Shown in pieces: positions 1 through 64,000 of a DNA stretch of 64,000 nt. Source of the DNA: Oscillospiraceae bacterium (GTDB lineage Bacteria; Bacillota; Clostridia; Oscillospirales; Oscillospiraceae); contig WQSX01000002.1 in assembly GCA_009787625.1 (NCBI GenBank), positions 62,001 to 126,000 on the forward strand, written 5' to 3'. The notes under the pieces are model-generated. The model did no database searches, was not told the origin of the DNA, and saw only the letters and a program-made list of their open reading frames with translations. How positions within the stretch are numbered: the first letter of the stretch is position 1; every line of letters starts with the position of its first letter. The position numbers were made by a program, and so were the translations under genes.

Positions 1-8
1 TCCTTTCG
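1..8 (-). promoter_or_regulatory. Shine-Dalgarno of the next leftward gene (probably dnaN)
   Basis: On the minus strand the last bases read GAAAGGA, the same ribosome-binding core seen before dnaA and several other genes here. In the canonical order the gene after dnaA and the origin is dnaN, so its start codon should lie just outside the left edge. The gene itself is not in the window, so this is inference. Confidence 0.4.
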
Positions 9-61
9 AAAATCAGCAGACACAAAACTTATTTTATTTATAAATAAAAATAATATTTTTA

Positions 62-82
62 TAGTAGTAGTAGTAGTAGTAG
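62..82. promoter_or_regulatory. DnaA-trio element, seven TAG repeats
   Basis: Seven perfect TAG trinucleotides stand in a row. DnaA-trios (3'-GAT-5' type repeats beside a DnaA box) are the single-strand loading site for the DnaA filament during origin melting. Seven nucleotides separate the run from the DnaA box at 90-98, and an A/T-only tract follows on the other side. Confidence 0.85.
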
Positions 83-89
83 TGAAAAC

Positions 90-235
90 TGTGGAAAACA
101 CAAACTTTATTAGGTTTTGCAATGGTTGCAAGTGTGGCATATTTCTGTGGAAAACTTTGACCACTATGTTAACAATATATCAAAATGTGGTTTTTCTACA
201 TTAGATAACACGAGTTAACACTCAAATGTGGAAAA
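90..235 (-). promoter_or_regulatory. Cluster of DnaA boxes
   Basis: Three exact copies of TTTTCCACA (minus strand) lie at 90-98, 146-154 and 227-235, all in the same orientation. Weaker relatives are at 133-141 and 186-194. The matches to the family consensus TTATCCACA differ at one base. The box at 90-98 is the one next to the trio run and is probably the filament anchor. Confidence 0.8.
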
Positions 236-267
236 TTAAACATTCAATGAGTTATAAAGTTTAATTT

Positions 268-1593
268 TCACCTATCTGCACTAATACTTGAATTTATATT
301 CGACGTGATATCTCTAATTCTGTTTGAAAAATCTCTATCTTCATTTATCTTCTTTTCAACTTTCCGTACTGAAGATATGACGGTTGAATGGTCACGCCCA
401 AAAACTCCACCGTTGTCTTTGAGTGAGAGATTTGTGAGCTTACGTATGAGATACATAGCTATTTGCCTGGCAAGTGCGGTATTTGCGACCCTGCTTTGAC
501 CTTTGATTTCATCAGGAGTAAGCATAAAATACTTTGCGATTTCTTCAATAATTGTCTCTGTTGTGGGAATTAAATCTTTTTCACCTTTAGAAATATCTTT
601 TAGTCGCTCTTTAACAGTTTCAACTGTGATTGTGTCATCCATCAAGTCACGGTATGCTATTATAATCTTCACAGCACCTTCCAGTTGGCGCACGTTTGAA
701 TCGAGATTTTCAGCGATATAGTTTGTAACATCATCCGGTAAAATAACACCAAGTTGAGAAGCTTTGTTCTTTATAATAGCGAGACACAAATCCTTGTCAG
801 GCGGCTGAATATCTGCAGTTAGACCCCATTCAAAACGAGTTCTGAGCCTATCTTCAAGTGAATGAATATCTTTTGGTGGTCTGTCAGATGTTAAAACTAT
901 TTGTTTTCCAAGTTCAAACAAAGTGTTATAAGTGTTAAAGTATTCCTCTTGAGTTGATGGTCTGCCTGCTATAAATTGAATATCGTCCATAAGCAAGAAA
1001 TCAGCAGCGCGATATTTTTCACGAAATTCAATGTTTTTACCCTGCTGAATTGCCTCAATGAGTTCGTTTGTGAACTCACTTCCCTTTACATAAATGACAT
1101 TTAAGTGTGGATACTTAGTTTCAACAGCATTACGAATTGCATATAAAAGATGTGTTTTTCCAAGTCCGGATTCACCGTGAATAAAAAGTGGATTGTAGCC
1201 GTGTTTTTGAGTTATATCAGAGACGGCAACAGCGGCGGCATGTGCAAATTTATTAGAGCTTCCCACGACAAAATGTTCAAATGTATACTCATCAACACCT
1301 AAATAGTTAGGAATTTCAGTAGTTTCATTCATCGCTTTTAATCCCTCATCGTCCAAAACTATAACTTCAAACTCAGTTGATGAAAAAATTTCATTGAGAG
1401 CACTGCGTATAGTACCGAGAAACCGCCCCTCTAAGACTTCTTTTTTATATAGCGATGGCGTATGTATAAACAGTCGGTTGCTCGAAAGCTTCACTGCACT
1501 ACATTCATCAAACCACGTTGAGATAGCTGTTTGGGTTAAGTCTTTAGATAAAATTTCCAAAACTTTTACCCACAGTTCGGTAGCGGAATTCAT
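268..1593 (-). CDS. dnaA: Chromosomal replication initiator protein DnaA
   Basis: DnaA binds oriC boxes as an ATP-driven AAA+ oligomer and melts the origin. At 441 aa it is close to the Bacillus length. Domain I covers about residues 1-75. The AAA+ core has Walker A GESGLGKTH (about residue 138) and Walker B LLMDDIQF. The C-terminal DNA-binding domain carries the signature GRDHSTV (about 398-404). The ATG at 1593 follows a GAAAGG ribosome-binding site. The gene is flanked by oriC (downstream) and rpsT (upstream, same strand); its usual divergent neighbour rpmH is about 50 kb away. No DnaA box is seen in its own promoter region, so the usual autoregulation is not evident. Confidence 0.98.
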   Translation of the reverse strand: MNSATELWVKVLEILSKDLTQTAISTWFDECSAVKLSSNRLFIHTPSLYKKEVLEGRFLGTIRSALNEIFSSTEFEVIVLDDEGLKAMNETTEIPNYLGVDEYTFEHFVVGSSNKFAHAAAVAVSDITQKHGYNPLFIHGESGLGKTHLLYAIRNAVETKYPHLNVIYVKGSEFTNELIEAIQQGKNIEFREKYRAADFLLMDDIQFIAGRPSTQEEYFNTYNTLFELGKQIVLTSDRPPKDIHSLEDRLRTRFEWGLTADIQPPDKDLCLAIIKNKASQLGVILPDDVTNYIAENLDSNVRQLEGAVKIIIAYRDLMDDTITVETVKERLKDISKGEKDLIPTTETIIEEIAKYFMLTPDEIKGQSRVANTALARQIAMYLIRKLTNLSLKDNGGVFGRDHSTVISSVRKVEKKINEDRDFSNRIRDITSNINSSISADR

Positions 1594-1634
1594 ATGAAAA
1601 TCAAAACCTTTCTTACAAACTTACAAGTCTGACT

Positions 1635-1663
1635 ATTGTATCAATTTTTGGCAAAAAAAGCAA
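1635..1663 (-). promoter_or_regulatory. dnaA promoter
   Basis: On the minus strand -35 TTGCTT (1658-1663) and -10 TACAAT (1635-1640) are separated by 17 nt. The predicted start is near 1628, leaving a leader of about 35 nt that contains the GAAAGG ribosome-binding site. It lies just after the rpsT terminator, so dnaA is probably transcribed independently. Confidence 0.65.
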
Positions 1664-1711
1664 GAGAAAAAAACCACTGTGCACCGTTTTTCGATACACA
1701 GCGATTGGTTT
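1664..1711 (-). terminator. Intrinsic terminator after rpsT
   Basis: On the minus strand an outer stem AAACCA/TGGTTT (1706-1711 with 1671-1676) and an inner stem CTGTG/CACAG (1697-1701 with 1677-1681) are separated by a 4-nt bulge. A run of T follows. It sits 25 nt after the rpsT stop. Confidence 0.65.
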
Positions 1712-1736
1712 ATAAAGCGTTAAATAAACAAGAACC

Positions 1737-2006
1737 TTACTTGCTTTCCATTGCATTCAGAGTACGTGTGAGAACACTTTTTCTGCGAGCGGCTTTGTTT
1801 TTATGAATAAGGTTTTTTGTCGCTGCGCGGTCAACAGTTTTAACAGCAACTCTGTAGGCAGCCTCAGCTGCTTTACGGTCGCCCTCCTGGGCAGCGGTAT
1901 CAAACCTTTTAAGGTTAGTTTTCATAAGAGATCTAGCTGCTCTGTTTTTAACAGTTTGCTTTGCAATAAGTTGCGCTCTTTTTGCTGATGATTTAATATT
2001 TGCCAT
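1737..2006 (-). CDS. rpsT: 30S ribosomal protein S20
   Basis: S20 binds 16S rRNA early in small-subunit assembly. The 89-aa, Lys/Arg/Ala-rich sequence begins MANIKSSAKRA and has the family's NRAARS-type helix and a C-terminal HKNKAARRKS segment. The ATG at 2006 follows a strong AGGAGGTGG ribosome-binding site. Its own promoter and terminator suggest a single-gene unit. Placement directly upstream of dnaA on the same strand is not the usual Bacillota arrangement, in which S20 tends to lie near holA or lepA. Confidence 0.97.
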   Translation of the reverse strand: MANIKSSAKRAQLIAKQTVKNRAARSLMKTNLKRFDTAAQEGDRKAAEAAYRVAVKTVDRAATKNLIHKNKAARRKSVLTRTLNAMESK

Positions 2007-2070
2007 GCTTCTTCGCCACCTCCTGTCGAAAAGAGAGTAAAATTAGCCGTCTTTAAAGTCACGGAATGAC

Positions 2071-2099
2071 ATAATACCATTGTAAAGCAGGAAATGCAA
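2071..2099 (-). promoter_or_regulatory. rpsT promoter
   Basis: On the minus strand -35 TTGCAT (2094-2099) and -10 TATTAT (2071-2076) have a 17-nt spacer. The predicted start is near 2064, giving a leader of roughly 57 nt. Confidence 0.65.
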
Positions 2100-2140
2100 G
2101 AGTTTTTTTGCAATGGGTGAAAAAATTTGTAAATACTACT

Positions 2141-2167
2141 GTAGGGGCGACCGTCCTCGGTCGCCCG
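2141..2167. repeat. Family C palindrome (GTAGGGGCGA type)
   Basis: A 9-bp stem, GGGCGACCG (2145-2153) with CGGTCGCCC (2158-2166), encloses a 4-nt loop and is preceded by GTAG. It lies just after the stop of the histidine kinase gene. Relatives occur near 18.2, 27.5, 41.1, 42.5, 44.1 and 57.5 kb. Confidence 0.85.
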
Positions 2168-2176
2168 ATATGAACG

Positions 2177-4462
2177 CTACCTCAAATACTTCCTAAGCAT
2201 GTAGATAACTTTACTGACATCTAACGGCTTGCCTAGATGGTCATTCATTCCTGCCGCTACGCAGGATTCAATATCATCTTTAAACACATTTGCAGTCATC
2301 GCAATTATTGGGAGTTTCTTGATGTTTGGTGCGCTCATGGCACGTATTTCACGAGTTGCCGAAAGCCCGTCCATCAGCGGCATTTGCAAATCCATAAACA
2401 CAAAATCATACTTATCAGGGTCGGCAGTTATTTTATCAACCGCTTCTTTGCCATTTTCTGCACAGTCGATTAAAAGCCCCGTGTCCTCTAAAAGTGCTGA
2501 GAGAATATCCCGATTTATCTCAACATCCTCAACAAGGAGAACCTTACGCCCCTCAAATTCACCTTTTATAATCGGGCTATCGTCAGAAACCCCACCCTCA
2601 TGAGAAACCTCGTCGCTCCTGTAAAGTGTCTTAACCGTAAAAGTAAACTGCGCACCATGTCCAAGCTCGGACTCAACCCAAATTTCACCATCCATCAGCT
2701 CAACAATACGCTTTGAAATAACAAGCCCAAGACCTGTGCCGCCATAGTCGCGGCTTATCCCGCTCTCGCCCTGCTCAAAAGCTGAAAAGAGATTTTTTTG
2801 TTGCTCTTGAGAGATGCCGATTCCGGAATCGGAAACTTCAAAGCGTAAAGTACAAACATCGGCAGACTTTTCAGTTAACAAAACTTCGAGATTTATAGCT
2901 CCCTCCTCAGGGGTAAACTTTACAGCGTTTGCAACAAGATTAGTTATCACTTGGGCTAAACGCTGGTCATCGCCAATGAGGGTTTTCGGCATGTTTTCGT
3001 CAATATCGACAGTTAAAACCTGTCGCTTTTCGTCAACACGAAAAATCAAAACAGACAGAACTTTCTTTATCATACGGTCAAAATCATACGGCACATTCGC
3101 AAGTTCCAACTTATCTGCTTCAATCTTAGCCATGTCAAGCACATCATTTATAATGCCGAGCAGATGAGACGAAGCTTCACCTATCCGCTCCAGCGCATTG
3201 TCCTTACTCATTGTATCTGCGGACTTTTTCCCAATGGTCGTCATACCGATAATTGCATTCATCGGTGTTCGCATCTCATGACTCATGCTTGAAAGAAAAT
3301 TACTTTTCGCATTGCTTGCGGTCTCTGCACTAATAAGTGCCAGTTCTAAATGTGAGGATGTTTCGCGAATTTCTGCAATCATATTTTCCTGCTCTGTTAT
3401 ATCCTTTAAGAACGCAACTTTGCAAAGTGCATCGCCAAATTTGTCATTTTCAACAGTGAGCAGTAGCTCGCAAGTTAACACACCGCTCTGTGTATTAACA
3501 GCCACAATCATCTTTTGGATATCAGTGTTAAAATTAATTACTTCTGAGGTTTCGTCTCTGAGAGATACGATATCGGCAATGTTACTACCAATCAGGGATT
3601 TGCCAAAGGTGTCAACGGTCGCTTTATTCTCCAATTGAACGATGTTGTCGTGGTCTAATATAATTGCCGGGATAGTGACCGATTTAAAAACAAAGCCGGA
3701 AACTGCGGGAATCGTGATATTTAAAGTCCTGTTCACTCTCATTGAGATAAAAAGCTGCATTGCGGCGGGGAAGAGGAGAACTGAAACAAGAGGCGTAACG
3801 GTGAAATCGGTTAAAGCGGGAATAACAAAGTCAGTGACATATCCTAAAGGCGCAAACAAAAAAGTTAAAACAACAAAAAGTTGTTGCTGTATACGACCTC
3901 TTTTTGTTTTTGATTCGAGCCACCATCTGATGTGGCAAATGAAAATGCAAATACAGAGAAAAAATACATATATGGCAATAAAAATAAAGAAAGTCGAATG
4001 ATTATACGAAAACTGGTTGCCTAAAGGTGTTACAAAAAATGAAATATTGGAGAGAGGGTTGCCGTGAGGAAAAAAAAGATACGCAACACTATTTGAAATG
4101 ATGAGGGTAATGCATATAAGCAGGCTTGTTATAATAAGAACCTTTCTCACTAAAATTTTTGTAAATCGATGCTTTATATTGATCATGCTTGAGCTAAATC
4201 GTATCCAAGTCGGAAGAAACATGAAATATGAGACATAGGCACTTATCCACAACGCTCCGCGTGCAGTTTCGTTTTGCGTAATTATCATAAAACCATAAAA
4301 AAGGCATGAAAAAACAACACAGGCAACCGCAACCAAGTATTCCTGTCTGAGTTTCGATGTTGAATCCCGAACGATTGTCATTAGAGCAAAAAAAGCATAC
4401 CCTGCACTAGCAAGGAAAAAAAGCGTAGCTATTGAGTTAGGGGAAACTATCTCCAAAAGCAT
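2177..4462 (-). CDS. Hybrid sensor histidine kinase with C-terminal receiver
   Basis: This is a membrane-bound hybrid kinase of 761 aa. Residues 1-240 hold about seven hydrophobic segments, resembling the histidine-kinase 7TM sensor region. A PAS-like segment follows (about 265-375). HisKA has the phospho-accepting His in SHEMRTPMNAIIG (about residue 395). The ATPase domain has the G-boxes DSGIGI and GGTGLGL. A receiver domain follows, with the phospho-accepting Asp in FVFMDLQMP (about 690). It has no separate DNA-binding output, and no cognate response regulator is adjacent. It starts 20 nt after ogg, so it is probably the last gene of the trmB-ogg operon. The signal is unknown. Confidence 0.9.
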   Translation of the reverse strand: MLLEIVSPNSIATLFFLASAGYAFFALMTIVRDSTSKLRQEYLVAVACVVFSCLFYGFMIITQNETARGALWISAYVSYFMFLPTWIRFSSSMINIKHRFTKILVRKVLIITSLLICITLIISNSVAYLFFPHGNPLSNISFFVTPLGNQFSYNHSTFFIFIAIYVFFLCICIFICHIRWWLESKTKRGRIQQQLFVVLTFLFAPLGYVTDFVIPALTDFTVTPLVSVLLFPAAMQLFISMRVNRTLNITIPAVSGFVFKSVTIPAIILDHDNIVQLENKATVDTFGKSLIGSNIADIVSLRDETSEVINFNTDIQKMIVAVNTQSGVLTCELLLTVENDKFGDALCKVAFLKDITEQENMIAEIRETSSHLELALISAETASNAKSNFLSSMSHEMRTPMNAIIGMTTIGKKSADTMSKDNALERIGEASSHLLGIINDVLDMAKIEADKLELANVPYDFDRMIKKVLSVLIFRVDEKRQVLTVDIDENMPKTLIGDDQRLAQVITNLVANAVKFTPEEGAINLEVLLTEKSADVCTLRFEVSDSGIGISQEQQKNLFSAFEQGESGISRDYGGTGLGLVISKRIVELMDGEIWVESELGHGAQFTFTVKTLYRSDEVSHEGGVSDDSPIIKGEFEGRKVLLVEDVEINRDILSALLEDTGLLIDCAENGKEAVDKITADPDKYDFVFMDLQMPLMDGLSATREIRAMSAPNIKKLPIIAMTANVFKDDIESCVAAGMNDHLGKPLDVSKVIYMLRKYLR

Positions 4463-4482
4463 ATATGTTCCACCATCACTTC

Positions 4483-5319
4483 CTACAGACCACCGCGCTT
4501 ATAATGGAAAATATACTGCTGTGCAATTCCTGCGTATGGACTGAAAACAGAGGGGTCAAAATCGGGGCTGAAATGTTCGGAGAGCGCACGTTTCATCCAA
4601 ACATCAATAGGAAAAGAGTCCAGTAGTCCCAAACCAAAGAGTAGCACACAATCCGCAACCTTGTTGCCAACTCCATGAATTTTCAAAAGTTCCTTACGCG
4701 CAACATCGAGCGAGTTTTGCGAGAGAGCTTCTAAGTCAATAGACCCGTCAGCCACAGCTCTTGCCGCAGACAAGATGTAGCTCGCTCTGTATCCGCACTT
4801 AAGTGGTGCAAGGTCAGACTCATCAAGTGTGCATAGCGTTTCAGGAGACGGAAAACTGTAGTACATCTTGCCGTTAAACTCAACCTGCTCACCAAAAAGC
4901 CCGCAAAGTGCCTCAACAATTTTCTTTATCCTCGGAATATGATTGTTCTGCGAAATAATAAAGGAGCAAAGAGCCTCCCACTTCTCCTGCCGCAAAATTC
5001 TAATACCTTTGCCATAAGCGGTGGCACAGCGCATAAAATCTGAAATATTCATGCCCTCACGTATAGTTTCGTAATTGCGGCTGAGGTCAAAATAATCATA
5101 CCAAACAGACTGAAAATCTTCCATGGAGCAAGAGATAAAAACGCTCTCTCCCTTGCATCTGAGCCGCACAGCTTTCCCAAAAGCCACACCTACATAAGCC
5201 CCACTCTCGTCAAGATTCCATCGGAAACACTGTCCGCACTCAAATATACCATAGAGGTCAAAATCAGTAACGCAGGCAACCTCAACCTCGCCGCAGCGGT
5301 CAATGAAAGTTGCGTTCAT
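4483..5319 (-). CDS. ogg: 8-oxoguanine DNA glycosylase/AP lyase (OGG1 type)
   Basis: The enzyme removes 8-oxoG paired with C from DNA. The 278-aa protein has the N-terminal OGG fold followed by the HhH-GPD region. Its HhH motif IHGVGNKVADC supplies the Schiff-base Lys220, and FPIDVWM supplies the catalytic Asp239. The 19-residue spacing equals Lys249/Asp268 of human OGG1. FIISQNNHI matches the OGG1 'QNN' segment that contacts the estranged cytosine. The ATG overlaps the trmB stop by 4 bp (ATGA), indicating translational coupling. Confidence 0.92.
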   Translation of the reverse strand: MNATFIDRCGEVEVACVTDFDLYGIFECGQCFRWNLDESGAYVGVAFGKAVRLRCKGESVFISCSMEDFQSVWYDYFDLSRNYETIREGMNISDFMRCATAYGKGIRILRQEKWEALCSFIISQNNHIPRIKKIVEALCGLFGEQVEFNGKMYYSFPSPETLCTLDESDLAPLKCGYRASYILSAARAVADGSIDLEALSQNSLDVARKELLKIHGVGNKVADCVLLFGLGLLDSFPIDVWMKRALSEHFSPDFDPSVFSPYAGIAQQYIFHYKRGGL

Positions 5320-5960
5320 AGCTCACCCCTATCCCAAGTTGCAACACACCGATAAATGGGTTGCCCTTCACCATGAAACTTCATTTCATAATCAGTCATT
5401 ATCCCCTGCACTCCAAACTCGTGCAAGTTGCGGGAGACTTCCGAGAGCTTAAAACCACAGCGGTCAAACTCGGCGAGTGAAAACTCAAAAAGGTCTTGGT
5501 TATCAGTCTTAAAGTGGACTTCACCGCCATCACACAAAACCTTTTTGTAGAGACTTAGAAAAATCTCACCTGTGAGCCTTCGCTTAGCGTGCCTACGAGC
5601 AGGCCAAGGGTCGCTGAAATTCAAATAAATGCGCGAAACTTCGCCGCTATCAAAAAAATCTGTCAAGTCGTCAGCAAGATTACACATAAATCTCACGTTT
5701 GGAACGTCCTCACTCAAAGCTCTTTCGAGCGCTAAAACAAGCACATTATCAACCTTTTCAAGTGCAACAAGCAGGGCCTCGGAATTGACCGAAGCGGTCT
5801 GCGTGGTAAAGCTGCCCTTGCCGCAGCCGAGTTCTAAATGTAGCTTAGAAAAACCAAATTCAGCAAGCCATCGCCCCTTGAGTAGTTCAGGTTCAGCCAC
5901 AAGCAAAGAGCAGCACCGCTTTATGCGCTTATCAAGATTAGGTTTTCGTCTCATTCTCAT
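5316..5960 (-). CDS. trmB: tRNA (guanine-N7)-methyltransferase
   Basis: TrmB uses SAM to form m7G46 in the tRNA variable loop. The protein has the SAM-binding LELGCGKG (near 50), the family motif YLNFSDPWPARRHAKRRL and the C-terminal YEMKFHGEGQPIYR. I place the start at the ATG at 5960 (MRMRRKP, as in B. subtilis MRMRHKP), giving 214 aa. An in-frame ATG 24 nt further upstream would put the -10 box inside the coding region. No Shine-Dalgarno precedes 5960, and the predicted transcription start falls on the ATG, so the mRNA may be leaderless. The stop overlaps ogg. Confidence 0.94.
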   Translation of the reverse strand: MRMRRKPNLDKRIKRCCSLLVAEPELLKGRWLAEFGFSKLHLELGCGKGSFTTQTASVNSEALLVALEKVDNVLVLALERALSEDVPNVRFMCNLADDLTDFFDSGEVSRIYLNFSDPWPARRHAKRRLTGEIFLSLYKKVLCDGGEVHFKTDNQDLFEFSLAEFDRCGFKLSEVSRNLHEFGVQGIMTDYEMKFHGEGQPIYRCVATWDRGEL

Positions 5961-5966
5961 GGAAGA

Positions 5967-5995
5967 ATTATAGCACATAGGCAAACATCATTCAA
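5967..5995 (-). promoter_or_regulatory. trmB promoter, predicted leaderless
   Basis: On the minus strand -35 TTGAAT (5990-5995) and the perfect -10 TATAAT (5967-5972) have a 17-nt spacer. Only 6 nt lie between the -10 box and the ATG at 5960. The -35 overlaps the end of the upstream radical SAM gene's territory (its stop is at 5996-5998). Confidence 0.75.
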
Positions 5996-7582
5996 CTATT
6001 TTGCTTGCCCAAAAACCCTATAGAGTCCCGTCACGGGGCTTCGATTTTCGCTATCTACAAAGACCATAGAGCCATCACTCAAAACACCTGCTTCGCCGCG
6101 TCTGTATTTTCGTCCGAGATGCTTTTCATACTCACCTGTGAGCTTTCGAGATGAAGCAAGTCGAGGTTTTAAAAATTCAGGCGCGTTTTTACCTTTAACC
6201 ATACCGAGCCAGTCGCAGAGAAACCTGTCAACAAGCTCCTCTTTGACTACATCGGACAGCTCTTTACAAAAAGAAAAAATCTGACAGGCGTAATCTTCGA
6301 GCTGAGTGCCGTGATTTGGAAAAGATTCTCCGAACTTGCGAAACAGTGCAAAGGGAGAAAGTCCCGAAACCCGCAAAACATAACCGAGAACAGACAAAAA
6401 ACGCCCCCTATTGTATGTATGTTGCAATGCATTTTCCGTATGCTTCAAAATCTGAATATCGCTCTCGCTGAGCCACGGACTACGAATTATCTCATATGGA
6501 GCCTCACCCCCATAAACTAAACCAAGCTCATCAGCACGGCTTCGTAACACACTGCCGTGAAGGAGCTTTAAAAATCCAAGTTGCAAATGGTGAGCGCCAA
6601 GATTATAAGCACGGTCAAAGCTATTTTTAAATTCGTCGAGAGTCTCATAGGGTAGTCCTGCAATCAGGTCAATATGAATGTGGATATTCCCCCCACGTAG
6701 AAGTCGAATTATGTTATTAGTAACTTTGTCGAGATCTGTCTGGCGCGACGATGCCGCCAGAGCAGGCTCATAAAAACTTTGAAGTCCAATCTCAAACTGA
6801 AAACGCCCAATCGGCGCTGTTTCAAGTAAATCAAGTGTACGTTCATCAAAAAGGTCAGCGGCAACCTCAAAGTGAAACTTGCAAGAGACATCAAGATTTA
6901 GGCAAAACTCAAAAATCGCATAAGCACGCTTAGCATCGCAATTAAAAGTTCTGTCCACAAACTTGAGCGTCTTTGTGTCCGACATGGCAAGTTTTTGGAT
7001 TTGCGCCGAAACAGTTTCGAGCGGGAAAAATCTCACAGACTCATGTGCAGACAGACAAAACGCACAACTAAACGGGCACCCCCGCGAGGTCTCGATATAA
7101 GCAAGCCTACCACGGAGAGCCGCAAAGAATTTGTCGGTGTAAGGGTCGATAGGCAGAGGAACCGTCCCCCTGTCCGCTCCGTCCCCACTCCATGTAAGCT
7201 CGTCTAAAAACGCAGGTAAAACATACTCACCCTCACCCGCAAGCACGTAATCTGCAAGCCCATTAAGCCAAAACTCGGAATTATGCTCTGCTTCAGGACC
7301 ACCGAGAATAAACACCGCATTCGGCAAACAAGCTCGGAGTTCACTTATAACACTCGGCAAAATGCGAGCATTCCAAATGTAGGACGAGATACAGACAACA
7401 TCAGGAGCGAGCTCCGCAACCGTCTGAGCAATCTTTAAAATAGGCTCATTTATAGTAGACTCAACAACACTCACATCGTATGAGTACTTTGCAAACACCT
7501 GAATTCCCTCAGCCAAAACCCAAACCGAGAGTGATGAATGAACATATTTAGCATTTATAGCAAGAAGTGTAACTTTTTTCAT
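5996..7582 (-). CDS. B12-binding radical SAM protein (DUF4080-type)
   Basis: The N-terminal B12-binding-like Rossmann domain covers residues 1-125. A radical SAM core follows with CxxxCxxC in SRGCPFSCAFC, and the C-terminal region resembles DUF4080. Members are 4Fe-4S/SAM enzymes of uncharacterised reaction. The start is the ATG at 7582 (MKKVTLLAINAKYVHSS), giving 528 aa. An in-frame ATG 90 nt upstream would translate a family A repeat and lies upstream of the -10 box. A family A repeat segment is also read in frame at 7154-7175, between the B12 and SAM domains, giving DRGTVPLP. No Shine-Dalgarno is visible; see the promoter entry. Confidence 0.88.
   Translation of the reverse strand: MKKVTLLAINAKYVHSSLSVWVLAEGIQVFAKYSYDVSVVESTINEPILKIAQTVAELAPDVVCISSYIWNARILPSVISELRACLPNAVFILGGPEAEHNSEFWLNGLADYVLAGEGEYVLPAFLDELTWSGDGADRGTVPLPIDPYTDKFFAALRGRLAYIETSRGCPFSCAFCLSAHESVRFFPLETVSAQIQKLAMSDTKTLKFVDRTFNCDAKRAYAIFEFCLNLDVSCKFHFEVAADLFDERTLDLLETAPIGRFQFEIGLQSFYEPALAASSRQTDLDKVTNNIIRLLRGGNIHIHIDLIAGLPYETLDEFKNSFDRAYNLGAHHLQLGFLKLLHGSVLRSRADELGLVYGGEAPYEIIRSPWLSESDIQILKHTENALQHTYNRGRFLSVLGYVLRVSGLSPFALFRKFGESFPNHGTQLEDYACQIFSFCKELSDVVKEELVDRFLCDWLGMVKGKNAPEFLKPRLASSRKLTGEYEKHLGRKYRRGEAGVLSDGSMVFVDSENRSPVTGLYRVFGQAK
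7154..7175. repeat. Family A repeat half inside a coding region
   Basis: A 22-bp match to the family A arm (minus strand GGGGGACGGTTCCTCTG) lies inside the radical SAM gene. It is in frame and encodes DRGTVPLP in the linker between the two domains, where an insertion is likely to be tolerated. Confidence 0.75.
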
Positions 7583-7589
7583 AACACCA

Positions 7590-7618
7590 AGTATACCAAA
7601 GCAAACAACTCCTGACAA
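7590..7618 (-). promoter_or_regulatory. Radical SAM gene promoter, predicted leaderless
   Basis: On the minus strand -35 TTGTCA (7613-7618) and -10 TATACT (7590-7595) have a 17-nt spacer. Seven nt separate the -10 box from the ATG at 7582. The -35 hexamer lies at the edge of a family A repeat, so the repeat may have supplied it. Confidence 0.7.
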
Positions 7619-7668
7619 GACAGGGGGACGGCTCCTCTGTCTGGACGCAGGAACAGTCCCCTGTCTTG
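7616..7668. repeat. Family A palindromic repeat
   Basis: Imperfect inverted copies of the CAAGACAGGGGGACGG arm flank a short centre. It lies between the divergent radical SAM gene and the small-protein gene at 7835. Confidence 0.85.
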
Positions 7669-7691
7669 CCACGTACCTGTCAGCCCCGATT

Positions 7692-7765
7692 TACATACCA
7701 CTTACCGACCTAAAACTACCTAAGAGGGCACAGCTATTGCAAGAGAAAAACTCTCCCGCTATAAT
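7692..7765 (+). promoter_or_regulatory. Operator plus promoter of the 77-aa protein gene (shared with LytTR1)
   Basis: TACC motifs at 7696, 7703 and 7717 (offsets 0, 7 and 21) precede -35 TTGCAA (7737-7742), a 17-nt spacer containing GAG/CTC arms, and a perfect -10 TATAAT (7760-7765). The block ACATACCACTTACC and its 27-nt distance to CTATTGCAAG are identical at 39584-39630, in front of the LytTR gene. The two sites therefore probably bind the same regulator. Confidence 0.7.
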
Positions 7766-7834
7766 ACGCACATAAGACAAAAACACAGCAATCAAAATGA
7801 TAATAATAAAAATGAATAAGAGGAGACAAGAGAA

Positions 7835-8068
7835 ATGGAAAGAACAATTAAAGCTTACGAGACAGGAAATGTAATAAATAATAGCGGTATGAAAGAAAGG
7901 ATTAACATAATGATAAATTCAATTAAAGAAAAAACAGTAGCTCTCGCAAGACGAATAAGAAGAAAAAAAAGCGCAGACGACATATACTATATCTACGAAA
8001 GTCAAAGACACGCAGACATGGCAAGAGCAGAGCACGCCCGCTACGGACAATTTGGAATGTTTCGTTAA
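7835..8068 (+). CDS. Small basic protein of unknown function
   Basis: I do not recognise this 77-aa protein. It has no signal peptide or membrane segment. Its middle is strongly basic (ALARRIRRKK, about residues 37-46) and the rest is mostly helix-forming, ending ARYGQFGMFR. The ATG has a good ribosome-binding site, AGGAG at 7821-7825 with 9-nt spacing. It has its own operator/promoter, shared in sequence with the LytTR gene at 39711, and a 16-bp terminator right after it. It is therefore a single-gene unit that is probably regulated by a LytTR protein. A nucleic-acid-binding or membrane-surface peptide are both possible. Confidence 0.75.
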   Translation: MERTIKAYETGNVINNSGMKERINIMINSIKEKTVALARRIRRKKSADDIYYIYESQRHADMARAEHARYGQFGMFR

Positions 8069-8101
8069 GAAAAAGATCGAAACAGCAACCATAGATAACA
8101 G

Positions 8102-8142
8102 AGAAGCAAAGTCACCCAAAATTTTCGGGTGACTTTGCTTCT
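8102..8142 (+). terminator. Strong intrinsic terminator
   Basis: A perfect 16-bp stem (8102-8117 with 8127-8142) encloses a 9-nt loop and is followed by a T-rich tail. It ends the small-protein transcript and insulates hslO. Confidence 0.9.
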
Positions 8143-8165
8143 TTGTTTATGTTATACTTTGGTGT

Positions 8166-8185
8166 GGGGATTCAGAAGAATCCCC
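8166..8185 (+). other. Hairpin in the hslO leader
   Basis: GGGGATTC and GAATCCCC form an 8-bp stem with a 4-nt loop, 62 nt upstream of the hslO start. It lacks a T-tract, so it is probably a leader structure. I do not recognise it as a known riboswitch or thermometer. Confidence 0.5.
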
Positions 8186-8247
8186 AAGAAGCATGGCAAG
8201 TCGGTACCATATGTGACGGCTTGTAGTTGAAAGGAATGATCATATAA

Positions 8248-9129
8248 ATGGCAAAACTTATTAGTGCGATGACTAAAAGCGGAGAAGTTATCTGCTATAT
8301 AATAGATTCTACCGATATTGTCGCCCGTGCAGAGCAGATACACAAAACATCGGCGGCTGTGACAGCCGCACTGGGCAGGCTGCTAACTGCCGCATCAATA
8401 ATGGGGGCGAGGCTAAAAGGTGAAACCGATTCGGTCAATCTTCAGCTCAGAGGTGACGGCCCTGCCGGGTCTCTGCTGGCAGTGGGCGAATCAACGGGTA
8501 ATGTTCGTGGGTATGTACAAAATCCTGTGGTTGAACTACCTTTAAACAATAGCGGAAAACTTGATGTTGCAGGCGTTGTTGGGACAGACGGCTTTCTGTA
8601 TGTCATCCGTGATTTTGGATTCGGCGAACCATACGTTGGAAGCACACCAATTGTCTCAGGTGAAATTGCAGAGGATATCACCCATTACTACGCAACAAGC
8701 GAGCAGACACCAACCGTATGCGCACTTGGCGTACTGGTGAACACCGACCTAACGGTGATCAATGCAGGCGGATTTATTATTCAGTTACTTCCCGGAGCGA
8801 ATGAAAACGCAATAGACAAAATTGAAGCCAATGTCAGCCGTATCGCACCAATCACGGAGCTTCTGAGCGAGGGAAAATCTCCAGAGGACATAGCGGAAAT
8901 GTTATTTGAAGGTTTTGAGTACGACATATTAGAGCAACGTGTAACCGAATACCATTGCGATTGCTCACGGGAGCGGGTCGAGCGTATTCTTATCTCAATA
9001 GGCACAAACGACCTTATGCAAATGGCGGAGGAACAACCCGTTACTGAAGTTAAATGTCACTTCTGTCCGAATGTCTACAAATTTAGTCCGGATGAAGTAC
9101 GAAAATTGGCTGACGGCGCGAAACAGTAA
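8248..9129 (+). CDS. hslO: Redox-regulated holdase chaperone Hsp33
   Basis: Hsp33 is a cytoplasmic chaperone activated when oxidation releases its zinc and unfolds the C-terminal switch. The 293-aa protein has the zinc cysteines as CxC (237, 239) and CxxC (270, 273), the expected pattern. The N-terminal core carries the family's QLRGDGPAG segment. The ATG at 8248 follows GAAAGGAATG. It appears to be the first gene of a unit with the DNA-repair gene 32 nt downstream, fitting a stress-response pair (inference). Confidence 0.96.
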   Translation: MAKLISAMTKSGEVICYIIDSTDIVARAEQIHKTSAAVTAALGRLLTAASIMGARLKGETDSVNLQLRGDGPAGSLLAVGESTGNVRGYVQNPVVELPLNNSGKLDVAGVVGTDGFLYVIRDFGFGEPYVGSTPIVSGEIAEDITHYYATSEQTPTVCALGVLVNTDLTVINAGGFIIQLLPGANENAIDKIEANVSRIAPITELLSEGKSPEDIAEMLFEGFEYDILEQRVTEYHCDCSRERVERILISIGTNDLMQMAEEQPVTEVKCHFCPNVYKFSPDEVRKLADGAKQ

Positions 9130-9161
9130 AGAAAATACATTATGAAAGGTTGGTCACAAAA

Positions 9162-10271
9162 ATGGCGGAAGCTCTTAAAAATTTTATCAATAGAGAATAC
9201 CTGCAAAAATTAGGTACAGATATGCACGAGGTTTACGAGCCTTTTCCGATAGATGAGTTTATCAACTCAACCATGGATGAAACATGGGACGGCTTAGAGT
9301 TAAAGGAAAGAATGAGGCAGATAACTCTTAACTTAGCGAAGTTTTTGCCGCCGGACTATGTCAAGGCAATTGAAATCATTGATGAAGTTATAAAAACTCA
9401 CGGAACGTGGCTTGACGGATTTTGCCTGTATTTCCCTGACTTTGTGGAAGTTTTCGGGCAAGGCGAATCACATTGGGAGCTTTCCATGTCCGCACTTGAG
9501 CGGTATACGCCACACGCATCGGCAGAGTTTGCAGTGAGACCGTTTATTATAAATCATGAAAAGCGCATGATGGACCAAATGTATGCTTGGTCGAAAAGTG
9601 AAAACGCCCATGTGCGAAGGCTTGCAAGTGAAGGTTGTCGTCCTGCATTGCCGTGGGGAATTGCGCTCAAAGCATTCAAAAAAGATCCAACACCCATACT
9701 TCCTATTTTAGAGCAACTTAAAACAGACCCTGACATTTATGTGCGAAAAAGTGTTGCAAACAACCTAAATGATATTTCCAAAACCCACCCTGAATTAGTG
9801 GCACAGCTTGCAAAAACGTGGTTTGGGAAAAATGAACACACAGATTGGATTGTAAAGCACGGTTGCCGCACATTACTTAAAAAGGGAAACAGTGAAGTTC
9901 TCGCAATTTTTGGATTTCATGACGCAAGCTCCGTTGGAGTTGACGATTTTGCGATTAATAAGCAAAAAATAGCGATTGGCGGCGATTTTAATTTTTCATT
10001 TGCAATAACTACCAAGGAAGCAACTAAAGTCAGGCTGGAATATGCCATTGACTTTGTAAAAGCAAACGGAAAACGCAATAGGAAGATTTTTCAAATCTCC
10101 GAAATTGCGTTAAAGGCGAATGAAGCCAAACCCTACACAAAAGCTCACTCATTCGCCGAATTATCAACAAGAAAGCACTATCCGGGCACACACTCAATCA
10201 CCCTAATAGTAAACGGAACAGAGCGAGCCACACTAGATTTTGAACTTACAGTCCCTGTGCGGCGTCACTGA
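9162..10271 (+). CDS. AlkC-type alkylpurine DNA glycosylase with C-terminal Ig-like domain
   Basis: AlkC proteins excise cationic alkylated bases such as 3-methyladenine, using HEAT-like repeats without flipping the base. Residues 1-240 form the helical HEAT-like region (MAEALKNFINREYL start; HVRRLASEGCRPALPW and YVRKSVANNLNDISK look like HEAT units). Residues 265-365 are beta-rich and fit the Ig-like domain found in some AlkC proteins. I start at the ATG at 9162 (369 aa). The in-frame TTG at 9150 touches the ribosome-binding site and cannot be used. The last 26 bp overlap the convergent ROK gene. Confidence 0.85.
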   Translation: MAEALKNFINREYLQKLGTDMHEVYEPFPIDEFINSTMDETWDGLELKERMRQITLNLAKFLPPDYVKAIEIIDEVIKTHGTWLDGFCLYFPDFVEVFGQGESHWELSMSALERYTPHASAEFAVRPFIINHEKRMMDQMYAWSKSENAHVRRLASEGCRPALPWGIALKAFKKDPTPILPILEQLKTDPDIYVRKSVANNLNDISKTHPELVAQLAKTWFGKNEHTDWIVKHGCRTLLKKGNSEVLAIFGFHDASSVGVDDFAINKQKIAIGGDFNFSFAITTKEATKVRLEYAIDFVKANGKRNRKIFQISEIALKANEAKPYTKAHSFAELSTRKHYPGTHSITLIVNGTERATLDFELTVPVRRH

Positions 10272-11433
10272 AAAACTTTTCGCTTGCCTGCACGCCAATG
10301 CCTATAAGTGGCGAATAGCCATTATACATGGACTTTTCTATGGCTAACTCATATTGTAAATAGTCTCCCGCAAAGGTACTGCGGTATTTATTGCAGATAT
10401 CCTCAAACAGCGAGGGAATATCGTTTATTAGATCTCCTAAAAGAATTACCGTGTCAGGATCGTATGCCCCCACGATGTTATCAATGAGCCCGGCAAAATT
10501 ACTCACGTAATTTTCTATTATACGCTGCGCCCAGACATTTTTTCTAATCTGTGGTAAAAAAATTTCATAAACTCTGTTTATGTCCGAGAATTTTCTCGCC
10601 TCTGAAATCAAGAAAGAATTGATTAGTTTTGTTTGATAACAGCCAACTTTACCGCAACTGCACAGCATTCCCTGTGCATCATGTGTGACATGCCCGACTT
10701 CTCCGGCACTGTTGGTAATGCCTCTGAGTACAACGCCGTTCACAATGACAGCCGACCCAATACCCTCGTCCACATATAGCAGTGCAGTTATCTTAGAATC
10801 GAAGTCGCGCCTGTTATGCTCTGCATAAGCGGCGGATTTAATATCGTTGTCGATAACGCAATGTGTTTTTGTCTCTGCCCTCAGCATATCGGCAAAAGGA
10901 ACATTTTTTCCCCATGAGAGGTTTGCCGAAAAGCGGACAATTCCCTGCTCATTATCTATAATGCCGGGAAGTGCAACGCCGACACCAAAAATATTGTGTG
11001 GCTCTAAACTCTTGTGATTTGTGAGCTTTCTTATCTGAGAGGAAATAATTTTTATAAGTTCTTCGGGGGTGATGTTTGAGATTTTTAGAGTTGACACAAA
11101 TGTGGTATCTGTGTCGTTGCAATGATGTATCTGACCTTTTGCATTTATAATGGCGGCCTTTAGTGTTGTTGCATCGTACTCCATGCCAACAGTTAAAACC
11201 GCTGTTTCGTTGATATCGAGCAATTTAGTTTTTCGACCTACGCCCAAACTACCTGCGTCAACTTCTTTTATATAACCCTTTTCAATGAGGGTGCTTGCAA
11301 TTCGAGACACACTCGGAATGCTCAGCTTAGTGATTTCGTTTATTTCATTTCTGGAAATGGGATAATTATGTCTGATAGAATTTAACACTAAAAAATTGCT
11401 GTTTGAGCTCACATCATTTGCAGTTAACTTCAT
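10246..11433 (-). CDS. ROK-family transcriptional regulator
   Basis: The N-terminal winged helix-turn-helix (residues 15-65, with LSIPSVSRIASTLIEKGYI as the reader) is followed by an actin-like ROK sugar-kinase fold. That fold carries the structural zinc site CSCGKVGC (about 260), preceded by GEVGH. Such NagC/XylR-type proteins repress sugar or amino-sugar genes and respond to a sugar ligand. It starts 3 nt after the oppF stop with ribosome-binding site AGGA, so it is co-transcribed with the transporter and is its likely regulator. A sugar-sensing regulator on a peptide transporter hints at a glycopeptide or muropeptide substrate (inference). Confidence 0.9.
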   Translation of the reverse strand: MKLTANDVSSNSNFLVLNSIRHNYPISRNEINEITKLSIPSVSRIASTLIEKGYIKEVDAGSLGVGRKTKLLDINETAVLTVGMEYDATTLKAAIINAKGQIHHCNDTDTTFVSTLKISNITPEELIKIISSQIRKLTNHKSLEPHNIFGVGVALPGIIDNEQGIVRFSANLSWGKNVPFADMLRAETKTHCVIDNDIKSAAYAEHNRRDFDSKITALLYVDEGIGSAVIVNGVVLRGITNSAGEVGHVTHDAQGMLCSCGKVGCYQTKLINSFLISEARKFSDINRVYEIFLPQIRKNVWAQRIIENYVSNFAGLIDNIVGAYDPDTVILLGDLINDIPSLFEDICNKYRSTFAGDYLQYELAIEKSMYNGYSPLIGIGVQASEKFFSDAAQGL

Positions 11434-11435
11434 CT

Positions 11436-12458
11436 TTAACGGTCCTCATAAGCAATCCGCACTTCTTGCGAACTGGAAGTCGTGTGCAGATGGCATGCCA
11501 CAAAATGACCGTTGCCGATATCTTTAAGCTCAGGAGAATCACTTTTGCAGATATCCATGCACTCATGGCAACGCGTGTGAAAATTGCACCCTGAAGGTGG
11601 GTTTACCGGACTTGGAATATCGCCCTTAAGAATTATTCTTTGATGTTTTATGGTTGGGTCCGGTACCGGTACGGCCGAAAATAAAGCCTTGGTGTAAGGA
11701 TGCATGGGATTTGTATATAAGTTCGAGCTGGTAGAGATTTCCACGATTTTGCCCAAATACATGACGGCTATTCTGTCGCTGATATGCTCAACTACAGACA
11801 AATTATGGGAAATAAAGAGGTAGGTCAAACCCATTTCCTTTTGTAAATCTTGAAGCAAATTCAAAACTTGAGATTGGACGGAAACATCAAGAGCTGATAC
11901 AGGTTCATCAGCCACTATAAGCTTCGGATTTACGGAAATTGCTCTGGCTATGCCGATTCTCTGGCGTTGACCTCCGGAAAACTCGTGGGCAAATTTGCCC
12001 ATGCCCGATTTAGATAGGCCAACTAACTCCAAAAGCTCTTCAACTCGTTTATATCGTGCATTTTGATCCAGCTCCTCGTGAACAAGTAAAGGCTCAGAAA
12101 CCAAATCCCGAACTCGCATTCTGGGATTTAAAGACTGATAAGGATCTTGAAAAATCATCTGCATATGGCGACGCTTTGGCCGCATTTGACGCTCTTTTAG
12201 GTCTGTAATATTCTCACCCTCAAAAGTTACACTTCCGGATGTCGCACCAAGAAGCTTGAGCAAAAGCCTACCGGTAGTGCTTTTTCCGCAACCCGACTCA
12301 CCGACAAGGCTGAGAACCTCGCCTTTATGTATATCAAAACTAACGCCATCTACCGCCTTAACATATGCTTTGCCGGCAAACAGACCCTTTTTACTAATTT
12401 GAAAGTGTTTTTTGATATCATTCACTTCCACAAGCTTTTCTATGTGTTCACTATTCAT
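11436..12458 (-). CDS. oppF: Oligopeptide/dipeptide ABC transporter, ATP-binding protein
   Basis: This is one of two NBDs powering peptide import. It has Walker [10 protein letters not shown], signature [14 protein letters not shown] and Walker B LIVADEP. The C-terminal oligo-HPY region ([17 protein letters not shown]) carries a CxxxxxxCxxxxxxC-type cysteine cluster seen in iron-sulfur-bearing Opp ATPases. I choose the ATG at 12458 (MNSEHIEKL, 340 aa), preceded by AGGGTAA. An in-frame TTG at 12494 has no ribosome-binding site. It is the fifth gene of oppA-B-C-D-F. Confidence 0.92.
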
Positions 12459-12497
12459 ACACGTTACCCTAACTGACAAATATTTACCAATCAAATT

Positions 12498-13511
12498 CTA
12501 CACGTCTACACGGCGGCCATACTCTTCCGCCAACCAACAGCGGGATTTTCGCAATCCATTTTCACCATCAATATGAAAGATAGGTGGCATTTCTTTTTTG
12601 CATCTTTCAAAACAATCATCACAACGAGGCTCAAAGGCACAGCCGGCAGGCATGTTATCAAGAGACGGCACATTCCCCCTAATGGCAACCAGGCGCTCCT
12701 TAGGATTGCCGATAACAGGTGTGGAGTTTAGCAAGCCTTTAGTATAAGGGTGCAGCGGATTAGAAAAAAGATCTAAAACATCAGCCTCTTCCACGACTTT
12801 ACCGGCATACATTACAACAACTCGGTTGCACATTTCCGCAACTACTCCGAGGTCATGAGTAATAAGCAAAATACTCATATCAAATTCTTTGTTTATATCT
12901 CGCATCAGCTCTAATATTTGTGCCTGAATGGTTACATCCAAGGCTGTGGTCGGCTCATCTGCAATAAGCAGTGCAGGGTTTAGGCTCATACCCATCGCTA
13001 TGCCCACTCTTTGGCACATGCCGCCTGAAAGTTGGTGCGGATACTCATTGATAACCTCAGCTGCCCTTGGAATTCCCACTTTTACGAGCATAGACAGAGC
13101 TAAATCTTTAGCTTCTTTCTTAGAGAGCACTCTGTTATGTTTTAGTATCAGCTCCATCATTTGAGTGCCAATTTTCATTGTGGGGTTTAGAGAGGACATA
13201 GGTTCTTGAAAAATCATGGAAATCTCGCGTCCTCTTATGTGAGAAATCTCCTTGTTAGAATAACCTACAAGGTTTTTGTCTTTAAAAAGAATTTCGCCAT
13301 CTGTGATTTTTCCGGTGGTATTTCTAAAAAGCTGCATGATTGAAAGAGCTGTTACGCTTTTTCCACAGCCCGACTCACCAACCAAACCCAAAATTTCGCC
13401 TTTGCCGATATGCCAAGAAACATGGTCTACAGCCGTAACTGTTTTATCTTTAGTTATAAACTGAGTCTTTAAATTCTTAAGCTCAAGCACTTTTTCATTT
13501 TCAACACTCAT
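12498..13511 (-). CDS. oppD: Oligopeptide/dipeptide ABC transporter, ATP-binding protein
   Basis: This is the partner NBD of OppF. Walker A is GESGCGKSV, the signature LSGGMCQRVGIAMG and Walker B LLIADEP. The C-terminal oligo-HPY domain also has clustered cysteines. The start is the ATG at 13511 (MSVENEKV, 337 aa), 12 nt after GAAAGGA. Upstream in-frame ATG codons lie on or next to the ribosome-binding site. The leader is the recurring GAAAGGAATGGTCATT sequence of this genome. Confidence 0.93.
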   Translation of the reverse strand: MSVENEKVLELKNLKTQFITKDKTVTAVDHVSWHIGKGEILGLVGESGCGKSVTALSIMQLFRNTTGKITDGEILFKDKNLVGYSNKEISHIRGREISMIFQEPMSSLNPTMKIGTQMMELILKHNRVLSKKEAKDLALSMLVKVGIPRAAEVINEYPHQLSGGMCQRVGIAMGMSLNPALLIADEPTTALDVTIQAQILELMRDINKEFDMSILLITHDLGVVAEMCNRVVVMYAGKVVEEADVLDLFSNPLHPYTKGLLNSTPVIGNPKERLVAIRGNVPSLDNMPAGCAFEPRCDDCFERCKKEMPPIFHIDGENGLRKSRCWLAEEYGRRVDV

Positions 13512-13538
13512 ACGAATGACCATTCCTTTCAATCTGCA

Positions 13539-14393
13539 TCATTTGTTGTATTTAGGGTCAAGAGCATCTCGCAAGCCATCACCTAAAACATTAAATGCCA
13601 AGACCGCCAAAAGGATTACCAAACCGGGAAATAAGACGGCATGAGGGGCAACACCCAAATAATTGCGGCCCACGCTGAGCATAGCGCCCCACTCTTCTTC
13701 CCCGGGAGGTGCTCCCAAGCCGAGAAAACTAAGTGAAGATGCTGCTAAAATTGCTGTGCCGATGCGCATGGTATAATTAACTACCATTGTAGAGAGAGCA
13801 CCGGGAAAAATATGGATAAAGATAATACGAAAACTTGACACCCCGATAGAGCGGGCGGCCTCCACATAAAGACTTTCTTTCAAGGCAAGCATAGCTCCGC
13901 GCATAATTCGGGCAAAAGTGGGAATACCAAAAATAGCCACAGCAATTATTACGTTTTGCAGACCCGGTCCCAAAATAGCCACAATCGCAATGGCTAAAAT
14001 GATATCAGGAAAAACAAACATAATATCACAAATTCGCATAAACAAATTATCAAATGCACCGCCAATATAACCGCTGATTAAACCTAAAGCTGAGCCAATC
14101 ACCATAGCGAAAGTAACCGCTGTCATCGAAACCGAAAGGGTTAAGCGGGTTCCCACGAAGAGACGGGAGAAGATATCTCTGCCAAACTCATCTGTGCCGA
14201 ACCAATTGTCACCACTCGGACCTGCCAATATATTCCCATAATCAAAAGCCCTTGGATCGTGGGGCGAAACCTCTCGTCCAAAAATAACAACAAAAATAAG
14301 GAATATGATATATAAAAAAGCTAAGACTGCGACTTTATTTCTGACAAATCTTTTTAAAAATATACCCGTTGGGCTTTCTTTGAATGTACTCAT
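13539..14393 (-). CDS. oppC: Oligopeptide/dipeptide ABC transporter permease (OppC/DppC type)
   Basis: The inner-membrane permease is 284 aa with about six membrane segments. The N-terminal OppC-type segment precedes FGTDEFGRDIFSRL, the family's hallmark. The EAA loop (EAARSIGVSSFRIIFIHIFPG) contacts the ATPase. It lies 10 nt from oppB and 27 nt from oppD in the same operon. Confidence 0.93.
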   Translation of the reverse strand: MSTFKESPTGIFLKRFVRNKVAVLAFLYIIFLIFVVIFGREVSPHDPRAFDYGNILAGPSGDNWFGTDEFGRDIFSRLFVGTRLTLSVSMTAVTFAMVIGSALGLISGYIGGAFDNLFMRICDIMFVFPDIILAIAIVAILGPGLQNVIIAVAIFGIPTFARIMRGAMLALKESLYVEAARSIGVSSFRIIFIHIFPGALSTMVVNYTMRIGTAILAASSLSFLGLGAPPGEEEWGAMLSVGRNYLGVAPHAVLFPGLVILLAVLAFNVLGDGLRDALDPKYNK

Positions 14394-14403
14394 ACTCCAC
14401 TTC

Positions 14404-15321
14404 CTATAGTCTAATTTTTGGATTTAAAAATCCATAAGCTACATCTACCGCTAAGTTGACAAATATGAATAGGGCGGCAAAAATCATTAATTGAGATTGG
14501 ATAACGGTATAATCTCTAAAGAATATAGAGTCCACCAATAAACCGCCTAAACCTGCAATGCCAAAGACCCTTTCAACAATTACCGAGCCTCCGAGCAGAA
14601 AGCCGAATTGCAGACCTACTATGGTAATAATTTGCACCATTGAATTTCTAAGACCATGCTTAGTTACAACTTCAAATTCGTTTAGACCTTTTGCTCTTGC
14701 CATTCTTATATAGTCATTGCCCATAACATCTACCATTTCTGAGCGGGAGATCCGAGCAAGCATGGCCATAATTCCTGCTCCCAAAGTTATAGAAGGCAAC
14801 ACCAAATCGACCATGCTGTTAAAGCCTGCCACAGAAAAGACGGGACTGCCTATGGCAATATAATTGATAAGCATCAGCCCAAGCCAAAACGAAGGAATGG
14901 AGATGCCGGACACGGCAATCAGCATACCTATATAATCCGGCCATTTGCCTCTGAAAATAGCCGAAAACAACCCTATAGTCAGACCTATTACCAAGGCCCA
15001 GATCATAGAAGTAAACGCCAAAAATAAAGTCGGTTCAAATCTTGGTTGCATCATCTCTATAACAGGTCGCCCTGTACGGAGTGAAGTGCCAAAATCACCT
15101 GTGACAAAACCGCCAAGCCATCGGAAGTATTGAACATATATGGGATAGTTAAACCCGAGCATTTCCCTTATGCCTTCAACCTCCTCGATTGTGGCATCAA
15201 CACTAGCCATCATCCGAGCCGGGTCACCGGGAATCATGCGAATGAACAAAAAGACCACAATTGATGCAGCAAGCAACAGAGGTATCATCTGCAATAAGCG
15301 CTTAATAAAATACTTTAGCAT
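14404..15321 (-). CDS. oppB: Oligopeptide/dipeptide ABC transporter permease (OppB/DppB type)
   Basis: The 305-aa membrane protein has the OppB N-terminus (FIKRLLQMIPLLLAASIVVF), the MIPGDPAR segment and the EAA-like loop RMARAKGLNEFEVVTKHGLRN. It is the first permease after the binding-protein gene. A stem-loop in the 114-nt oppA-oppB gap may lower expression of the membrane genes relative to the binding protein. Confidence 0.93.
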   Translation of the reverse strand: MLKYFIKRLLQMIPLLLAASIVVFLFIRMIPGDPARMMASVDATIEEVEGIREMLGFNYPIYVQYFRWLGGFVTGDFGTSLRTGRPVIEMMQPRFEPTLFLAFTSMIWALVIGLTIGLFSAIFRGKWPDYIGMLIAVSGISIPSFWLGLMLINYIAIGSPVFSVAGFNSMVDLVLPSITLGAGIMAMLARISRSEMVDVMGNDYIRMARAKGLNEFEVVTKHGLRNSMVQIITIVGLQFGFLLGGSVIVERVFGIAGLGGLLVDSIFFRDYTVIQSQLMIFAALFIFVNLAVDVAYGFLNPKIRL

Positions 15322-15342
15322 TTTGTTATTTCCTTGTTTTTC

Positions 15343-15379
15343 ATCAAGGAGAATGAACGATTAGCCCATCCTCCTTGAT
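15343..15379 (-). terminator. Intercistronic stem-loop between oppA and oppB
   Basis: ATCAAGGAG and CTCCTTGAT form a 9-bp stem with a 19-nt loop and only a weak T-tract. Such loops after binding-protein genes often act as partial terminators or 3' stabilisers. Confidence 0.55.
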
Positions 15380-15435
15380 TTACTGTTACCCTAGAGTATC
15401 ACGATATTTAACGATATGCAACACCAAGTTTGTTA

Positions 15436-17094
15436 CTAGTTTGCCACTCCGACGACTCTCAGGTCTAACCAGTTTCCTGTAGGCATCAAACTAACTCCGG
15501 TTAAGTTAGCGTTGGTGGCAAGGATTCTTGTGTCATGTCCGAGGAAAACCCAAACGGCGTCTTCCATGATTTGCCTTTGTGCAAAAGCATAATGCTCAAA
15601 ACGCTCTTCAAAAGTAGGAGCTGCGTTTCCTGCAAGGATTGCCGCATCAACATCTAGGTTAGTGTAGAAGTTGGCATTTGCTCCTGCCGGGGTGTGTCTG
15701 TTTGACATGAATGTGCTGTTGAGGGCATTGTCAGGATCGAATGCAGACCATGATACATACCACATATGCATTTCGATTGTGTCTCTTGTTTGTCCCCATA
15801 TAGAATCACTGAGTGTTCCTTCTTCCATTGGAACAGGAGTTACATCAATACCTACTTGCGCCCACTGTTGAGCTAAGAACTCCATGGCTCTCATTTCTGA
15901 AGTTTCGGTAGAAGACCAAATGGTCAAAGAGAATCTGGTGCCGTCAGGTCCTTCAGGGAAACCTGCTTCATCAAGAAGCTCAGCAGCTCTTTCGAGATTT
16001 ACCGGATATCCTTCGCTCTCATAATGGAAAGGCAGAAGATTTGACATCGGTGATGTCGCAACTGTGGAGAATCCGCCTCGAACTACTTGAACATAGGCGT
16101 TTTTATCAATTGCGTAGTTCATCGCTCTTCTGACATACACGTTGTCTAAAGGTTCTACATCTTGATTCATCATGACAAAACGCATAACTGTTGATGGAGC
16201 TGTTTGAATATTAAAATTCGGATTGCCTTCGACTTGTGGAAGCAATTCCGGAGGCATTGGGTAAATGATATCGGCATCGCCGGATTGAAGCATAGCTACG
16301 CGTGTTGCATTTTCAGGAATAAAGCGATAGGTTACAGAATTCACTTCAATTCTATTTGCATTTCGCCAATTTGCGTTTCTATCCATAACCATACGGTCGC
16401 CGTCAACCCACTCACGGAAGATGAACTGGCCTGTTCCGACAGGACCGCTGAAGTCGCCGCTCTCGATTTGTGCAGGAGATACAATTCTGACAGCCATTAG
16501 TCTTTCGAGGAAAGGCATGAAAGGCTCATTGTGAACGAATTGAATTGTATAATCGTCTACTACAACAAACTCTTCAACTGTTCTGAAGATGGCGTATCTG
16601 GGACCACCTTCTCCAATTTCGCGTATAAAGTTAAAGTTGGCAAGAACGGCATCGGCGTTAAAAGGTAGTCCGTCGTGGAAGGTCACACCTTGTCGCAGAT
16701 AGAAAGTGTGAGTTAGCGAATCTTCCGAAACTTCAAAAGATTCAGCCAAGCCGCCGACGAGATTCATGTCGTTTTCATCCCAGTCAACCAAGGCTTCTAC
16801 CATCGCAGCAATTACGTTGTTGTCCAGAGCTGCACGGGATTCAAATGGGTTCAAGGTCATGATATTGTTGTTAAGTGCGATAACAATATCTCTGCCATTT
16901 ACTGCAGGGGCGTCATCTTCGTCTGCAGCCGGAGCATCTGCAGGTGCATCTGCCGGAGCGTCTGCCGGCGTGTCTCCGGGTGCTGCTGCAGGTGGCGCAG
17001 GTGTGTCGGCAACGTCGCCTGCACATGCTGCCACAAGTACCAATGCGAGGGACAATACAATTGCGAGTGCTAAGAATTTTCTGATGTTTTTCAT
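15436..17094 (-). CDS. oppA: Peptide ABC transporter substrate-binding lipoprotein (family 5)
   Basis: The start is the ATG at 17094; the upstream ATG contains the GGAGG ribosome-binding site. The lipoprotein signal ends in LVAAC. It is followed by a low-complexity Pro/Ala/Asp linker with PADA repeats (about residues 28-62). The family 5 binding fold then runs to the end, with GLAESFEVSEDSLTHTFYLR and GVTFHDGLPFNADAV as signature segments. The mature protein is tethered outside the membrane and delivers peptides to OppBC. It is the first gene of the opp-ROK operon. Confidence 0.93.
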   Translation of the reverse strand: MKNIRKFLALAIVLSLALVLVAACAGDVADTPAPPAAAPGDTPADAPADAPADAPAADEDDAPAVNGRDIVIALNNNIMTLNPFESRAALDNNVIAAMVEALVDWDENDMNLVGGLAESFEVSEDSLTHTFYLRQGVTFHDGLPFNADAVLANFNFIREIGEGGPRYAIFRTVEEFVVVDDYTIQFVHNEPFMPFLERLMAVRIVSPAQIESGDFSGPVGTGQFIFREWVDGDRMVMDRNANWRNANRIEVNSVTYRFIPENATRVAMLQSGDADIIYPMPPELLPQVEGNPNFNIQTAPSTVMRFVMMNQDVEPLDNVYVRRAMNYAIDKNAYVQVVRGGFSTVATSPMSNLLPFHYESEGYPVNLERAAELLDEAGFPEGPDGTRFSLTIWSSTETSEMRAMEFLAQQWAQVGIDVTPVPMEEGTLSDSIWGQTRDTIEMHMWYVSWSAFDPDNALNSTFMSNRHTPAGANANFYTNLDVDAAILAGNAAPTFEERFEHYAFAQRQIMEDAVWVFLGHDTRILATNANLTGVSLMPTGNWLDLRVVGVAN

Positions 17095-17415
17095 TTTTTC
17101 CTCCATATAAGTTTGTTTTATTTAAATGTATAACGCGACATGTTTAACGATTATTATAGTGGGGAGTTGTTTTAATCTCACCGTAAGCGCAGATGTGTGA
17201 CTGTTGGCTATAAAAATCGCCGAAAACGTTCAAAAGCGACAAAAAGCAAGTGCAAAACTTGTCGATTTATTTCATGGTGATAATAATACAACAATAATAT
17301 CCAAAAGTCAACGCTGGATTCATACTTTTTTTGGGTATTGTATCTCGGTGGCTAATGTGCTACAATGCCATTGCTGAAAGAAATGGTCGTTTGTGTTTGA
17401 GGGAGGGAGAACGGA
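17095..17415. other. Intergenic region between oppA and cutC
   Basis: This is the divergent regulatory region for two units. It holds a perfect leftward -10 TATAAT (17153-17158) for oppA without a convincing -35, and the rightward cutC promoter (17338-17366). The A/T-rich centre has several TAATAAT-like runs. No gene or known riboswitch is seen. Confidence 0.6.
17338..17366 (+). promoter_or_regulatory. cutC promoter
   Basis: -35 TTGTAT (17338-17343) and -10 TACAAT (17361-17366) have a 17-nt spacer. The predicted start is near 17373, about 43 nt before the ATG. Confidence 0.65.
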
Positions 17416-18171
17416 ATGGATACAAAAAATATTATAATTGAAATTTGTTGTGGGTCATATGAAGATGTACTTGAGGCGAAAAAAGCAGGGGCGCATCGTG
17501 TTGAGTTAAATTCTGCGCTGTTTCTGGGCGGACTCACACCATCGCTGGGCAATCTGCGGCTATGCAAAAAAAACATACCGGGTATTGAGGTTTTTCCAAT
17601 GATACGCCCCCGCCCGGCAGGATTTGCATACAGTGAATTTGAGTACGAGACAATGATAGAAGATGCAAAGCTTTTTTTGGAAAACGGAGCGGACGGCATT
17701 GTCTTTGGTTTTCTAAACAGCGACGGCACCGTAGATGAAAAGCGCACAAGCGAATTTGTAAACATTATCGATTCATTTAAAAAACCATCAATTTTTCACC
17801 GAGCTTTTGACGTGACCCCTGAGCCTTTTAAAGCGCTGGATACACTGATAAAATGCGGCGTTACAAGACTACTCACGAGCGGGCAAGCACGCTCTGCACC
17901 CGAGGGTATCGAGCTTATCAAAGAGCTTGTAAATTACGCCGGTGATAAAATAGAAATCCTACCGGGCGCAGGAATCAAATCTGCAAATGTAAGAAATATA
18001 GTCAGCTACACAGGTGTTACACAAGTTCACTTCTCAGCCGCAGAGCAAAAACCCGAATCTTCGGTTGCAAACAACCGCAGTATATACTTCGGCGGCGCAC
18101 TCTACCCAAGAGAGGACCTAATTGACGTGACATCTTCTAAAAAAATCGCAGATGTCATAGATGCAATATAG
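17416..18171 (+). CDS. cutC: CutC family protein
   Basis: The 251-aa TIM-barrel protein carries the family motifs IEICCGSYEDVLEAKKAGA, RVELNSALFLGGLTPS and FPMIRPRPAGFAYSEFE. CutC was named for copper homeostasis, but the catalytic role is unsettled, so the name describes a family only. The ribosome-binding site is GGGAGG. It stands upstream of the M81 peptidase gene and opposite the opp operon, so a role in the same peptide or glycan utilisation locus is possible (inference). Confidence 0.9.
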   Translation: MDTKNIIIEICCGSYEDVLEAKKAGAHRVELNSALFLGGLTPSLGNLRLCKKNIPGIEVFPMIRPRPAGFAYSEFEYETMIEDAKLFLENGADGIVFGFLNSDGTVDEKRTSEFVNIIDSFKKPSIFHRAFDVTPEPFKALDTLIKCGVTRLLTSGQARSAPEGIELIKELVNYAGDKIEILPGAGIKSANVRNIVSYTGVTQVHFSAAEQKPESSVANNRSIYFGGALYPREDLIDVTSSKKIADVIDAI

Positions 18172-18193
18172 TGTGGGCAATGTCTAAAATTAA

Positions 18194-18266
18194 GCGGGCG
18201 AACACAGTTCGCCCCTACACCAAAACATTCAGAATGCCTCTGTAGGGGCGAACTGCGTTCGCCCGC
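18194..18266. repeat. Pair of family C repeats in inverted orientation
   Basis: Two 26-bp copies (18194-18219 and 18241-18266) are inverted and match at 25 of 26 positions, so the RNA could form a long hairpin. Each copy also contains its own GGGCGAAC/GTTCGCCC stem. They lie between cutC and the M81 gene. Confidence 0.88.
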
Positions 18267-18290
18267 AAAACAGGACACAAGGAGAAACTC

Positions 18291-19730
18291 ATGAAAATGA
18301 AAAGAATTTTTGCAACAGGAATCAGTCAGGAAAGCAACTCGTTTAACCCGTTAAAATCCACATACGACGACTTTGTGATTTACCGCGGGCAGGAATTTCG
18401 AGACACACCCGGGCTGAAAGTGCTGATAGATGCGGGCTTTGACGTGGTAGAGTCTATTTGGCCCAGAGCAGTGCCGGGCGGCACTTTAAACTTTGAGGAT
18501 TTTAAGCGTTTTGCCGACGAGATGTTAACGCCGCTTGAGGACGACAGAAAAGGCTTCGACGCTGTGTTTCTACCCATGCACGGAGCGTTGGATGTAGAGC
18601 ACATAGGCAGTGGCGAAGCATATATAATCGCACGCATAAGAGAGATAGTCGGGCAAGATATTCCCATAGCGGCGGCACTTGACATGCACGCAAATATAAT
18701 GTATGGAGCCGCCGATGCCGTAAACATAATCTACGGATACAGAACCGCTCCACATATTGATGTCGCCGAAACACACATCAGAGCGGCGGAATTACTTGTA
18801 CGGGCGCTAAACGAAGGAGTAACACCGCGCACAAAACTCTTGCGCATACCCTATATGATGCCCGGTGAAAACATGATGACAAGCTCCGGCATAGGCAAAG
18901 AGATAATCGAAAAGCTACCGCTCATTGAAAAACATGAAAACATCTGGTGTGCGTCATATTTTGTGGGCATGGCATGGATAGACTGCTATCAAAACGGCGC
19001 CGCAGTGGTTGTATCGGGAGTTGGAGATATGAGCGGCGGCATAGAGGAAGCAAGCAAACTAAAGCAGTTTGTTTTAGATAACCGTAGTAGGTTTCAGTAT
19101 CAGGGCAACGCAATGGAACCCGAAGAAATAATAGATTTTGTAAAAAAACACAGCCACGACAGGCCAGTCATAATCTCAGATTCAGCCGACAACAAAACAG
19201 CAGGCGCGGCAGGAGATAATGCGTTTATGCTTGATATGTTCCTACGTAGTGGCGTAGAAAACGCTGTTTTTGCATCTATTATCGACCCCGAAGCTATCGA
19301 AAGAGTCAAGTCCCAAAAAATAGGAGATGTAATTGACATAGAAATAGGGGGAGCATTTGACCAAGGCAGTAAAAAAGTCGCCATGAAAGGTGCGGTCATA
19401 AAAAACATAACACTCGGATTGAGTAATGAAAACTCAAAAAATCTATTCGAGGATAAACCCCGCAGTTGTGTGCTGAACTACAAAGGCATTGATGTACTGA
19501 TTTTCGACAAACGCAAGCCCGTCTTTGATGAATCAACCTTAGCAGAACACGGACTATCGCTCAGCGACTACAATATATTAGTGGTGAAACAAGGCTACCT
19601 ATCCCCCGAACTGCTCGAAGCGGCAAAACACTCAGCAATGGCACTGACACCCGGCAACTGCAACCAAAAAATCGAGAGACTAACCTACAAAAAAATCCGC
19701 CACCCAATGTACCCATTTGACGAGGCGTAA
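18291..19730 (+). CDS. M81 family metallopeptidase (MlrC-like)
   Basis: MlrC proteins are zinc peptidases first known from microcystin degradation and are thought to cleave small linear or non-standard peptides. The 479-aa protein has the N-terminal DUF1485-type domain with TGISQESNSFNPL, the metal-binding regions FLPMHGAL and AALDMHANI, and the C-terminal domain (YLSPELLEAAKHSAMALTPG). The ATG follows AAGGAG with 6-nt spacing. Its position facing a peptide importer suggests it processes imported peptides (inference). Confidence 0.9.
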   Translation: MKMKRIFATGISQESNSFNPLKSTYDDFVIYRGQEFRDTPGLKVLIDAGFDVVESIWPRAVPGGTLNFEDFKRFADEMLTPLEDDRKGFDAVFLPMHGALDVEHIGSGEAYIIARIREIVGQDIPIAAALDMHANIMYGAADAVNIIYGYRTAPHIDVAETHIRAAELLVRALNEGVTPRTKLLRIPYMMPGENMMTSSGIGKEIIEKLPLIEKHENIWCASYFVGMAWIDCYQNGAAVVVSGVGDMSGGIEEASKLKQFVLDNRSRFQYQGNAMEPEEIIDFVKKHSHDRPVIISDSADNKTAGAAGDNAFMLDMFLRSGVENAVFASIIDPEAIERVKSQKIGDVIDIEIGGAFDQGSKKVAMKGAVIKNITLGLSNENSKNLFEDKPRSCVLNYKGIDVLIFDKRKPVFDESTLAEHGLSLSDYNILVVKQGYLSPELLEAAKHSAMALTPGNCNQKIERLTYKKIRHPMYPFDEA

Positions 19731-19777
19731 CTCAACCCAAATTTACCCCCAAATTCAACCCCAACATCAGAATTTCC

Positions 19778-19806
19778 TTGACAATATAAGCATTTTGCGG
19801 TACATT
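19778..19806 (+). promoter_or_regulatory. Promoter of the lipoprotein gene
   Basis: A perfect -35 TTGACA (19778-19783) lies 17 nt before -10 TACATT (19801-19806). The predicted start is near 19813, about 47 nt before the ATG. Confidence 0.7.
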
Positions 19807-19859
19807 ATATTGCTGTTGTGCTGTTTAAAATCAAAGCACAATACAGAAAGAGGGGAAAG

Positions 19860-20753
19860 ATGAAAAAAGTTGCAGTAATCCTTGTAGCAGTTATCCTAAC
19901 TGCTATGCTTGTGGCGTGCGGAAGCACAGTGACTACGCCTGTTCGTGGTATGTGGGCAGACCATTACTACACGAATGAATATCTCGGCGTGCGCTTTGTG
20001 TTACCCCTCGGTTGGCAAGCAACCACTGACGCAGAGCTACGCATGATCGCAGGACTCGCAGGAGACTTCATGGCAGAAGCAGGCGCAGAAATGCCCGAAG
20101 GCGTGGAATCTCTTACAGAGATGATGGCAAGCCACCCATTAGAAGGCTCAAACGTCCAAATCATATTCGAAAGATTCAGAGGCAGAGCACCTTCAAGAGA
20201 CAACTTTATCGAAACTGCCCGAGAGCAGATTGAAGAACTCGGTGGGCGCGTTATAGATACACCGGGAACAACACGAATCGGACCGTATGATTTCTACTCT
20301 TTTGGTACAGAACTGGAAATGCACGGCGTCACAATACCCGGCAGGCAGTTTGTCAACTTCCACGAAGGATATGCAAGATTAATCATCATAACATTGCCGC
20401 AGGGCACTACCACAACTGTTGAAGATATACTCGGAAACTTCATAGGTCTTGACGAGCCAATCCCTGAGCCACAAGTGGTTCAGCGTGAACACCCCGCAGA
20501 GCTTCTTGGGACTTGGGAGTGGTTTTGGGATCCCGAAGTCACTTTAACTTTTAACGCAAACGGAACAGGTGAGCGTGACTTTGGCGAGGGGCCAGAACAT
20601 TTTGAGTGGTATGCAGAGGACGGAAATCACTTAGTGATTGGAGCAGGTATAGGGGCAGAAAGCTGGTCGTATACAGTGGCAGCAGATGGAATCCTGTTAA
20701 TCGAAAGCAGGCAAGCACCTGATTTGTTTCTTGAATTTGGAAGAATTTCATAA
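19860..20753 (+). CDS. Lipoprotein with C-terminal lipocalin-like (DUF5640-type) domain
   Basis: The start is the ATG at 19860 (MKKVAVILVAVI), preceded by AGGGGAAAG. An upstream in-frame start lies too near the promoter. The signal peptide ends in the lipobox LVAC, so the 297-aa product is predicted to be anchored outside the membrane. Residues 35-200 resemble a PsbP/DUF-type stress lipoprotein domain (YLGVRFVLPLGWQ). Residues 220-297 are a small beta domain beginning LLGTWEWFWDPEVTLTFNANGTG, as in DUF5640-like lipoproteins. It has its own consensus promoter. Function unknown. Confidence 0.8.
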   Translation: MKKVAVILVAVILTAMLVACGSTVTTPVRGMWADHYYTNEYLGVRFVLPLGWQATTDAELRMIAGLAGDFMAEAGAEMPEGVESLTEMMASHPLEGSNVQIIFERFRGRAPSRDNFIETAREQIEELGGRVIDTPGTTRIGPYDFYSFGTELEMHGVTIPGRQFVNFHEGYARLIIITLPQGTTTTVEDILGNFIGLDEPIPEPQVVQREHPAELLGTWEWFWDPEVTLTFNANGTGERDFGEGPEHFEWYAEDGNHLVIGAGIGAESWSYTVAADGILLIESRQAPDLFLEFGRIS

Positions 20754-20831
20754 ATGAATATTATCAACTACGATGCATGAAATGGCAAGTACCATTATGA
20801 GTCGTTTTGAGCTCGTATATTTTCTAAAGAA

Positions 20832-22307
20832 ATGGGCACAATTGTGAAATCTGTAGCAGAAAAACTGGCTTTGAGACTATCATCGGATCCTCTAAGAAAC
20901 CTGGAAAATGCCGTAAAAATATTGTCCGAATCGGCTGAAGCGGACTGCTTTATTGCCGTACACGAAAATGACCGCTTTAACGTCGTTGCTTCAATTTCGG
21001 AAGATGAAACGCCGAGATTTATGCCGATTTTTGCCGAAGCTTTATCCGAAAGCTCTGTTGTGTTGATTGATAAAGAGTTGCCGGAAAAGTTAGGTGCAGT
21101 CGCATGTGTGCCGATAATAGTCGAAAACACACAACACATTGAGGAAGATGGTTTCGTGAAGCGCCGTAGTACGACCCATAAAACAGTCACAGGTTTTGTA
21201 TACTTTCAGCGAATAAGAGATAAAAACATGTTTGTCAGCGAATTTTTACCGACTCTAAAAGATTCGCTCAACCTACTCGGAAACTGTTTAGAATTCTACC
21301 GCCAGTTCATGTTATCAAACACAGATAAGTTGACAGGAGCGTACACCCGCAGATACATAGATGCAGTTATCCAAAGTTGCATGGAGTTATCAAAGCAGGG
21401 AGCTACGAAGTTTTCAGTAATAATTGCAGATGTTGACTTCTTCAAGCAAGTAAATGACCAATATGGGCATCTTGCGGGAGACGATGCTTTGCATACCATA
21501 GCGAGAGTTATACAAAAAAGCCTAAGCAAGCAAGACACTCTGGGAAGATATGGCGGAGAGGAATTTGTCGTGGTGCTTGATAATATGGGTGCCGAAGAAG
21601 CATTAAAGCTTGCTGATAGACTGCGCAAAGAGGTGGAGGGTGCTAAGATTTTAGGCGAAAAAAGAGAGCTGACAATCAGCCTTGGAGTATCCACATATCC
21701 GGATCATGCAGACTCTATAAAAAACCTCCTAGACCGGGCAGATAAAGCACTCTATATTTCAAAGCAAACAGGACGCAACAAAGTCACAGTTTGGCACGAC
21801 GACTATCAAAACTATGCAATGAATAGACAACCGAAGCAGGAGTTTTTTTCAGGCAACAACGAGAGAGACAGCATGAAAATGCGCTCCCTTTACAAAATAA
21901 TGGACATATCCAAACAAAATCTCGGTCTGCAGCAAAAAGTAGACCTCATATACAATGAAATTGCTGACATATCGGGAGCTACAGACCTCAAATATTTCGT
22001 CACAGGGGCAGGCGGAGCAAAAGCCTTATATCAGTCGGGTAAATCCGCAATCCCACACAACAAAAAAATCATCCAAGATGTGATAAATACGCAAGAATCG
22101 GTGAGCCTCATCGACTGGGAGAATAATAACATTGAAGCAACAGACGGCTTTTGGGACTGGCAGTCAATAGTTGCGGTGCCGTCTATCAAGTTAGGTGAAG
22201 TAGTTGGGATTCTGTATGTGAGCGTGTCTGCAAAGGTGAAAGAGTTTTCTCCCGGTGAGAGAAGCTACATTCAAAACGCAGCAACAATAATGTCCTCTAT
22301 ATGTTAG
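20832..22307 (+). CDS. Diguanylate cyclase, GAF-GGDEF-GAF
   Basis: The protein is predicted to make c-di-GMP from two GTP. It is a 491-aa cytoplasmic protein without membrane segments. An N-terminal GAF-like domain (20-145) is followed by GGDEF (about 160-320) with the active site RYGGEEF (about 240-246). A second GAF-like domain (350-491) lies after the catalytic domain, an unusual order. The allosteric I-site RxxD is broken (SKQD: Arg lost), so product inhibition is probably weak. No clear ribosome-binding site precedes 20832. The next gene starts 15 nt after the stop and carries a related GGDEF-GAF module. Confidence 0.88.
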   Translation: MGTIVKSVAEKLALRLSSDPLRNLENAVKILSESAEADCFIAVHENDRFNVVASISEDETPRFMPIFAEALSESSVVLIDKELPEKLGAVACVPIIVENTQHIEEDGFVKRRSTTHKTVTGFVYFQRIRDKNMFVSEFLPTLKDSLNLLGNCLEFYRQFMLSNTDKLTGAYTRRYIDAVIQSCMELSKQGATKFSVIIADVDFFKQVNDQYGHLAGDDALHTIARVIQKSLSKQDTLGRYGGEEFVVVLDNMGAEEALKLADRLRKEVEGAKILGEKRELTISLGVSTYPDHADSIKNLLDRADKALYISKQTGRNKVTVWHDDYQNYAMNRQPKQEFFSGNNERDSMKMRSLYKIMDISKQNLGLQQKVDLIYNEIADISGATDLKYFVTGAGGAKALYQSGKSAIPHNKKIIQDVINTQESVSLIDWENNNIEATDGFWDWQSIVAVPSIKLGEVVGILYVSVSAKVKEFSPGERSYIQNAATIMSSIC

Positions 22308-22322
22308 AAGGGAGATGTTTCA

Positions 22323-25300
22323 GTGGCAATCATTAACAATAGATACAGAATTGTCGAAGAGCTGGAACGCTTTGACCCCAGTTCGCTATGCCTTATTACA
22401 GATATGGCTGAGAGGGGAAAGGAAAAAGCTGCCTATCTGTTTGATGAAGGACTGACCGCAGGTGAGCTTGATGAGTTCTACAGCGGTGACTTTGCGGTTT
22501 ATAAAAGGCTTACCCACACTCACATTTTAAAAAGTTACGAGATTGAAAAAATAAAAAATATCGGCGGAAAACGCAGTGGTATTCCCCAATACATGCTACT
22601 TTCAGAACATGTAGACGGCTTCACAACACTCTTAAACTCTATAGGGAAAATCCCGAGAAAAAGCGTGTTAGATCTATTTATAAGTGCATGTCAGGCTGTG
22701 CACTACCTACATGTGAAGAACGTAATGCACGGCAGCTTAAACTCCCTGAGTGTAATTATCACAGGCAAAAAAAGAAAAGTCTTGCACCTGCGAGATATTG
22801 CATCAACAAAGCTACTCCGTCACATACCGGGAGACTCCGGATACAACACAGCATACTTTCAGGCACCTGAAGCAAGGCTTGAAAGTGCCGGCAATGTTCA
22901 AACAGATATATACTCGTTAGGAGTTGTGCTTTTCTGCCTGGTTGCAGATAAAGGTGACATAAGCTCTGACTTCAAGGTAGATTTGGCAAAATTCAAAGGC
23001 TCGGACGAGTTTATAGAAAAAGCAATGTTCATAATAGAAAAAGCGACAGCCGGGGTGGGGACGCGATACAGCAGTATTCTACAAATGGTTGATGACATAA
23101 ACGACCTGTTTAAGACAGACTATAAAGCATTTAGGGTCGCGGAGCTGGAGCATCTTGTTTTAGAAACAAAACTTGTCGGGCGAAAGTCGGAACTTGAAAC
23201 TTTGGTTGAATGCACAAGCAATGTAACCGCTCAACTTTCGCTGAAACGACACGCCTGTATCAGTGCGGAGCAAGGTATGGGCAAAACGTCACTGCTCAGA
23301 CGTCTGCGAAACAAGCTCCGCCTGCAAGACAGCACAGTATTTTGGTCTTTTGACAACAATGGCAGCAATGCAATTCAAGGATTACTCAAACAACTGATTG
23401 AAGAGGGCAACTCACGTCATAACGACGACATGATAAAGTACATAGTATCAGTTATTAACGGTAGGGCAGTTGATGCCAGAACAGGTCATGGCGGCACATC
23501 TATAGTAAAGTTCATATATGATTGCATAAAAGACAGAGCGGTAGTAATAATCCTTGATAATTTAGACGATGCCGACATATTTACGCTCGACTTGGTTGAT
23601 AAACTTGAAACAGTGTGCAGAAAGCTAAGCATTGTTTTTTCATTCCGCCGTAAACACACAAACAAGCGGTTGACGGTCTTTATGGACAGACTTTCAGGTA
23701 GTGACTCGCTGACTCAAGTCAGGCTCGAAACACTCACAAGGGGAGAAACCGCAGAATTAATCAAAAATGTTTTTTTTATCAGAGAACTGTCGGACGAATT
23801 TACAGATGCGGTCTTTAACAGCACGGGAGGAAACCCGTTTTTAATTGTGGAGACACTAAAGAGTTTTAAGGCAAACCGTATTATCTATGTGGATGAAAAT
23901 GACGGAAAATGGCAAACAAGTCTTGAAATATACGACTATGATAAAATACCAATGCCGACGAGACTTGAGCAAGCGGCACGCCAACAAGCGAAAAAACTAA
24001 GCAGAACAGACTATAAAATGCTTGAGGTGATATCCCTTTTTGAAAACCTGCAACCCACGAAAAAGCGGCTCAACGCAGTATTATTAGTTGACGCAAAAAA
24101 ACTTAGTTCGCGCCTAAGTGCGTTGGTAAAAGACGGAATACTCTATGCAGCCGAGGAAGCAAAGACATTCTCAATTGTCAATAAATCATTTGGAGAATTC
24201 CTTTCAAGCAGTATCGAACCGATTTTGGCAAGAGAACTGCACTTACGTATTGCAAATGCACTCCTTGCCGAGGAAGTTCATTCAGCCGATGTATTGAGTG
24301 AAATTATTTACCACTTGGAGATACTCGGAGAGGACAAAAAACTCCCCATATGTTATGAAAACCTCGCCGACAAAAATGCAGAGGCGGGATTTTTCGGAAA
24401 TGCCATACCTTTCTATAATAAGGCTTTAGAAATTTATAGAAAAACAGGAAACAAGCACAGAGAGATAGATATACGCCTTAAATTAGGCGATGCATTAATG
24501 CTTGATACAAAGGCACTTCAAGCACTTGAATGTATGGAATGGGTAGTGCGGAAAACAAGAGATTTTGGGCTTGTAGAAAAACATGTCAGAGCTCTTATCA
24601 AAAAATGTGAGTGTTACGGAACACTGTTCATGGAAGACAAAAACTCTCGACTGGTCAATGCACGAATTGACGCCAAGTTTGAGGACAAAGGTTTCCGCGA
24701 AGCAAGCATGGAATTGTATATGGACTATCTCATGGCGAGACTATCAGGCACAACAAGCAATGCAAGCACCGAAGAGTTCCGCGTCGAAGCAGAGTATGCA
24801 CTGTCTGTATGCCTTGAGGGTAGATCTGATATAAAGGCGATAGCCCTACGCCGCCTATCTCTTCACTATTTGTTTACAGGAGATTTTAAAAAAGCGATTG
24901 AACTTGCGCGTCAAAGTGTTGATGTGGCAAATTCCACTGACAATGAAAAAATTCAGATTGAGTGCCTGCAAGGTCTGGCACTGCTGTATGTCAATACCCG
25001 TAACGGAGAGCTTGCAAACTCAATATATGAAGAGCTACTGAGCAGAAACCAGGATCCCAAGTCACTATACGGTATCCTGCTGGGGAAAATAGGAAATGAC
25101 TATGCATACCACTATGAGCTTGGGCGGGCCATTGAAAATATCGGACCGCTAAAAGATGTAGCGGCGCTGGTAGGAGTAAACCCATATACCCAATCGATTG
25201 CCTTGTTTGCAAAGCTGTTTCTCGATGCAGATTTGTATACACAGGCAGAGGACTTAATTCTCTCATGTGCATCTTTTGTAGAGGACGATAACGAACGAAG

Positions 25301-27518
25301 AGCAACCACAAACTTTCTAACAACGAACCATATGTGCTGGTATTACATGTTTATAGGCAACTTACAAATGGCGGAAACCACTTTAGAGCGAGTGCGTAAG
25401 TTTAAGCAAGGAAGCATGCTTTTTCAGCAGATGTATAATGAACTTGCAAGTTTTTTAAGCGTTCTGCTTGAAGTTCAAAGCGAAAATCCGGACAATAAAG
25501 ATATTTCTGCACATATAAAAGCAGCCGCAGAGACAATGCTCTTTAAAGATGCGTTTGGACCGATGGACATCAGCGATGTGTTTTATTTTCTAATCTGGGT
25601 TTGTAGACACGGATATTTTGAACAAGCAGTCCCGACACTGAAATTACTTTTAGCACAAGCAGAAAAAGTTCAGTATATTTCACCATACTTGGAAATAAAA
25701 CTGCTGTACATAAGGAGCTTACTTCAAAACGAAAGCGAGAAGAGATTATCGCTAAACAAAGCATATAAACTTGCTGTCAGTAAAAAACAATACCTGCTTC
25801 AAGCACTCATCTGCAGAGACCTGAGTAAACTTGAGCAACACACAAACACCTATCTGGCACTTGATTATGCTGTACGCGCATGTGAAGCGGCACAAAATAT
25901 ACTCAAAAACAGCCCGAAAAACTCCCGTGAAATGATGGCTAAACACTACAACCTGTTTGAACTTTTTGAGGGCTTTATTTTGCTCTCAAACGATGCATCA
26001 ATGGACGAACTGATTGACAAAATGACTGCAGAAGGAGTGTTTTCCGAGATGTCCGCCGATGAAGGCTTCCGAGCGGGTACCCGCCGGAGGTTCTTTGCAG
26101 AGTTGCCGGTTAAGATTGAAACACAAAAGGATTTACTGCGAAACCTCAGCGACAATGCCAAAGAAAACCTGCATCTGTTTGCAGAGTATTTCTCTGCGGT
26201 TACGTGTGCGACCAAATGCTTTATTGTTGTGGATGATACTTACCATGAGTTTAGAGCTATAGCCTCCAAGGACGGCAACTTGAATATGCAGGGTGGGGAA
26301 CACATACTAAAACACGCAAAAATTCTCTCACATGACATACTAATCACCGGCGAGTATAGTGCAGCCGCAGCTTCAAAAAACATGTTGCCGGAAAGCGTAA
26401 AAGCGGCATTATGTTTGCCGATGCAAATAACCGGGGGCGTAAAAGGGTATATCTATGCATGTTCCGACAGCGTATTTCACAACATAAACAGTAAGTCGCT
26501 TGAAGAGTGCAAAGAGCTAATAAACCCTCTCGTTATGAATATATCAATGTATCTAAATCACGCCAAGTCACTGCTCGACAAACTCACGGAAGTTCTGAAC
26601 CGAACCCATCTGGATCTGGCAATTGAGTCAAGTGTCAAGCGGGCGACAAATACAGGCACGCCCCTATCCGTTATAATGTTAGACGTAGACAAATTCAAAG
26701 AAGTAAATGATCTTTTCGGGCATTCGACAGGTGACACGGTACTTCGGGGAATCGGAAGAGTTCTTCGCGACAATGTAAGAAGAGACAACACATCAATCGG
26801 CCGATACGGCGGAGAGGAATTTATGGTTGTCTGTGATGGCGCAGATATAAAAGATGCCGAGTTAGTGGCTGAGAGAGTCAGGCAGGAGATTGAAAAGGCA
26901 GCTCTTTTGGGAACTAAGCGCAGTGTCACGGCAAGCCTTGGTGTTGCAACATTTGCCCATGGAGAGGACACGGTGGAGAGCCTAATAAGTAAAGCTGACA
27001 ATGCACTCTACTTCAGTAAAGCAAACGGACGAAACAAAACCACTGTATATAGTAGCGCACTCGACATAGGGGAAAAACAGACATCTCCAAATAAAGGTAT
27101 AATTTCGGGAGATATAATCAAAGATGCGATGCGTATGCGTATGACACTTGAAGTGCTCGACATTACAAAAAGCACCATGACGGAGGCAGAGAAACAAACG
27201 GTAATACTCGATAAAATCAAGCAAATCGCCGAAGCTGACGAGGCAATGTACATTTCAATGAACACAGCGCCACCGAGTTTTGCAAAAGGCAACGGCACAA
27301 AAGCGAGCCTGATAAGCTCCGCAGTAGCCAAAAAAAAGCCAACAATTCTAACAGAAGAGCAAGAAAACGGCATGAGCATGGCAGCGATACCACAAACTCA
27401 AGCAGGCGAAGTGTCAGGAATACTATTTCTAAGCACACTCGCAAAAAAACGCAAGTTCAAAGCAGACGACATAGGCCTGTTGACAGATTTGGGTTATTTA
27501 GCGTATAGCCTAACGTAG
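22323..27518 (+). CDS. Giant signalling protein: pseudokinase-AAA-TPR-GAF-GGDEF-GAF
   Basis: The GTG start at 22323 follows GGGAG and gives 1731 aa. Residues 5-265 resemble a Ser/Thr kinase, but the glycine loop and Lys are absent, HRD is HGS and DFG is RDI, while APE and DIYSLGVVLF remain; it is a pseudokinase. An AAA_16-type ATPase follows, with LVGRKSELETL, Walker A AEQGMGKTS (about 317) and Walker B VVIILDNLDDAD. Helical TPR-like repeats cover about 620-1180, and a GAF-like domain about 1270-1410. GGDEF has RYGGEEF near 1494-1500 and a broken I-site (Asp replaced by Thr), and a C-terminal GAF-like region ends the protein. The layout suggests a diguanylate cyclase governed by an ATPase/TPR sensor. 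The stop TAG comes from a family C repeat. Confidence 0.85.
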   Translation: MAIINNRYRIVEELERFDPSSLCLITDMAERGKEKAAYLFDEGLTAGELDEFYSGDFAVYKRLTHTHILKSYEIEKIKNIGGKRSGIPQYMLLSEHVDGFTTLLNSIGKIPRKSVLDLFISACQAVHYLHVKNVMHGSLNSLSVIITGKKRKVLHLRDIASTKLLRHIPGDSGYNTAYFQAPEARLESAGNVQTDIYSLGVVLFCLVADKGDISSDFKVDLAKFKGSDEFIEKAMFIIEKATAGVGTRYSSILQMVDDINDLFKTDYKAFRVAELEHLVLETKLVGRKSELETLVECTSNVTAQLSLKRHACISAEQGMGKTSLLRRLRNKLRLQDSTVFWSFDNNGSNAIQGLLKQLIEEGNSRHNDDMIKYIVSVINGRAVDARTGHGGTSIVKFIYDCIKDRAVVIILDNLDDADIFTLDLVDKLETVCRKLSIVFSFRRKHTNKRLTVFMDRLSGSDSLTQVRLETLTRGETAELIKNVFFIRELSDEFTDAVFNSTGGNPFLIVETLKSFKANRIIYVDENDGKWQTSLEIYDYDKIPMPTRLEQAARQQAKKLSRTDYKMLEVISLFENLQPTKKRLNAVLLVDAKKLSSRLSALVKDGILYAAEEAKTFSIVNKSFGEFLSSSIEPILARELHLRIANALLAEEVHSADVLSEIIYHLEILGEDKKLPICYENLADKNAEAGFFGNAIPFYNKALEIYRKTGNKHREIDIRLKLGDALMLDTKALQALECMEWVVRKTRDFGLVEKHVRALIKKCECYGTLFMEDKNSRLVNARIDAKFEDKGFREASMELYMDYLMARLSGTTSNASTEEFRVEAEYALSVCLEGRSDIKAIALRRLSLHYLFTGDFKKAIELARQSVDVANSTDNEKIQIECLQGLALLYVNTRNGELANSIYEELLSRNQDPKSLYGILLGKIGNDYAYHYELGRAIENIGPLKDVAALVGVNPYTQSIALFAKLFLDADLYTQAEDLILSCASFVEDDNERRATTNFLTTNHMCWYYMFIGNLQMAETTLERVRKFKQGSMLFQQMYNELASFLSVLLEVQSENPDNKDISAHIKAAAETMLFKDAFGPMDISDVFYFLIWVCRHGYFEQAVPTLKLLLAQAEKVQYISPYLEIKLLYIRSLLQNESEKRLSLNKAYKLAVSKKQYLLQALICRDLSKLEQHTNTYLALDYAVRACEAAQNILKNSPKNSREMMAKHYNLFELFEGFILLSNDASMDELIDKMTAEGVFSEMSADEGFRAGTRRRFFAELPVKIETQKDLLRNLSDNAKENLHLFAEYFSAVTCATKCFIVVDDTYHEFRAIASKDGNLNMQGGEHILKHAKILSHDILITGEYSAAAASKNMLPESVKAALCLPMQITGGVKGYIYACSDSVFHNINSKSLEECKELINPLVMNISMYLNHAKSLLDKLTEVLNRTHLDLAIESSVKRATNTGTPLSVIMLDVDKFKEVNDLFGHSTGDTVLRGIGRVLRDNVRRDNTSIGRYGGEEFMVVCDGADIKDAELVAERVRQEIEKAALLGTKRSVTASLGVATFAHGEDTVESLISKADNALYFSKANGRNKTTVYSSALDIGEKQTSPNKGIISGDIIKDAMRMRMTLEVLDITKSTMTEAEKQTVILDKIKQIAEADEAMYISMNTAPPSFAKGNGTKASLISSAVAKKKPTILTEEQENGMSMAAIPQTQAGEVSGILFLSTLAKKRKFKADDIGLLTDLGYLAYSLT

Positions 27519-27540
27519 GGGACGATTGCAATCGTCCCGC
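27514..27540. repeat. Family C palindrome overlapping a stop codon
   Basis: GGGACGATT/AATCGTCCC forms a stem with a 2-nt loop, and the leading CGTAGGGG provides the TAG stop of the giant GGDEF gene. It also separates that gene from the downstream binding-protein-like gene. Confidence 0.85.
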
Positions 27541-27575
27541 TCATCAATGATACATCGACCCCAAGGAGGAAAACC

Positions 27576-29036
27576 ATGCAAAAATACATCAAAGCGGTTC
27601 TCTTGCTCCTGCTTGCGGCGACACCTATCGTCTTAATTCTCATGTTATTTTCAAGCGAAGTCCTTACGCCCGACATGCCCGACGACCCAAATTATGCAAT
27701 AGAGGACACAGAAAGCCAAGAAATAAACTTCGGTGATACAGAAGTCGAGACAGCCGGAGATGCAGAGTATATACCGCAAGTGACAATACTACGGCTGGGC
27801 GGCATGTGGATACCTTTTTATATGATTCTTGAAATAGAACAGTTTAACCGCGACAACCGGGGTGAATACCGAATCGAAGTGACTGAACTGTTCGGCTGGC
27901 AAAATGTTGCGCTCGGAGGCAGCGCAGAGCATGTTGATGTTGAACAAAGAATACGACAAGAGGGCTTTGATATAGTCTATTTAAACGTTTTTGAACCGAG
28001 AAGTTTTGCGGAAGGCTCATTTTCATGGACAGACTTATACGCCCGAATCGACTCAGACCCTGAGCTAAACCGCACGGACTTTTTCCAAAGCGTACTAGCG
28101 GCAAATGAGGCTCCCGATGGAACTCTGCCCATAGTGGCGACTAACTTTTGGATTGATACAATGATAGCTCAGCGTGAAAATGCAGAGCTAATAACACCAC
28201 TCACTTTTGAAAACCTACTCAGACAGCTTAGAGAGCCACCATATCCGGAGCTGCTTCCATCATGGAACGATTGGCTACTGACAAGTGCTGCACTTGATGG
28301 TTTTGGAAATAACTTTTTTGACATGGATAATGGGTGGGTAAACTTTCAAAACGATGATTTTGTAAAGCTTTTAGAGCTTATGAACTATATTCCGAGATTC
28401 CCATTCGAGGAAGTGGAAGATGGATATTTGTCGGAGGTGCTCCAAACATTTCGAGAGAATGATATGGAGAACTTTCTGAATGGTGACATGCTGATGTATC
28501 CGTTTAATATGGGTAGTCCTGTGGATTTTCAAATACATCGTGCAGTTTTCGGAGATATTGTCGCAGTGGGCCACCCATTTGTAGCGGGTGGCAGGCACAT
28601 TATAAGGCAACACACAGGTGTGGGCATAAATGCGCAGTCTCAACACCAAGATGCCGCATGGAACTTTGTGAGGCAAACTCTCTTGCCGTCACACAGAGTG
28701 ACATTTCACATTCCTATGCGGATTGATTTGTTTGAAGAGCATATAAACGGGCTTATGAGAGAACTAGTCCGCGACGGCGTCGAGCTAGCCAGAACGGTGG
28801 AGTGGTGGAGTGCAGGCTACTCACAAGATGTATACATCTACTCGATGACAGAGGACGAGGCGCAAATCGTAAGAGAGATAATAGAAAGCGCAGTTCCAAT
28901 GCATATCGCCGACGTAAGATGGGAAATCTATGACATTATATGGGAAGAACTGAACGTCTTTTTGGAAACGGAGCAAACAGCAGAAGAAACCGCCGCCATA
29001 ATCCAAGCCAGAGTTGAAGAATTCTTAGGAAGTTAG
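27576..29036 (+). CDS. Membrane-anchored solute-binding-like protein, paralogue 1
   Basis: The 486-aa protein starts with a Lys-rich end and one hydrophobic segment (about residues 5-27). There is no lipobox cysteine, so it looks membrane-anchored rather than lipidated. The remainder resembles family 1 extracellular solute-binding proteins (VTILRLGGMWIPFYMILEIEQFN; VAVGHPFVAGGRHIIRQHTGVGINA; QDAAWNFVRQTLL). It is paralogous to the protein at 31778. No ABC permease or ATPase is nearby, so it may sense or capture a ligand rather than feed an importer (inference). Ribosome-binding site GGAGG. Its last 4 bp overlap the convergent MMPL gene. Confidence 0.8.
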   Translation: MQKYIKAVLLLLLAATPIVLILMLFSSEVLTPDMPDDPNYAIEDTESQEINFGDTEVETAGDAEYIPQVTILRLGGMWIPFYMILEIEQFNRDNRGEYRIEVTELFGWQNVALGGSAEHVDVEQRIRQEGFDIVYLNVFEPRSFAEGSFSWTDLYARIDSDPELNRTDFFQSVLAANEAPDGTLPIVATNFWIDTMIAQRENAELITPLTFENLLRQLREPPYPELLPSWNDWLLTSAALDGFGNNFFDMDNGWVNFQNDDFVKLLELMNYIPRFPFEEVEDGYLSEVLQTFRENDMENFLNGDMLMYPFNMGSPVDFQIHRAVFGDIVAVGHPFVAGGRHIIRQHTGVGINAQSQHQDAAWNFVRQTLLPSHRVTFHIPMRIDLFEEHINGLMRELVRDGVELARTVEWWSAGYSQDVYIYSMTEDEAQIVREIIESAVPMHIADVRWEIYDIIWEELNVFLETEQTAEETAAIIQARVEEFLGS

Positions 29037-31015
29037 GGCTTGCTTAAAACCCGCACCGATTTAGGCGTAACAAACCTGTCGAACGCTGAGACTATGCTTG
29101 GTAAAATAAAGATTACAAGAGCCATGGCGATAAAGCACCCGCGGGCGACAAGTAATAGAATCTCTGAAATAGCGTAGTTGATCTGTGAAAATACGATTCC
29201 CAAGACAAGGGTAATTGTTCCCGAAATGAGTCCCGAAGTCAAAATAGTATGAATTGAACCGCTGAGTGCAACGGAAATAGATTCCTTGACCGAGGCGGTT
29301 TTTCGTGCCTCTCTATAGTGCGAGGTATACAAAATCGCGTAGTCAATAGTCGCCCCTTTGAGCAGGCACTGCACAATCAAAAGTGCAAGATACATAATGC
29401 TCGAACCTTGGAAATAAAGTGATGCCATAGTTATAAATATTGAACACTGTATAACACTCACTAAAATGAACGGAACGGTCAGCGACCGAAAAGCAATCGC
29501 CGCAGTGCCAAAAACAGCAAGTGCAGTCAAAATAGTTATCAGCAAAAGCTCCTGCGGAAAGATATTGTGCATCTCGTAGGAAATTGCAAGGTCACCAACA
29601 ATAAAAAACTCACCGCTAAGTGTCGACTCCATATCACGGGTAATGTCGCCGATAAAAGCAAATGCGAGGTCAGATTCGCCCGGAAGTGAAGTCCGCAAAG
29701 TCATTCGGGAAAAATTCTCCCCGACAAAAGCCTCACGTACAGCATCATGAGCGGGGTGCATAGACATAAACATAGCCATGGTTGTATAGTATGATTCGAT
29801 GCGGTCAACGCTTGGATGCTCGCCCCACGTTGCCACAAGTGACGAAATTCGCTCCTCATCGCTGTTTTCATAGACAATAACAACAGGGCTACCTGGGTCA
29901 AATGTCTGAAACACCTCGTCATACGACTCCTGCGAGTATGTGATGAGAATATCATCTCGCACCAAGAAACTCACGGAAAACAGCACCACAAAAATTCCAA
30001 CAATCACAAACCTCGCCTTATAAGCAAAGGAGCCAAGCCGAGCCATTTTAAAGTGCGGAGCGGGTTTTTTTGTCTTTTCGATAGCCGTATCGAGCATTAA
30101 TATAAGCGCAGGTGTCGCCGTGAAAATGCAAATCAAGCTGATAAGCACGCCTTTTGCAAGGACAAGTCCAAGGTCAAGCCCAAGCGTGAACGACATGAAA
30201 ACAAGCATAAGCATTGCAACAATAGTAGTTATTGAACAACTGGAAATTGTGAGAAACGACTTTTTCAAAGCCGCAGTCATAGCAGAAAACTTATCTTCAG
30301 ACACCGCCTTTTCCTGTCTGAATCGGTTAATGAGCATAATCGAATAATCCATGCACAAGACAACTTGCAAAATCGCCGCAATGGAGACGGTTATATCCGA
30401 AACGCTTTCAAAAATTACATTGGTTCCCATGTTCAAAACAATGGCAACCAAAATACTCAGACAAAAGACAATAGGCTCAACCCAAGACTTGCTCATAACA
30501 AATAAAACCACAAGCATGATAATTGCCGCAGGGATAATGAGTGTCAGCATATCCACAGGCATAGAAACAGGACTACTCAGCACCATCTCATAGCCACTGA
30601 ATAAAGTTTCGATTTCCCTCATCAAAACGCTTGCTTCATGAGAAAAAGGGTCAACGTCAATAGTGACGATATACAGAGCTTGATCGCCACGGTTATATCG
30701 CTCATTTTCAGGCTCAAACTCAACCAGTGCAACATGCTGCATCGTACTGAGGTTTTCATAAGCTAAAACTCTTTCGGAATCACTCAAACCACCGACCATG
30801 ACATGGAGCAGACCCGAGGGCGGAAATTCATCATGCAAAATATCCATACCCCGCCGTACAGGTGAGTCCGACGGCAGGTACTGCGACATATCATAGTTAA
30901 TATTGACCTGAGTGGATAACCACCCGCTAACGGCAGTCAAAATTATAAAAAGGATTAAAATGAACCACCTAAAGCGCACAATACGCTCCGCTACTGTAGA
31001 TAAGATATTTTTCAT
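29033..31015 (-). CDS. MMPL/RND family exporter
   Basis: The 660-aa membrane protein has the two-fold RND layout: TM1, a roughly 130-residue external loop, five TM segments, then the same again. TQVNINYDMSQYLPSDSPVRRGMDIL is the typical first-loop start, and the second half has AIDYAILYTSHYREARK-type sequence. MMPL proteins export lipids or hydrophobic compounds using proton force. I use the ATG at 31015, which follows GGGGAGCG; the ATG at 31036 lies upstream of that site. It is divergent from the tetR gene, its likely repressor. Confidence 0.9.
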   Translation of the reverse strand: MKNILSTVAERIVRFRWFILILFIILTAVSGWLSTQVNINYDMSQYLPSDSPVRRGMDILHDEFPPSGLLHVMVGGLSDSERVLAYENLSTMQHVALVEFEPENERYNRGDQALYIVTIDVDPFSHEASVLMREIETLFSGYEMVLSSPVSMPVDMLTLIIPAAIIMLVVLFVMSKSWVEPIVFCLSILVAIVLNMGTNVIFESVSDITVSIAAILQVVLCMDYSIMLINRFRQEKAVSEDKFSAMTAALKKSFLTISSCSITTIVAMLMLVFMSFTLGLDLGLVLAKGVLISLICIFTATPALILMLDTAIEKTKKPAPHFKMARLGSFAYKARFVIVGIFVVLFSVSFLVRDDILITYSQESYDEVFQTFDPGSPVVIVYENSDEERISSLVATWGEHPSVDRIESYYTTMAMFMSMHPAHDAVREAFVGENFSRMTLRTSLPGESDLAFAFIGDITRDMESTLSGEFFIVGDLAISYEMHNIFPQELLLITILTALAVFGTAAIAFRSLTVPFILVSVIQCSIFITMASLYFQGSSIMYLALLIVQCLLKGATIDYAILYTSHYREARKTASVKESISVALSGSIHTILTSGLISGTITLVLGIVFSQINYAISEILLLVARGCFIAMALVIFILPSIVSAFDRFVTPKSVRVLSKP

Positions 31016-31061
31016 TGAATATCGCTCCCCGACCATGCTCTGAATTTTCGATTATACAATC

Positions 31062-31095
31062 AAAAGTTGACTTTTCGACCGACTGCCAGTATAGT
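31062..31095 (+). promoter_or_regulatory. tetR promoter with palindromic operator candidate
   Basis: -35 TTGACT (31067-31072) and -10 TATAGT (31090-31095) have a 17-nt spacer. The palindrome AAAAGT-TG-ACTTTT (31062-31075) covers the -35 box. On the minus strand a TATAAT-like -10 for the MMPL gene lies 5-10 bp further left, so one bound regulator could control both directions. Confidence 0.6.
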
Positions 31096-31208
31096 ATACA
31101 TGTGACGGTAAAACAACAAACTGTTGCGCTAAAAATGGCGGTAACTCAACACACATGACAATGTCTGTTGACTTTATGACACAAGTTGATGATTTGGGGG
31201 TAAACAAA

Positions 31209-31778
31209 ATGCAAGACAATCAGCGAATACGCATAACAAAAAAACTGTTGCAAGACAGCCTTATCTCATTATTACAGCAAGAGCGGCTCCACAAATTGTC
31301 GATAAAACAAATATGCGACAGAGCACAAATAAACCGCTCAACATTTTATAAATACTACGGAAGCCAGTATGACCTACTTGAAGAGATGGAAAATGATATA
31401 CTAAACAGAATAAACAGCTACCTTGAGCCGGGTACAGACCGCAGTGCAAGCTACGACCCGCAGAGACTCACAAAAGCGATAGAATTCATAAATGAAAACA
31501 TAGACCTGTGCAGACTGCTGCTCAACAACAATGTAGACCCGAAATTCCCTGAAAAACTTGTAATGTCTCTACAGAGCATAACCCACCTGACGGAAAATCA
31601 GTTCTCGGATGAGCTCACCAATGCAGAACGCGCCTATACTTTCGACTTTGCAATAGGCGGTGGTTTCAGCTTCATAAAAACATGGATAAACAAAGAAAAC
31701 CGCGAACCACCTGAAGAAGTAGCGAAGCTACTGAGCAGAATAGTGTTCAACCTAATGCAACCACACGGAGGCGATTAA
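31209..31778 (+). CDS. TetR family transcriptional regulator
   Basis: The start is the ATG at 31209 (MQDNQRIRITKKLL), preceded by GGGGGT; upstream in-frame ATGs lack ribosome-binding sites. The N-terminal HTH is LSIKQICDRAQINRSTFYKYYGSQYDLL, a textbook TetR recognition region, and the C-terminal ligand domain resembles the TetR_C_33 kind. The 189-aa protein is co-transcribed with the binding-protein-like gene (stop and start share one base, TAATG) and is divergent from the MMPL exporter. It therefore probably represses both. Confidence 0.92.
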   Translation: MQDNQRIRITKKLLQDSLISLLQQERLHKLSIKQICDRAQINRSTFYKYYGSQYDLLEEMENDILNRINSYLEPGTDRSASYDPQRLTKAIEFINENIDLCRLLLNNNVDPKFPEKLVMSLQSITHLTENQFSDELTNAERAYTFDFAIGGGFSFIKTWINKENREPPEEVAKLLSRIVFNLMQPHGGD

Positions 31779-33355
31779 TGAAAAAATACATAAAAGCGGG
31801 ACTTTTATTGCTCCTCGCAGCGACACCTGCTGTTTTAATCTTCATGCTTTTTTCAGGAGAGGAAGCTCAGCTCGAAAATGATTTCGATGATAATGCTTAT
31901 GTAATAGAGGACACAGGTGATTATGCCGAAATCAGTTACGGCGATACAAATCTCGAAGCAGAACCCATAAACACCCCGCAGGTGACGACCCTACGATTGG
32001 GTGGCATGTTCATTCCTTTAAACATAACCTCCGAGGTTCACCACTTTAACATGACCAACGAACGTTATTATATTGAAATAGTGGAAACGTTTAACTTGAC
32101 ATGGACAACCGAAAGTGTAATCATAATGGAAACACATACAGGGGAAACGATAGTATTCTCCATTGCGGAAGCTGAAACGGATTATGATGAGAGTTGGCAA
32201 GAAGAGCTATGGAGAGCAATACAGGAAAACTCCAAAGCACTACTTTATGAAGGAGATTTCGACATTATCGTCACAAACTCGGACTTTTTGTTAGATTTTG
32301 GGGATAGCTCTCTATCATTGGTGGACTTGTACACGTTAATCGACGCAGACCCTGAGCTAAACCGCACGGGCTTCTTCCAAAATGTTCTCAGGGCAGGTGA
32401 AGCACCCGATGGAACGCTAACTTTCATGTCATCCGGCTTTACAATACAAACAATGATTTCGATGCGCGAAACCGCAGAGCAAATAGCACCGCTCACTTTT
32501 GAAAACCTATATACAGCTCTTCAGGAGCAAAGCACATTGCAACTCACCTCGCCGGAGACAGGGTGGTCAAATATGTTGAGCTTTATTTTATGGAATGGCG
32601 AAAATAATTTTGTAGACATGGAAAGAGGAACAGCAAATTTTAATAACGAGCATTTTATCACAGCTCTGGAGCTCTTGCGCCAAATACCTGAGCGTCCGGG
32701 GGCAATGTTTGATTGGGCTGAAGCGACCCAGGAGGAAATACAGGCTTATATTTACGAAATGGAGAGATTAAGTGAGCTTGAAGTGGAGCGTTTTAAGAGT
32801 GGAGAGATACTGCTTTTCCCGTTCATAATGACCGACCCTATGCAGTTTCACGTGCTGTTGACTGCTCTTGAAGAGGTTGTCGCAGTCGGAATTCCATCCA
32901 CAGAAGGTGGCAATCATGTTATTTTTGCAAGTGAGCAAGTTGGTATAAACGCAGATTCGCCGCATCAAGACGGTGCATGGAGCTTTATACGTCAAATGCT
33001 GATGAGAACTCCCGCAAATTCGATGTCGATTTGTATAGATAGGTTTGAAGATCATATGGAGCGGCTTATGAGGCCAATTCTTCAGGGGGGTGTTGAGCAA
33101 CCGCGCTCACGGCAATGGACAGGGCCCAGTGGCATGATTCTGCCTGAGCCGGTAAATGTCTTCGCCATGACAGAGGTTGAGGCAGAGAGAGTACGGGAAA
33201 TAGTAGAAAACGCCACAGTAAGCGCACCTATGCGCACAGAGTTTGCGATAATTATAATGGAAGAAGTAACGACGTTTATGCAAGAAAACCGCACAGCTGA
33301 AGAAACAGCAATGGCAATACAACTCAGGGTACAAGAATTCCTGAATAACAGGTAG
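31778..33355 (+). CDS. Membrane-anchored solute-binding-like protein, paralogue 2
   Basis: The 525-aa paralogue of the protein at 27576 shares the N-terminal anchor (KKYIKAGLLLLLAATPAVLI), the acidic linker, TTLRLGGMFIPL and the C-terminal VAVGIPSTEGGNHVIF/QDGAWSFIRQML segments. It has about 30 extra residues near 115-145 (an ETHTGETIVF region). No lipobox is present. The start overlaps the tetR stop by one base, so translation is coupled. It ends just before a family A hairpin. Ligand and function unknown. Confidence 0.8.
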   Translation: MKKYIKAGLLLLLAATPAVLIFMLFSGEEAQLENDFDDNAYVIEDTGDYAEISYGDTNLEAEPINTPQVTTLRLGGMFIPLNITSEVHHFNMTNERYYIEIVETFNLTWTTESVIIMETHTGETIVFSIAEAETDYDESWQEELWRAIQENSKALLYEGDFDIIVTNSDFLLDFGDSSLSLVDLYTLIDADPELNRTGFFQNVLRAGEAPDGTLTFMSSGFTIQTMISMRETAEQIAPLTFENLYTALQEQSTLQLTSPETGWSNMLSFILWNGENNFVDMERGTANFNNEHFITALELLRQIPERPGAMFDWAEATQEEIQAYIYEMERLSELEVERFKSGEILLFPFIMTDPMQFHVLLTALEEVVAVGIPSTEGGNHVIFASEQVGINADSPHQDGAWSFIRQMLMRTPANSMSICIDRFEDHMERLMRPILQGGVEQPRSRQWTGPSGMILPEPVNVFAMTEVEAERVREIVENATVSAPMRTEFAIIIMEEVTTFMQENRTAEETAMAIQLRVQEFLNNR

Positions 33356-33372
33356 GCAAGCGCAAGGCAGGG

Positions 33373-33463
33373 CAAGACAGGGGGACGGTTCCTCTGTCTT
33401 AACCAGCTGCCAACTGTCTCATCAGGTAAAAGAACAAGACAGAGGAACCGTCCCCCTGTCTTG
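33373..33463. repeat. Family A repeat, perfect 28-bp inverted pair
   Basis: The arms 33373-33400 and 33436-33463 are perfect inverted copies (28 of 28) around a 35-nt centre. The element sits between two convergent genes, where it may act as a terminator in both directions. This is the best-preserved family A copy in the window. Confidence 0.92.
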
Positions 33464-33478
33464 TTGTGTTCTCTGCTT

Positions 33479-34105
33479 CTACAGCCCGTCAGGAAAACTT
33501 GTCCATAGGCGTTTTGCTTCAGGCTTGGGCGGAGCTTCGCCTGAACCTAAACACTTTAGCATCCAAGCCATGTTACGCCCTAGAACACGCATAACTTGCA
33601 AGCCCTCTAAATCCTTGCGCACATCATCTGCATCATGCCCGTGTACAGCATTCCAATACTGCGACGAAACAACAGGCATCTGCGAAATAGTAAAGTATTT
33701 ATTCAACCTGTCGAAAGCCGCTGAAGCACCGCCCCTGCGGCAACTGACAACACAGGCGGCAGGCTTATGTTTGAAGTTCCGAGAAGCCGAATAAAACGCC
33801 CTGTCTAAAAGCGCACACAAAGCCCCATTCGGACCCGAATAGTAGACAGGCGAACCAACGACAAGCCCATCAAATTCAAGAATTTTAGCTGAAAGCTCGT
33901 TGCAAACATCATCATCAAAAACGCACTTAGAATTCTTTTTTTCAATGCATTTCCCACAAGCAATACACCCACGCACAGGCTTGTTACCAATGTGGAAAAT
34001 TTCGGACTCCACACCCTCGCTCTTTAAAGCCGAACCGACCTCGCTGAGAGCAGTAAATGTACACCCATCCCTATTAGGACTACCATTGACAAGTAAAACC
34101 TTCAT
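33479..34105 (-). CDS. Flavodoxin-like / iron-sulfur flavoprotein
   Basis: This is an NADPH-dependent FMN-reductase-type protein of 208 aa. The FMN phosphate loop is LLVNGSPNRDGCT, and GCIACGKCIEKKNSKC is a compact cysteine cluster as in iron-sulfur flavoproteins. GLVVGSPVYYSGPNGALCALLDRAF matches the family. The ATG at 34105 has GGAGGAG immediately upstream; the earlier in-frame start lies upstream of the likely promoter. The electron-transfer partner is unknown. Confidence 0.9.
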   Translation of the reverse strand: MKVLLVNGSPNRDGCTFTALSEVGSALKSEGVESEIFHIGNKPVRGCIACGKCIEKKNSKCVFDDDVCNELSAKILEFDGLVVGSPVYYSGPNGALCALLDRAFYSASRNFKHKPAACVVSCRRGGASAAFDRLNKYFTISQMPVVSSQYWNAVHGHDADDVRKDLEGLQVMRVLGRNMAWMLKCLGSGEAPPKPEAKRLWTSFPDGL

Positions 34106-34140
34106 AAACTCCTCCATTTTATTGTTTTTTTGATAAACCA

Positions 34141-34169
34141 AGAATAGCACAAAATCAGACCAAGCGCAA
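34141..34169 (-). promoter_or_regulatory. Possible promoter of the flavodoxin-like gene
   Basis: On the minus strand -35 TTGCGC (34164-34169) and -10 TATTCT (34141-34146) have a 17-nt spacer. Both boxes are imperfect, so the call is tentative. Confidence 0.4.
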
Positions 34170-34223
34170 CTGCGCAATTGCCTATTGTTCAACTATGGGT
34201 TGTGTCACTCAATTATGCGTATA

Positions 34224-34252
34224 TTGAAACAAACTGTCGCTTGTATTATAAT
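34224..34252 (+). promoter_or_regulatory. Promoter of the xre gene
   Basis: -35 TTGAAA (34224-34229) and a perfect -10 TATAAT (34247-34252) have a 17-nt spacer. The predicted start near 34259 excludes upstream in-frame ATG codons and supports the TTG start at 34284 (ribosome-binding site AAGGGAG, 34269-34275). Confidence 0.75.
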
Positions 34253-34283
34253 TGCGTCATCAACTCACAAGGGAGCGATTCTA

Positions 34284-34907
34284 TTGACAAATATGCAAAT
34301 AGGCACAAACATCGCAGAGCTACGCAAGGTGATGGGTGCAAAACAAGAAGATGTTGCAAAGGCTGTGGGTGTTTCGGCACAGGCAGTTTCTAAGTGGGAA
34401 AACGGCGGCACACCGGATACGGAATTGCTTCCGCGCATCGCAGATTATTTTGGTGTGTCCATTGATAAATTGTTTGGGCGTACTACAATAGATTACAGTA
34501 ACATTGAGGATGAAGTGACTAAGTACATTGCGCAATCGATGGATGATTATGGTGTTGGGTTTGACCTTGATAAACTGCCTGACGAAGCACATGCCTTAAC
34601 TATGGAGAAAGCGCAGGCAATTTGCCGGTCAATAAGTATCGGCATGTTTGGGACGGCATTGCAAGAAGAAGTTGGATTTTCCGTAAAGCAGATGTTTGAT
34701 GATGTCCGAAAAAACGCATCAGATGACATGTATTTATATGCAAAAACAATAACCGATTCCGGTATTTCAATGATGTCATTTGCAAAGAATTTTCCGTATT
34801 TTATGCTCTTCCCCGAACCTGAGCAAGGATGGTATGAGAACCTGCCTGACGTGGAGGATTATCGCGAAGTTTTTTCTGCCCTTGTCTGTGGGTTTGGTAT
34901 TTACTAA
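34284..34907 (+). CDS. XRE family regulator, apparently truncated at the 3' end
   Basis: The TTG start at 34284 gives 207 aa. The N-terminal HTH has IAELRKVMGAKQEDVAKAVGVSAQAVSKWENG, and the following region matches a Clostridia XRE type that continues past the PEPEQGW...EDYREVFSAL segment with a further C-terminal domain of 100 or more residues. Here the frame ends after only CGFGIY. The next frame picks up the first transmembrane part of an ABC exporter within about 20 nt, so the two genes look joined by a deletion. The HTH part may still be functional. Confidence 0.75.
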   Translation: MTNMQIGTNIAELRKVMGAKQEDVAKAVGVSAQAVSKWENGGTPDTELLPRIADYFGVSIDKLFGRTTIDYSNIEDEVTKYIAQSMDDYGVGFDLDKLPDEAHALTMEKAQAICRSISIGMFGTALQEEVGFSVKQMFDDVRKNASDDMYLYAKTITDSGISMMSFAKNFPYFMLFPEPEQGWYENLPDVEDYREVFSALVCGFGIY

Positions 34908-34923
34908 CCGTTTGCAGGGTGAA

Positions 34924-36444
34924 ATGGGTGAAGCCGCACTCGGACATGATGTGGATGCGCTACTATGGCTATTAGTATTAATATCGGGTATTATTGCTAT
35001 TCGTGCCGTTTTTTCAGCGTTATCGACCTTGCTCCTTGCGCGGTTTTCGGCTAACTCCGAATATAATCTTCGCAGGCATTTCATTAATCACTTTTTGGGT
35101 GCGCCTTTTGCGAAAGTAGAAGAAGCCGGAAGTGGTGAAAGCTTGTCAATTTTTTCAAATGATGTCCCAAGTGCCGCGCACTTAGTTTCAACAGGCATAA
35201 TGGAGCTGGTATCCGACTTTATCGCCTTTGTGGCTTCACTTGCATTCTTACTGATGATTAGCCCTCTTTATACGGGAGCATTGGTAATCGCTTTTATCAT
35301 TATGATGACCATTGTAATGCTACTGTCTATGCCCATGCGAAAACACTCAGAAGAGCAGTCCAAAGAAACCGCGAACTTTAACGCCATAGTAAATGATTCA
35401 TTGCAAAACTTATCGGTTGTTGTGTCCTATGATCTGGATGATGTTATGGAAAAGCGATATATGGAGGTATATGACAGGTACATGGTGGCTTCGAAGAGCA
35501 TTGCCAAAGCCTCTATACCACTCGTTTCATCGGCAATGTTCGCTTTATTCGGACCGATAGCAGTAATCAATGTTGTGCTGGCTTTCGGTGCCATCAATGG
35601 AAATATTACAGTAGCTGAGTTCATCGCATATCTTGCAACAATAATGATGGTTATCGGAGGTATTTCAGGTGTTGCAAACGGAATCGGCAACCTTGCACCT
35701 GACGTTGCAAGAGCAAAGCGCATGAACGATAATACAAGCCACGAACATGAAGAACGTGCCGAGGGAGAAGCTTTGAGTCTTACTGATGCAACCATTTCTT
35801 TCACTGATGTGTCGTTTTCATATAGCGAGGACTTAGCTCCGGCACTTGACAATGTGAGCTTTGACATATCCTCCGGTAGCCGTGTTGCTTTTGCGGGTGG
35901 AAGTGGGAGCGGGAAATCCACCATTCTTAAGCTCATGATGGGGCTTTACGAGCAGGCAGAAGGTCAAATAACGATAGGCGGAAAAGACATTACAAGGTTA
36001 TCACGAGAAAGCTTGCGAAATGCGATTGCCTATGTGCCTCAAGATAGCTTCCTTTTGCCGGGAACAATTGGTGAAAACATTACGCTTGAAAGTACAATCA
36101 GCGACCCGGCACGACTAGAAAAAGCTTGCATGGAAGCGGGCATATTAGACTTCATAAATTCACTACCGGACAGATGGGATAGCGTACTTACAGAATCGTC
36201 AGAAAATATATCCGGAGGTCAACGTCAGCGTATTGCCATGGCGCGCGCATTTTACAAAGACGCTCCTATCATTTTATTTGATGAAGCCACATCGGCACTT
36301 GACCCAACTACCGAAGCGGCTATTTTGCAAAGTTTGGGCGAAGCCGCAAAAGATAAAACGGTAATAATGGTAGCACACCGTGAAATCGCTGTTGCCGCTT
36401 GTGACTGCGTGATACGCATGGAAGGGGGTAAAGCCCATGTTTAA
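34924..36444 (+). CDS. ABC exporter half-subunit 1, apparently 5'-truncated
   Basis: A fused TM-NBD exporter subunit. Walker A is GGSGSGKST, the signature [14 protein letters not shown] and Walker B IILFDEATSALD. Exporter-like sequence begins before any usable start, at about 34870 (FFLPLSVGLVFTNRLQ), but this part has no start codon with a ribosome-binding site. The ATG at 34924 (MGEAALGHD, after CAGGGTGA) would give 506 aa lacking the first membrane helix. Normal subunits have six helices and about 550-600 aa. It may be a non-functional remnant. Confidence 0.7.
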   Translation: MGEAALGHDVDALLWLLVLISGIIAIRAVFSALSTLLLARFSANSEYNLRRHFINHFLGAPFAKVEEAGSGESLSIFSNDVPSAAHLVSTGIMELVSDFIAFVASLAFLLMISPLYTGALVIAFIIMMTIVMLLSMPMRKHSEEQSKETANFNAIVNDSLQNLSVVVSYDLDDVMEKRYMEVYDRYMVASKSIAKASIPLVSSAMFALFGPIAVINVVLAFGAINGNITVAEFIAYLATIMMVIGGISGVANGIGNLAPDVARAKRMNDNTSHEHEERAEGEALSLTDATISFTDVSFSYSEDLAPALDNVSFDISSGSRVAFAGGSGSGKSTILKLMMGLYEQAEGQITIGGKDITRLSRESLRNAIAYVPQDSFLLPGTIGENITLESTISDPARLEKACMEAGILDFINSLPDRWDSVLTESSENISGGQRQRIAMARAFYKDAPIILFDEATSALDPTTEAAILQSLGEAAKDKTVIMVAHREIAVAACDCVIRMEGGKAHV

Positions 36445-38221
36445 GAAATTAACTGCGGGGGACAATAAGTATTTCTTCAAAATTTTTCGGTTTGCTCGCC
36501 CGTATGCTTTTCGATATGCCTTAAGCCAGCTGATGTACAGCGCGCAGGGCTTTGTCTTTCCGTTTGCTATGGCACTTCTCTCCGGCAATATAATGGCGGC
36601 TGTCGTGGCTGAGAATTCTGATATGGTAGTTTCAGCTATAATTAATTTTGCGATAATAGTTGGTGTGTTTTTCGTGCTACTGGGTGCAGGGATTTACAAC
36701 AACATTATCACGATTGAAAAAATCATGATGAACATAAAAAGAGAATTGTTTCGCAAATTTACGAAAAGCGGAATTGAAGATGCTGCAGTTGCCCATAGCG
36801 GTGAAGGGATTGCCGCCATTAACACCGATGCAGATACAGCACGAGGGGTTTTCGGTCAGCCACTGACCGAAGTTGTAAATTGCGCTTTGGGTATTATAGG
36901 TTCATCCATTGTAATTTTTGCCGTAGATTGGCGGTTAGGAACCGGTGCATTTGCTGTCGGAATCATCAGCTTTATCATGCAACACCGCTTCACTAAACCC
37001 CTAGCGAAAATAGGCAAAGATAGACTTGAAGTCAATGCTGATGCAGTAAAAACGGCAAGTAATATTTTTTCCGGTGCTATGGTTATGCGAGCATACAACA
37101 TGCAATCAAGAGCGTTAATTATGTTCGATACAGACAACAAACGATTGAAGCTACTTGACTTTAAACGCGGATTCATCGAGATGTGGCGGGGTGTGTTCAC
37201 AACTTTGCAAGGTTGGATGTCCTTAGCAGTGACATTCGCATTGGGTGGCTGGCTTGTTGCAACGGATAGGCTGGAGTTTTATATGCTAATGATAGTTCTT
37301 GGCATGTTTGAAACCCTCGTTAGTTCAATAGGGCGTATAGGTCGTACTTATGCGGACTTACAAGTGCCTATAGCAGGAGCAAAAAGAGTTTTTTCGATTT
37401 TGGATAAAGGTACATATGGACAGGAAACCGATATTAGCGAGGAAAAATTACCTACAGGGTTTAACCTGTCAATACAAAACTTAGACTTTGCATACCGGGG
37501 CGCTACATCTAACGCACTTTCGGGCATAAGTTTAAATATTAACGAAAACGAAATGGTCGCCTTTGTTGGCGAATCAGGAAGCGGAAAATCCACATTACTT
37601 CGCTCAATCATCGGCATGTACGAGCGAAGTGATTTTGGAATGGAGCTTGGCGGTGCAAGTTTTAACGAAATGTCTGCGAAAAGCTGGCGACGCAAATTTG
37701 CATATGTTGACCAAAGTTGCAAACTATTTGACATGTCCGTAGGTGAAAATATCTCCATGGGTTTGCGTGGTAACGCAAGTAATGCTTTGATTACTGCTGC
37801 CGCCAAACGTGCCGCTGCGCACGATTTCATTGTGGGATTAGATGGTGGATATGATGCACCCTGCGGTGAAAAAGGTGCAACGCTTTCGGGTGGACAAAAA
37901 CAACGTATAGCTATAGCCCGCGCACTGTTAAAGGGTTCACAGGTTCTTGTCTTTGACGAAGCTACTGCCGCACTTGATGCTGATAGTGAAAACTATGTGA
38001 TGGAAACAATAAACTCCTTGCGCTCTGACCATACCATTCTCATAACAACACACAACTTAAAGAGCATCATCGCCGCTGACAGAATCGTTGTGATGGATAA
38101 AGGGCAGATTGCCGAAATCGGCAAGCATGACGAGCTTATTGAAAGAAAAGGCCTATATTATGAATTGTTCACACAAGACAGGGGGACGGAACAAGACAGG
38201 GAGACGATTCCTCTGCCTTAA
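36437..38221 (+). CDS. ABC exporter half-subunit 2, C-terminus extended by a repeat
   Basis: This is the partner of the preceding subunit; the genes overlap by 8 nt, typical of heterodimeric exporters. Six TM segments occupy residues 15-310. The NBD has Walker A GESGSGKST, signature LSGGQKQRIAIARALL and Walker B VLVFDEATAALD. Family homology ends at GLYYELFTQ. The last 14 residues (DRGTEQDRETIPLP) are translated from a family A repeat that also brings the stop codon. The start has GGGGG as ribosome-binding site. Substrate unknown. Confidence 0.9.
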   Translation: MFKKLTAGDNKYFFKIFRFARPYAFRYALSQLMYSAQGFVFPFAMALLSGNIMAAVVAENSDMVVSAIINFAIIVGVFFVLLGAGIYNNIITIEKIMMNIKRELFRKFTKSGIEDAAVAHSGEGIAAINTDADTARGVFGQPLTEVVNCALGIIGSSIVIFAVDWRLGTGAFAVGIISFIMQHRFTKPLAKIGKDRLEVNADAVKTASNIFSGAMVMRAYNMQSRALIMFDTDNKRLKLLDFKRGFIEMWRGVFTTLQGWMSLAVTFALGGWLVATDRLEFYMLMIVLGMFETLVSSIGRIGRTYADLQVPIAGAKRVFSILDKGTYGQETDISEEKLPTGFNLSIQNLDFAYRGATSNALSGISLNINENEMVAFVGESGSGKSTLLRSIIGMYERSDFGMELGGASFNEMSAKSWRRKFAYVDQSCKLFDMSVGENISMGLRGNASNALITAAAKRAAAHDFIVGLDGGYDAPCGEKGATLSGGQKQRIAIARALLKGSQVLVFDEATAALDADSENYVMETINSLRSDHTILITTHNLKSIIAADRIVVMDKGQIAEIGKHDELIERKGLYYELFTQDRGTEQDRETIPLP

Positions 38222-38345
38222 GTCCACGTCATTGCGGCCTCTGAGCCGCAAGCCCATGAATAATGAACGTATCCGTGGGGGATTGCGGGTCAGGCCCGCA
38301 ATGACGAGTTTTTGTTTGCAGGCCCGTCCCCCTGCTTTCCTCTGC
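38173..38345. repeat. Composite repeat: family A arm, family B unit, family A tail
   Basis: A degenerate family A arm (38173-38220) is followed by a 78-bp family B palindrome (38228-38305; GTCATTGCGGC ... GCCCGCAATGAC) and a decayed A-like tail (38319-38345). The same order occurs at 39411-39557, so B probably inserted once into an A element and the composite was then copied. Confidence 0.88.
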
Positions 38346-38346
38346 T

Positions 38347-39255
38347 CTACCGAACCACTCCACGGAGCACGTCAAGCACCTCGCTGACAGCAGCATTATA
38401 ATCATCAAACTCCGCATCAATCAAGAAATCCGAATAATACCGCACTCTGACCTGCCGAGGTGCCAGCTCCTCATTATCCCGCACCCTGACAGGCGGGAGC
38501 CTGTCAAGTCCCGCTTTGTCTTTGCCTGCCGAAGCACGGACTTCGTTGATTTTATCAAGCAGAGCACCTTGCTGAGCCATCGGAACCATATCAATCCCAA
38601 AGTCAATAACCAAAACATCAAACTCTGGATTTTCACGACGCATAATCAAGCTGAGCAATCTGTTGATATGCTCAGGGCTTGGCTCAGCCTCAATCTCATC
38701 AAGCACAGTACCGCGACAAACCACAATATGCGGCAGACTCTGCGCAGTATTAACAGCCTTTTGCTTGTCACCCGACTTGAGATAAACGTAACACAAGACC
38801 GCCCGTGCTGTGCTTGAAATAACCTCCGAGGAATTCCCTGTCAAAATGCGCTCACACAAAAATTCAGCTTTCGTGAGCTTTTCCGCTCCGCCGTCTATGG
38901 TGAGAACCAGAGCAAGTTCAAGCATAAGCCCGTCATTGTTCGGAAACACTTTCAGTGCCTGCGAAAACGCATCAGCCGCCCCCGCACTGTCTCCATCACG
39001 CAGAAGTCGTTGCCCATCATGAAACGCTTTGGCAACCGCCCTGTCGTCGTTTATTTTCTCCATGCCAATGAGCGAATCAACACTGACATTAAACAAATTT
39101 GCAAGCGACGGAAGAAGTGTAATATCAGGAAATGTATCACCTCGCTCCCACTTACTGACACTCTGCGGAGAAACCCCCAAAACACCCGCAACATCATCCT
39201 GAGTCATATCCGCACGTTTCCGCAGAACCTTTAAGTTTTCACCAATATAAAGCAT
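38347..39255 (-). CDS. XRE family regulator with TPR-like region
   Basis: The 302-aa protein has an N-terminal HTH (LRKRADMTQDDVAGVLGVSPQSVSKWERG) followed by a helical TPR-like stretch (ALKVFPNNDGLMLELALVLTIDGG; about residues 70-160) and a C-terminal part without recognised motifs. Such proteins are standalone sensors/regulators in Clostridia; the ligand is unknown. The ATG at 39255 follows GAAAGGAATGGT. The start of a second, similar leader sequence lies 30 nt further upstream. The stop borders a composite repeat. Confidence 0.88.
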   Translation of the reverse strand: MLYIGENLKVLRKRADMTQDDVAGVLGVSPQSVSKWERGDTFPDITLLPSLANLFNVSVDSLIGMEKINDDRAVAKAFHDGQRLLRDGDSAGAADAFSQALKVFPNNDGLMLELALVLTIDGGAEKLTKAEFLCERILTGNSSEVISSTARAVLCYVYLKSGDKQKAVNTAQSLPHIVVCRGTVLDEIEAEPSPEHINRLLSLIMRRENPEFDVLVIDFGIDMVPMAQQGALLDKINEVRASAGKDKAGLDRLPPVRVRDNEELAPRQVRVRYYSDFLIDAEFDDYNAAVSEVLDVLRGVVR

Positions 39256-39343
39256 AATTAATTACCATTCCTTTCAAAAATGTCTAGGTATAAAGCGACC
39301 ATTCCTTTGAATAAAATTTTAGCGACTCCGGAACATTAAGCAC

Positions 39344-39372
39344 AGTGTAACACTCGAAACAGGAATATTCAA
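39344..39372 (-). promoter_or_regulatory. Promoter of the XRE/TPR gene
   Basis: On the minus strand -35 TTGAAT (39367-39372) and -10 TACACT (39344-39349) have a 17-nt spacer. The leader is about 80 nt. Confidence 0.6.
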
Positions 39373-39410
39373 TAACGCATCTAGCGAGATAAACTCAACC
39401 ACAGGTTGAA

Positions 39411-39557
39411 AAAGACAAGGAGACGGTTCCTCTGTCTTAAGTCCACGTCATTGCGGCCTCTGAGCCGCAATCCCATGAATAATGAACGTATCCGTGGGGG
39501 ATTGCGGGTCAAGCCCGCAATGACGTATTTTTGTTTGCGGCCCGCCTCCCTGTCTTG
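39411..39557. repeat. Second A-B-A composite repeat
   Basis: Family A arm at 39411-39439, a 78-bp family B unit at 39447-39524, then a tail at 39528-39557. It is nearly identical to the copy at 38.2-38.3 kb. It fills most of the gap between the XRE/TPR gene and the LytTR promoter. Confidence 0.9.
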
Positions 39558-39581
39558 TAATGATACCTGTCACCCCGAAAA

Positions 39582-39655
39582 AACATACCACTTACCTGAA
39601 ATAACCCACCAAAGAGCAACCGGCTATTGCAAGAGCGGTCGCTCTTTGTTATTAT
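39582..39655 (+). promoter_or_regulatory. LytTR1 operator and promoter
   Basis: TACC/CACC motifs at 39586, 39593 and 39607 (offsets 0, 7, 21) precede -35 TTGCAA (39627-39632), a 17-nt spacer with the palindrome GAGCG/CGCTC, and -10 TATTAT (39650-39655). The arrangement matches 7692-7765. The 21-bp offset is the spacing known for LytTR direct repeats, so autoregulation is likely (inference). Confidence 0.7.
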
Positions 39656-39710
39656 TAGCACAGATAAACAAGCACAAAATACCAAAATCTCGGTATGGAG
39701 GACAAAGCTA

Positions 39711-40160
39711 TTGAAACTGCGTATCGAAATCACAGATGACCTAGCTGAAGATGAAGTTATAGTCCGTTGCTCACGAGTAGATGAATCTGTGCAAAAACTG
39801 CAAGCGTTCATACAGAGCCTGAACGCCCCAAAGCTCACATTCTTTAAAGGCGCACAGGAGTTCTACTTACCGATAGAGCAAATTCTATTCTTTGAAACCG
39901 ACGGCGAGCAAATCCACGCCCACACCAAAGCCGACGCACTGCGTGTAAAATTCCGCCTCTACGAACTCGAAGAGATGCTGCCACACTACTTCGCAAGGGC
40001 GGCAAAAGGAACAATAGTAAACACAGCAAAAATTTACTCAATAGACCGCAACCTAACGGCATCAAGTCAAGTAAAATTCGCAAACACACATAAGCAAGTC
40101 TACGTTTCAAGGCACTACTACAGCGCACTAAAAGATAAAATGAAAAAATGGAGGAAATAA
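39711..40160 (+). CDS. LytTR-family DNA-binding regulator 1
   Basis: This 149-aa stand-alone LytTR protein lacks a receiver domain. Residues 1-40 are a small N-terminal part (KLRIEITDDLAEDEVIVRC). The LytTR domain follows, with FYLPIEQILFFETDGEQIHAHT and YFARAAKGTIVNTAKIYSI as its two hallmarks. The start is TTG at 39711, 9 nt after GGAGG; an earlier in-frame TTG overlaps the -35 box. It is followed 2 nt later by a LiaF-like membrane protein, which probably controls its activity. Confidence 0.92.
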   Translation: MKLRIEITDDLAEDEVIVRCSRVDESVQKLQAFIQSLNAPKLTFFKGAQEFYLPIEQILFFETDGEQIHAHTKADALRVKFRLYELEEMLPHYFARAAKGTIVNTAKIYSIDRNLTASSQVKFANTHKQVYVSRHYYSALKDKMKKWRK

Positions 40161-40162
40161 AA

Positions 40163-41035
40163 ATGGCAAAGAATATCAGAATTAATGTTGTGCGAAGGAG
40201 CATAGGTTGGGGAGTATTCCTATTACTGATAGCGGCTCTCGTTTTGGCAAACCAACTCGGTGATTTCGTCGAACTGGGCTTTTGGCACATCATAGTTTCA
40301 GCACTATCAGTGGCATTTTTGGTCAGTAGCCTTATAGACCTGAACTTCGGCGCATTGCCGGTACCACTTGCGGCTCTGTATTTCGTATTTCAAGACCACC
40401 TTGGATTACCCCGCATAGACTTCTGGCCACTGGTGCTTGTAACACTTTTGGTCTCAGCGGGTTTAACAGCCCTTTTACCAAAGAAAAAGTGGTTTAAGAA
40501 GAAAAAACGTAAAAACTCCTTCTATGTAGACATTTCAGATGATGATGGCGAAAGCAGATTCGAAAGAAGAGTTGAAAATGCAGTCGAAAATGTAATTGAA
40601 GGTGTAGGCGAAGTTGTCGGAGCAACTGTTGAGAAGTCCGTAGAAGGAGCAATGGATGGGAACGGCAATTCAAAAATGAAAGTAGAAGAGAGCGGCGACG
40701 ACAACAATCCGAGCATAAGCGTATCGTTCGGCGGAATAAGCAGATACCTACACTCAACCGCACTCGAAACAGCAGACCTAAGTTGCAATTTCGGCTCACT
40801 GGAAGTCTACTTCGACAACGCAACACTCAGTCCGAACGGCGCAGACATAGACGTGAGTTGCAATTTCGGCTCAGTAGAACTATTTGTTCCAAAAAGTTGG
40901 ACAGTAACGGGAAATCTGAAAGCAACACTTGGAGCGGCAGAAATAGACGGCATGAAAAAGCAACCCGACGACGGCCCCGAACTACGCATAAATGGAAACG
41001 TATCATTCGGTGCAATAGAAGTCAACAGGGTGTAA
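40163..41035 (+). CDS. Membrane protein with LiaF-like C-terminal domain
   Basis: The start is the ATG at 40163, 8 nt after GGAGG; the ATG at 40148 overlaps that site and the LytTR stop. The 290-aa protein has three or four N-terminal membrane segments (to about residue 105), a basic KKKWFKKKKRK stretch, a charged linker, and a beta-rich C-terminal domain (about 190-290). That domain repeats SCNFGS and FGA motifs as in the LiaF/DUF2154 cell-wall stress domain. It probably senses envelope state and relays it to LytTR1 (inference). Confidence 0.85.
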   Translation: MAKNIRINVVRRSIGWGVFLLLIAALVLANQLGDFVELGFWHIIVSALSVAFLVSSLIDLNFGALPVPLAALYFVFQDHLGLPRIDFWPLVLVTLLVSAGLTALLPKKKWFKKKKRKNSFYVDISDDDGESRFERRVENAVENVIEGVGEVVGATVEKSVEGAMDGNGNSKMKVEESGDDNNPSISVSFGGISRYLHSTALETADLSCNFGSLEVYFDNATLSPNGADIDVSCNFGSVELFVPKSWTVTGNLKATLGAAEIDGMKKQPDDGPELRINGNVSFGAIEVNRV

Positions 41036-41058
41036 TTTAAAAGAATATTGCGATAGCA

Positions 41059-41269
41059 CGTAGGGGACGCACACCGGGCGTCCCTTTACGAATTGACAAG
41101 ACAGGGGGCTTGCAAGGAATTGCGATTTTTGCGTAGGGGCGGCATTCTGCCGCCTGAAAAACCTGAAATTTACGCAAACTTATATTAGCGGGCGGCAGAA
41201 TGCCGCCCCTACAAGCTGTCCCGTCTTTTCGCTGCGTACAGATAGACAGAGAACCGTACCCCTGTCTTA
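41059..41269. repeat. Cluster of family C copies inside a family A pair
   Basis: A C unit lies at 41059-41092 and could terminate the LiaF-like gene. Inverted C copies follow at 41132-41153 and 41189-41213, flanked by family A halves at 41094-41110 and 41243-41269. The arrangement fits C inserting into an A element. The right A half touches the stop of the next gene. Confidence 0.85.
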
Positions 41270-41749
41270 CCCTTGCTTCGACTTATACTCCGACAGAGCC
41301 TTTTCATATTCTTTATCCTCGCGCTTTAGCTTGATGAATGTCGGTATCATTGAAATTGCCGAAAATGCGGTGAATAGACCAAGCAATGAAACCCACCCTT
41401 GCCATATATCGGGAAACCATCTGAAAAAAACCACAAAGAGGCTAAGTGTAACAAGCGCAGTACCGAGAAAAATCATATATCGCCACACGAGCATGTATTT
41501 TGACAGGAAAAAGTCCGAAAGAAAAATCAAAGTCAAAACCCCAAGCACCACGGACAAGGCGAAAAATTGGAAAAAAACCTCGTAACTGATACCATCTGTG
41601 CCAATTACTGAAATTCCACTCTCTTGCAAGGGAACCAACTCAAAGTTGCCAAGAACCCACCCCGACACCCCGAGACCAAATAAACTAAGCGCAAACACTT
41701 TTGTTATGGTTTCAAATAAATATTTTAAAATATTACCCTTTTCGTCCAT
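41267..41749 (-). CDS. DUF3021-like four-helix membrane protein
   Basis: The start is the ATG at 41749 (MDEKGNILKYLFETITKVF), 8 nt after GGGGAGGT, giving 160 aa. Four hydrophobic segments and a charged C-terminal tail (KREDKEYEKALSEYKSKQG) match the small membrane partners that accompany LytTR regulators in Bacillota. It starts 7 nt after the LytTR2 stop, so the pair is co-expressed. The assignment to DUF3021 itself is by architecture and context. Confidence 0.75.
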   Translation of the reverse strand: MDEKGNILKYLFETITKVFALSLFGLGVSGWVLGNFELVPLQESGISVIGTDGISYEVFFQFFALSVVLGVLTLIFLSDFFLSKYMLVWRYMIFLGTALVTLSLFVVFFRWFPDIWQGWVSLLGLFTAFSAISMIPTFIKLKREDKEYEKALSEYKSKQG

Positions 41750-41756
41750 TTTGTAT

Positions 41757-42194
41757 TTACCTCCCCAGCTTATTTTTGATAAATGAGGCGTACTGTTTTG
41801 ACACCACAAGTTTTTCACTATTTTCCATGAGAACGATTATTCTGCCGTCCATGTCAGATTTGAGCGATTTTATCTTGTTAAAATTGATGATACTGGACTT
41901 ACTTGCACGGAAGAAATCATTTGCTGACAAATGTTGTTCAAGTTCATAAAGTTTTAGTGATGATTCATAGACCTCGCAGTCCGTATAGAGAAAGCATTTT
42001 TTATCAACAGTATCAATGTATAAAATCTTCGAACTATCAAGAATGTGAGTTTGCCCGCGACTAGTTCCCGTAAGCTTAAAATCCAAAGCCCGAAGGCTGG
42101 ACATAACCCGCTCAAGCTCCTCGCTAAGCGCAGATGCAGTAATAAGCACCTCAGTCTCAGAAACATCAGGGTCAATATTTATATTAATCTTCAA
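41757..42194 (-). CDS. LytTR-family DNA-binding regulator 2
   Basis: The 145-aa stand-alone LytTR protein has the same layout as LytTR1 (short N-terminal part, then HILDSSKILYIDTVDKKCFLYT and FFRASKSSIINFNKIKSL). It starts with TTG at 42194 after GAGGGGTG. Context is ABC-2 exporter, LytTR2, DUF3021-like protein on one strand, a common Bacillota module in which the regulator controls the exporter. Its target may be the tandem 21-bp repeat at 43983. Confidence 0.9.
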   Translation of the reverse strand: MKININIDPDVSETEVLITASALSEELERVMSSLRALDFKLTGTSRGQTHILDSSKILYIDTVDKKCFLYTDCEVYESSLKLYELEQHLSANDFFRASKSSIINFNKIKSLKSDMDGRIIVLMENSEKLVVSKQYASFIKNKLGR

Positions 42195-42217
42195 AAATCA
42201 TCACCCCTCTGCGCATA

Positions 42218-42246
42218 ATAATATCATTATTTACCCCTGATGTAAA
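42218..42246 (-). promoter_or_regulatory. LytTR2 promoter
   Basis: On the minus strand -35 TTTACA (42241-42246) and -10 TATTAT (42218-42223) have a 17-nt spacer. The predicted start lies close to the TTG start codon (leader about 17 nt). Confidence 0.65.
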
Positions 42247-42260
42247 CAGGTGCGACAGGC

Positions 42261-42480
42261 AACAAGACAGAGGAACCGCCCCCTGCCTTTGTGAGCGTTC
42301 ACACATGCCACGTCATTGCGGCCTCCGAGCCGCAATCCCCTGAATAATGAGCATATTCATAGGGGATTGCGGGTCACGCCCGCAATGACGAGCATACCTT
42401 TGGAAGATTTCGGTGCTGAACTTGATTCAGTGCCGCAATGACGGGCTTTTGAGTGCTGTTTTCAACACAGTTCGCCCCTA
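42261..42480. repeat. Family A, B and C repeat cluster
   Basis: A family A arm (42261-42290), the third 78-bp family B unit (42312-42389), a B fragment (about 42430-42445) and a half C unit (42466-42480). The last supplies the TAG stop of the ABC-2 permease gene. Nothing else is seen in this gap. Confidence 0.85.
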
Positions 42481-43173
42481 CTTGCCTCTCTTAGCGTACA
42501 CAACCGCAAACACGATTGCCAAAACTGCGACATTTGCCCAGATGATAGTGAGCGGGCGAGCTACGCTTGCCGCCGGGTCGCTGATGATTAGGCTTACTTG
42601 TTGCGTGAAGATGAACTCTGCAAATCGAGCGACAGTATCATTAAATCCTGCTGCCATCGGCAGAAGTCCCAGTGCCATGCCAATGGGCATGGATAAACCC
42701 GTTGCCGCCTGAACATTTTTTGACAAAAGACCAACTATCGCACCGAGAAAAATTGAGGCAAGTGCAGCAGAGAGCATTGTAGCCATAAAAGGAATCCAGT
42801 GGCTGCCTCTGATATTGCCTATAAGCCCAAAAGCACCTGATGTGATTATACCGGCGACAAAAACCACACCACCGATACCAAGCAGATATGACATAGGCTT
42901 AACACCTGCGATGATGAGAAACCGGAGGCTGTTGTTCTCCCGATCCTCAGAGATTATCGAGGCAACCGACATCATAAGCCCAAGGCCAAGAAACATAGCT
43001 ACCATCATGGGAACGAACGCGCCGCCCGGCATCCCCGGAGTATCGGCAGGAAGATATATAAGACTCTCCAAAGCCAGTGCGACAAGCGGGAAAACGACGA
43101 ACATTGCGAGAACGCTTATATTTCTAAGCATATCCTTAGATTGTTTTATAAAAATTGCATTTATTGCTTTCAT
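42478..43173 (-). CDS. ABC-2 type transporter permease
   Basis: The 231-aa membrane protein has six hydrophobic segments and the ABC-2 layout (KAINAIFIKQSKDMLRNISVLAMFVVFPLVALALE start; SEDRENNSLRFLIIAGVKPMSYLLG connecting loop). It exports an unknown substrate. The ATG overlaps the ATPase stop by 4 bp (ATGA). The stop codon is the TAG of a family C repeat. Confidence 0.9.
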   Translation of the reverse strand: MKAINAIFIKQSKDMLRNISVLAMFVVFPLVALALESLIYLPADTPGMPGGAFVPMMVAMFLGLGLMMSVASIISEDRENNSLRFLIIAGVKPMSYLLGIGGVVFVAGIITSGAFGLIGNIRGSHWIPFMATMLSAALASIFLGAIVGLLSKNVQAATGLSMPIGMALGLLPMAAGFNDTVARFAEFIFTQQVSLIISDPAASVARPLTIIWANVAVLAIVFAVVYAKRGK

Positions 43174-43868
43174 GATTTTATTTCTCCTGTCATTTTGATA
43201 AATACCGAACCCAAATCCGGAACTGTTTTGAATGCGTTGTGCCGCTTGCAGATTTCATTTGGATTGCCCTGTTCAACGATTTTACCCTTATTCAGCAACA
43301 CCACGGTGTCACAGAGCTTAACAGCCTCTTCCATGTTGTGCGTGGTCATGAAAATTGTTGCACCCCGGGCGCGAATGCTCTCTATGAGCTTGTGAATCTC
43401 CTCAGCAGTGGTGGGGTCAAGCCCACTGGTTGGTTCATCTAAGAAAAGAACTTTTGGCTCGTGTAAGATTGCTCTGGCGAGTGCTAATCTCTGACGCATA
43501 CCTTTGGAGAGCTTGTTGACGGGTTTGTCTTTATCTCCTATGAGTCCGACATTTCGCAGAGCCTCTTCCGACTTCATTTTCGGTATGCCGTAGATTGTCG
43601 CAAAAACATTGAGATTTTCAAGGCATGTGAGCCGTGTGTAGAGCCCGTCCTCATCGAGCATTAAGCCGACCTCAAATTCCGTCACACCGGTACTGCTCTC
43701 CCCGCTGTCCGCCGAAATTTGGTTTGCAAGGATATTTATTATAGTAGTCTTACCTGCACCTGACGGGCCGAGCAAACCGAAAATTTCCTTATCCTTAGCT
43801 TCAAACGTCACATCGTGAAGTACAGTTTGAGTATCATACGATTTCCTTACGTTGTTCATACGAATCAT
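43170..43868 (-). CDS. ABC transporter ATP-binding protein (exporter type)
   Basis: A 232-aa NBD for the ABC-2 permease. Walker A is GPSGAGKTT, signature LSKGMRQRLALARA, Walker B VLFLDEPTSGLD, and the H-loop is MTTHN. The ATG at 43868 follows GGAGGT. Longer frames upstream run through the promoter and a family A repeat and are not coding. It is probably regulated through the tandem repeat at 43983-44024 by LytTR2. Confidence 0.93.
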   Translation of the reverse strand: MIRMNNVRKSYDTQTVLHDVTFEAKDKEIFGLLGPSGAGKTTIINILANQISADSGESSTGVTEFEVGLMLDEDGLYTRLTCLENLNVFATIYGIPKMKSEEALRNVGLIGDKDKPVNKLSKGMRQRLALARAILHEPKVLFLDEPTSGLDPTTAEEIHKLIESIRARGATIFMTTHNMEEAVKLCDTVVLLNKGKIVEQGNPNEICKRHNAFKTVPDLGSVFIKMTGEIKS

Positions 43869-43943
43869 TTTTGAGTTACCTCCATTTTTATCTATTGCTG
43901 ATTTTTTTTGAGTTGTTTTGTGTTTAAGCCGCTTACGTAGGCT

Positions 43944-44024
43944 ATTATACGCACAAAACTCAGCATTGCAAGCGATTTTTCCTATGTTGCCGAAAAGCGA
44001 AACTAAGTTGCCGAAAAGGGAAAC
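43944..44024 (-). promoter_or_regulatory. ABC-2 operon promoter with tandem 21-bp operator
   Basis: On the minus strand -35 TTGCAA (43966-43971) and a perfect -10 TATAAT (43944-43949) have a 16-nt spacer. Just upstream are two directly abutting 21-bp repeats (43983-44003 and 44004-44024) that match at 19 of 21 positions, with core GTTGCCGAAAA on the plus strand. Two turns of helix separate equivalent bases, as in LytTR sites. Confidence 0.75.
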
Positions 44025-44033
44025 CAAGCACAT

Positions 44034-44130
44034 AAGACAGAGGAACCGTCCCCCTGTCCTATGTGCATAAAAATAAACGGACGACCAATGGTCGCCCGCT
44101 TGTTTACAACGAGACAAAGAACCGTCCCCC
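44034..44130. repeat. Family A halves around a family C unit
   Basis: A halves at 44034-44060 and 44112-44130 flank a C palindrome at 44079-44100. The element lies between the fakA stop and the ABC-2 operator. Confidence 0.8.
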
Positions 44131-44136
44131 GGCTTA

Positions 44137-45756
44137 CTATTCAGCCGAAATAATATACCTATAAACAGGCTGGTCGCCGGGAATAATCACCACGTCTATT
44201 TTTGAATTTGCCTCACAGATCAGACTGCGAACAGTCTCAATTTCTTTTTCCTTTGCCCCCTCACCCGTGTAAATCGCTATAAACTCAGGGTTGAGAGCCT
44301 TCAAAGATTCCGCAACAGAGGTGATAACCTCGTTAAACTTAGAGCCGTGCGCCGCAAGAGCATCGTCGAGGAGAGCCAGATGCGAACCCTTTTTAATTTT
44401 CGTGTCGTCAAAGACAGAGTTTCGTGCCGCAGTAGTGATTAGTGCGGTGTGAATCTTCTTGATAGCCCCGGTCATAAGCGACTCTATTTTCTCAGCATCG
44501 TCCACGCCGTCGACAGCAAGCATGGCGGAGACACCTTGCGGAATACTGCGAGTTGGGATAACAACAACACGCTTGTCGGTGAGCGGAATACATTGCTGTG
44601 CCGCCAATATTATGTTTTTGTTGTTCGGAAGTACGAAAACAGTGTTGGACGGAGTTTGCAGAATTTTCTGCAAAATATCATCGGTGGACGGGTTCATGGT
44701 TTGCCCACCCGTGATAATGCGGTCAACACCCAAATCACGGAACACACTTTCAAGCCCCTTACCCGCACAGACAGCGACAAACCCAAACGGCTTCATCTCC
44801 TCAGGTGGAGTCGCAGGCGCAACTGAGCCATCAAGCTCGGAGTGTTGCTCACGCATGTTTTCAATTTTAATCGAAAGCAGTGAACCATATGTCAAAGCCT
44901 CGGTGAGAACAACACCGGGGTCGTTTGTATGCACATGAACCTTGATAATTTCGTCGTCATCTACGACAACAACACTGTCACCGCGCACGTCCAAAAACGC
45001 ACGGAGCTGGTTGGCATCTTTTTTGTTGTCACGCTCCACAATAAACTCGGTGCAGTACGCAAAAGTAATATCTTCAGCAGAATACTGAGCAAAATCAGCC
45101 TTATCAGTCGCTACGACAGTAGACACAACCTTTTCCATAACTTCGCCGCGAAGAGCACGTAGCATCGCATCAAGAATATACAGATAACCCTTGCCGCCGG
45201 AGTCAATGACCCCCGCCTTTTGCAGAACGGGGTTTTGATTCACAGTCTCATCGAGAGCCACATAACCTACCTCAAGAGCCTTTTCGAGTACAACCTCAAT
45301 ATCTTTCTCAGCCTCAGCAGCGGAGACAGCGGCACCCGCAACCATTCTTGAAACCGTGAGAATGGTGCCTTCGGCAGGCTTCATAACAGCCTTGTAAGCC
45401 GCTTCGACGCCCATAGTAAGAGCATCGGCAAACTGCTTTGCATCAGCTTGCTCCAAACCCTTTAAGTTGCGTGAAAAACCACGGAACAAGAGAGATAGGA
45501 TAACGCCCGAATTGCCGCGAGCGCCACGCAAAAGTGCGCTTGCGGCGGCATCGGTAACACTCGACAAAGAATCGGTAGAAACCGTAGCGAGAGCAGTTTC
45601 TGCGGCAGAAATGGTCATGCTCATGTTAGTCCCGGTATCACCGTCAGGCACGGGGAAAACATTGAGGTCGTTGACCTCCTGTCGGTTGTTTTCAATAGCA
45701 GCGGCGGCGTTGACCATCATTTTTTTATAAAGCTCACCTGTAATAAACTGTGTCAC
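44137..45756 (-). CDS. fakA: Fatty acid kinase catalytic protein FakA / YloV (Dak2 domain)
   Basis: FakA phosphorylates exogenous fatty acids bound by FakB for phospholipid synthesis. The N-terminal DhaL/Dak2 domain has NDLNVFPVPDGDTGTNMS (about 28-45), whose Asp residues bind Mg-ATP. The middle (TEFIVERD...) and the C-terminal DegV-like domain complete the 539 aa. The GTG start at 45756 follows AGGAGG. Upstream and co-directional is the Asp23-family gene, the conserved yloU-yloV pair. No fakB is in the window. Confidence 0.93.
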   Translation of the reverse strand: MTQFITGELYKKMMVNAAAAIENNRQEVNDLNVFPVPDGDTGTNMSMTISAAETALATVSTDSLSSVTDAAASALLRGARGNSGVILSLLFRGFSRNLKGLEQADAKQFADALTMGVEAAYKAVMKPAEGTILTVSRMVAGAAVSAAEAEKDIEVVLEKALEVGYVALDETVNQNPVLQKAGVIDSGGKGYLYILDAMLRALRGEVMEKVVSTVVATDKADFAQYSAEDITFAYCTEFIVERDNKKDANQLRAFLDVRGDSVVVVDDDEIIKVHVHTNDPGVVLTEALTYGSLLSIKIENMREQHSELDGSVAPATPPEEMKPFGFVAVCAGKGLESVFRDLGVDRIITGGQTMNPSTDDILQKILQTPSNTVFVLPNNKNIILAAQQCIPLTDKRVVVIPTRSIPQGVSAMLAVDGVDDAEKIESLMTGAIKKIHTALITTAARNSVFDDTKIKKGSHLALLDDALAAHGSKFNEVITSVAESLKALNPEFIAIYTGEGAKEKEIETVRSLICEANSKIDVVIIPGDQPVYRYIISAE

Positions 45757-45795
45757 GAAAATCCTCCTAACATATGGACAAAATGGTTAAAAGAG

Positions 45796-46149
45796 TTACC
45801 CCAAAATCATTTTATCCACGAAAATATCTACGCGCTTAATTTCAACTCCCGTTGCCTTAGAAACCTTGTAACGTACTTCATCTTTAATACTTTGGCAAAG
45901 CACAGGGATATTGACACCTCTATCGACAGCAATGTGCAGTTCGATAGAAATTGTGTTGTCATTGTTGTAGATGATATGAACACCCTTGCCCTTATACTCA
46001 GCCTTTAGAAGATGTACAATCCCATCCGTCATAGAGCGGACAGTCATGCCTTTAACACCAAAACAATTGGTTGCCGCATCCCCTGTAAGATTGGTAAATA
46101 CGTCAGCGGAAATATTGATATAACCGTGTTCATTTTGAAGTTTAACCAT
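45796..46149 (-). CDS. yloU: Asp23/Gls24 family protein (YloU)
   Basis: The start is the ATG at 46149 (MVKLQNEHGYINISADVF, 117 aa), after GAAAGGAATGGTCATT; the earlier in-frame ATG overlaps this leader. The Asp23 fold is shown by GYINISADVFTNLTGDAATN, GVKGM and VKRVDIFVD. Members associate with the membrane or with envelope stress; the exact role is unknown. Conserved partner of fakA, 39 nt downstream. Confidence 0.92.
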   Translation of the reverse strand: MVKLQNEHGYINISADVFTNLTGDAATNCFGVKGMTVRSMTDGIVHLLKAEYKGKGVHIIYNNDNTISIELHIAVDRGVNIPVLCQSIKDEVRYKVSKATGVEIKRVDIFVDKMILG

Positions 46150-46207
46150 AATAATGACCATTCCTTTCATATTTATTTGAAACACAAAACGACTCGGAGA
46201 AGGAATT

Positions 46208-46318
46208 GTCATTTTGCGCATCAGCTCGCGGTTCCCCGCAGAATCTAATATATTAGCACTTAAGTCAAGCCTATAAGAGTTCTGTATTCTGGATTCTACG
46301 GCTTTGCGCAGAATGGCA
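46208..46318. repeat. Family D MITE-like repeat, copy 1
   Basis: Imperfect ends (GTCATTTTGCGC / GCGCAGAATGGCA), inner arms and the internal CTTAAGTCAAG are shared with the copy at 49183. It runs into alaS, so the final residues (CAKP) and stop codon of alaS come from the repeat. Confidence 0.75.
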
Positions 46319-48923
46319 AGACAGCATCAAGCACCTCATCGAGTTTCCCGGCATCTTTAATTCCGCCCATTGCAAACTCAGGCTTGCCGCCACCGCTACC
46401 ACCACCGATTTTGGAAATTTCACGAATAATATCTCCGGCTTTAACGCCGCTTGCAACCGCATTTTTACCGCAAGTTGCAGTAATCGTGACCTTATCGCCC
46501 ATAACCAAAGCCAAAACGGAAACAATATTTGGCTCACGTTCACGCAGAGAGTCCTGCATTTGGCGCAACCCATCGACACTAACATCAGAGACCGCCATAG
46601 CCAAGACTTTGAGATTGCCGACACTTTTTGCACCCGAAAGCAGATTTAAAGCCTTATCACCGGACTCACGTGAACTCTGGGCTTCGAGCTTCGAGCGCAA
46701 ATCTTTAAGCATGATAAGGTTTTGCTCCAGCTTGGTAACTGCATCATCAGCGGTGTTAGCTTTTAAGAGCGTTGCAATTTCAGAGAGCTGTTTGCGAGTG
46801 GCGTTAAATGCATCAAGTGTGACCGTACCTGTAATCGCTTCAATTCGGCGAACACCCGAAGCGACAGAGAACTCAGATGAAATCGAAAATGCTCCAACCA
46901 GTGAAGTGTTATCAAGATGAGTACCACCGCAAAGCTCTACGGAGTCACCAGCCTGAACAACTCGCACGGTATCGCCGTACTTCTCGCCAAACAGAGCCGT
47001 AGCACCGAGTTTTTTAGCGTCATCAATGGACATTTCCTTAACAGAGACATTATGCCCCGATAAAATAGCTTCGTTGACTAAAGCTTCGATATTAGAAAGC
47101 TCCTCTGCAGTCAGTGCAGAAAAATGAGTAAAGTCAAAGCGGAGCTTATCAGGTTCAACAAGTGAGCCCGCCTGATTTACATGGTCGCCCAAAACACGGC
47201 GCAGAACTTCATGCATAATGTGAGTTGCTGTGTGAGCGCGCTTAATAGCAGAGCGGCGTTTCTCATCAAGCTCAGAAGAAACGATGTCACCAACGGAGAG
47301 AGTGCCGGAGCGCATCTTGCCGTGGTGCAGATACTTCTCTCCACCACTTACCTCCACGCCCGAAACATCAAACACGGCATCGCTGCAAGAGATTGTGCCA
47401 AAATCGGCGGACTGCCCACCCATCTCAGCATAAAAGGGTGTCTTATCAAGAACAATAATGCCGCTTTCGCCCGCAGAGAAAGATGAACATAGCTCACCCT
47501 GTGAGACAATAGCAAGAATTTCACCTGTATCTGAATATTTTTCAAAACCTGTAAAAACAGTCGGAGTATTAGGGAGCCCCAAATCAATGCTCGCCCAAGC
47601 GAGGTCGCCCATAGCTTCACGGGCTTTACGCGCTCTGGCACGTTGCTCTTCCATATGTTCCTTAAAACCGTCCTCATCAACTGACAAACCTTGCTCGGCG
47701 AGGATATCAATAGTTAAGTCGAGCGGAAATCCATATGTGTCATAGAGCTTAAATGCGTCAGCCGCAGGCAAAACGGAAGATTTCGACGCTTTTAAGCCAT
47801 CGGCAAGCCCCATAAGCATTGTGGTTCCCGCATCTATAGTTTTAGAAAAGCTCTCCTCTTCGATTTTGATAACACGCTTTATAAACTCAGCCTTATCGGC
47901 CAAATCAGGATATGCCGTCTCATTTAGAGAAATCACAACATCACACAGTTCATAAAGAAAAAGACCGTCAATGCTGAGCAGTCTGCCATGCCTTGCCGCA
48001 CGTCTGAGAAGCCTGCGCAAAACATAGCCGCGCCCCTCATTAGACGGCAAAACACCGTCGCATATTAGCATGGTTGAAGAGCGGATATGGTCGGTGATAA
48101 TACGAATTGAAACATCAGAATCAGCTCCGTTACCGTACTCAGTACCACTCAGAGCAGAGACTTTTTGCACGATAGACATAATTGTATCTACCTCAAACAA
48201 GCTGTCCACACCTTGACAAACACAGGCGAGGCGCTCAAGCCCCATTCCCGTATCAATGTTCTTTTGCGCCAAATCAGAGTAATTACCCTCACCATCGTTG
48301 TTAAACTGTGTAAAGACATTGTTCCAAATCTCTACAAAACGGTCGCACTCGCAACCGGGGGCACAATCAGTTTTACCGCACCCATTTTCGATGCCACGGT
48401 CAAAATAAATTTCACTGCAAGGTCCGCAAGGACCACTGCCATGATCCCAGAAATTATCCTCTTTACCGAGCTTGTAAACACGCTCGGGAGCTACCCCTAT
48501 TTTGTCAGTCCAAATCTTAAAAGCTTCATCGTCCTCAAAATAGACAGACGGGTAAAGCAAGTTTTCGTCTAAACCGATGCGCTCAGTCAAAAACTCCCAA
48601 GACCAAACGAGCGACTCTTCTTTGAAGTAATCGCCAAATGAAAAGTTTCCAAGCATTTCAAAATACGAGCCGTGTCTTGAAGTCTTGCCGACACTCTCGA
48701 TATCATTAGTGCGAATGCACTTTTGGCATGTGCAAACACGCCTTTTCGGCGGCTCAGCTTCGCCCGAAAACCAAGTTTTCATCGGAGCCATGCCTGAGTT
48801 TATGAGAAGTAGTGAGGCATCGCCTTTAGGGACAAGTGGGAAGCCGGGTAGACGAAGATGCTCCTTTTCTTCAAAGAAAACAAGGAACATTTCGCGAAGC
48901 TCATTTAAGCCGTACTTTTTCAT
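46296..48923 (-). CDS. alaS: Alanyl-tRNA synthetase
   Basis: AlaRS charges tRNA-Ala and edits Ser/Gly mischarging. The 875-aa protein has the class II core (residues 1-230; SRHGSYFEMLGNFSFGDYFK), the tRNA-binding middle, the editing domain with HTATHIMH and CGGTHLDNT zinc motifs, and DHHA1 at the end with GGGSGGGKPEFAMGG. Its start overlaps the acpP stop by one base. The last residues, PFCAKP, are encoded by a family D repeat, which looks harmless because homology ends just before. No T-box leader is seen. Confidence 0.97.
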   Translation of the reverse strand: MKKYGLNELREMFLVFFEEKEHLRLPGFPLVPKGDASLLLINSGMAPMKTWFSGEAEPPKRRVCTCQKCIRTNDIESVGKTSRHGSYFEMLGNFSFGDYFKEESLVWSWEFLTERIGLDENLLYPSVYFEDDEAFKIWTDKIGVAPERVYKLGKEDNFWDHGSGPCGPCSEIYFDRGIENGCGKTDCAPGCECDRFVEIWNNVFTQFNNDGEGNYSDLAQKNIDTGMGLERLACVCQGVDSLFEVDTIMSIVQKVSALSGTEYGNGADSDVSIRIITDHIRSSTMLICDGVLPSNEGRGYVLRRLLRRAARHGRLLSIDGLFLYELCDVVISLNETAYPDLADKAEFIKRVIKIEEESFSKTIDAGTTMLMGLADGLKASKSSVLPAADAFKLYDTYGFPLDLTIDILAEQGLSVDEDGFKEHMEEQRARARKAREAMGDLAWASIDLGLPNTPTVFTGFEKYSDTGEILAIVSQGELCSSFSAGESGIIVLDKTPFYAEMGGQSADFGTISCSDAVFDVSGVEVSGGEKYLHHGKMRSGTLSVGDIVSSELDEKRRSAIKRAHTATHIMHEVLRRVLGDHVNQAGSLVEPDKLRFDFTHFSALTAEELSNIEALVNEAILSGHNVSVKEMSIDDAKKLGATALFGEKYGDTVRVVQAGDSVELCGGTHLDNTSLVGAFSISSEFSVASGVRRIEAITGTVTLDAFNATRKQLSEIATLLKANTADDAVTKLEQNLIMLKDLRSKLEAQSSRESGDKALNLLSGAKSVGNLKVLAMAVSDVSVDGLRQMQDSLREREPNIVSVLALVMGDKVTITATCGKNAVASGVKAGDIIREISKIGGGSGGGKPEFAMGGIKDAGKLDEVLDAVLPFCAKP

Positions 48924-49153
48924 TAATCCACCAGTGCTTCGATGAAATCTACAATCTCACCGACAGTTTTCAGCTCATAGACAGACTCGTCAGTGGCGTT
49001 TATGCCATACTCCTCTTCAAGAGTCATGATTAACTCAACCAAGTCAAGTGAGTCCGCGCCGAGGTCGCTCATGAGGTCAGTTTCCTTGGTGATAGAATCC
49101 CCATCGACATCAAATTGGTCAATCAAAATTTCTTTAATCTTATCAAAAACCAT
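48923..49153 (-). CDS. acpP: Acyl carrier protein
   Basis: The 76-aa acidic helical protein carries the phosphopantetheine Ser35 in the DSL motif (LGADSLDLVELIM). It shuttles acyl chains in fatty acid synthesis. The ATG follows GGGAGG. No fab genes are adjacent; instead it is coupled to alaS through a one-base TAATG overlap, an unusual pairing. Fatty-acid links in the neighbourhood (fakA) may be coincidental. Confidence 0.96.
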   Translation of the reverse strand: MVFDKIKEILIDQFDVDGDSITKETDLMSDLGADSLDLVELIMTLEEEYGINATDESVYELKTVGEIVDFIEALVD

Positions 49154-49182
49154 CGTAAAATCCTCCCAGATATTTTCATTAT

Positions 49183-49283
49183 GTCATTCTGCGCGTAGTC
49201 GCAGAAGCTGGTATATCAGAACTTAAGTCAAGGCAATTAGGGTTTATTTTCTCAATAGATTCTGCGACTGCACACAGAATGAC
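49183..49283. repeat. Family D MITE-like repeat, copy 2
   Basis: It begins GTCATTCTGCGC, ends CAGAATGAC, has inner arms TCGCAGAA/TTCTGCGA and the internal CTTAAGTCAAGG. It lies between khpB and acpP, where it may uncouple their expression. Confidence 0.8.
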
Positions 49284-49306
49284 AGAGGTGCTTACAATCC
49301 TCGACC

Positions 49307-50119
49307 CTAACTCCACTCTTTGTACGTTGTGCCTTCAGACGATGGGCTTTGCGGCTTCGCATTAGTCGAAGCATCTGAGCGCTGTGAATCATTGCGTCCG
49401 GAATTTGAGCGTGGTGGTCTTGAGCGAAAATCTGAGCGGTCAGACTTCTGCCCCTTTTGGCCGTATGCAACAACAACACGCCTGTTTGGCTCAGAGCCGA
49501 TTGAAAATGTGGAAACTTGCCCCTTTTCTTGCAGTGCGGCATGAATAATGTGACGCTCATATGCATTCATAGGGTCAAGGGTCATATTTTTTCGATAGCG
49601 GATAACCTTATCCGCAGTTCTCCGTGCGAGATTTTCAAGAGACTCGCTTCTGCGTTTTCTGTAACCCTCGGTGTCAAAGTTTATGCGCAGGCGATTGGAA
49701 GAACCGCGGTTGACAACATAATTTGTAAGATGTTGCATCGCATCAAGCGTTTCACCTCGGCGCCCGATGAGTACACCGGGGTCTGAGCCGATGAGGTTGA
49801 CATCAACAGACTCAGTGTTTTCGGTAATTTCAATTTTAGCCTCAATATTCATGCGGGTGAGAAGCCCCTCAAGGAACTCGGTGATTCCGCTATGACCTCC
49901 GAAGCCGCCGGAGCTTACCGAACTGATAGATTCCATAGCTTCCGGATCCTCATAAGTGACCCTGACAATGGCGGGTGAACTTTTCAGCCCTAAAAATCCT
50001 GTTTTCGCCTGTTCGATAATTTCGACCGAAACGTCGTCGCGCGCGAGTCCAAGCTGCTCAAGTGCAAGCTCGATAGCCTCGTCCTCATTGCGTCCTTGTA
50101 CATCAATTGACTTTTCCAT
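49307..50119 (-). CDS. khpB: RNA-binding protein KhpB (Jag/EloR)
   Basis: KhpB pairs with KhpA to bind RNA and affects cell elongation. The Jag-N domain (residues 1-50), the KH domain with GRRGETLDAMQ (about 125-135) and the R3H domain around NAYERHIIH are in the expected order. A Ser/Arg/Lys-rich tail (about 220-270) follows, longer than usual. The start is the ATG at 50119 (270 aa), 6 nt after GGAGAA; the upstream ATG contains that site. It follows yidC as in most Bacillota. Confidence 0.95.
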   Translation of the reverse strand: MEKSIDVQGRNEDEAIELALEQLGLARDDVSVEIIEQAKTGFLGLKSSPAIVRVTYEDPEAMESISSVSSGGFGGHSGITEFLEGLLTRMNIEAKIEITENTESVDVNLIGSDPGVLIGRRGETLDAMQHLTNYVVNRGSSNRLRINFDTEGYRKRRSESLENLARRTADKVIRYRKNMTLDPMNAYERHIIHAALQEKGQVSTFSIGSEPNRRVVVAYGQKGQKSDRSDFRSRPPRSNSGRNDSQRSDASTNAKPQSPSSEGTTYKEWS

Positions 50120-50184
50120 AATGTTCTCCATTCACAGGCAAAGGTATAAAAGCACCAAATGCCCAATATTGTTATATTGTAGCT

Positions 50185-51621
50185 TTAAAATCGCTTTGTT
50201 TCAAACTTTACGGTATCTTGATCATCATCGTCATCATACTCATCATCTTCGTGATACTCGTCGTCGTAATCTTCTTCATAGTCCTCATCGTCCTCGAAGT
50301 CCTCATCAACTTCCGTGACATCGGGCATATCTTCAGATTCAAAGTCACTATCCAAAACTTCGCCGTCGAAAACTTCATCATCAAGCTCATCAGACTCAAA
50401 TCCCTCATTTGCATATCTTTCGGGGTCATATGCGCGCCCACGGGCGTAACGGCGGTTGCCCTCTCTTGAAGGACTGAATTCCTCGTCTCGATCTTTCTTC
50501 ATAGGAGCAGTTTTCTTTTCCCACTCGGCGGCTTTCTCGCGTTGGTCTTGCTTTTCACCTTTTTTCTTCTTGCGCTTAGACTTGTTTTTATTATCAGCGG
50601 CAAGCCCCTCGGCTTTTCTGCGCTCGGCCTCAATACGTTTCGCTTCGAGAACAGCCTCTTTCTCTTTGCGCTCCGCCGCTTTAACAGCATCTTCGGCATC
50701 GAGAATCTTCGTGTATTTCTTGGTTAAAACAACATCTTGCACGAGCTGTAAAGCTCCACCAATCATCCAGTAAAGTGCAAGAGCAGCGGGAAGAATAAAG
50801 CCGATAAATACAGACATGAGCGGCATAAGCTTCATTATTGTACCCATTGAGCCACCTGCGCCACCGGGCATTTCAGGAGTACCCATAGGGTTCGTCTTAC
50901 GCATAACAGCCGCGGCGGCAAACTGAACACCACCTGATGCTAAAGGAAGTAAGAAGAGTAAAAGCCCCGGCAACCAAATATCCATTACACTCCAATCGGT
51001 GCTCCACAGGAACTGCCAGTTGGGAATGTCGGCAAGATTCATTGGTCCGAGGTAAAACGAAATATTTTGCAGGTTTTCAATACCAAGATTTTCAAACAAG
51101 CTCCAGTTTCTGCTGACATCTTGAGTTATGTACACCTGTGCATAGAAATCATTTAAGAAATCGCCAATATATTCAGGGGAATATCGAGTTGGATCAATGC
51201 CCGCATTTTGAAGCGTTTGGATTATAATGCCGTCCTCTGCAAAAAGGTCCTCAGCCACACCCATCATGAGTGTCAGAGGTGCTCTGATTGCATAAAACAG
51301 AGCAATCATTATAGGCATTTGAATAATGCCCCACAGACAACCGGACGCAGGGTTTATACCTTCGTCTTTGTAGAGTTTTGCAGTTTCCTCGTTGAGTTTT
51401 TGCTTGTTTGCGCCGTGTTTTTTCCTAATCTCTGCCATTTTAGGCTGAAGTCTGGAGTTGCGCAGCTGCCCGCGTTTAGCTTTCATCTGAACGGGCAGTA
51501 AGAGAACCCTTACTAAAATCGCTATCAAAATGAGTGACAATGCGTAGTCGTTGACTAGGTTGTAAAGAGTCATCAGCAACCAGCCGAATGGAACAGCAAT
51601 GGGGTTAAAAATAGCAAGCAT
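50185..51621 (-). CDS. yidC: Membrane protein insertase YidC with acidic C-terminal tail
   Basis: YidC inserts and folds inner-membrane proteins. The insertase core has the conserved Arg in LIAILVRVLLLPVQ (about residue 38), the KLYKDEGINPASGC cytoplasmic hairpin and further TM segments up to about 300. Unlike Bacillus SpoIIIJ there is no lipobox. An approximately 70-residue extracytoplasmic insert lies near 135-200. The core is followed by a basic stretch (NKSKRKKKKGEKQ, about 345-357) and an extremely acidic tail rich in Asp/Glu/Tyr, ending DTVKFETKRF. The 478 aa are long for the family because of this tail. Confidence 0.95.
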   Translation of the reverse strand: MLAIFNPIAVPFGWLLMTLYNLVNDYALSLILIAILVRVLLLPVQMKAKRGQLRNSRLQPKMAEIRKKHGANKQKLNEETAKLYKDEGINPASGCLWGIIQMPIMIALFYAIRAPLTLMMGVAEDLFAEDGIIIQTLQNAGIDPTRYSPEYIGDFLNDFYAQVYITQDVSRNWSLFENLGIENLQNISFYLGPMNLADIPNWQFLWSTDWSVMDIWLPGLLLFLLPLASGGVQFAAAAVMRKTNPMGTPEMPGGAGGSMGTIMKLMPLMSVFIGFILPAALALYWMIGGALQLVQDVVLTKKYTKILDAEDAVKAAERKEKEAVLEAKRIEAERRKAEGLAADNKNKSKRKKKKGEKQDQREKAAEWEKKTAPMKKDRDEEFSPSREGNRRYARGRAYDPERYANEGFESDELDDEVFDGEVLDSDFESEDMPDVTEVDEDFEDDEDYEEDYDDEYHEDDEYDDDDDQDTVKFETKRF

Positions 51622-51655
51622 AAAATTAGCACCTTATCTCATTTTTAAATTTGCC

Positions 51656-51865
51656 TCACGGCACGGGGTCATAGCCGCCTTTACAGAAAGGATGGCACCT
51701 TAAAATGCGTCGAGCAGAGAGCCAAAAGCCTTTTAGTGCGCCAAATTTCTCGATTGCTTCAAGTGCATACAGAGAGCATGTAGGGATAAACCTACAATTA
51801 GGCCTTGATGGGTGCGACAGATGCTTTCTGTAAAATCGCACAATAGCGAGGAGAATTTTCTTCAT
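51656..51865 (-). CDS. yidD: Membrane protein insertion efficiency factor YidD
   Basis: The start is the ATG at 51865 ([17 protein letters not shown]), after AAGGTG, giving 69 aa. The family pattern is clear: [22 protein letters not shown], then [18 protein letters not shown] with conserved cysteines. It sits between rnpA and yidC as usual and supports YidC-dependent insertion. Confidence 0.95.
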
Positions 51866-51873
51866 ACAGCACC

Positions 51874-52221
51874 TTATGCAACACCTTGTGACCAAATTTC
51901 CAACTTCTTAAAAAGATATAAAACAGAGGATTCAAGTTCTCTCCAATTGGCACCAACAGCCCTCATTCTTGCGACGATAACAATATCGTACCCCAAATAC
52001 AGGTTCGATTCGTTTAATCGATAAATCTCCTTTAGACGTCGGCGAACACGGTTACGTGTTACAGCACTACCTAGTTTTGTGGTGACAGTGATGCCTAATT
52101 GATTATAGTCTCTGCGGTTTTTGTTGCAATACACAACAACATGCTTCGATGCGGCAGACTTGCCTTTGTTATACAGTCTTTTAAACTCATAATTTTTTTT
52201 GAGTGAAGTGGAATACTTCAT
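51874..52221 (-). CDS. rnpA: Ribonuclease P protein component
   Basis: RnpA is the basic protein subunit of RNase P, which removes the 5' leader of pre-tRNAs. It is 115 aa with the RNR motif [11 protein letters not shown] (about 55-65) and N-terminal [14 protein letters not shown]. It lies 8 nt before yidD and 31 nt after rpmH, in one unit. Confidence 0.95.
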
Positions 52222-52252
52222 TTAGGATACCTCTGATAAGCCAAAGGCCCAT

Positions 52253-52387
52253 CTACCAAGTGAGCCTTGCGCGTCCTTTCAAGCGACGGCGAGCAAGAAC
52301 CTTGCGCCCGTTCCTTGTAGACATTCTTTTACGGAAGCCATGCTCTTTGGCACGGTGTCTCTTTTTTGGTTGATACGTTCTTTTCAT
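52253..52387 (-). CDS. rpmH: 50S ribosomal protein L34
   Basis: The 44-aa translation begins [18 protein letters not shown] and ends GRARLTW, with the expected [17 protein letters not shown] segment. The ATG at 52387 follows AAAGGACAG. It heads rpmH-rnpA-yidD-yidC-khpB. In most Bacillota dnaA lies divergently just upstream; here an MFS transporter gene does. Confidence 0.97.
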
Positions 52388-52460
52388 TATAAGCTGTCCT
52401 TTCAAACCTCGCAAAAAACGAGTATACTTAATAATATGACATAACTATTCACGGTAGCCT

Positions 52461-52490
52461 AGTATATACCAACTGGCACTGCGATGTCAA
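52461..52490 (-). promoter_or_regulatory. rpmH operon promoter
   Basis: On the minus strand a perfect -35 TTGACA (52485-52490) is followed by -10 TATACT (18-nt spacer) or the overlapping TATATA (16-nt spacer). The predicted leader is about 67 nt. Confidence 0.7.
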
Positions 52491-52608
52491 CAAATTTTGA
52501 TACAACAATGTATTATACAATATGTAGTTGTTAAATTTGCGCCACACCACAAAACCTTATTGTTTTCTTCATAAAACAATTTATCGCATTAATTTACTCA
52601 AAACTTAC

Positions 52609-52637
52609 TTGCCTTTATGTCGCATATATCATATAAT
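52609..52637 (+). promoter_or_regulatory. MFS gene promoter
   Basis: -35 TTGCCT (52609-52614) and a perfect -10 TATAAT (52632-52637) have a 17-nt spacer. The leader is about 100 nt. Confidence 0.6.
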
Positions 52638-52742
52638 TGTGCAGGATTTTAAGAGTTTCGACAGAAAACTTCTGAAAAGTAATTAAAACAAGAAAGTCAA
52701 ACAATCAATAATGGAATGGTAAGCGTATGATGTGAGGTAAAT

Positions 52743-54101
52743 ATGTCAAAAAATACAAGCACAGAAACAAAAAAGAAAGATAAGTTTTCAAAAGAAGAGT
52801 GGAGTTGGATAATGTACGACTGGGCAAACTCAGGATTTGCCACGATATTTCTTGCCGCTATCTTCCCTATCTTCTTCACAGAAATGGCGGGAGGTGTGGG
52901 CTCGCTGGGCGATGCATGGTGGGGATTTGGCAATACCGCAAGCAGAATTTTCTTAGCGATACTCGCTCCGCTTTTAGGCGCTGTTATTGCATATAGAGGC
53001 GTTAAGAAAAAGCTTTTTATAAACCTGCTTGCATTCGGGGTTCTATTCCACATATTCATTGTGGTGCAGAGTAGTTGGCAAATGTTGTTGCTCGGCTATA
53101 TTTTTGCAAATATGCTCTGGGCGGCAGGAAACATAGTCTATGACAGCTATCTGTCAGACGTCACAAGCAAAGAACGCATGGATAAAGTGAGTGCATGGGG
53201 TTTTGCTTTGGGCTACATAGGTGGCAGTACGATTCCATTTGTAATAAGTATCGTGCTCATAATGTTTGGAGGAAACTTCGGCATAGACATGACACCTGCA
53301 CCCGGCGGTGACCTGAGTATCATGGCGGTTCGCATTTCAATCATAATAACCGCAGTATGGTGGGCAGTGTTCTCAATCCCTATGCTTAAAAACGTCCACC
53401 ATAAGTACCCGAAAGAAATTCCTGAAAAAGGAGTGGGCGCAGGAGTATTTCAGAGCGCAGCAACCACAGCAAGAAGTATAGCAAAAAACAAACCCATGCT
53501 GCTATTTCTGATTGCATACTTCTTTTACATCGACGGAGTCGGTGCTGTAATGGTCATGGCGACAGCCTACGGAACAGTGCTTGGTCTTGGCGCAATAGGT
53601 ATGATAGGCGCACTATTTGTAACACAACTGGTTGGAGTACCTTTCTCCATACTCTTCGGACGCCTTGCAAAAAAATACAGCTCCATAAACCTCATAGCCT
53701 TTGCGGTTATTATATACTTCATTATTTGTGTCGTTGGATTCATCATGGGCTTTGGCTTAGAGCTTGAATGGTTTGACCTCTCGGTTGCACAAATAATGTT
53801 CTGGGCACTCGCCTTCATGGTGGGAACCGTTCAAGGCGGAATTCAATCGACATCTCGTGCAATCTGGGGTAGACTGATTCCTGCAGAGCACTCAGGCGAA
53901 TACTTTGGATTCTATGAAATCTACGGCAGATTTGCAGGCATAATAGGCCCGACTCTCTATGGCATTCTCCGCGTTGCATTCAGCCCCGCAATAGGCATTC
54001 TCCCCATCGGAACTCTATTCATCACCGGGTTTGTAATACTAATGCTCGCCCGCAACGGTATAAAAGCCCAACTTGACAAATCCCAGCCACAAGAGGGATA
54101 A
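52743..54101 (+). CDS. MFS transporter, UMF1/Atg22-like family
   Basis: The 452-aa protein has about 12 membrane segments. The N-terminal WSWIMYDWANSGFATIFLAAIFPIFF is the family hallmark, and the GTVQGGIQSTSRAIWGRLIP segment in the second half is also conserved. Some relatives are amino-acid effluxers; the substrate here is unknown. The ATG follows GAGGT. The next gene starts 12 nt later, so the two are probably co-transcribed. Confidence 0.9.
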   Translation: MSKNTSTETKKKDKFSKEEWSWIMYDWANSGFATIFLAAIFPIFFTEMAGGVGSLGDAWWGFGNTASRIFLAILAPLLGAVIAYRGVKKKLFINLLAFGVLFHIFIVVQSSWQMLLLGYIFANMLWAAGNIVYDSYLSDVTSKERMDKVSAWGFALGYIGGSTIPFVISIVLIMFGGNFGIDMTPAPGGDLSIMAVRISIIITAVWWAVFSIPMLKNVHHKYPKEIPEKGVGAGVFQSAATTARSIAKNKPMLLFLIAYFFYIDGVGAVMVMATAYGTVLGLGAIGMIGALFVTQLVGVPFSILFGRLAKKYSSINLIAFAVIIYFIICVVGFIMGFGLELEWFDLSVAQIMFWALAFMVGTVQGGIQSTSRAIWGRLIPAEHSGEYFGFYEIYGRFAGIIGPTLYGILRVAFSPAIGILPIGTLFITGFVILMLARNGIKAQLDKSQPQEG

Positions 54102-54113
54102 AGAGGAACCAAA

Positions 54114-55217
54114 ATGGAACTTACCATAGAAAATCTAAGCGCCTTTAATCCCTCAGACTACACTATATACGACATTCGCACAGATTTTGAATACAGAAGT
54201 GGGCACATACCGGGAGCTATTCTCGATACAGAGCGAAAAATACTGAGTGACCCACCAAAAGGCGAAAAAGTGCTCATCTATTGCAAGAAAGGTGAAGTAA
54301 GCAAAGATGTCGCTCAAAACCTCGCAGAGCAGGGAGTAAATGCATTCCACCTGTCCGGAGGTTACATAGCGTGGCTACTCTCAAAAATTAGCGAAAACGA
54401 AAAAATTGAGCAAGAGATAGAGGAGAGCATACGCACAAGATTCAAGCGAACCATATTCAGCCCATTCACAAAAGGTATCACCACATACAAGCTAATAAGC
54501 GAAGGCGATAAAATAGCTGTATGTATCTCAGGTGGGAAAGACTCCATGTTAATGGCAAAACTATTCGCAGAACTGAAACGCCACGACAAATTCCCGTTCG
54601 AAATTGAATACTTGGTAATGGATCCCGGTTATGCCCCAGAAAATCGTCAACTCATACTCTACAATGCCCGAAAAATGGGCATTTCCATAACGATATTTGA
54701 TACAGATATATTCAAAAGTGTAGAAAATGTTCCGAAAAACGCCTGCTATCTGTGTGCCAGAATGAGGCGCGGACATCTGTATAAAAAGGCAAAAGAGCTG
54801 GGCTGCAATAAGATAGCCCTAGGTCATCACTATGACGATGTGATAGAGACAATCCTGATGGGTATGCTCTGGGGCGCACAAATTCAAACAATGATGCCAA
54901 AACTCAAAAGCGACAACTATGAGGGCATGGAGCTGATTCGTCCTATGTACTTGGTCAGAGAGCAGGCAATAAAACGTTTCAGAGACCACCATAATCTCCA
55001 CTTTTTAAACTGCGCCTGCCGTTTCACAGACACTTGCGGGCCCGATGGCTGTATGCCATCAAAAAGATTTGAAGTCAAAGACCTGATTGCCGATATGAAA
55101 AAGCAAAACCCAAACGTAGAAAAGCACATATTCAAAAGCGTAGAAAACGTCCATCTAAACGCCGTAATAGCATATAAGCAAGGCGAAGAAAAGGTTCACT
55201 TTCTAGACGAGTATTAA
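54114..55217 (+). CDS. Rhodanese-TtcA-like sulfurtransferase fusion
   Basis: The N-terminal rhodanese domain (1-90) has the active Cys57 in VLIYCKKGEVS. The C-terminal PP-loop ATPase domain has SGGKDSM (139-145), CxxC at Cys211/Cys214 (CYLCARMRRG), a third Cys in NCACRFT and GHHYDDVIET. TtcA proteins make 2-thiocytidine at tRNA position 32, using a 4Fe-4S cluster and a persulfide donor; the fused rhodanese could supply the sulfur (inference). The 367 aa match the sum of the two domains. The tRNA target is not shown, as related PP-loop enzymes differ. Confidence 0.85.
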   Translation: MELTIENLSAFNPSDYTIYDIRTDFEYRSGHIPGAILDTERKILSDPPKGEKVLIYCKKGEVSKDVAQNLAEQGVNAFHLSGGYIAWLLSKISENEKIEQEIEESIRTRFKRTIFSPFTKGITTYKLISEGDKIAVCISGGKDSMLMAKLFAELKRHDKFPFEIEYLVMDPGYAPENRQLILYNARKMGISITIFDTDIFKSVENVPKNACYLCARMRRGHLYKKAKELGCNKIALGHHYDDVIETILMGMLWGAQIQTMMPKLKSDNYEGMELIRPMYLVREQAIKRFRDHHNLHFLNCACRFTDTCGPDGCMPSKRFEVKDLIADMKKQNPNVEKHIFKSVENVHLNAVIAYKQGEEKVHFLDEY

Positions 55218-55238
55218 ATTCTCACAACGTACCTTAAC

Positions 55239-55268
55239 TTGACTATTAGTTCAAAATCGTGATATGCT
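55239..55268 (+). promoter_or_regulatory. Sugar kinase gene promoter
   Basis: -35 TTGACT (55239-55244) and -10 TATGCT (55263-55268) have an 18-nt spacer. The predicted start is near 55275. Confidence 0.5.
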
Positions 55269-55322
55269 CGTACTTATCATGAGCTATTAGCGTGAAAAAT
55301 TTCGAAAGGAATTGTTATTTTT

Positions 55323-56417
55323 ATGTTAAAAGTGAGATCCAAAGAGAGTTGTATGTTTGACCAAATTTCGCTCGGGGAGATTATGCTCAGGCTTGATCCG
55401 GGCGAGGGGCGAGTGCGCTCGACTCGTAGCTTTACAGTGTGGGAGGGTGGCGGTGAGTACAATGTCGCTCGTGGTCTCAGGAGATGTTTTGGGCTGAGCA
55501 CGGCAGTTGTGACGGCTCTTGCAGAGAACGAAGTTGGATATCTAATTGAGGACTTTATTCTTCAAGGTGGTGTTGACACGCGCTTTTTAAAGTGGATGCC
55601 ATATGACGGTATCGGGCGAGAAGTGCGAAACGGGCTAAACTTTACAGAACGCGGTTTCGGTGTTCGTGGTGCAGTTGGAGTCAGTGACAGAGCAAATTCT
55701 GCGGCATCGAAGCTAAAACCGGGGGATATTGACTGGGAATATATTTTTGGCGAATGTGGTGTGCGTTGGCTGCATACAGGCGGCATATTTGCAGCACTTT
55801 CCGAGACCACAGCGCAGGTGGTTTTAGAAGCGGCAAAGTGCGCCAAAAAACACGGCACACTCATAAGTTATGATCTCAACTATCGCCCTTCACTATGGAA
55901 ATCAATCGGAGGGAAACCCAAGGCACAGGAAGTCAACAGAGAAATTGCGAAATATGTAGATGTGATGATTGGCAACGAGGAAGACTTTACCGCATGTCTG
56001 GGTCTTGAAATTGAAGGAAACACCGAGAACCTCACAGACCTGCACCTTGAAGGCTATAAAAAGATGATGAATGTGGCTATCAAAGAGTTCCCAAACTTTA
56101 AAGTAATTGCAAGCACACTCCGCACAGTTAAGACGGCAACCATAAACGATTGGTCGGCAATTTGCATGATTGATGGCGAGGTATATGAGGGAAGTCATCT
56201 TAAAGACCTTGAAATTCTTGACCGTGTTGGTGGTGGCGACAGTTTTGCGTCCGGGCTTATTTACGGACTGATAAATGGCTTTGACCCGCAAAAGGCTCTA
56301 GACTACGGCATTTGTCACGGTGCGCTCGCAATGACAACGCCGGGCGATACGTCAATGGCGAAACTGAAAGAAGTTGAAAATCTCGTAAAAGGCGCAGGAG
56401 CGCGTGTGGATAGGTAA
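55323..56417 (+). CDS. kdgK: PfkB-family sugar kinase, 2-keto-3-deoxygluconate kinase-like
   Basis: The 364-aa ribokinase-fold protein has LGEIMLRLDPGEGRVRSTRSF near the start, the substrate lid GGGEYNVARGL, and the anion-hole/catalytic motif RVGGGDSFASGLIYGL with the base Asp near residue 305. The N-terminus resembles KDG kinases, which phosphorylate 2-keto-3-deoxygluconate in pectin and glucuronate breakdown. No aldolase or uronate genes are adjacent, so the substrate is not fixed. Start ATG 12 nt after GAAAGGA. Confidence 0.8.
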   Translation: MLKVRSKESCMFDQISLGEIMLRLDPGEGRVRSTRSFTVWEGGGEYNVARGLRRCFGLSTAVVTALAENEVGYLIEDFILQGGVDTRFLKWMPYDGIGREVRNGLNFTERGFGVRGAVGVSDRANSAASKLKPGDIDWEYIFGECGVRWLHTGGIFAALSETTAQVVLEAAKCAKKHGTLISYDLNYRPSLWKSIGGKPKAQEVNREIAKYVDVMIGNEEDFTACLGLEIEGNTENLTDLHLEGYKKMMNVAIKEFPNFKVIASTLRTVKTATINDWSAICMIDGEVYEGSHLKDLEILDRVGGGDSFASGLIYGLINGFDPQKALDYGICHGALAMTTPGDTSMAKLKEVENLVKGAGARVDR

Positions 56418-56459
56418 GGGAAGTGCCATAACCACTAACAGTTACAGCACTTTACACAT

Positions 56460-56547
56460 TGGTGCGCGGAGCCGGACTCGAACCGGCACGTGCGTATTGC
56501 ACACTAGAACCTGAATCTAGCGAGTCTACCAATTCCACCACCCGCGC
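56460..56547 (-). tRNA. tRNA-Leu (CAG)
   Basis: The 88-nt gene has acceptor stem GCGCGGG/TCCGCGC (one G-U pair) and a D-arm with GGAATTGGTAGAC. The anticodon loop TTCAGGT (stem CTAGA/TCTAG) gives anticodon CAG. A long variable arm of the Leu type and a TTCGAGT T-loop follow. Discriminator A and CCA are encoded. It has a perfect consensus promoter upstream. Confidence 0.95.
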
Positions 56548-56562
56548 ACATAAATCCACCAA

Positions 56563-56591
56563 ATTATAACAAACCCAAAATCCCTTGTCAA
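56563..56591 (-). promoter_or_regulatory. tRNA-Leu promoter (perfect consensus)
   Basis: On the minus strand TTGACA (56586-56591) and TATAAT (56563-56568) have a 17-nt spacer. Its -35 box overlaps the -35 of the divergent ecfA1 promoter by five bases. Confidence 0.88.
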
Positions 56592-56613
56592 GCACGGCGT
56601 TATGATGTATACT
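56585..56613 (+). promoter_or_regulatory. ecfA1 promoter, predicted leaderless
   Basis: -35 TTGTCA (56585-56590) and -10 TATACT (56608-56613) have a 17-nt spacer. Seven nt separate the -10 box from the ATG at 56621. The hexamers and distances equal those of the radical SAM gene promoter at 7590-7618. Confidence 0.72.
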
Positions 56614-56620
56614 ACTCCAC

Positions 56621-57466
56621 ATGAAAGACATAATCAAAACAGAAAAGTTGGGGTTCTCTTATTACGGCGAAGACGGCACCGTGGCACAGAAGGTACTCGA
56701 CAGGCTTGATATAGAGATAGAGCAGGGGACATTTGTAGTCATAATCGGGCATAACGGCTCGGGTAAGACAACACTGGCAAAACATTTCAACGCAACACTC
56801 CTGCCAATGGGCGGAAAAGTCTACGTAGAAAACATGGACACATCGGACGAAAACCTCATGATTGAAGTGCGCCGCAGGGTTGGCATGGTTTTTCAAAACC
56901 CGGACAACCAAATTGTAGCAACAGTTGTCGAAGAGGACATAGCCTTTGCCCCTGAAAACCTCGGCTGCCCACCGGAAGAAATACGCCGCAGGGTAGATGA
57001 AGCACTCAAAATAGTCTCAATGTATGAATATCGCAAACATGCTCCGCACCTGCTATCAGGCGGACAAAAACAGCGCATAGCCATAGCAGGGGTACTTGCC
57101 ATGCGCCCAAAATGCATAGTATTCGACGAACCAACAGCAATGCTCGACCCCGGAGGGCGGGAGAGTGTCGTAAAAATAATGCACGAACTCAAAGAAAAAC
57201 ATGGAGTAACAGTCATTTTAATAACTCACCACATGGACGAAGCGATAAACGCAGACAGGATTATTGTCCTCTCCGACGGTGAAATCCTAAAAGACGGCAA
57301 ACCAAAAGAAGTGTTTAAAGACATAGAAACCCTACGAAAAGCCGATTTAGAAATCCCCGAAACAGCAAAGCTGCTCCACACCCTAAACGCCGAAGGGTTC
57401 AGTCTACCAACCGACGCCCTGACAATAGACGAATGCGCAGCAGCGATACACAAAGCGCTACCGTAG
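56621..57466 (+). CDS. ecfA1: ECF transporter ATP-binding protein EcfA1
   Basis: This is one of the two ATPases of the energy-coupling module shared by vitamin and metal S-components. The 281-aa protein has Walker A GHNGSGKTT, the Q-loop VFQNPDNQIVATVVEEDIAF typical of EcfA1, signature LSGGQKQRIAIAG and Walker B CIVFDEPTAMLD. No ribosome-binding site precedes the ATG, and the promoter leaves almost no leader. The TAG stop is provided by a family C repeat. Confidence 0.95.
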   Translation: MKDIIKTEKLGFSYYGEDGTVAQKVLDRLDIEIEQGTFVVIIGHNGSGKTTLAKHFNATLLPMGGKVYVENMDTSDENLMIEVRRRVGMVFQNPDNQIVATVVEEDIAFAPENLGCPPEEIRRRVDEALKIVSMYEYRKHAPHLLSGGQKQRIAIAGVLAMRPKCIVFDEPTAMLDPGGRESVVKIMHELKEKHGVTVILITHHMDEAINADRIIVLSDGEILKDGKPKEVFKDIETLRKADLEIPETAKLLHTLNAEGFSLPTDALTIDECAAAIHKALP

Positions 57467-57492
57467 GGGCGACCATCCTCGATTGCCCGCAA
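57463..57492. repeat. Family C repeat at the ecfA1 stop
   Basis: CGTAGGGGCGACC...GATTGCCCGC is an imperfect C unit whose TAG terminates ecfA1. It fills half of the 69-nt ecfA1-ecfA2 gap. Confidence 0.8.
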
Positions 57493-57535
57493 AGCCTTTG
57501 CCACACTTGTTAATATCCAAAGCAAGGAGACCTCA

Positions 57536-58414
57536 ATGCCACTGATTGAAACCCAAAACCTAACACACACCTACAGTATCGGCACGCCGTTTGAACGTGT
57601 CGCAGTCAACAATGTAAATTTCACTGCAGAAAAAGGCGAATACATAGGCATAATCGGCGCAACAGGCTCAGGAAAATCCACATTCATTCAGCACCTAAAC
57701 GGACTGCTAAAGCCCACAGCAGGCACGATATATTATGACGGCACAGACATACATGAGTCAAAGAAATTCACAAGAGAAGTGCGGTTCAAAATAGGACTGG
57801 TGTTCCAATATCCTGAGTACCAACTCTTTGAAACCACAGTGTTTGATGACATAGCGTTCGGACCGAAAAACATGGGACTCACAGAGGAAGAAGTAAAAGA
57901 ACGCACCTTAGAAGCGGCGGGATTTGTAGGATTGGGTGAATCATTCATGCAAAAATCCCCGTTTGAACTGTCAGGCGGTGAAAAGCGGCGTGCTGCAATA
58001 GCCGGAGTTATAGCCATGCGGCCCGAAATCCTCATACTCGATGAGCCGACAGCAGGACTTGACCCCGGTGGTCAAAGCGAGATAATCAAGAATATAAAAA
58101 CCTACAAAGAGGCGCACAACGCCACAATAATTTTAGTAACCCATAACATGGAAGAAATAGCAAAAAACGCTGAGCGGATAGTTGTGCTAAACAAAGGTGA
58201 GGTAACGCAAGACGCGTCTCCCGCTGAAGTGTTTGTAAACTCAGAAAAGCTAACAAACCTAGGACTCGCAGCTCCAAAAGCCACATTAATAGCAGAACGC
58301 CTGCGAGCAAGCGGAGTAGACCTAAAGCAAGAAATATACACGTTGGAGCAGTTAAAAACAGAGATAATAAGGCTGAAGCAAGGCGCAAAAAGAGGTAATC
58401 AAAAAAATGCTTAA
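57536..58414 (+). CDS. ecfA2: ECF transporter ATP-binding protein EcfA2
   Basis: The second ATPase of the ECF module, 292 aa. Walker A is GATGSGKST, the Q-loop VFQYPEYQLFETTVFDDIAFGPKNMG is typical of EcfA2, the signature LSGGEKRRAAIAG, and Walker B LILDEPTAGLDPGG. The start follows AAGGAG. The end overlaps ecfT by 8 nt. Confidence 0.95.
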   Translation: MPLIETQNLTHTYSIGTPFERVAVNNVNFTAEKGEYIGIIGATGSGKSTFIQHLNGLLKPTAGTIYYDGTDIHESKKFTREVRFKIGLVFQYPEYQLFETTVFDDIAFGPKNMGLTEEEVKERTLEAAGFVGLGESFMQKSPFELSGGEKRRAAIAGVIAMRPEILILDEPTAGLDPGGQSEIIKNIKTYKEAHNATIILVTHNMEEIAKNAERIVVLNKGEVTQDASPAEVFVNSEKLTNLGLAAPKATLIAERLRASGVDLKQEIYTLEQLKTEIIRLKQGAKRGNQKNA

Positions 58415-59201
58415 AGACATCACTTTAGGGCAATACTTTCCGGGTGAAACCATTGTCCACAGGCTCGACCCCCGCTTTAAGTTAATACTGATGATGACCT
58501 ATATAACCTCCCTTTTTTTGGCGAGTGGAATTTTTGCCTACATATTTATGTTCGTGATACTCGTCACCTGCCTTGCAATATCGAAAATAAAACCAAGAGC
58601 CGTATTTAAAGGATTGCGCCCGGTATTCATCATAATCATATTCACGGTAGTGCTGAACATATTTTTTATACAAGGCGAAACAATCCTGTTTGAGTGGCGG
58701 TTTATAGTAATAACACTAGAGGGCATACAGCAGGCAGGGTTTATGGCGACACGCCTGATGATGCTCATTATAAGCACATTTCTATTGACCTATACAACTT
58801 CACCCATAGCGCTCACCGATGCGATTGAAAGAATGCTGGGACCTCTCAAAAAAATACGAGCGCCCGTCCACGAATTCGCAATGATGATGAGCATAGCACT
58901 CAGATTTATCCCGACACTGATTGAAGAGACAGATAAAATAATCAGCGCTCAACGCTCAAGAGGGGCAGATTTTGAAACAGGCGGAATAGTGAAAAAAGCC
59001 AAAGCCGTCCTCCCTATAATAGTGCCGCTGTTCATAAGCGCATTCAGAAGAGCAGACGAACTGGCGACCGCCATGGAAAGCCGCTGTTACCACGGTGGCG
59101 AAGGAAGAACCCGAATGAAAGTCCTGAAAGCCACCCCAAAAGACTATTTTGCGCTACTAATAGGAGCCGCAATAGTGGCGGTAATAATATTCCTGCGATG
59201 A
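58407..59201 (+). CDS. ecfT: ECF transporter transmembrane coupling protein EcfT
   Basis: The 264-aa membrane protein has about five to six hydrophobic segments. The two coupling motifs appear as Ala-Arg-Gly type helices (QRSRGADFE and MESRCYHGGEGRT), which contact the ATPases. GQYFPGETIVHRLDPRFKL is the usual EcfT start. No substrate-specific S-component is in the window, so the module must serve S-components encoded elsewhere. Confidence 0.95.
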   Translation: MLKDITLGQYFPGETIVHRLDPRFKLILMMTYITSLFLASGIFAYIFMFVILVTCLAISKIKPRAVFKGLRPVFIIIIFTVVLNIFFIQGETILFEWRFIVITLEGIQQAGFMATRLMMLIISTFLLTYTTSPIALTDAIERMLGPLKKIRAPVHEFAMMMSIALRFIPTLIEETDKIISAQRSRGADFETGGIVKKAKAVLPIIVPLFISAFRRADELATAMESRCYHGGEGRTRMKVLKATPKDYFALLIGAAIVAVIIFLR

Positions 59202-59219
59202 AATTCCACCGAGGTGAAA

Positions 59220-59981
59220 ATGAAAAACATTGCCCTGAAACTGACATTTGTAGGTACAAGTTACCATGGTTGGCAAATACAAAAAAATGAAAAAACAATA
59301 GCCGGCACTTTGGAAGCGGTTCTTGCTGACCTATGTGGTCATGAGGTGAAGCTGGTCGGATGCGGAAGAACAGATGCGGGTGTCCACGCAAAAACCTACT
59401 GCGCAAATTTCAAAACAAATTCGACAATACCACTCGAAAAATTGCCGCTTGCTGCAAACGCATTACTCCCACCTGACATAGTGGTAAAGCAAGCCGCGCT
59501 GGCTCCCGAGGACTTCAATGCAATACTTTCATGCACAAAAAAACAATACACCTACAGAATCTACAACTCCCGCATAAGAAACCCGTTTGAAGCAAACAGA
59601 GCCTACTTCTATCCGCGCCCTTTGGACTTGGAGAAGATAAAACAGGCGGCAAAGCACTTCGTAGGCACCCGAGACTTCGCCGCAGTACGGTCAGTAGGTA
59701 CGGAGACAAAAACGACAGTCCGCACAGTGTTTGAGTACGAAGTAGAAGAAAACGCTCCAATTGTCGAATTTCGGGCAACAGCCGACGGCTTTTTGTACAA
59801 CATGGCAAGAGCAATGGTAGGCACTCTGATATACGTCTCGGAAGGCAAAATAAGCCCCGATGATTTGCCAAAACTGCTGGAACAAAAAGACCGCCGCCTA
59901 ACAGGCCCGACAGTCCCTGCCGATGGTCTATACATGACAAAAATCCGATATGAGGGGGAAGTCGGTGAGATGTTCAATTAA
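59220..59981 (+). CDS. truA: tRNA pseudouridine synthase A
   Basis: TruA makes pseudouridine at positions 38-40 of the anticodon arm. The catalytic Asp52 is in GRTDAGVHA. FVGTSYHGWQIQ and HFVGTRDFAAVRS also match. I use the ATG at 59220 (253 aa), which follows GAGGTG; the GTG at 59214 lies in that site. Last gene of the conserved ecfA1-ecfA2-ecfT-truA order; the usual downstream rplM-rpsI is missing. Confidence 0.96.
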   Translation: MKNIALKLTFVGTSYHGWQIQKNEKTIAGTLEAVLADLCGHEVKLVGCGRTDAGVHAKTYCANFKTNSTIPLEKLPLAANALLPPDIVVKQAALAPEDFNAILSCTKKQYTYRIYNSRIRNPFEANRAYFYPRPLDLEKIKQAAKHFVGTRDFAAVRSVGTETKTTVRTVFEYEVEENAPIVEFRATADGFLYNMARAMVGTLIYVSEGKISPDDLPKLLEQKDRRLTGPTVPADGLYMTKIRYEGEVGEMFN

Positions 59982-60088
59982 TTTCTTCCCTTTTAGCCGA
60001 ACCTATGCTATACTGTAGTGTGGTCAAAGTGGTTATTTTTGACGTAAAGTGTAGCGGAAACGATAAGTTTTGAAGCTGGGGCGATGAT

Positions 60089-61231
60089 ATGCAAAAGACA
60101 AAAAAACGCAGATGGCCTGTCTATATCATAGTGCTTGCGGTACTGGCGGCACTTACTTTAGCAACCGCGCTAATCGTTCATGGCTACACCACGGGTGCGC
60201 TGGCACTATTTCCGCGGCGGAGTCCCGTATTCACAGTTCAGGAACTTAATTTCGACGTAGGACGAAACAGAGTGTTTGAAGAGTCAAACGGAGCAATAGC
60301 TGCGGCAGGAACATTCGGCATACAAGTGTTAAATGCAGACGGCGAAGAAACTCTGCGAGACACATTTCGGCTCTACACCCCTGCGATAACCGAACACTCG
60401 GGGACATTCTTGGCGTTTGATATCGGAGGGACATCTCTTCGGAAATTCACACCAAATCAAGTCCTGCGCGAAGTTAGCACCACAGGGCAAATAGTATCAG
60501 CAACACTCAACCAAAACGGCTGGTTCACTGTAGTGACGCAAGAGCCGGGAGCATTCAGAGGTACAGTGCAGGTGTACAACAGCGCAGGAGCTGTAGTATA
60601 TCGTGTGGATTTAGGGAGTGGATTCCCAATCACAGCAAAACTGTCCGAAAACAACGAAAACTTAGCCATTCTCAACTTGACGAATACAGGAAGCAGGGTT
60701 ACCTTCTATAACGGCATTAGTGAGGATAAAGAGGATCCTGATTTTTGGTTTGAACTGACCGATACGGTTATATTCGACTTTGAATTTATCACCGGCGACG
60801 AAATACTCGCCATATCCACAGAGTCTGTTTTAAGGTCAAGCACCACCGGCGAGAGCGTAGAATTATTCAGCTTCAGGGGTAGACGGCTCGGAAGTTACGC
60901 ACTTAAGGGAGATTTTATAGCGCTTAACCTATACGACTACGGCGTGGGCTACAGTGGGCAACTCATCACGATAGACCCTGAGGACGGCGCCATAATCGCT
61001 CAGAGCAGAGTACATAGAGAAATAATCTCAATGTCTGTAAACTATGGTTGGATTTCAATACTACAGAGCAATGAAATAACATTTTTCAACGAACTCTTGG
61101 AAGAATACCTTGCATCGGAAGAGACTGTTATGGCACTGGCAACAAACAGAATCTTGGTGCTCGGGGAAAATGCGGCACTTGCCACGAGCGACAATTCAGC
61201 CCTGATAGTACACCGCCTGCAAGAAGATTAG
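60089..61231 (+). CDS. DUF5711-like membrane-anchored beta-propeller protein
   Basis: The 380-aa protein has a basic start (KTKKRRW), a single membrane helix (about 10-32) and a large, beta-rich outside part with repeated WD-like strands (e.g. GFGIQVLNADGEE-like turns, LAFDIGGTSLRKF, LYDYGVGYSGQLITID). The family is known from Clostridia but has no assigned function. It is followed 58 nt later by cvpA, pgsA and clpE-like genes on the same strand. Confidence 0.75.
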   Translation: MQKTKKRRWPVYIIVLAVLAALTLATALIVHGYTTGALALFPRRSPVFTVQELNFDVGRNRVFEESNGAIAAAGTFGIQVLNADGEETLRDTFRLYTPAITEHSGTFLAFDIGGTSLRKFTPNQVLREVSTTGQIVSATLNQNGWFTVVTQEPGAFRGTVQVYNSAGAVVYRVDLGSGFPITAKLSENNENLAILNLTNTGSRVTFYNGISEDKEDPDFWFELTDTVIFDFEFITGDEILAISTESVLRSSTTGESVELFSFRGRRLGSYALKGDFIALNLYDYGVGYSGQLITIDPEDGAIIAQSRVHREIISMSVNYGWISILQSNEITFFNELLEEYLASEETVMALATNRILVLGENAALATSDNSALIVHRLQED

Positions 61232-61289
61232 CGTAATAAAACCGCACAGCACCACCACCTGCACCGTATAAATTGGAGGAACACATCAG

Positions 61290-61997
61290 TTGATTAGCTT
61301 TTTCTTAGACATAGCTATTGTCGGAACAGTCGTATTTTGCGGCTGGAGAGGGTACAAAAGCGGACTTATACGCGGAGTGTTCGGCATTGTAGCTCTCATT
61401 TTGGCACTATTTGTATCAAATATAGTCGCACAGGCATACTCAGATGACGCAAAAACCTTGCTCCGGCCTTTCGCCAGCGGAATCATCGAATCCACAATGG
61501 CAGAGCTTGTCGGTGAGGGCATTCAATACGGGTCGGAGGAGCATAATCCGCTCGTTGATGACCCATCTTTTGCAAGGGCATACACCGCACTGCGTGAGAT
61601 TGGCTTGCCGGAAGCAGCGGCAACTGCAATTGCAGAGCAGAGCATGATAGCGGAGATATTTGCCGATGGTGAAGGATCGTTTGCAGATGTAGTAGCTGAG
61701 CGCCTCACAAGCTCACTTGCGTTCATTGGGGTTTTTACGGTGTCATTTTTACTCATTGCAATTGTATTTGCAGTAATCGGAAACTTGGTTGGAGTGGTAT
61801 TTTCTCTTCCGGGACTAAGGCTTGTGGACACGATTGCAGGCGCGGCATGTGGATTTGTTAAAGGAATCATCATTGTATATGTGCTTGCGGTAGTCGTCCG
61901 ATACTTCGGAATTTTAATGTTGCCGGCTTTAGAAGGGACCACGGTTCTGTACTTTATAGTAAACAACAATCCAATTGCAGCGATGTTGGGTGTTTAA
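61290..61997 (+). CDS. cvpA: CvpA family membrane protein
   Basis: The 235-aa protein has four membrane segments and the CvpA start FFLDIAIVGTVVFCGWRGYKSGLIRGVFG. The family name comes from colicin V production; the Bacillota role is not settled. It begins with TTG 9 nt after GGAGGA. The central soluble part (about 65-135) is larger than in the shortest family members. Confidence 0.85.
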   Translation: MISFFLDIAIVGTVVFCGWRGYKSGLIRGVFGIVALILALFVSNIVAQAYSDDAKTLLRPFASGIIESTMAELVGEGIQYGSEEHNPLVDDPSFARAYTALREIGLPEAAATAIAEQSMIAEIFADGEGSFADVVAERLTSSLAFIGVFTVSFLLIAIVFAVIGNLVGVVFSLPGLRLVDTIAGAACGFVKGIIIVYVLAVVVRYFGILMLPALEGTTVLYFIVNNNPIAAMLGV

Positions 61998-62021
61998 AAT
62001 TCTTATGAGGGTGGTATTTAG

Positions 62022-62603
62022 GTGAAATCAGTCCCAAACATTTTATCAATATTTCGCATGGTTTTAGTGCCGGTGTTTGTTGTAGTTTTCTTCAACGACC
62101 ATAGCGAATTTCGGATTTATGCTGTTTTAGTGTTTGGTGTTGCCGGAATCAGCGATATCCTTGACGGCATAATAGCCCGTAAGTTTCAAGCACAGTCAAA
62201 ACTCGGAAAGATACTTGACCCACTAGCAGATAAACTTATGACATTTGCAGCGATAATATGCATTACAATCACAAGACCGATATTGTTTTGGGCGGTGTGT
62301 GTATTCTTTGTAAAAGAACTGCTTATGGGAATTGGTGGGTTGGTTCTGCATAGAAAAGGACACAAAGAACTCCCATCATCAAATGTAATAGGAAAAGCAT
62401 CAACAGTGACATTCTTTGCAGTATTAATACTACTTATGCTCTTCCAAAATGTGCAAAACTGGGTAGCCATGCTGATGATTTCAGTGGCAATAGGACTTGC
62501 ACTGGTGGCACTGGCAAGCTATATAGTATCATATTCGAAAATCGTTAAAGAACAAAAGAGAGGCGACACCGACCTATCGGAAGCACCCAAAGGAGACAAC
62601 TAG
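62022..62603 (+). CDS. pgsA: CDP-diacylglycerol-glycerol-3-phosphate 3-phosphatidyltransferase
   Basis: PgsA makes phosphatidylglycerol-phosphate, the first committed step to PG and cardiolipin. The 193-aa membrane enzyme has the complete CDP-alcohol phosphotransferase motif: D45-x2-D48-G-x2-A-R-x8-G62-x3-D66-x3-D70. The GTG start at 62022 follows AGGGTGG. The first residues, PNILSIFRMVLVPVFV, are typical. A ClpE-like gene begins 3 nt after the stop. Confidence 0.94.
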   Translation: MKSVPNILSIFRMVLVPVFVVVFFNDHSEFRIYAVLVFGVAGISDILDGIIARKFQAQSKLGKILDPLADKLMTFAAIICITITRPILFWAVCVFFVKELLMGIGGLVLHRKGHKELPSSNVIGKASTVTFFAVLILLMLFQNVQNWVAMLMISVAIGLALVALASYIVSYSKIVKEQKRGDTDLSEAPKGDN

Positions 62604-62605
62604 TA

Positions 62606-64000
62606 ATGCAACCTTCAATATGTTCAAAATGCAAAAAAAGCCCGGCAGTTATTTTCATAACACGAATTGAAAACGGGAACACAACCAATGAGGGAATCTG
62701 CCTCAAGTGTGCCCGTGAACTCAACATCAAACCCGTTGAGGACATCATTAGGAGAATGGGGCTGACAGATGAAGATTTAGAGAGTCTCACAGAAGAGATG
62801 ATGGAAGCCGTTGGCGGCCTTGAAGCACTGGGTGAACCTGATGATGACGAAATAGAGGACACAATCGATGAGGGGAAAACAGCGACATTTCCATTTTTGA
62901 GCAGGCTGTTTGGCGGCCCGGATGACTCATCAACCAGAGATAGCCGCCCCGGCAGAGAGACCAAGGACAAGGACGGCAAAAACGGATCAAAGAGAAGAAA
63001 ATACTTGGAAAACTACTGCATTTCACTCACAAGAAGAGCAGCAGACAGTAAACTTGATAAAATAGTAGGGAGAGACACAGAGACAGAACGTGTCGTTCAG
63101 ATTCTGAATCGCAGGCAGAAAAACAATCCCTGCCTCATAGGCGAACCCGGCGTTGGGAAAACAGCGATTGCCGAGGGGCTCTCTCAGAGAATCCACGATG
63201 GAGATGTCCCACTAAAACTGCGCAGCAAGGAAGTATACCTGCTGGATTTGACCGCATTGGTCGCAGGCACTCAGTTTAGAGGGCAATTTGAAAGCCGAAT
63301 GAAAGGTCTTGTCGAAGAAATCAAGACACACGGAAACATAATTCTGGTCATAGATGAAGTACACACCTTAGTAGGTGCAGGTGATGCCGAAGGTTCAATG
63401 AACGCCGCAAATATCTTAAAGCCCGCGCTGTCCAGAGGAGAAATTCAAGTCGTCGGCGCAACAACATTCACGGAATACAGAAAGCACATAGAAAAAGATG
63501 CGGCACTTGAGCGAAGATTCCAACCCGTAGTCGTCAGCGAGCCTTCAATCGGGGAGTCGGTTGAAATAATCATTGGGATCAAAGGCTATTATGAGTCGTT
63601 CCACGGAGTTCACATCTCTGATGAAATGGCAAAACAGGCAGTTATTCTTGCCGAGAGGTACATCACCGACAGATTTTTGCCCGACAAAGCAATCGACCTC
63701 ATAGACGAAGCATGTTCAGACATGAACCTAAAAAGCGAACTAATCGCAAGAAAAGACGCTATAATAAAAGAAAAAGCAGATTTACAAAAAGAGAGAGATT
63801 TAATCCTCTCCGCGCCCGAGGGTAGTGACTATGCAAGGCTCGCCGAAATTCGCAGCCTCGACTTTCGCCTTGCAGACGAACTCAGCCTGCTTGAAAATGA
63901 GGGAAGTCCCGCACTCACAATAGACAACTTAGCAAGAGTTATTGAGCTATGGACAAAAATCCCCGCATCAAACATACGTGAGGACGAGTTTAAAAGGCTC
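62606..64000 (+). CDS. ClpE-like Clp ATPase, partial (runs off the window)
   Basis: 465 codons are visible without a stop. The N-terminus has a C4 zinc finger (Cys6, Cys9, Cys32, Cys35), as in ClpE and McsA, instead of a Clp-N repeat domain. An acidic/charged linker follows. AAA+ domain 1 has Walker A GEPGVGKT (about 180), Walker B LVIDEVHTLVG (about 247), GATTFTEYRKHIEKDAALERRF and the DLIDEAC helix, then the start of a middle coiled-coil. The second AAA+ domain lies outside. The ATG follows AGGAG and is 3 nt after the pgsA stop. ClpC with a fused finger is the alternative name. Confidence 0.9.
   Translation, partial: MQPSICSKCKKSPAVIFITRIENGNTTNEGICLKCARELNIKPVEDIIRRMGLTDEDLESLTEEMMEAVGGLEALGEPDDDEIEDTIDEGKTATFPFLSRLFGGPDDSSTRDSRPGRETKDKDGKNGSKRRKYLENYCISLTRRAADSKLDKIVGRDTETERVVQILNRRQKNNPCLIGEPGVGKTAIAEGLSQRIHDGDVPLKLRSKEVYLLDLTALVAGTQFRGQFESRMKGLVEEIKTHGNIILVIDEVHTLVGAGDAEGSMNAANILKPALSRGEIQVVGATTFTEYRKHIEKDAALERRFQPVVVSEPSIGESVEIIIGIKGYYESFHGVHISDEMAKQAVILAERYITDRFLPDKAIDLIDEACSDMNLKSELIARKDAIIKEKADLQKERDLILSAPEGSDYARLAEIRSLDFRLADELSLLENEGSPALTIDNLARVIELWTKIPASNIREDEFKRL

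Follow-up and report, generated by a model that had tools for sequence, protein, structure and literature searches.

The window analysed here, a 64,000-nucleotide stretch of an Oscillospiraceae genome, encodes a 1731-residue protein ("the giant") that joins a protein kinase fold, a STAND-type ATPase, a TPR arm and a GAF-GGDEF-GAF module, and that belongs to a family across which the kinase catalytic residues have been lost as a set and the Walker A lysine and GGDEF signature are conserved. We propose, with a probability of roughly 0.5, that the giant is a diguanylate cyclase of the cytoplasm that integrates signals, has a STAND ATPase at its core and is controlled by an inducer-driven ADP/ATP assembly switch. 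To an architecture that was already known, this analysis adds the loss of kinase catalysis throughout the family, the STAND placement, a partner gene and the breakup of the protein within its own genus.

Domain map and family of the giant

An earlier note, made from the sequence alone, had read a single polypeptide with the order kinase, AAA_16, TPR, GAF, GGDEF and a further GAF-like region; the open frame (5196 bp, uninterrupted), Pfam and family profiles bear this order out (Table 1). Pfam GAF gives no match in the window giant; two of the 15 members scanned, L106 and L221, exceed its cut-off. Both GAF-like assignments agree with the structure model, the fold-search rows of the C-terminal module being filled by GGDEF.

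Table 1. Features of the giant, its neighbours and its reduced relatives (positions are those of the window unless a locus is named)
Feature	Residues	Positions	Strand	Evidence
Likely ribosome site of the giant, AAGGGAG		22308..22314	+	sequence
Pseudokinase-STAND-TPR-GAF-GGDEF-GAF giant	1731 aa	22323..27518, stop codon included	+	open frame, Pfam, family profiles
Pseudokinase head	1-270	22323..23132	+	
STAND-type ATPase core	281-640	23163..24242	+	AAA_16 46.1 bits
Walker A, within the ATPase core	315-322			Lys321 invariant, 19 rows
GNP motif, within the ATPase core	503-505			Gly503 invariant, 19 rows
TPR arm	642-1270	24246..26132	+	TPR_12 (Pfam), family profile
GAF-like domain 1	1281-1410	26163..26552	+	family profile, itself including the window giant, 121 bits; structure model
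GGDEF domain	1413-1579	26559..27059	+	RYGGEEF at 1494-1500
GAF-like domain 2	1591-1730	27093..27512	+	family profile, itself including the window giant, 109 bits; structure model
GAF-GGDEF-GAF protein, 15 bp upstream of giant	491 aa	20832..22307	+	Pfam GGDEF 143.3 bits
Solute-binding-like protein, 58 bp downstream of giant	486 aa	27576..29036	+	SBP_bac_1 27.7 vs 26 bits
STAND-TPR-only relative		L117:3770-5338	+	
STAND-TPR-only relative		L118:4133-5671	-	

A one-off fusion was ruled out, as the layout recurs in 22 homologous proteins (the window giant included), 19 of them 1731–1842 aa long and 17 from the window's class, with named members in Acetoanaerobium noterae and Tissierella sp. P1. An ATPase-TPR query matched 36 of 391 same-class genomes, 21 of these with the match in an ORF of 1576–1980 aa; 20 of the 21 large-ORF loci were fetched together with further places, and A. 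noterae and Tissierella sp. P1 were retrieved by name. An ATPase-domain tree of 42 rows separates the 22 rows of the family from the others by a branch with 100/100 support, recovered in 100% of 200 bootstrap trees. All six domains stand in order in 20 of the 22 rows by family profiles, which match by construction the 19 members they were built from (L221, L222 and L223 are outside the profiles); the exceptions are L103, with no GAF1 or GGDEF match, and L223, with no head match, and the head of L222 is cut by its contig. A C-terminal GGDEF end is the rule within the clade (21/22 rows), and Pfam Pkinase exceeds its cut-off in 9 of 15 scanned members. Two further members (L119 and L120) are both cut at contig ends.

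At E 0.001, a C-terminal domain profile found matches in 45 of the 371 genomes searched in the class; in 23 of these, the window's own among them, the score exceeded 100 bits. The strong matches outside the window's own genome lay in ORFs of 1757–1844 aa or in shorter ones (101–1259 aa, several at contig ends), among which further stand-alone modules are possible. A head-plus-ATPase profile matched 394 of 398 phylum genomes, the listed matches being mostly kinase-only, and this search added family members in G838, G879 and G489. Among 394 genomes of the order, with at most two candidates scored per genome, no full-length relative appeared besides the window's own (the next-best match, at 31.7 bits, covers the kinase part only), and none was present among the matches listed for 59 other genomes. 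Scanning contigs with the single giant yielded 12 pattern matches and no relative; with the alignment, the best 80 matches were mostly ordinary GGDEFs, and L121 and the more distant L145 alone extend upstream of residue 1290.

Several members depart from the common form. In the 1573-aa member without GGDEF (L103:3353-8074, + strand) the first and second GAF-like parts directly adjoin, and a 2001-aa member (L221:6338-12343, + strand) carries ~190 extra residues N-terminal to the head. Genome G577 holds two giants in tandem (L113:3739-9159 and 9303-14669, - strand) that are ~37% identical over the first ~1020 aligned residues and 95–100% identical over the remainder, with 1493 of 1497 nt shared in the C-module; the heads diverge and the output half has been homogenised, through gene conversion or perhaps as an artefact of assembly. 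The A. noterae "plasmid" that carries a family member (NZ_CP154629.1, L095) is 2.63 Mb long with 4 annotated features in PLSDB, and may be a misfiled chromosome.

A kinase fold without its catalytic set

The earlier note had called the head a pseudokinase with a kinase fold in residues 5–265, and both parts of that call stand: a profile search places protein kinase (PF00069) in the head above the curated cut-off, and the model of the head folds confidently as a kinase, with WNK kinases as the best structural matches. At the VAIK Lys, HRD Asp and DFG Asp columns, whose placement is uncertain in heads so diverged, the window giant has Tyr, Ser and Asp and so lacks the full set of an active Ser/Thr kinase. 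This loss is shared, since the three residues occur together in none of the 21 family rows that can be read at these columns (L222 has no sequence at that point), compared to 11 of 20 related scaffolds across the 100/100 branch, where some of the other nine rows lack the N-lobe in the aligned piece. Single residues are left over in the family, namely the VAIK Lys in 3/20 rows, the HRD Asp in 2/20 (L109 and L112, both without the other two) and the DFG Asp in 8/21, each counted over the rows that have a residue at that column. Catalytic residues are missing outside the clade too (L145, L227, L228, L231 and L235), so loss of the catalytic set is recurrent in the kinase-AAA_16 scaffold; kinase domains with disrupted catalytic residues also recur in other bacterial multi-domain systems, according to the available portion of PMC7159879.

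Mean pairwise identity among 18 members is about equal in the head (24.1%) and in the ATPase (25.4%), which argues for a non-catalytic job kept by the head. The simplest reading of the alignment would be one loss of catalysis at the base of the family with that job retained, and we give even odds, as part of the whole best explanation only, to the head being a retained binding module and not an enzyme. The fold kept around the pocket, along with the leftover VAIK Lys and DFG Asp through which some ligand contacts may remain, would also suit a degenerate pocket that serves as the main sensor, binding a nucleotide or metabolite and gating the ATPase, with the TPR arm merely a scaffold. We regard this as rather unlikely, because the retained pocket residues vary between members and five full or near full-length members (L096, L097, L101, L107 and L223) give no Pkinase match above the cut-off, which together make use of the head's surface likelier than one shared ligand. 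An atypical active enzyme, one whose lysine has moved as it has in WNK kinases or one that catalyses a different transfer reaction, is suggested by the WNK matches; however, that fold match is uninformative on a moved lysine, no family row combines the three catalytic residues and the rows with an HRD-column Asp are devoid of the other two, leaving such an enzyme very improbable.

The ATPase, the cyclase and the gene next door

The STAND layout of the core is evident from an AAA_16 match at 46.1 bits (cut-off 32.6), Walker A and a GNP motif, followed by TPR_12. A winged helix was assigned from conserved motifs and the secondary structure of the model, with no fold match behind the reading, and the structure-search rows were filled by kinase and by GGDEF, so that the STAND and GAF folds were barely probed there. 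The Walker A lysine is invariant in 19 family rows. Walker B has an N following its Asp, and in L105 and L106 a G replaces the S/T after the Walker A lysine (GKG). Neither ATPase nor cyclase is therefore strictly kept, given these two members and L103 without GGDEF; together with the same-genus fragments described below, these members speak against a strict need for any single part. According to the available text of PMC4381067, binding of an inducer to the sensor, often of TPR type, converts STAND proteins from closed monomers carrying ADP into open multimers carrying ATP, and the earlier note's idea of an ATP-clocked switch fits, by analogy, the STAND mechanism described there for MalT.

At the output end, the GGDEF domain of the giant scores 137.1 bits (cut-off 23.8), carries RYGGEEF, LDVDKFKEVND and GHSTGD and looks catalytically intact. 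RYGGEE is found in 18 of 19 members examined; of these 18, the RxxD feedback site (I-site), which many but not all GGDEF proteins carry, is retained in 14 and missing from the window giant, L107, L109 and L112. At that site the window giant has RRDN plus a one-residue insertion, and so no intact feedback site, and in the 491-aa neighbour S replaces the R; in another GGDEF enzyme, I-site loss gave 30-fold more product (PMC6456294, from the part available). The window's genome contains eight GGDEF matches and no EAL match above the cut-off (one falls below, at 26.7 vs 31.3 bits), and its candidate c-di-GMP targets are two PilZ matches that exceed the cut-off together with a single c-di-GMP-I riboswitch match (76.9 bits). 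A 736-aa ORF, chemoreceptor-like when read by eye, lies 168 bp beyond the end of this riboswitch match (L249:690-774, + strand; G000:C2:227189-227273).

GGDEF domains work as dimers. In the mechanism that we propose, an inducer (protein or small molecule) would engage the TPR arm, the pseudokinase head or both, its binding would open the STAND core so that ADP is exchanged for ATP, and the ATP form would self-assemble. Because GGDEF domains need pairing to make c-di-GMP, an assembly that joins at least two C-terminal GAF-GGDEF-GAF modules would turn on synthesis, and the co-encoded 491-aa protein would probably join or tune the same assembly. Inducer binding, ATP-driven assembly, cyclase activity and partner contact are accordingly predicted steps, built on the domains, residues and gene order described above. 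A bolder form of this proposal, which we advance only tentatively, is that kinase catalysis was lost once and a signal-binding head now loads an ATP-driven STAND assembly, an apoptosome-like wheel making a second messenger, in which heads would vary while the cyclase half stays identical (as in the L113 tandem) and, in the window's species, giant and stand-alone cyclase would both work with a broken site for product inhibition. Should the switch operate in this way, the assembly of the protein, driven by ATP, would govern c-di-GMP synthesis in these bacteria, and clustered cyclases could amplify a single signal.

The 491-aa gene is a probable operon partner of the giant. Against family profiles that were not built from it, its protein scores 25 (GAF1), 215 (GGDEF) and 94 bits (GAF2), and BLAST gives 230 bits to the C-module of L096 vs 190 bits to the neighbouring giant. 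A C-module tree pairs it with the giant at 80/74 (75% of bootstrap trees), both branches being long and the tree program warning of this join. The shared module, the same-strand genes 15 bp apart, this weak pairing and the GGDEF-less L103 could also be explained if the 491-aa protein were the working enzyme and the giant a regulator that recruits it through the shared GAF-GGDEF-GAF. Such a heteromeric cyclase seems unlikely, and slightly more so than the pocket sensor, since both GGDEFs of the pair appear catalytically intact, the low pairing support comes from long branches and no similar partner was seen beside the other 18 family loci, some of which have little upstream DNA. GGDEF ORFs do occur 2–4 kb upstream of the giants at L107, L109 and L112 (582–590 aa) and at L104 (L104:12850-13488), and these resemble the 491-aa protein in the GGDEF stretch only.

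Across 19 loci, some with little flank, no neighbour genes are conserved throughout the family; sharing is confined to close relatives and to a similar 294–299-aa upstream ORF in L095 and L121. Downstream in the window, the 486-aa solute-binding-like gene is possibly co-transcribed with the giant and has at most a putative link to the switch. At 27576-33355 an MMPL transporter and a TetR-like ORF lie between two solute-binding-like ORFs that resemble each other. The SBP, MMPL and TetR order is kept in the same-genus genome G005, at protein identities of 37%, 70% and 83%; there, the place that the cyclase pair occupies in the window, upstream of the SBP, is taken by other genes. Two further genomes of the genus (G008 and G009) encode a 512–522-aa STAND-TPR protein without head or cyclase, and within the family these fragments group with the window giant as its sister (support 93/95, recovered in 94% of bootstrap trees). 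The family thus seems old in the genus and seems to come apart there, and the whole machine appears dispensable in G008 and G009, where the STAND-TPR piece alone is found.

Recent horizontal arrival or contamination is unsupported by GC3 (giant 0.424, 491-aa gene 0.437, vs 0.441–0.481 for six neighbours and other window genes), by the shared downstream genes and by the sister fragments in the genus. The contamination estimate of the assembly is 5.53%, and what weighs on the other side is the lack of a full-length relative in the 394 order genomes, at no more than two scored candidates per genome, and among the matches listed for the 59 other genomes. The same genome also encodes a 1078-aa kinase-NB-ARC-TPR protein (L116:12155-15391, + strand, G000 contig C42) with matches to Pkinase (59.1 bits), NB-ARC (27 bits) and TPR_12 (119 bits).

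The reduced forms within the genus, together with the high divergence of the window giant (14–22% identity to other family members in every domain but GGDEF), raise the question of whether the head, possibly along with the switch, is a mere relic, which would leave an ordinary diguanylate cyclase with decaying domains. We find this doubtful, more so than the heteromeric cyclase, as the long frame is still open, the head still passes the Pfam cut-off and folds confidently, and head, ATPase and arm stand together in 20/22 rows.

Comparison with known systems

Krupa and Srinivasan (2005; PMC1262709, available in part) listed an 1826-aa "STYK" of C. thermocellum ATCC 27405 with six TPRs and a GGDEF. 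Counted from its conserved start Met, L098 is exactly 1826 aa long, which makes prior publication of the architecture very probable. The window giant aligns with L098 end to end at 21% identity, in the same clade and with the six domains in order, and it shares with this type of protein the kinase fold, the TPRs, the C-terminal GGDEF, a length of ~1.8 thousand residues and homology throughout. The available text of PMC1262709 treats the protein as a kinase and names neither the ATPase nor the loss of catalytic residues; unlike the window giant, L098 retains RxxD and is not accompanied by a gene of the 491-aa type in the DNA examined. Among open-licence papers, PMC1262709 is the one description of the architecture that was found, and the portions of these papers at hand contain no pseudokinase label or STAND placement for a kinase-TPR-GGDEF protein. 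The earlier note had overlooked this 2005 description, the GGDEF end as a rule of the clade and the GAF-GGDEF-GAF gene next door. By this comparison, one of the proteins that the 2005 survey counted with the largest kinases of bacteria would be a pseudokinase, and the 22 homologues, some of them reduced or rearranged, form a set for probing the role of a bacterial pseudokinase.

MalT and PknK, as described in the available part of PMC4381067, likewise have an AAA+ core with a winged helix, a TPR-type sensor and effectors at either end. MalT ends in a DNA-binding effector, whereas the window giant ends in a GGDEF. PknK, compared by description only, is named there as a Ser/Thr kinase within the STAND group; in contrast to a competent kinase on a STAND core, the giant is missing the catalytic set, its kinase is dead and its output is a GGDEF.

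Kinase-AAA_16-GAF scaffolds with other outputs resemble the giant in their N-terminal order and homologous ATPase, but lie across the 100/100 branch and keep the catalytic set in just over half of their rows. The earlier note's expectation that such relatives usually end in histidine kinases or phosphatases was borne out only in part: among the 14 of 20 relatives outside the family whose C-termini were examined, six end in a histidine kinase (L224, L225, L227, L229, L233 and L236), six in a GGDEF (L108, L111, L114, L145, L232 and L234), one in a LuxR HTH (L228), one in PAS only and none in a phosphatase. Lastly, the GAF-GGDEF and phytochrome-GGDEF cyclases DcsBis (4zmu, which we take to carry a GAF) and 5llw place a regulatory domain before the GGDEF, as the C-module does. 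Both rank near the top of the Foldseek search with the C-module, with domain orientations that do not superpose (rmsd 14–21), and both are without the kinase, STAND or TPR part that precedes the cyclase in the giant.
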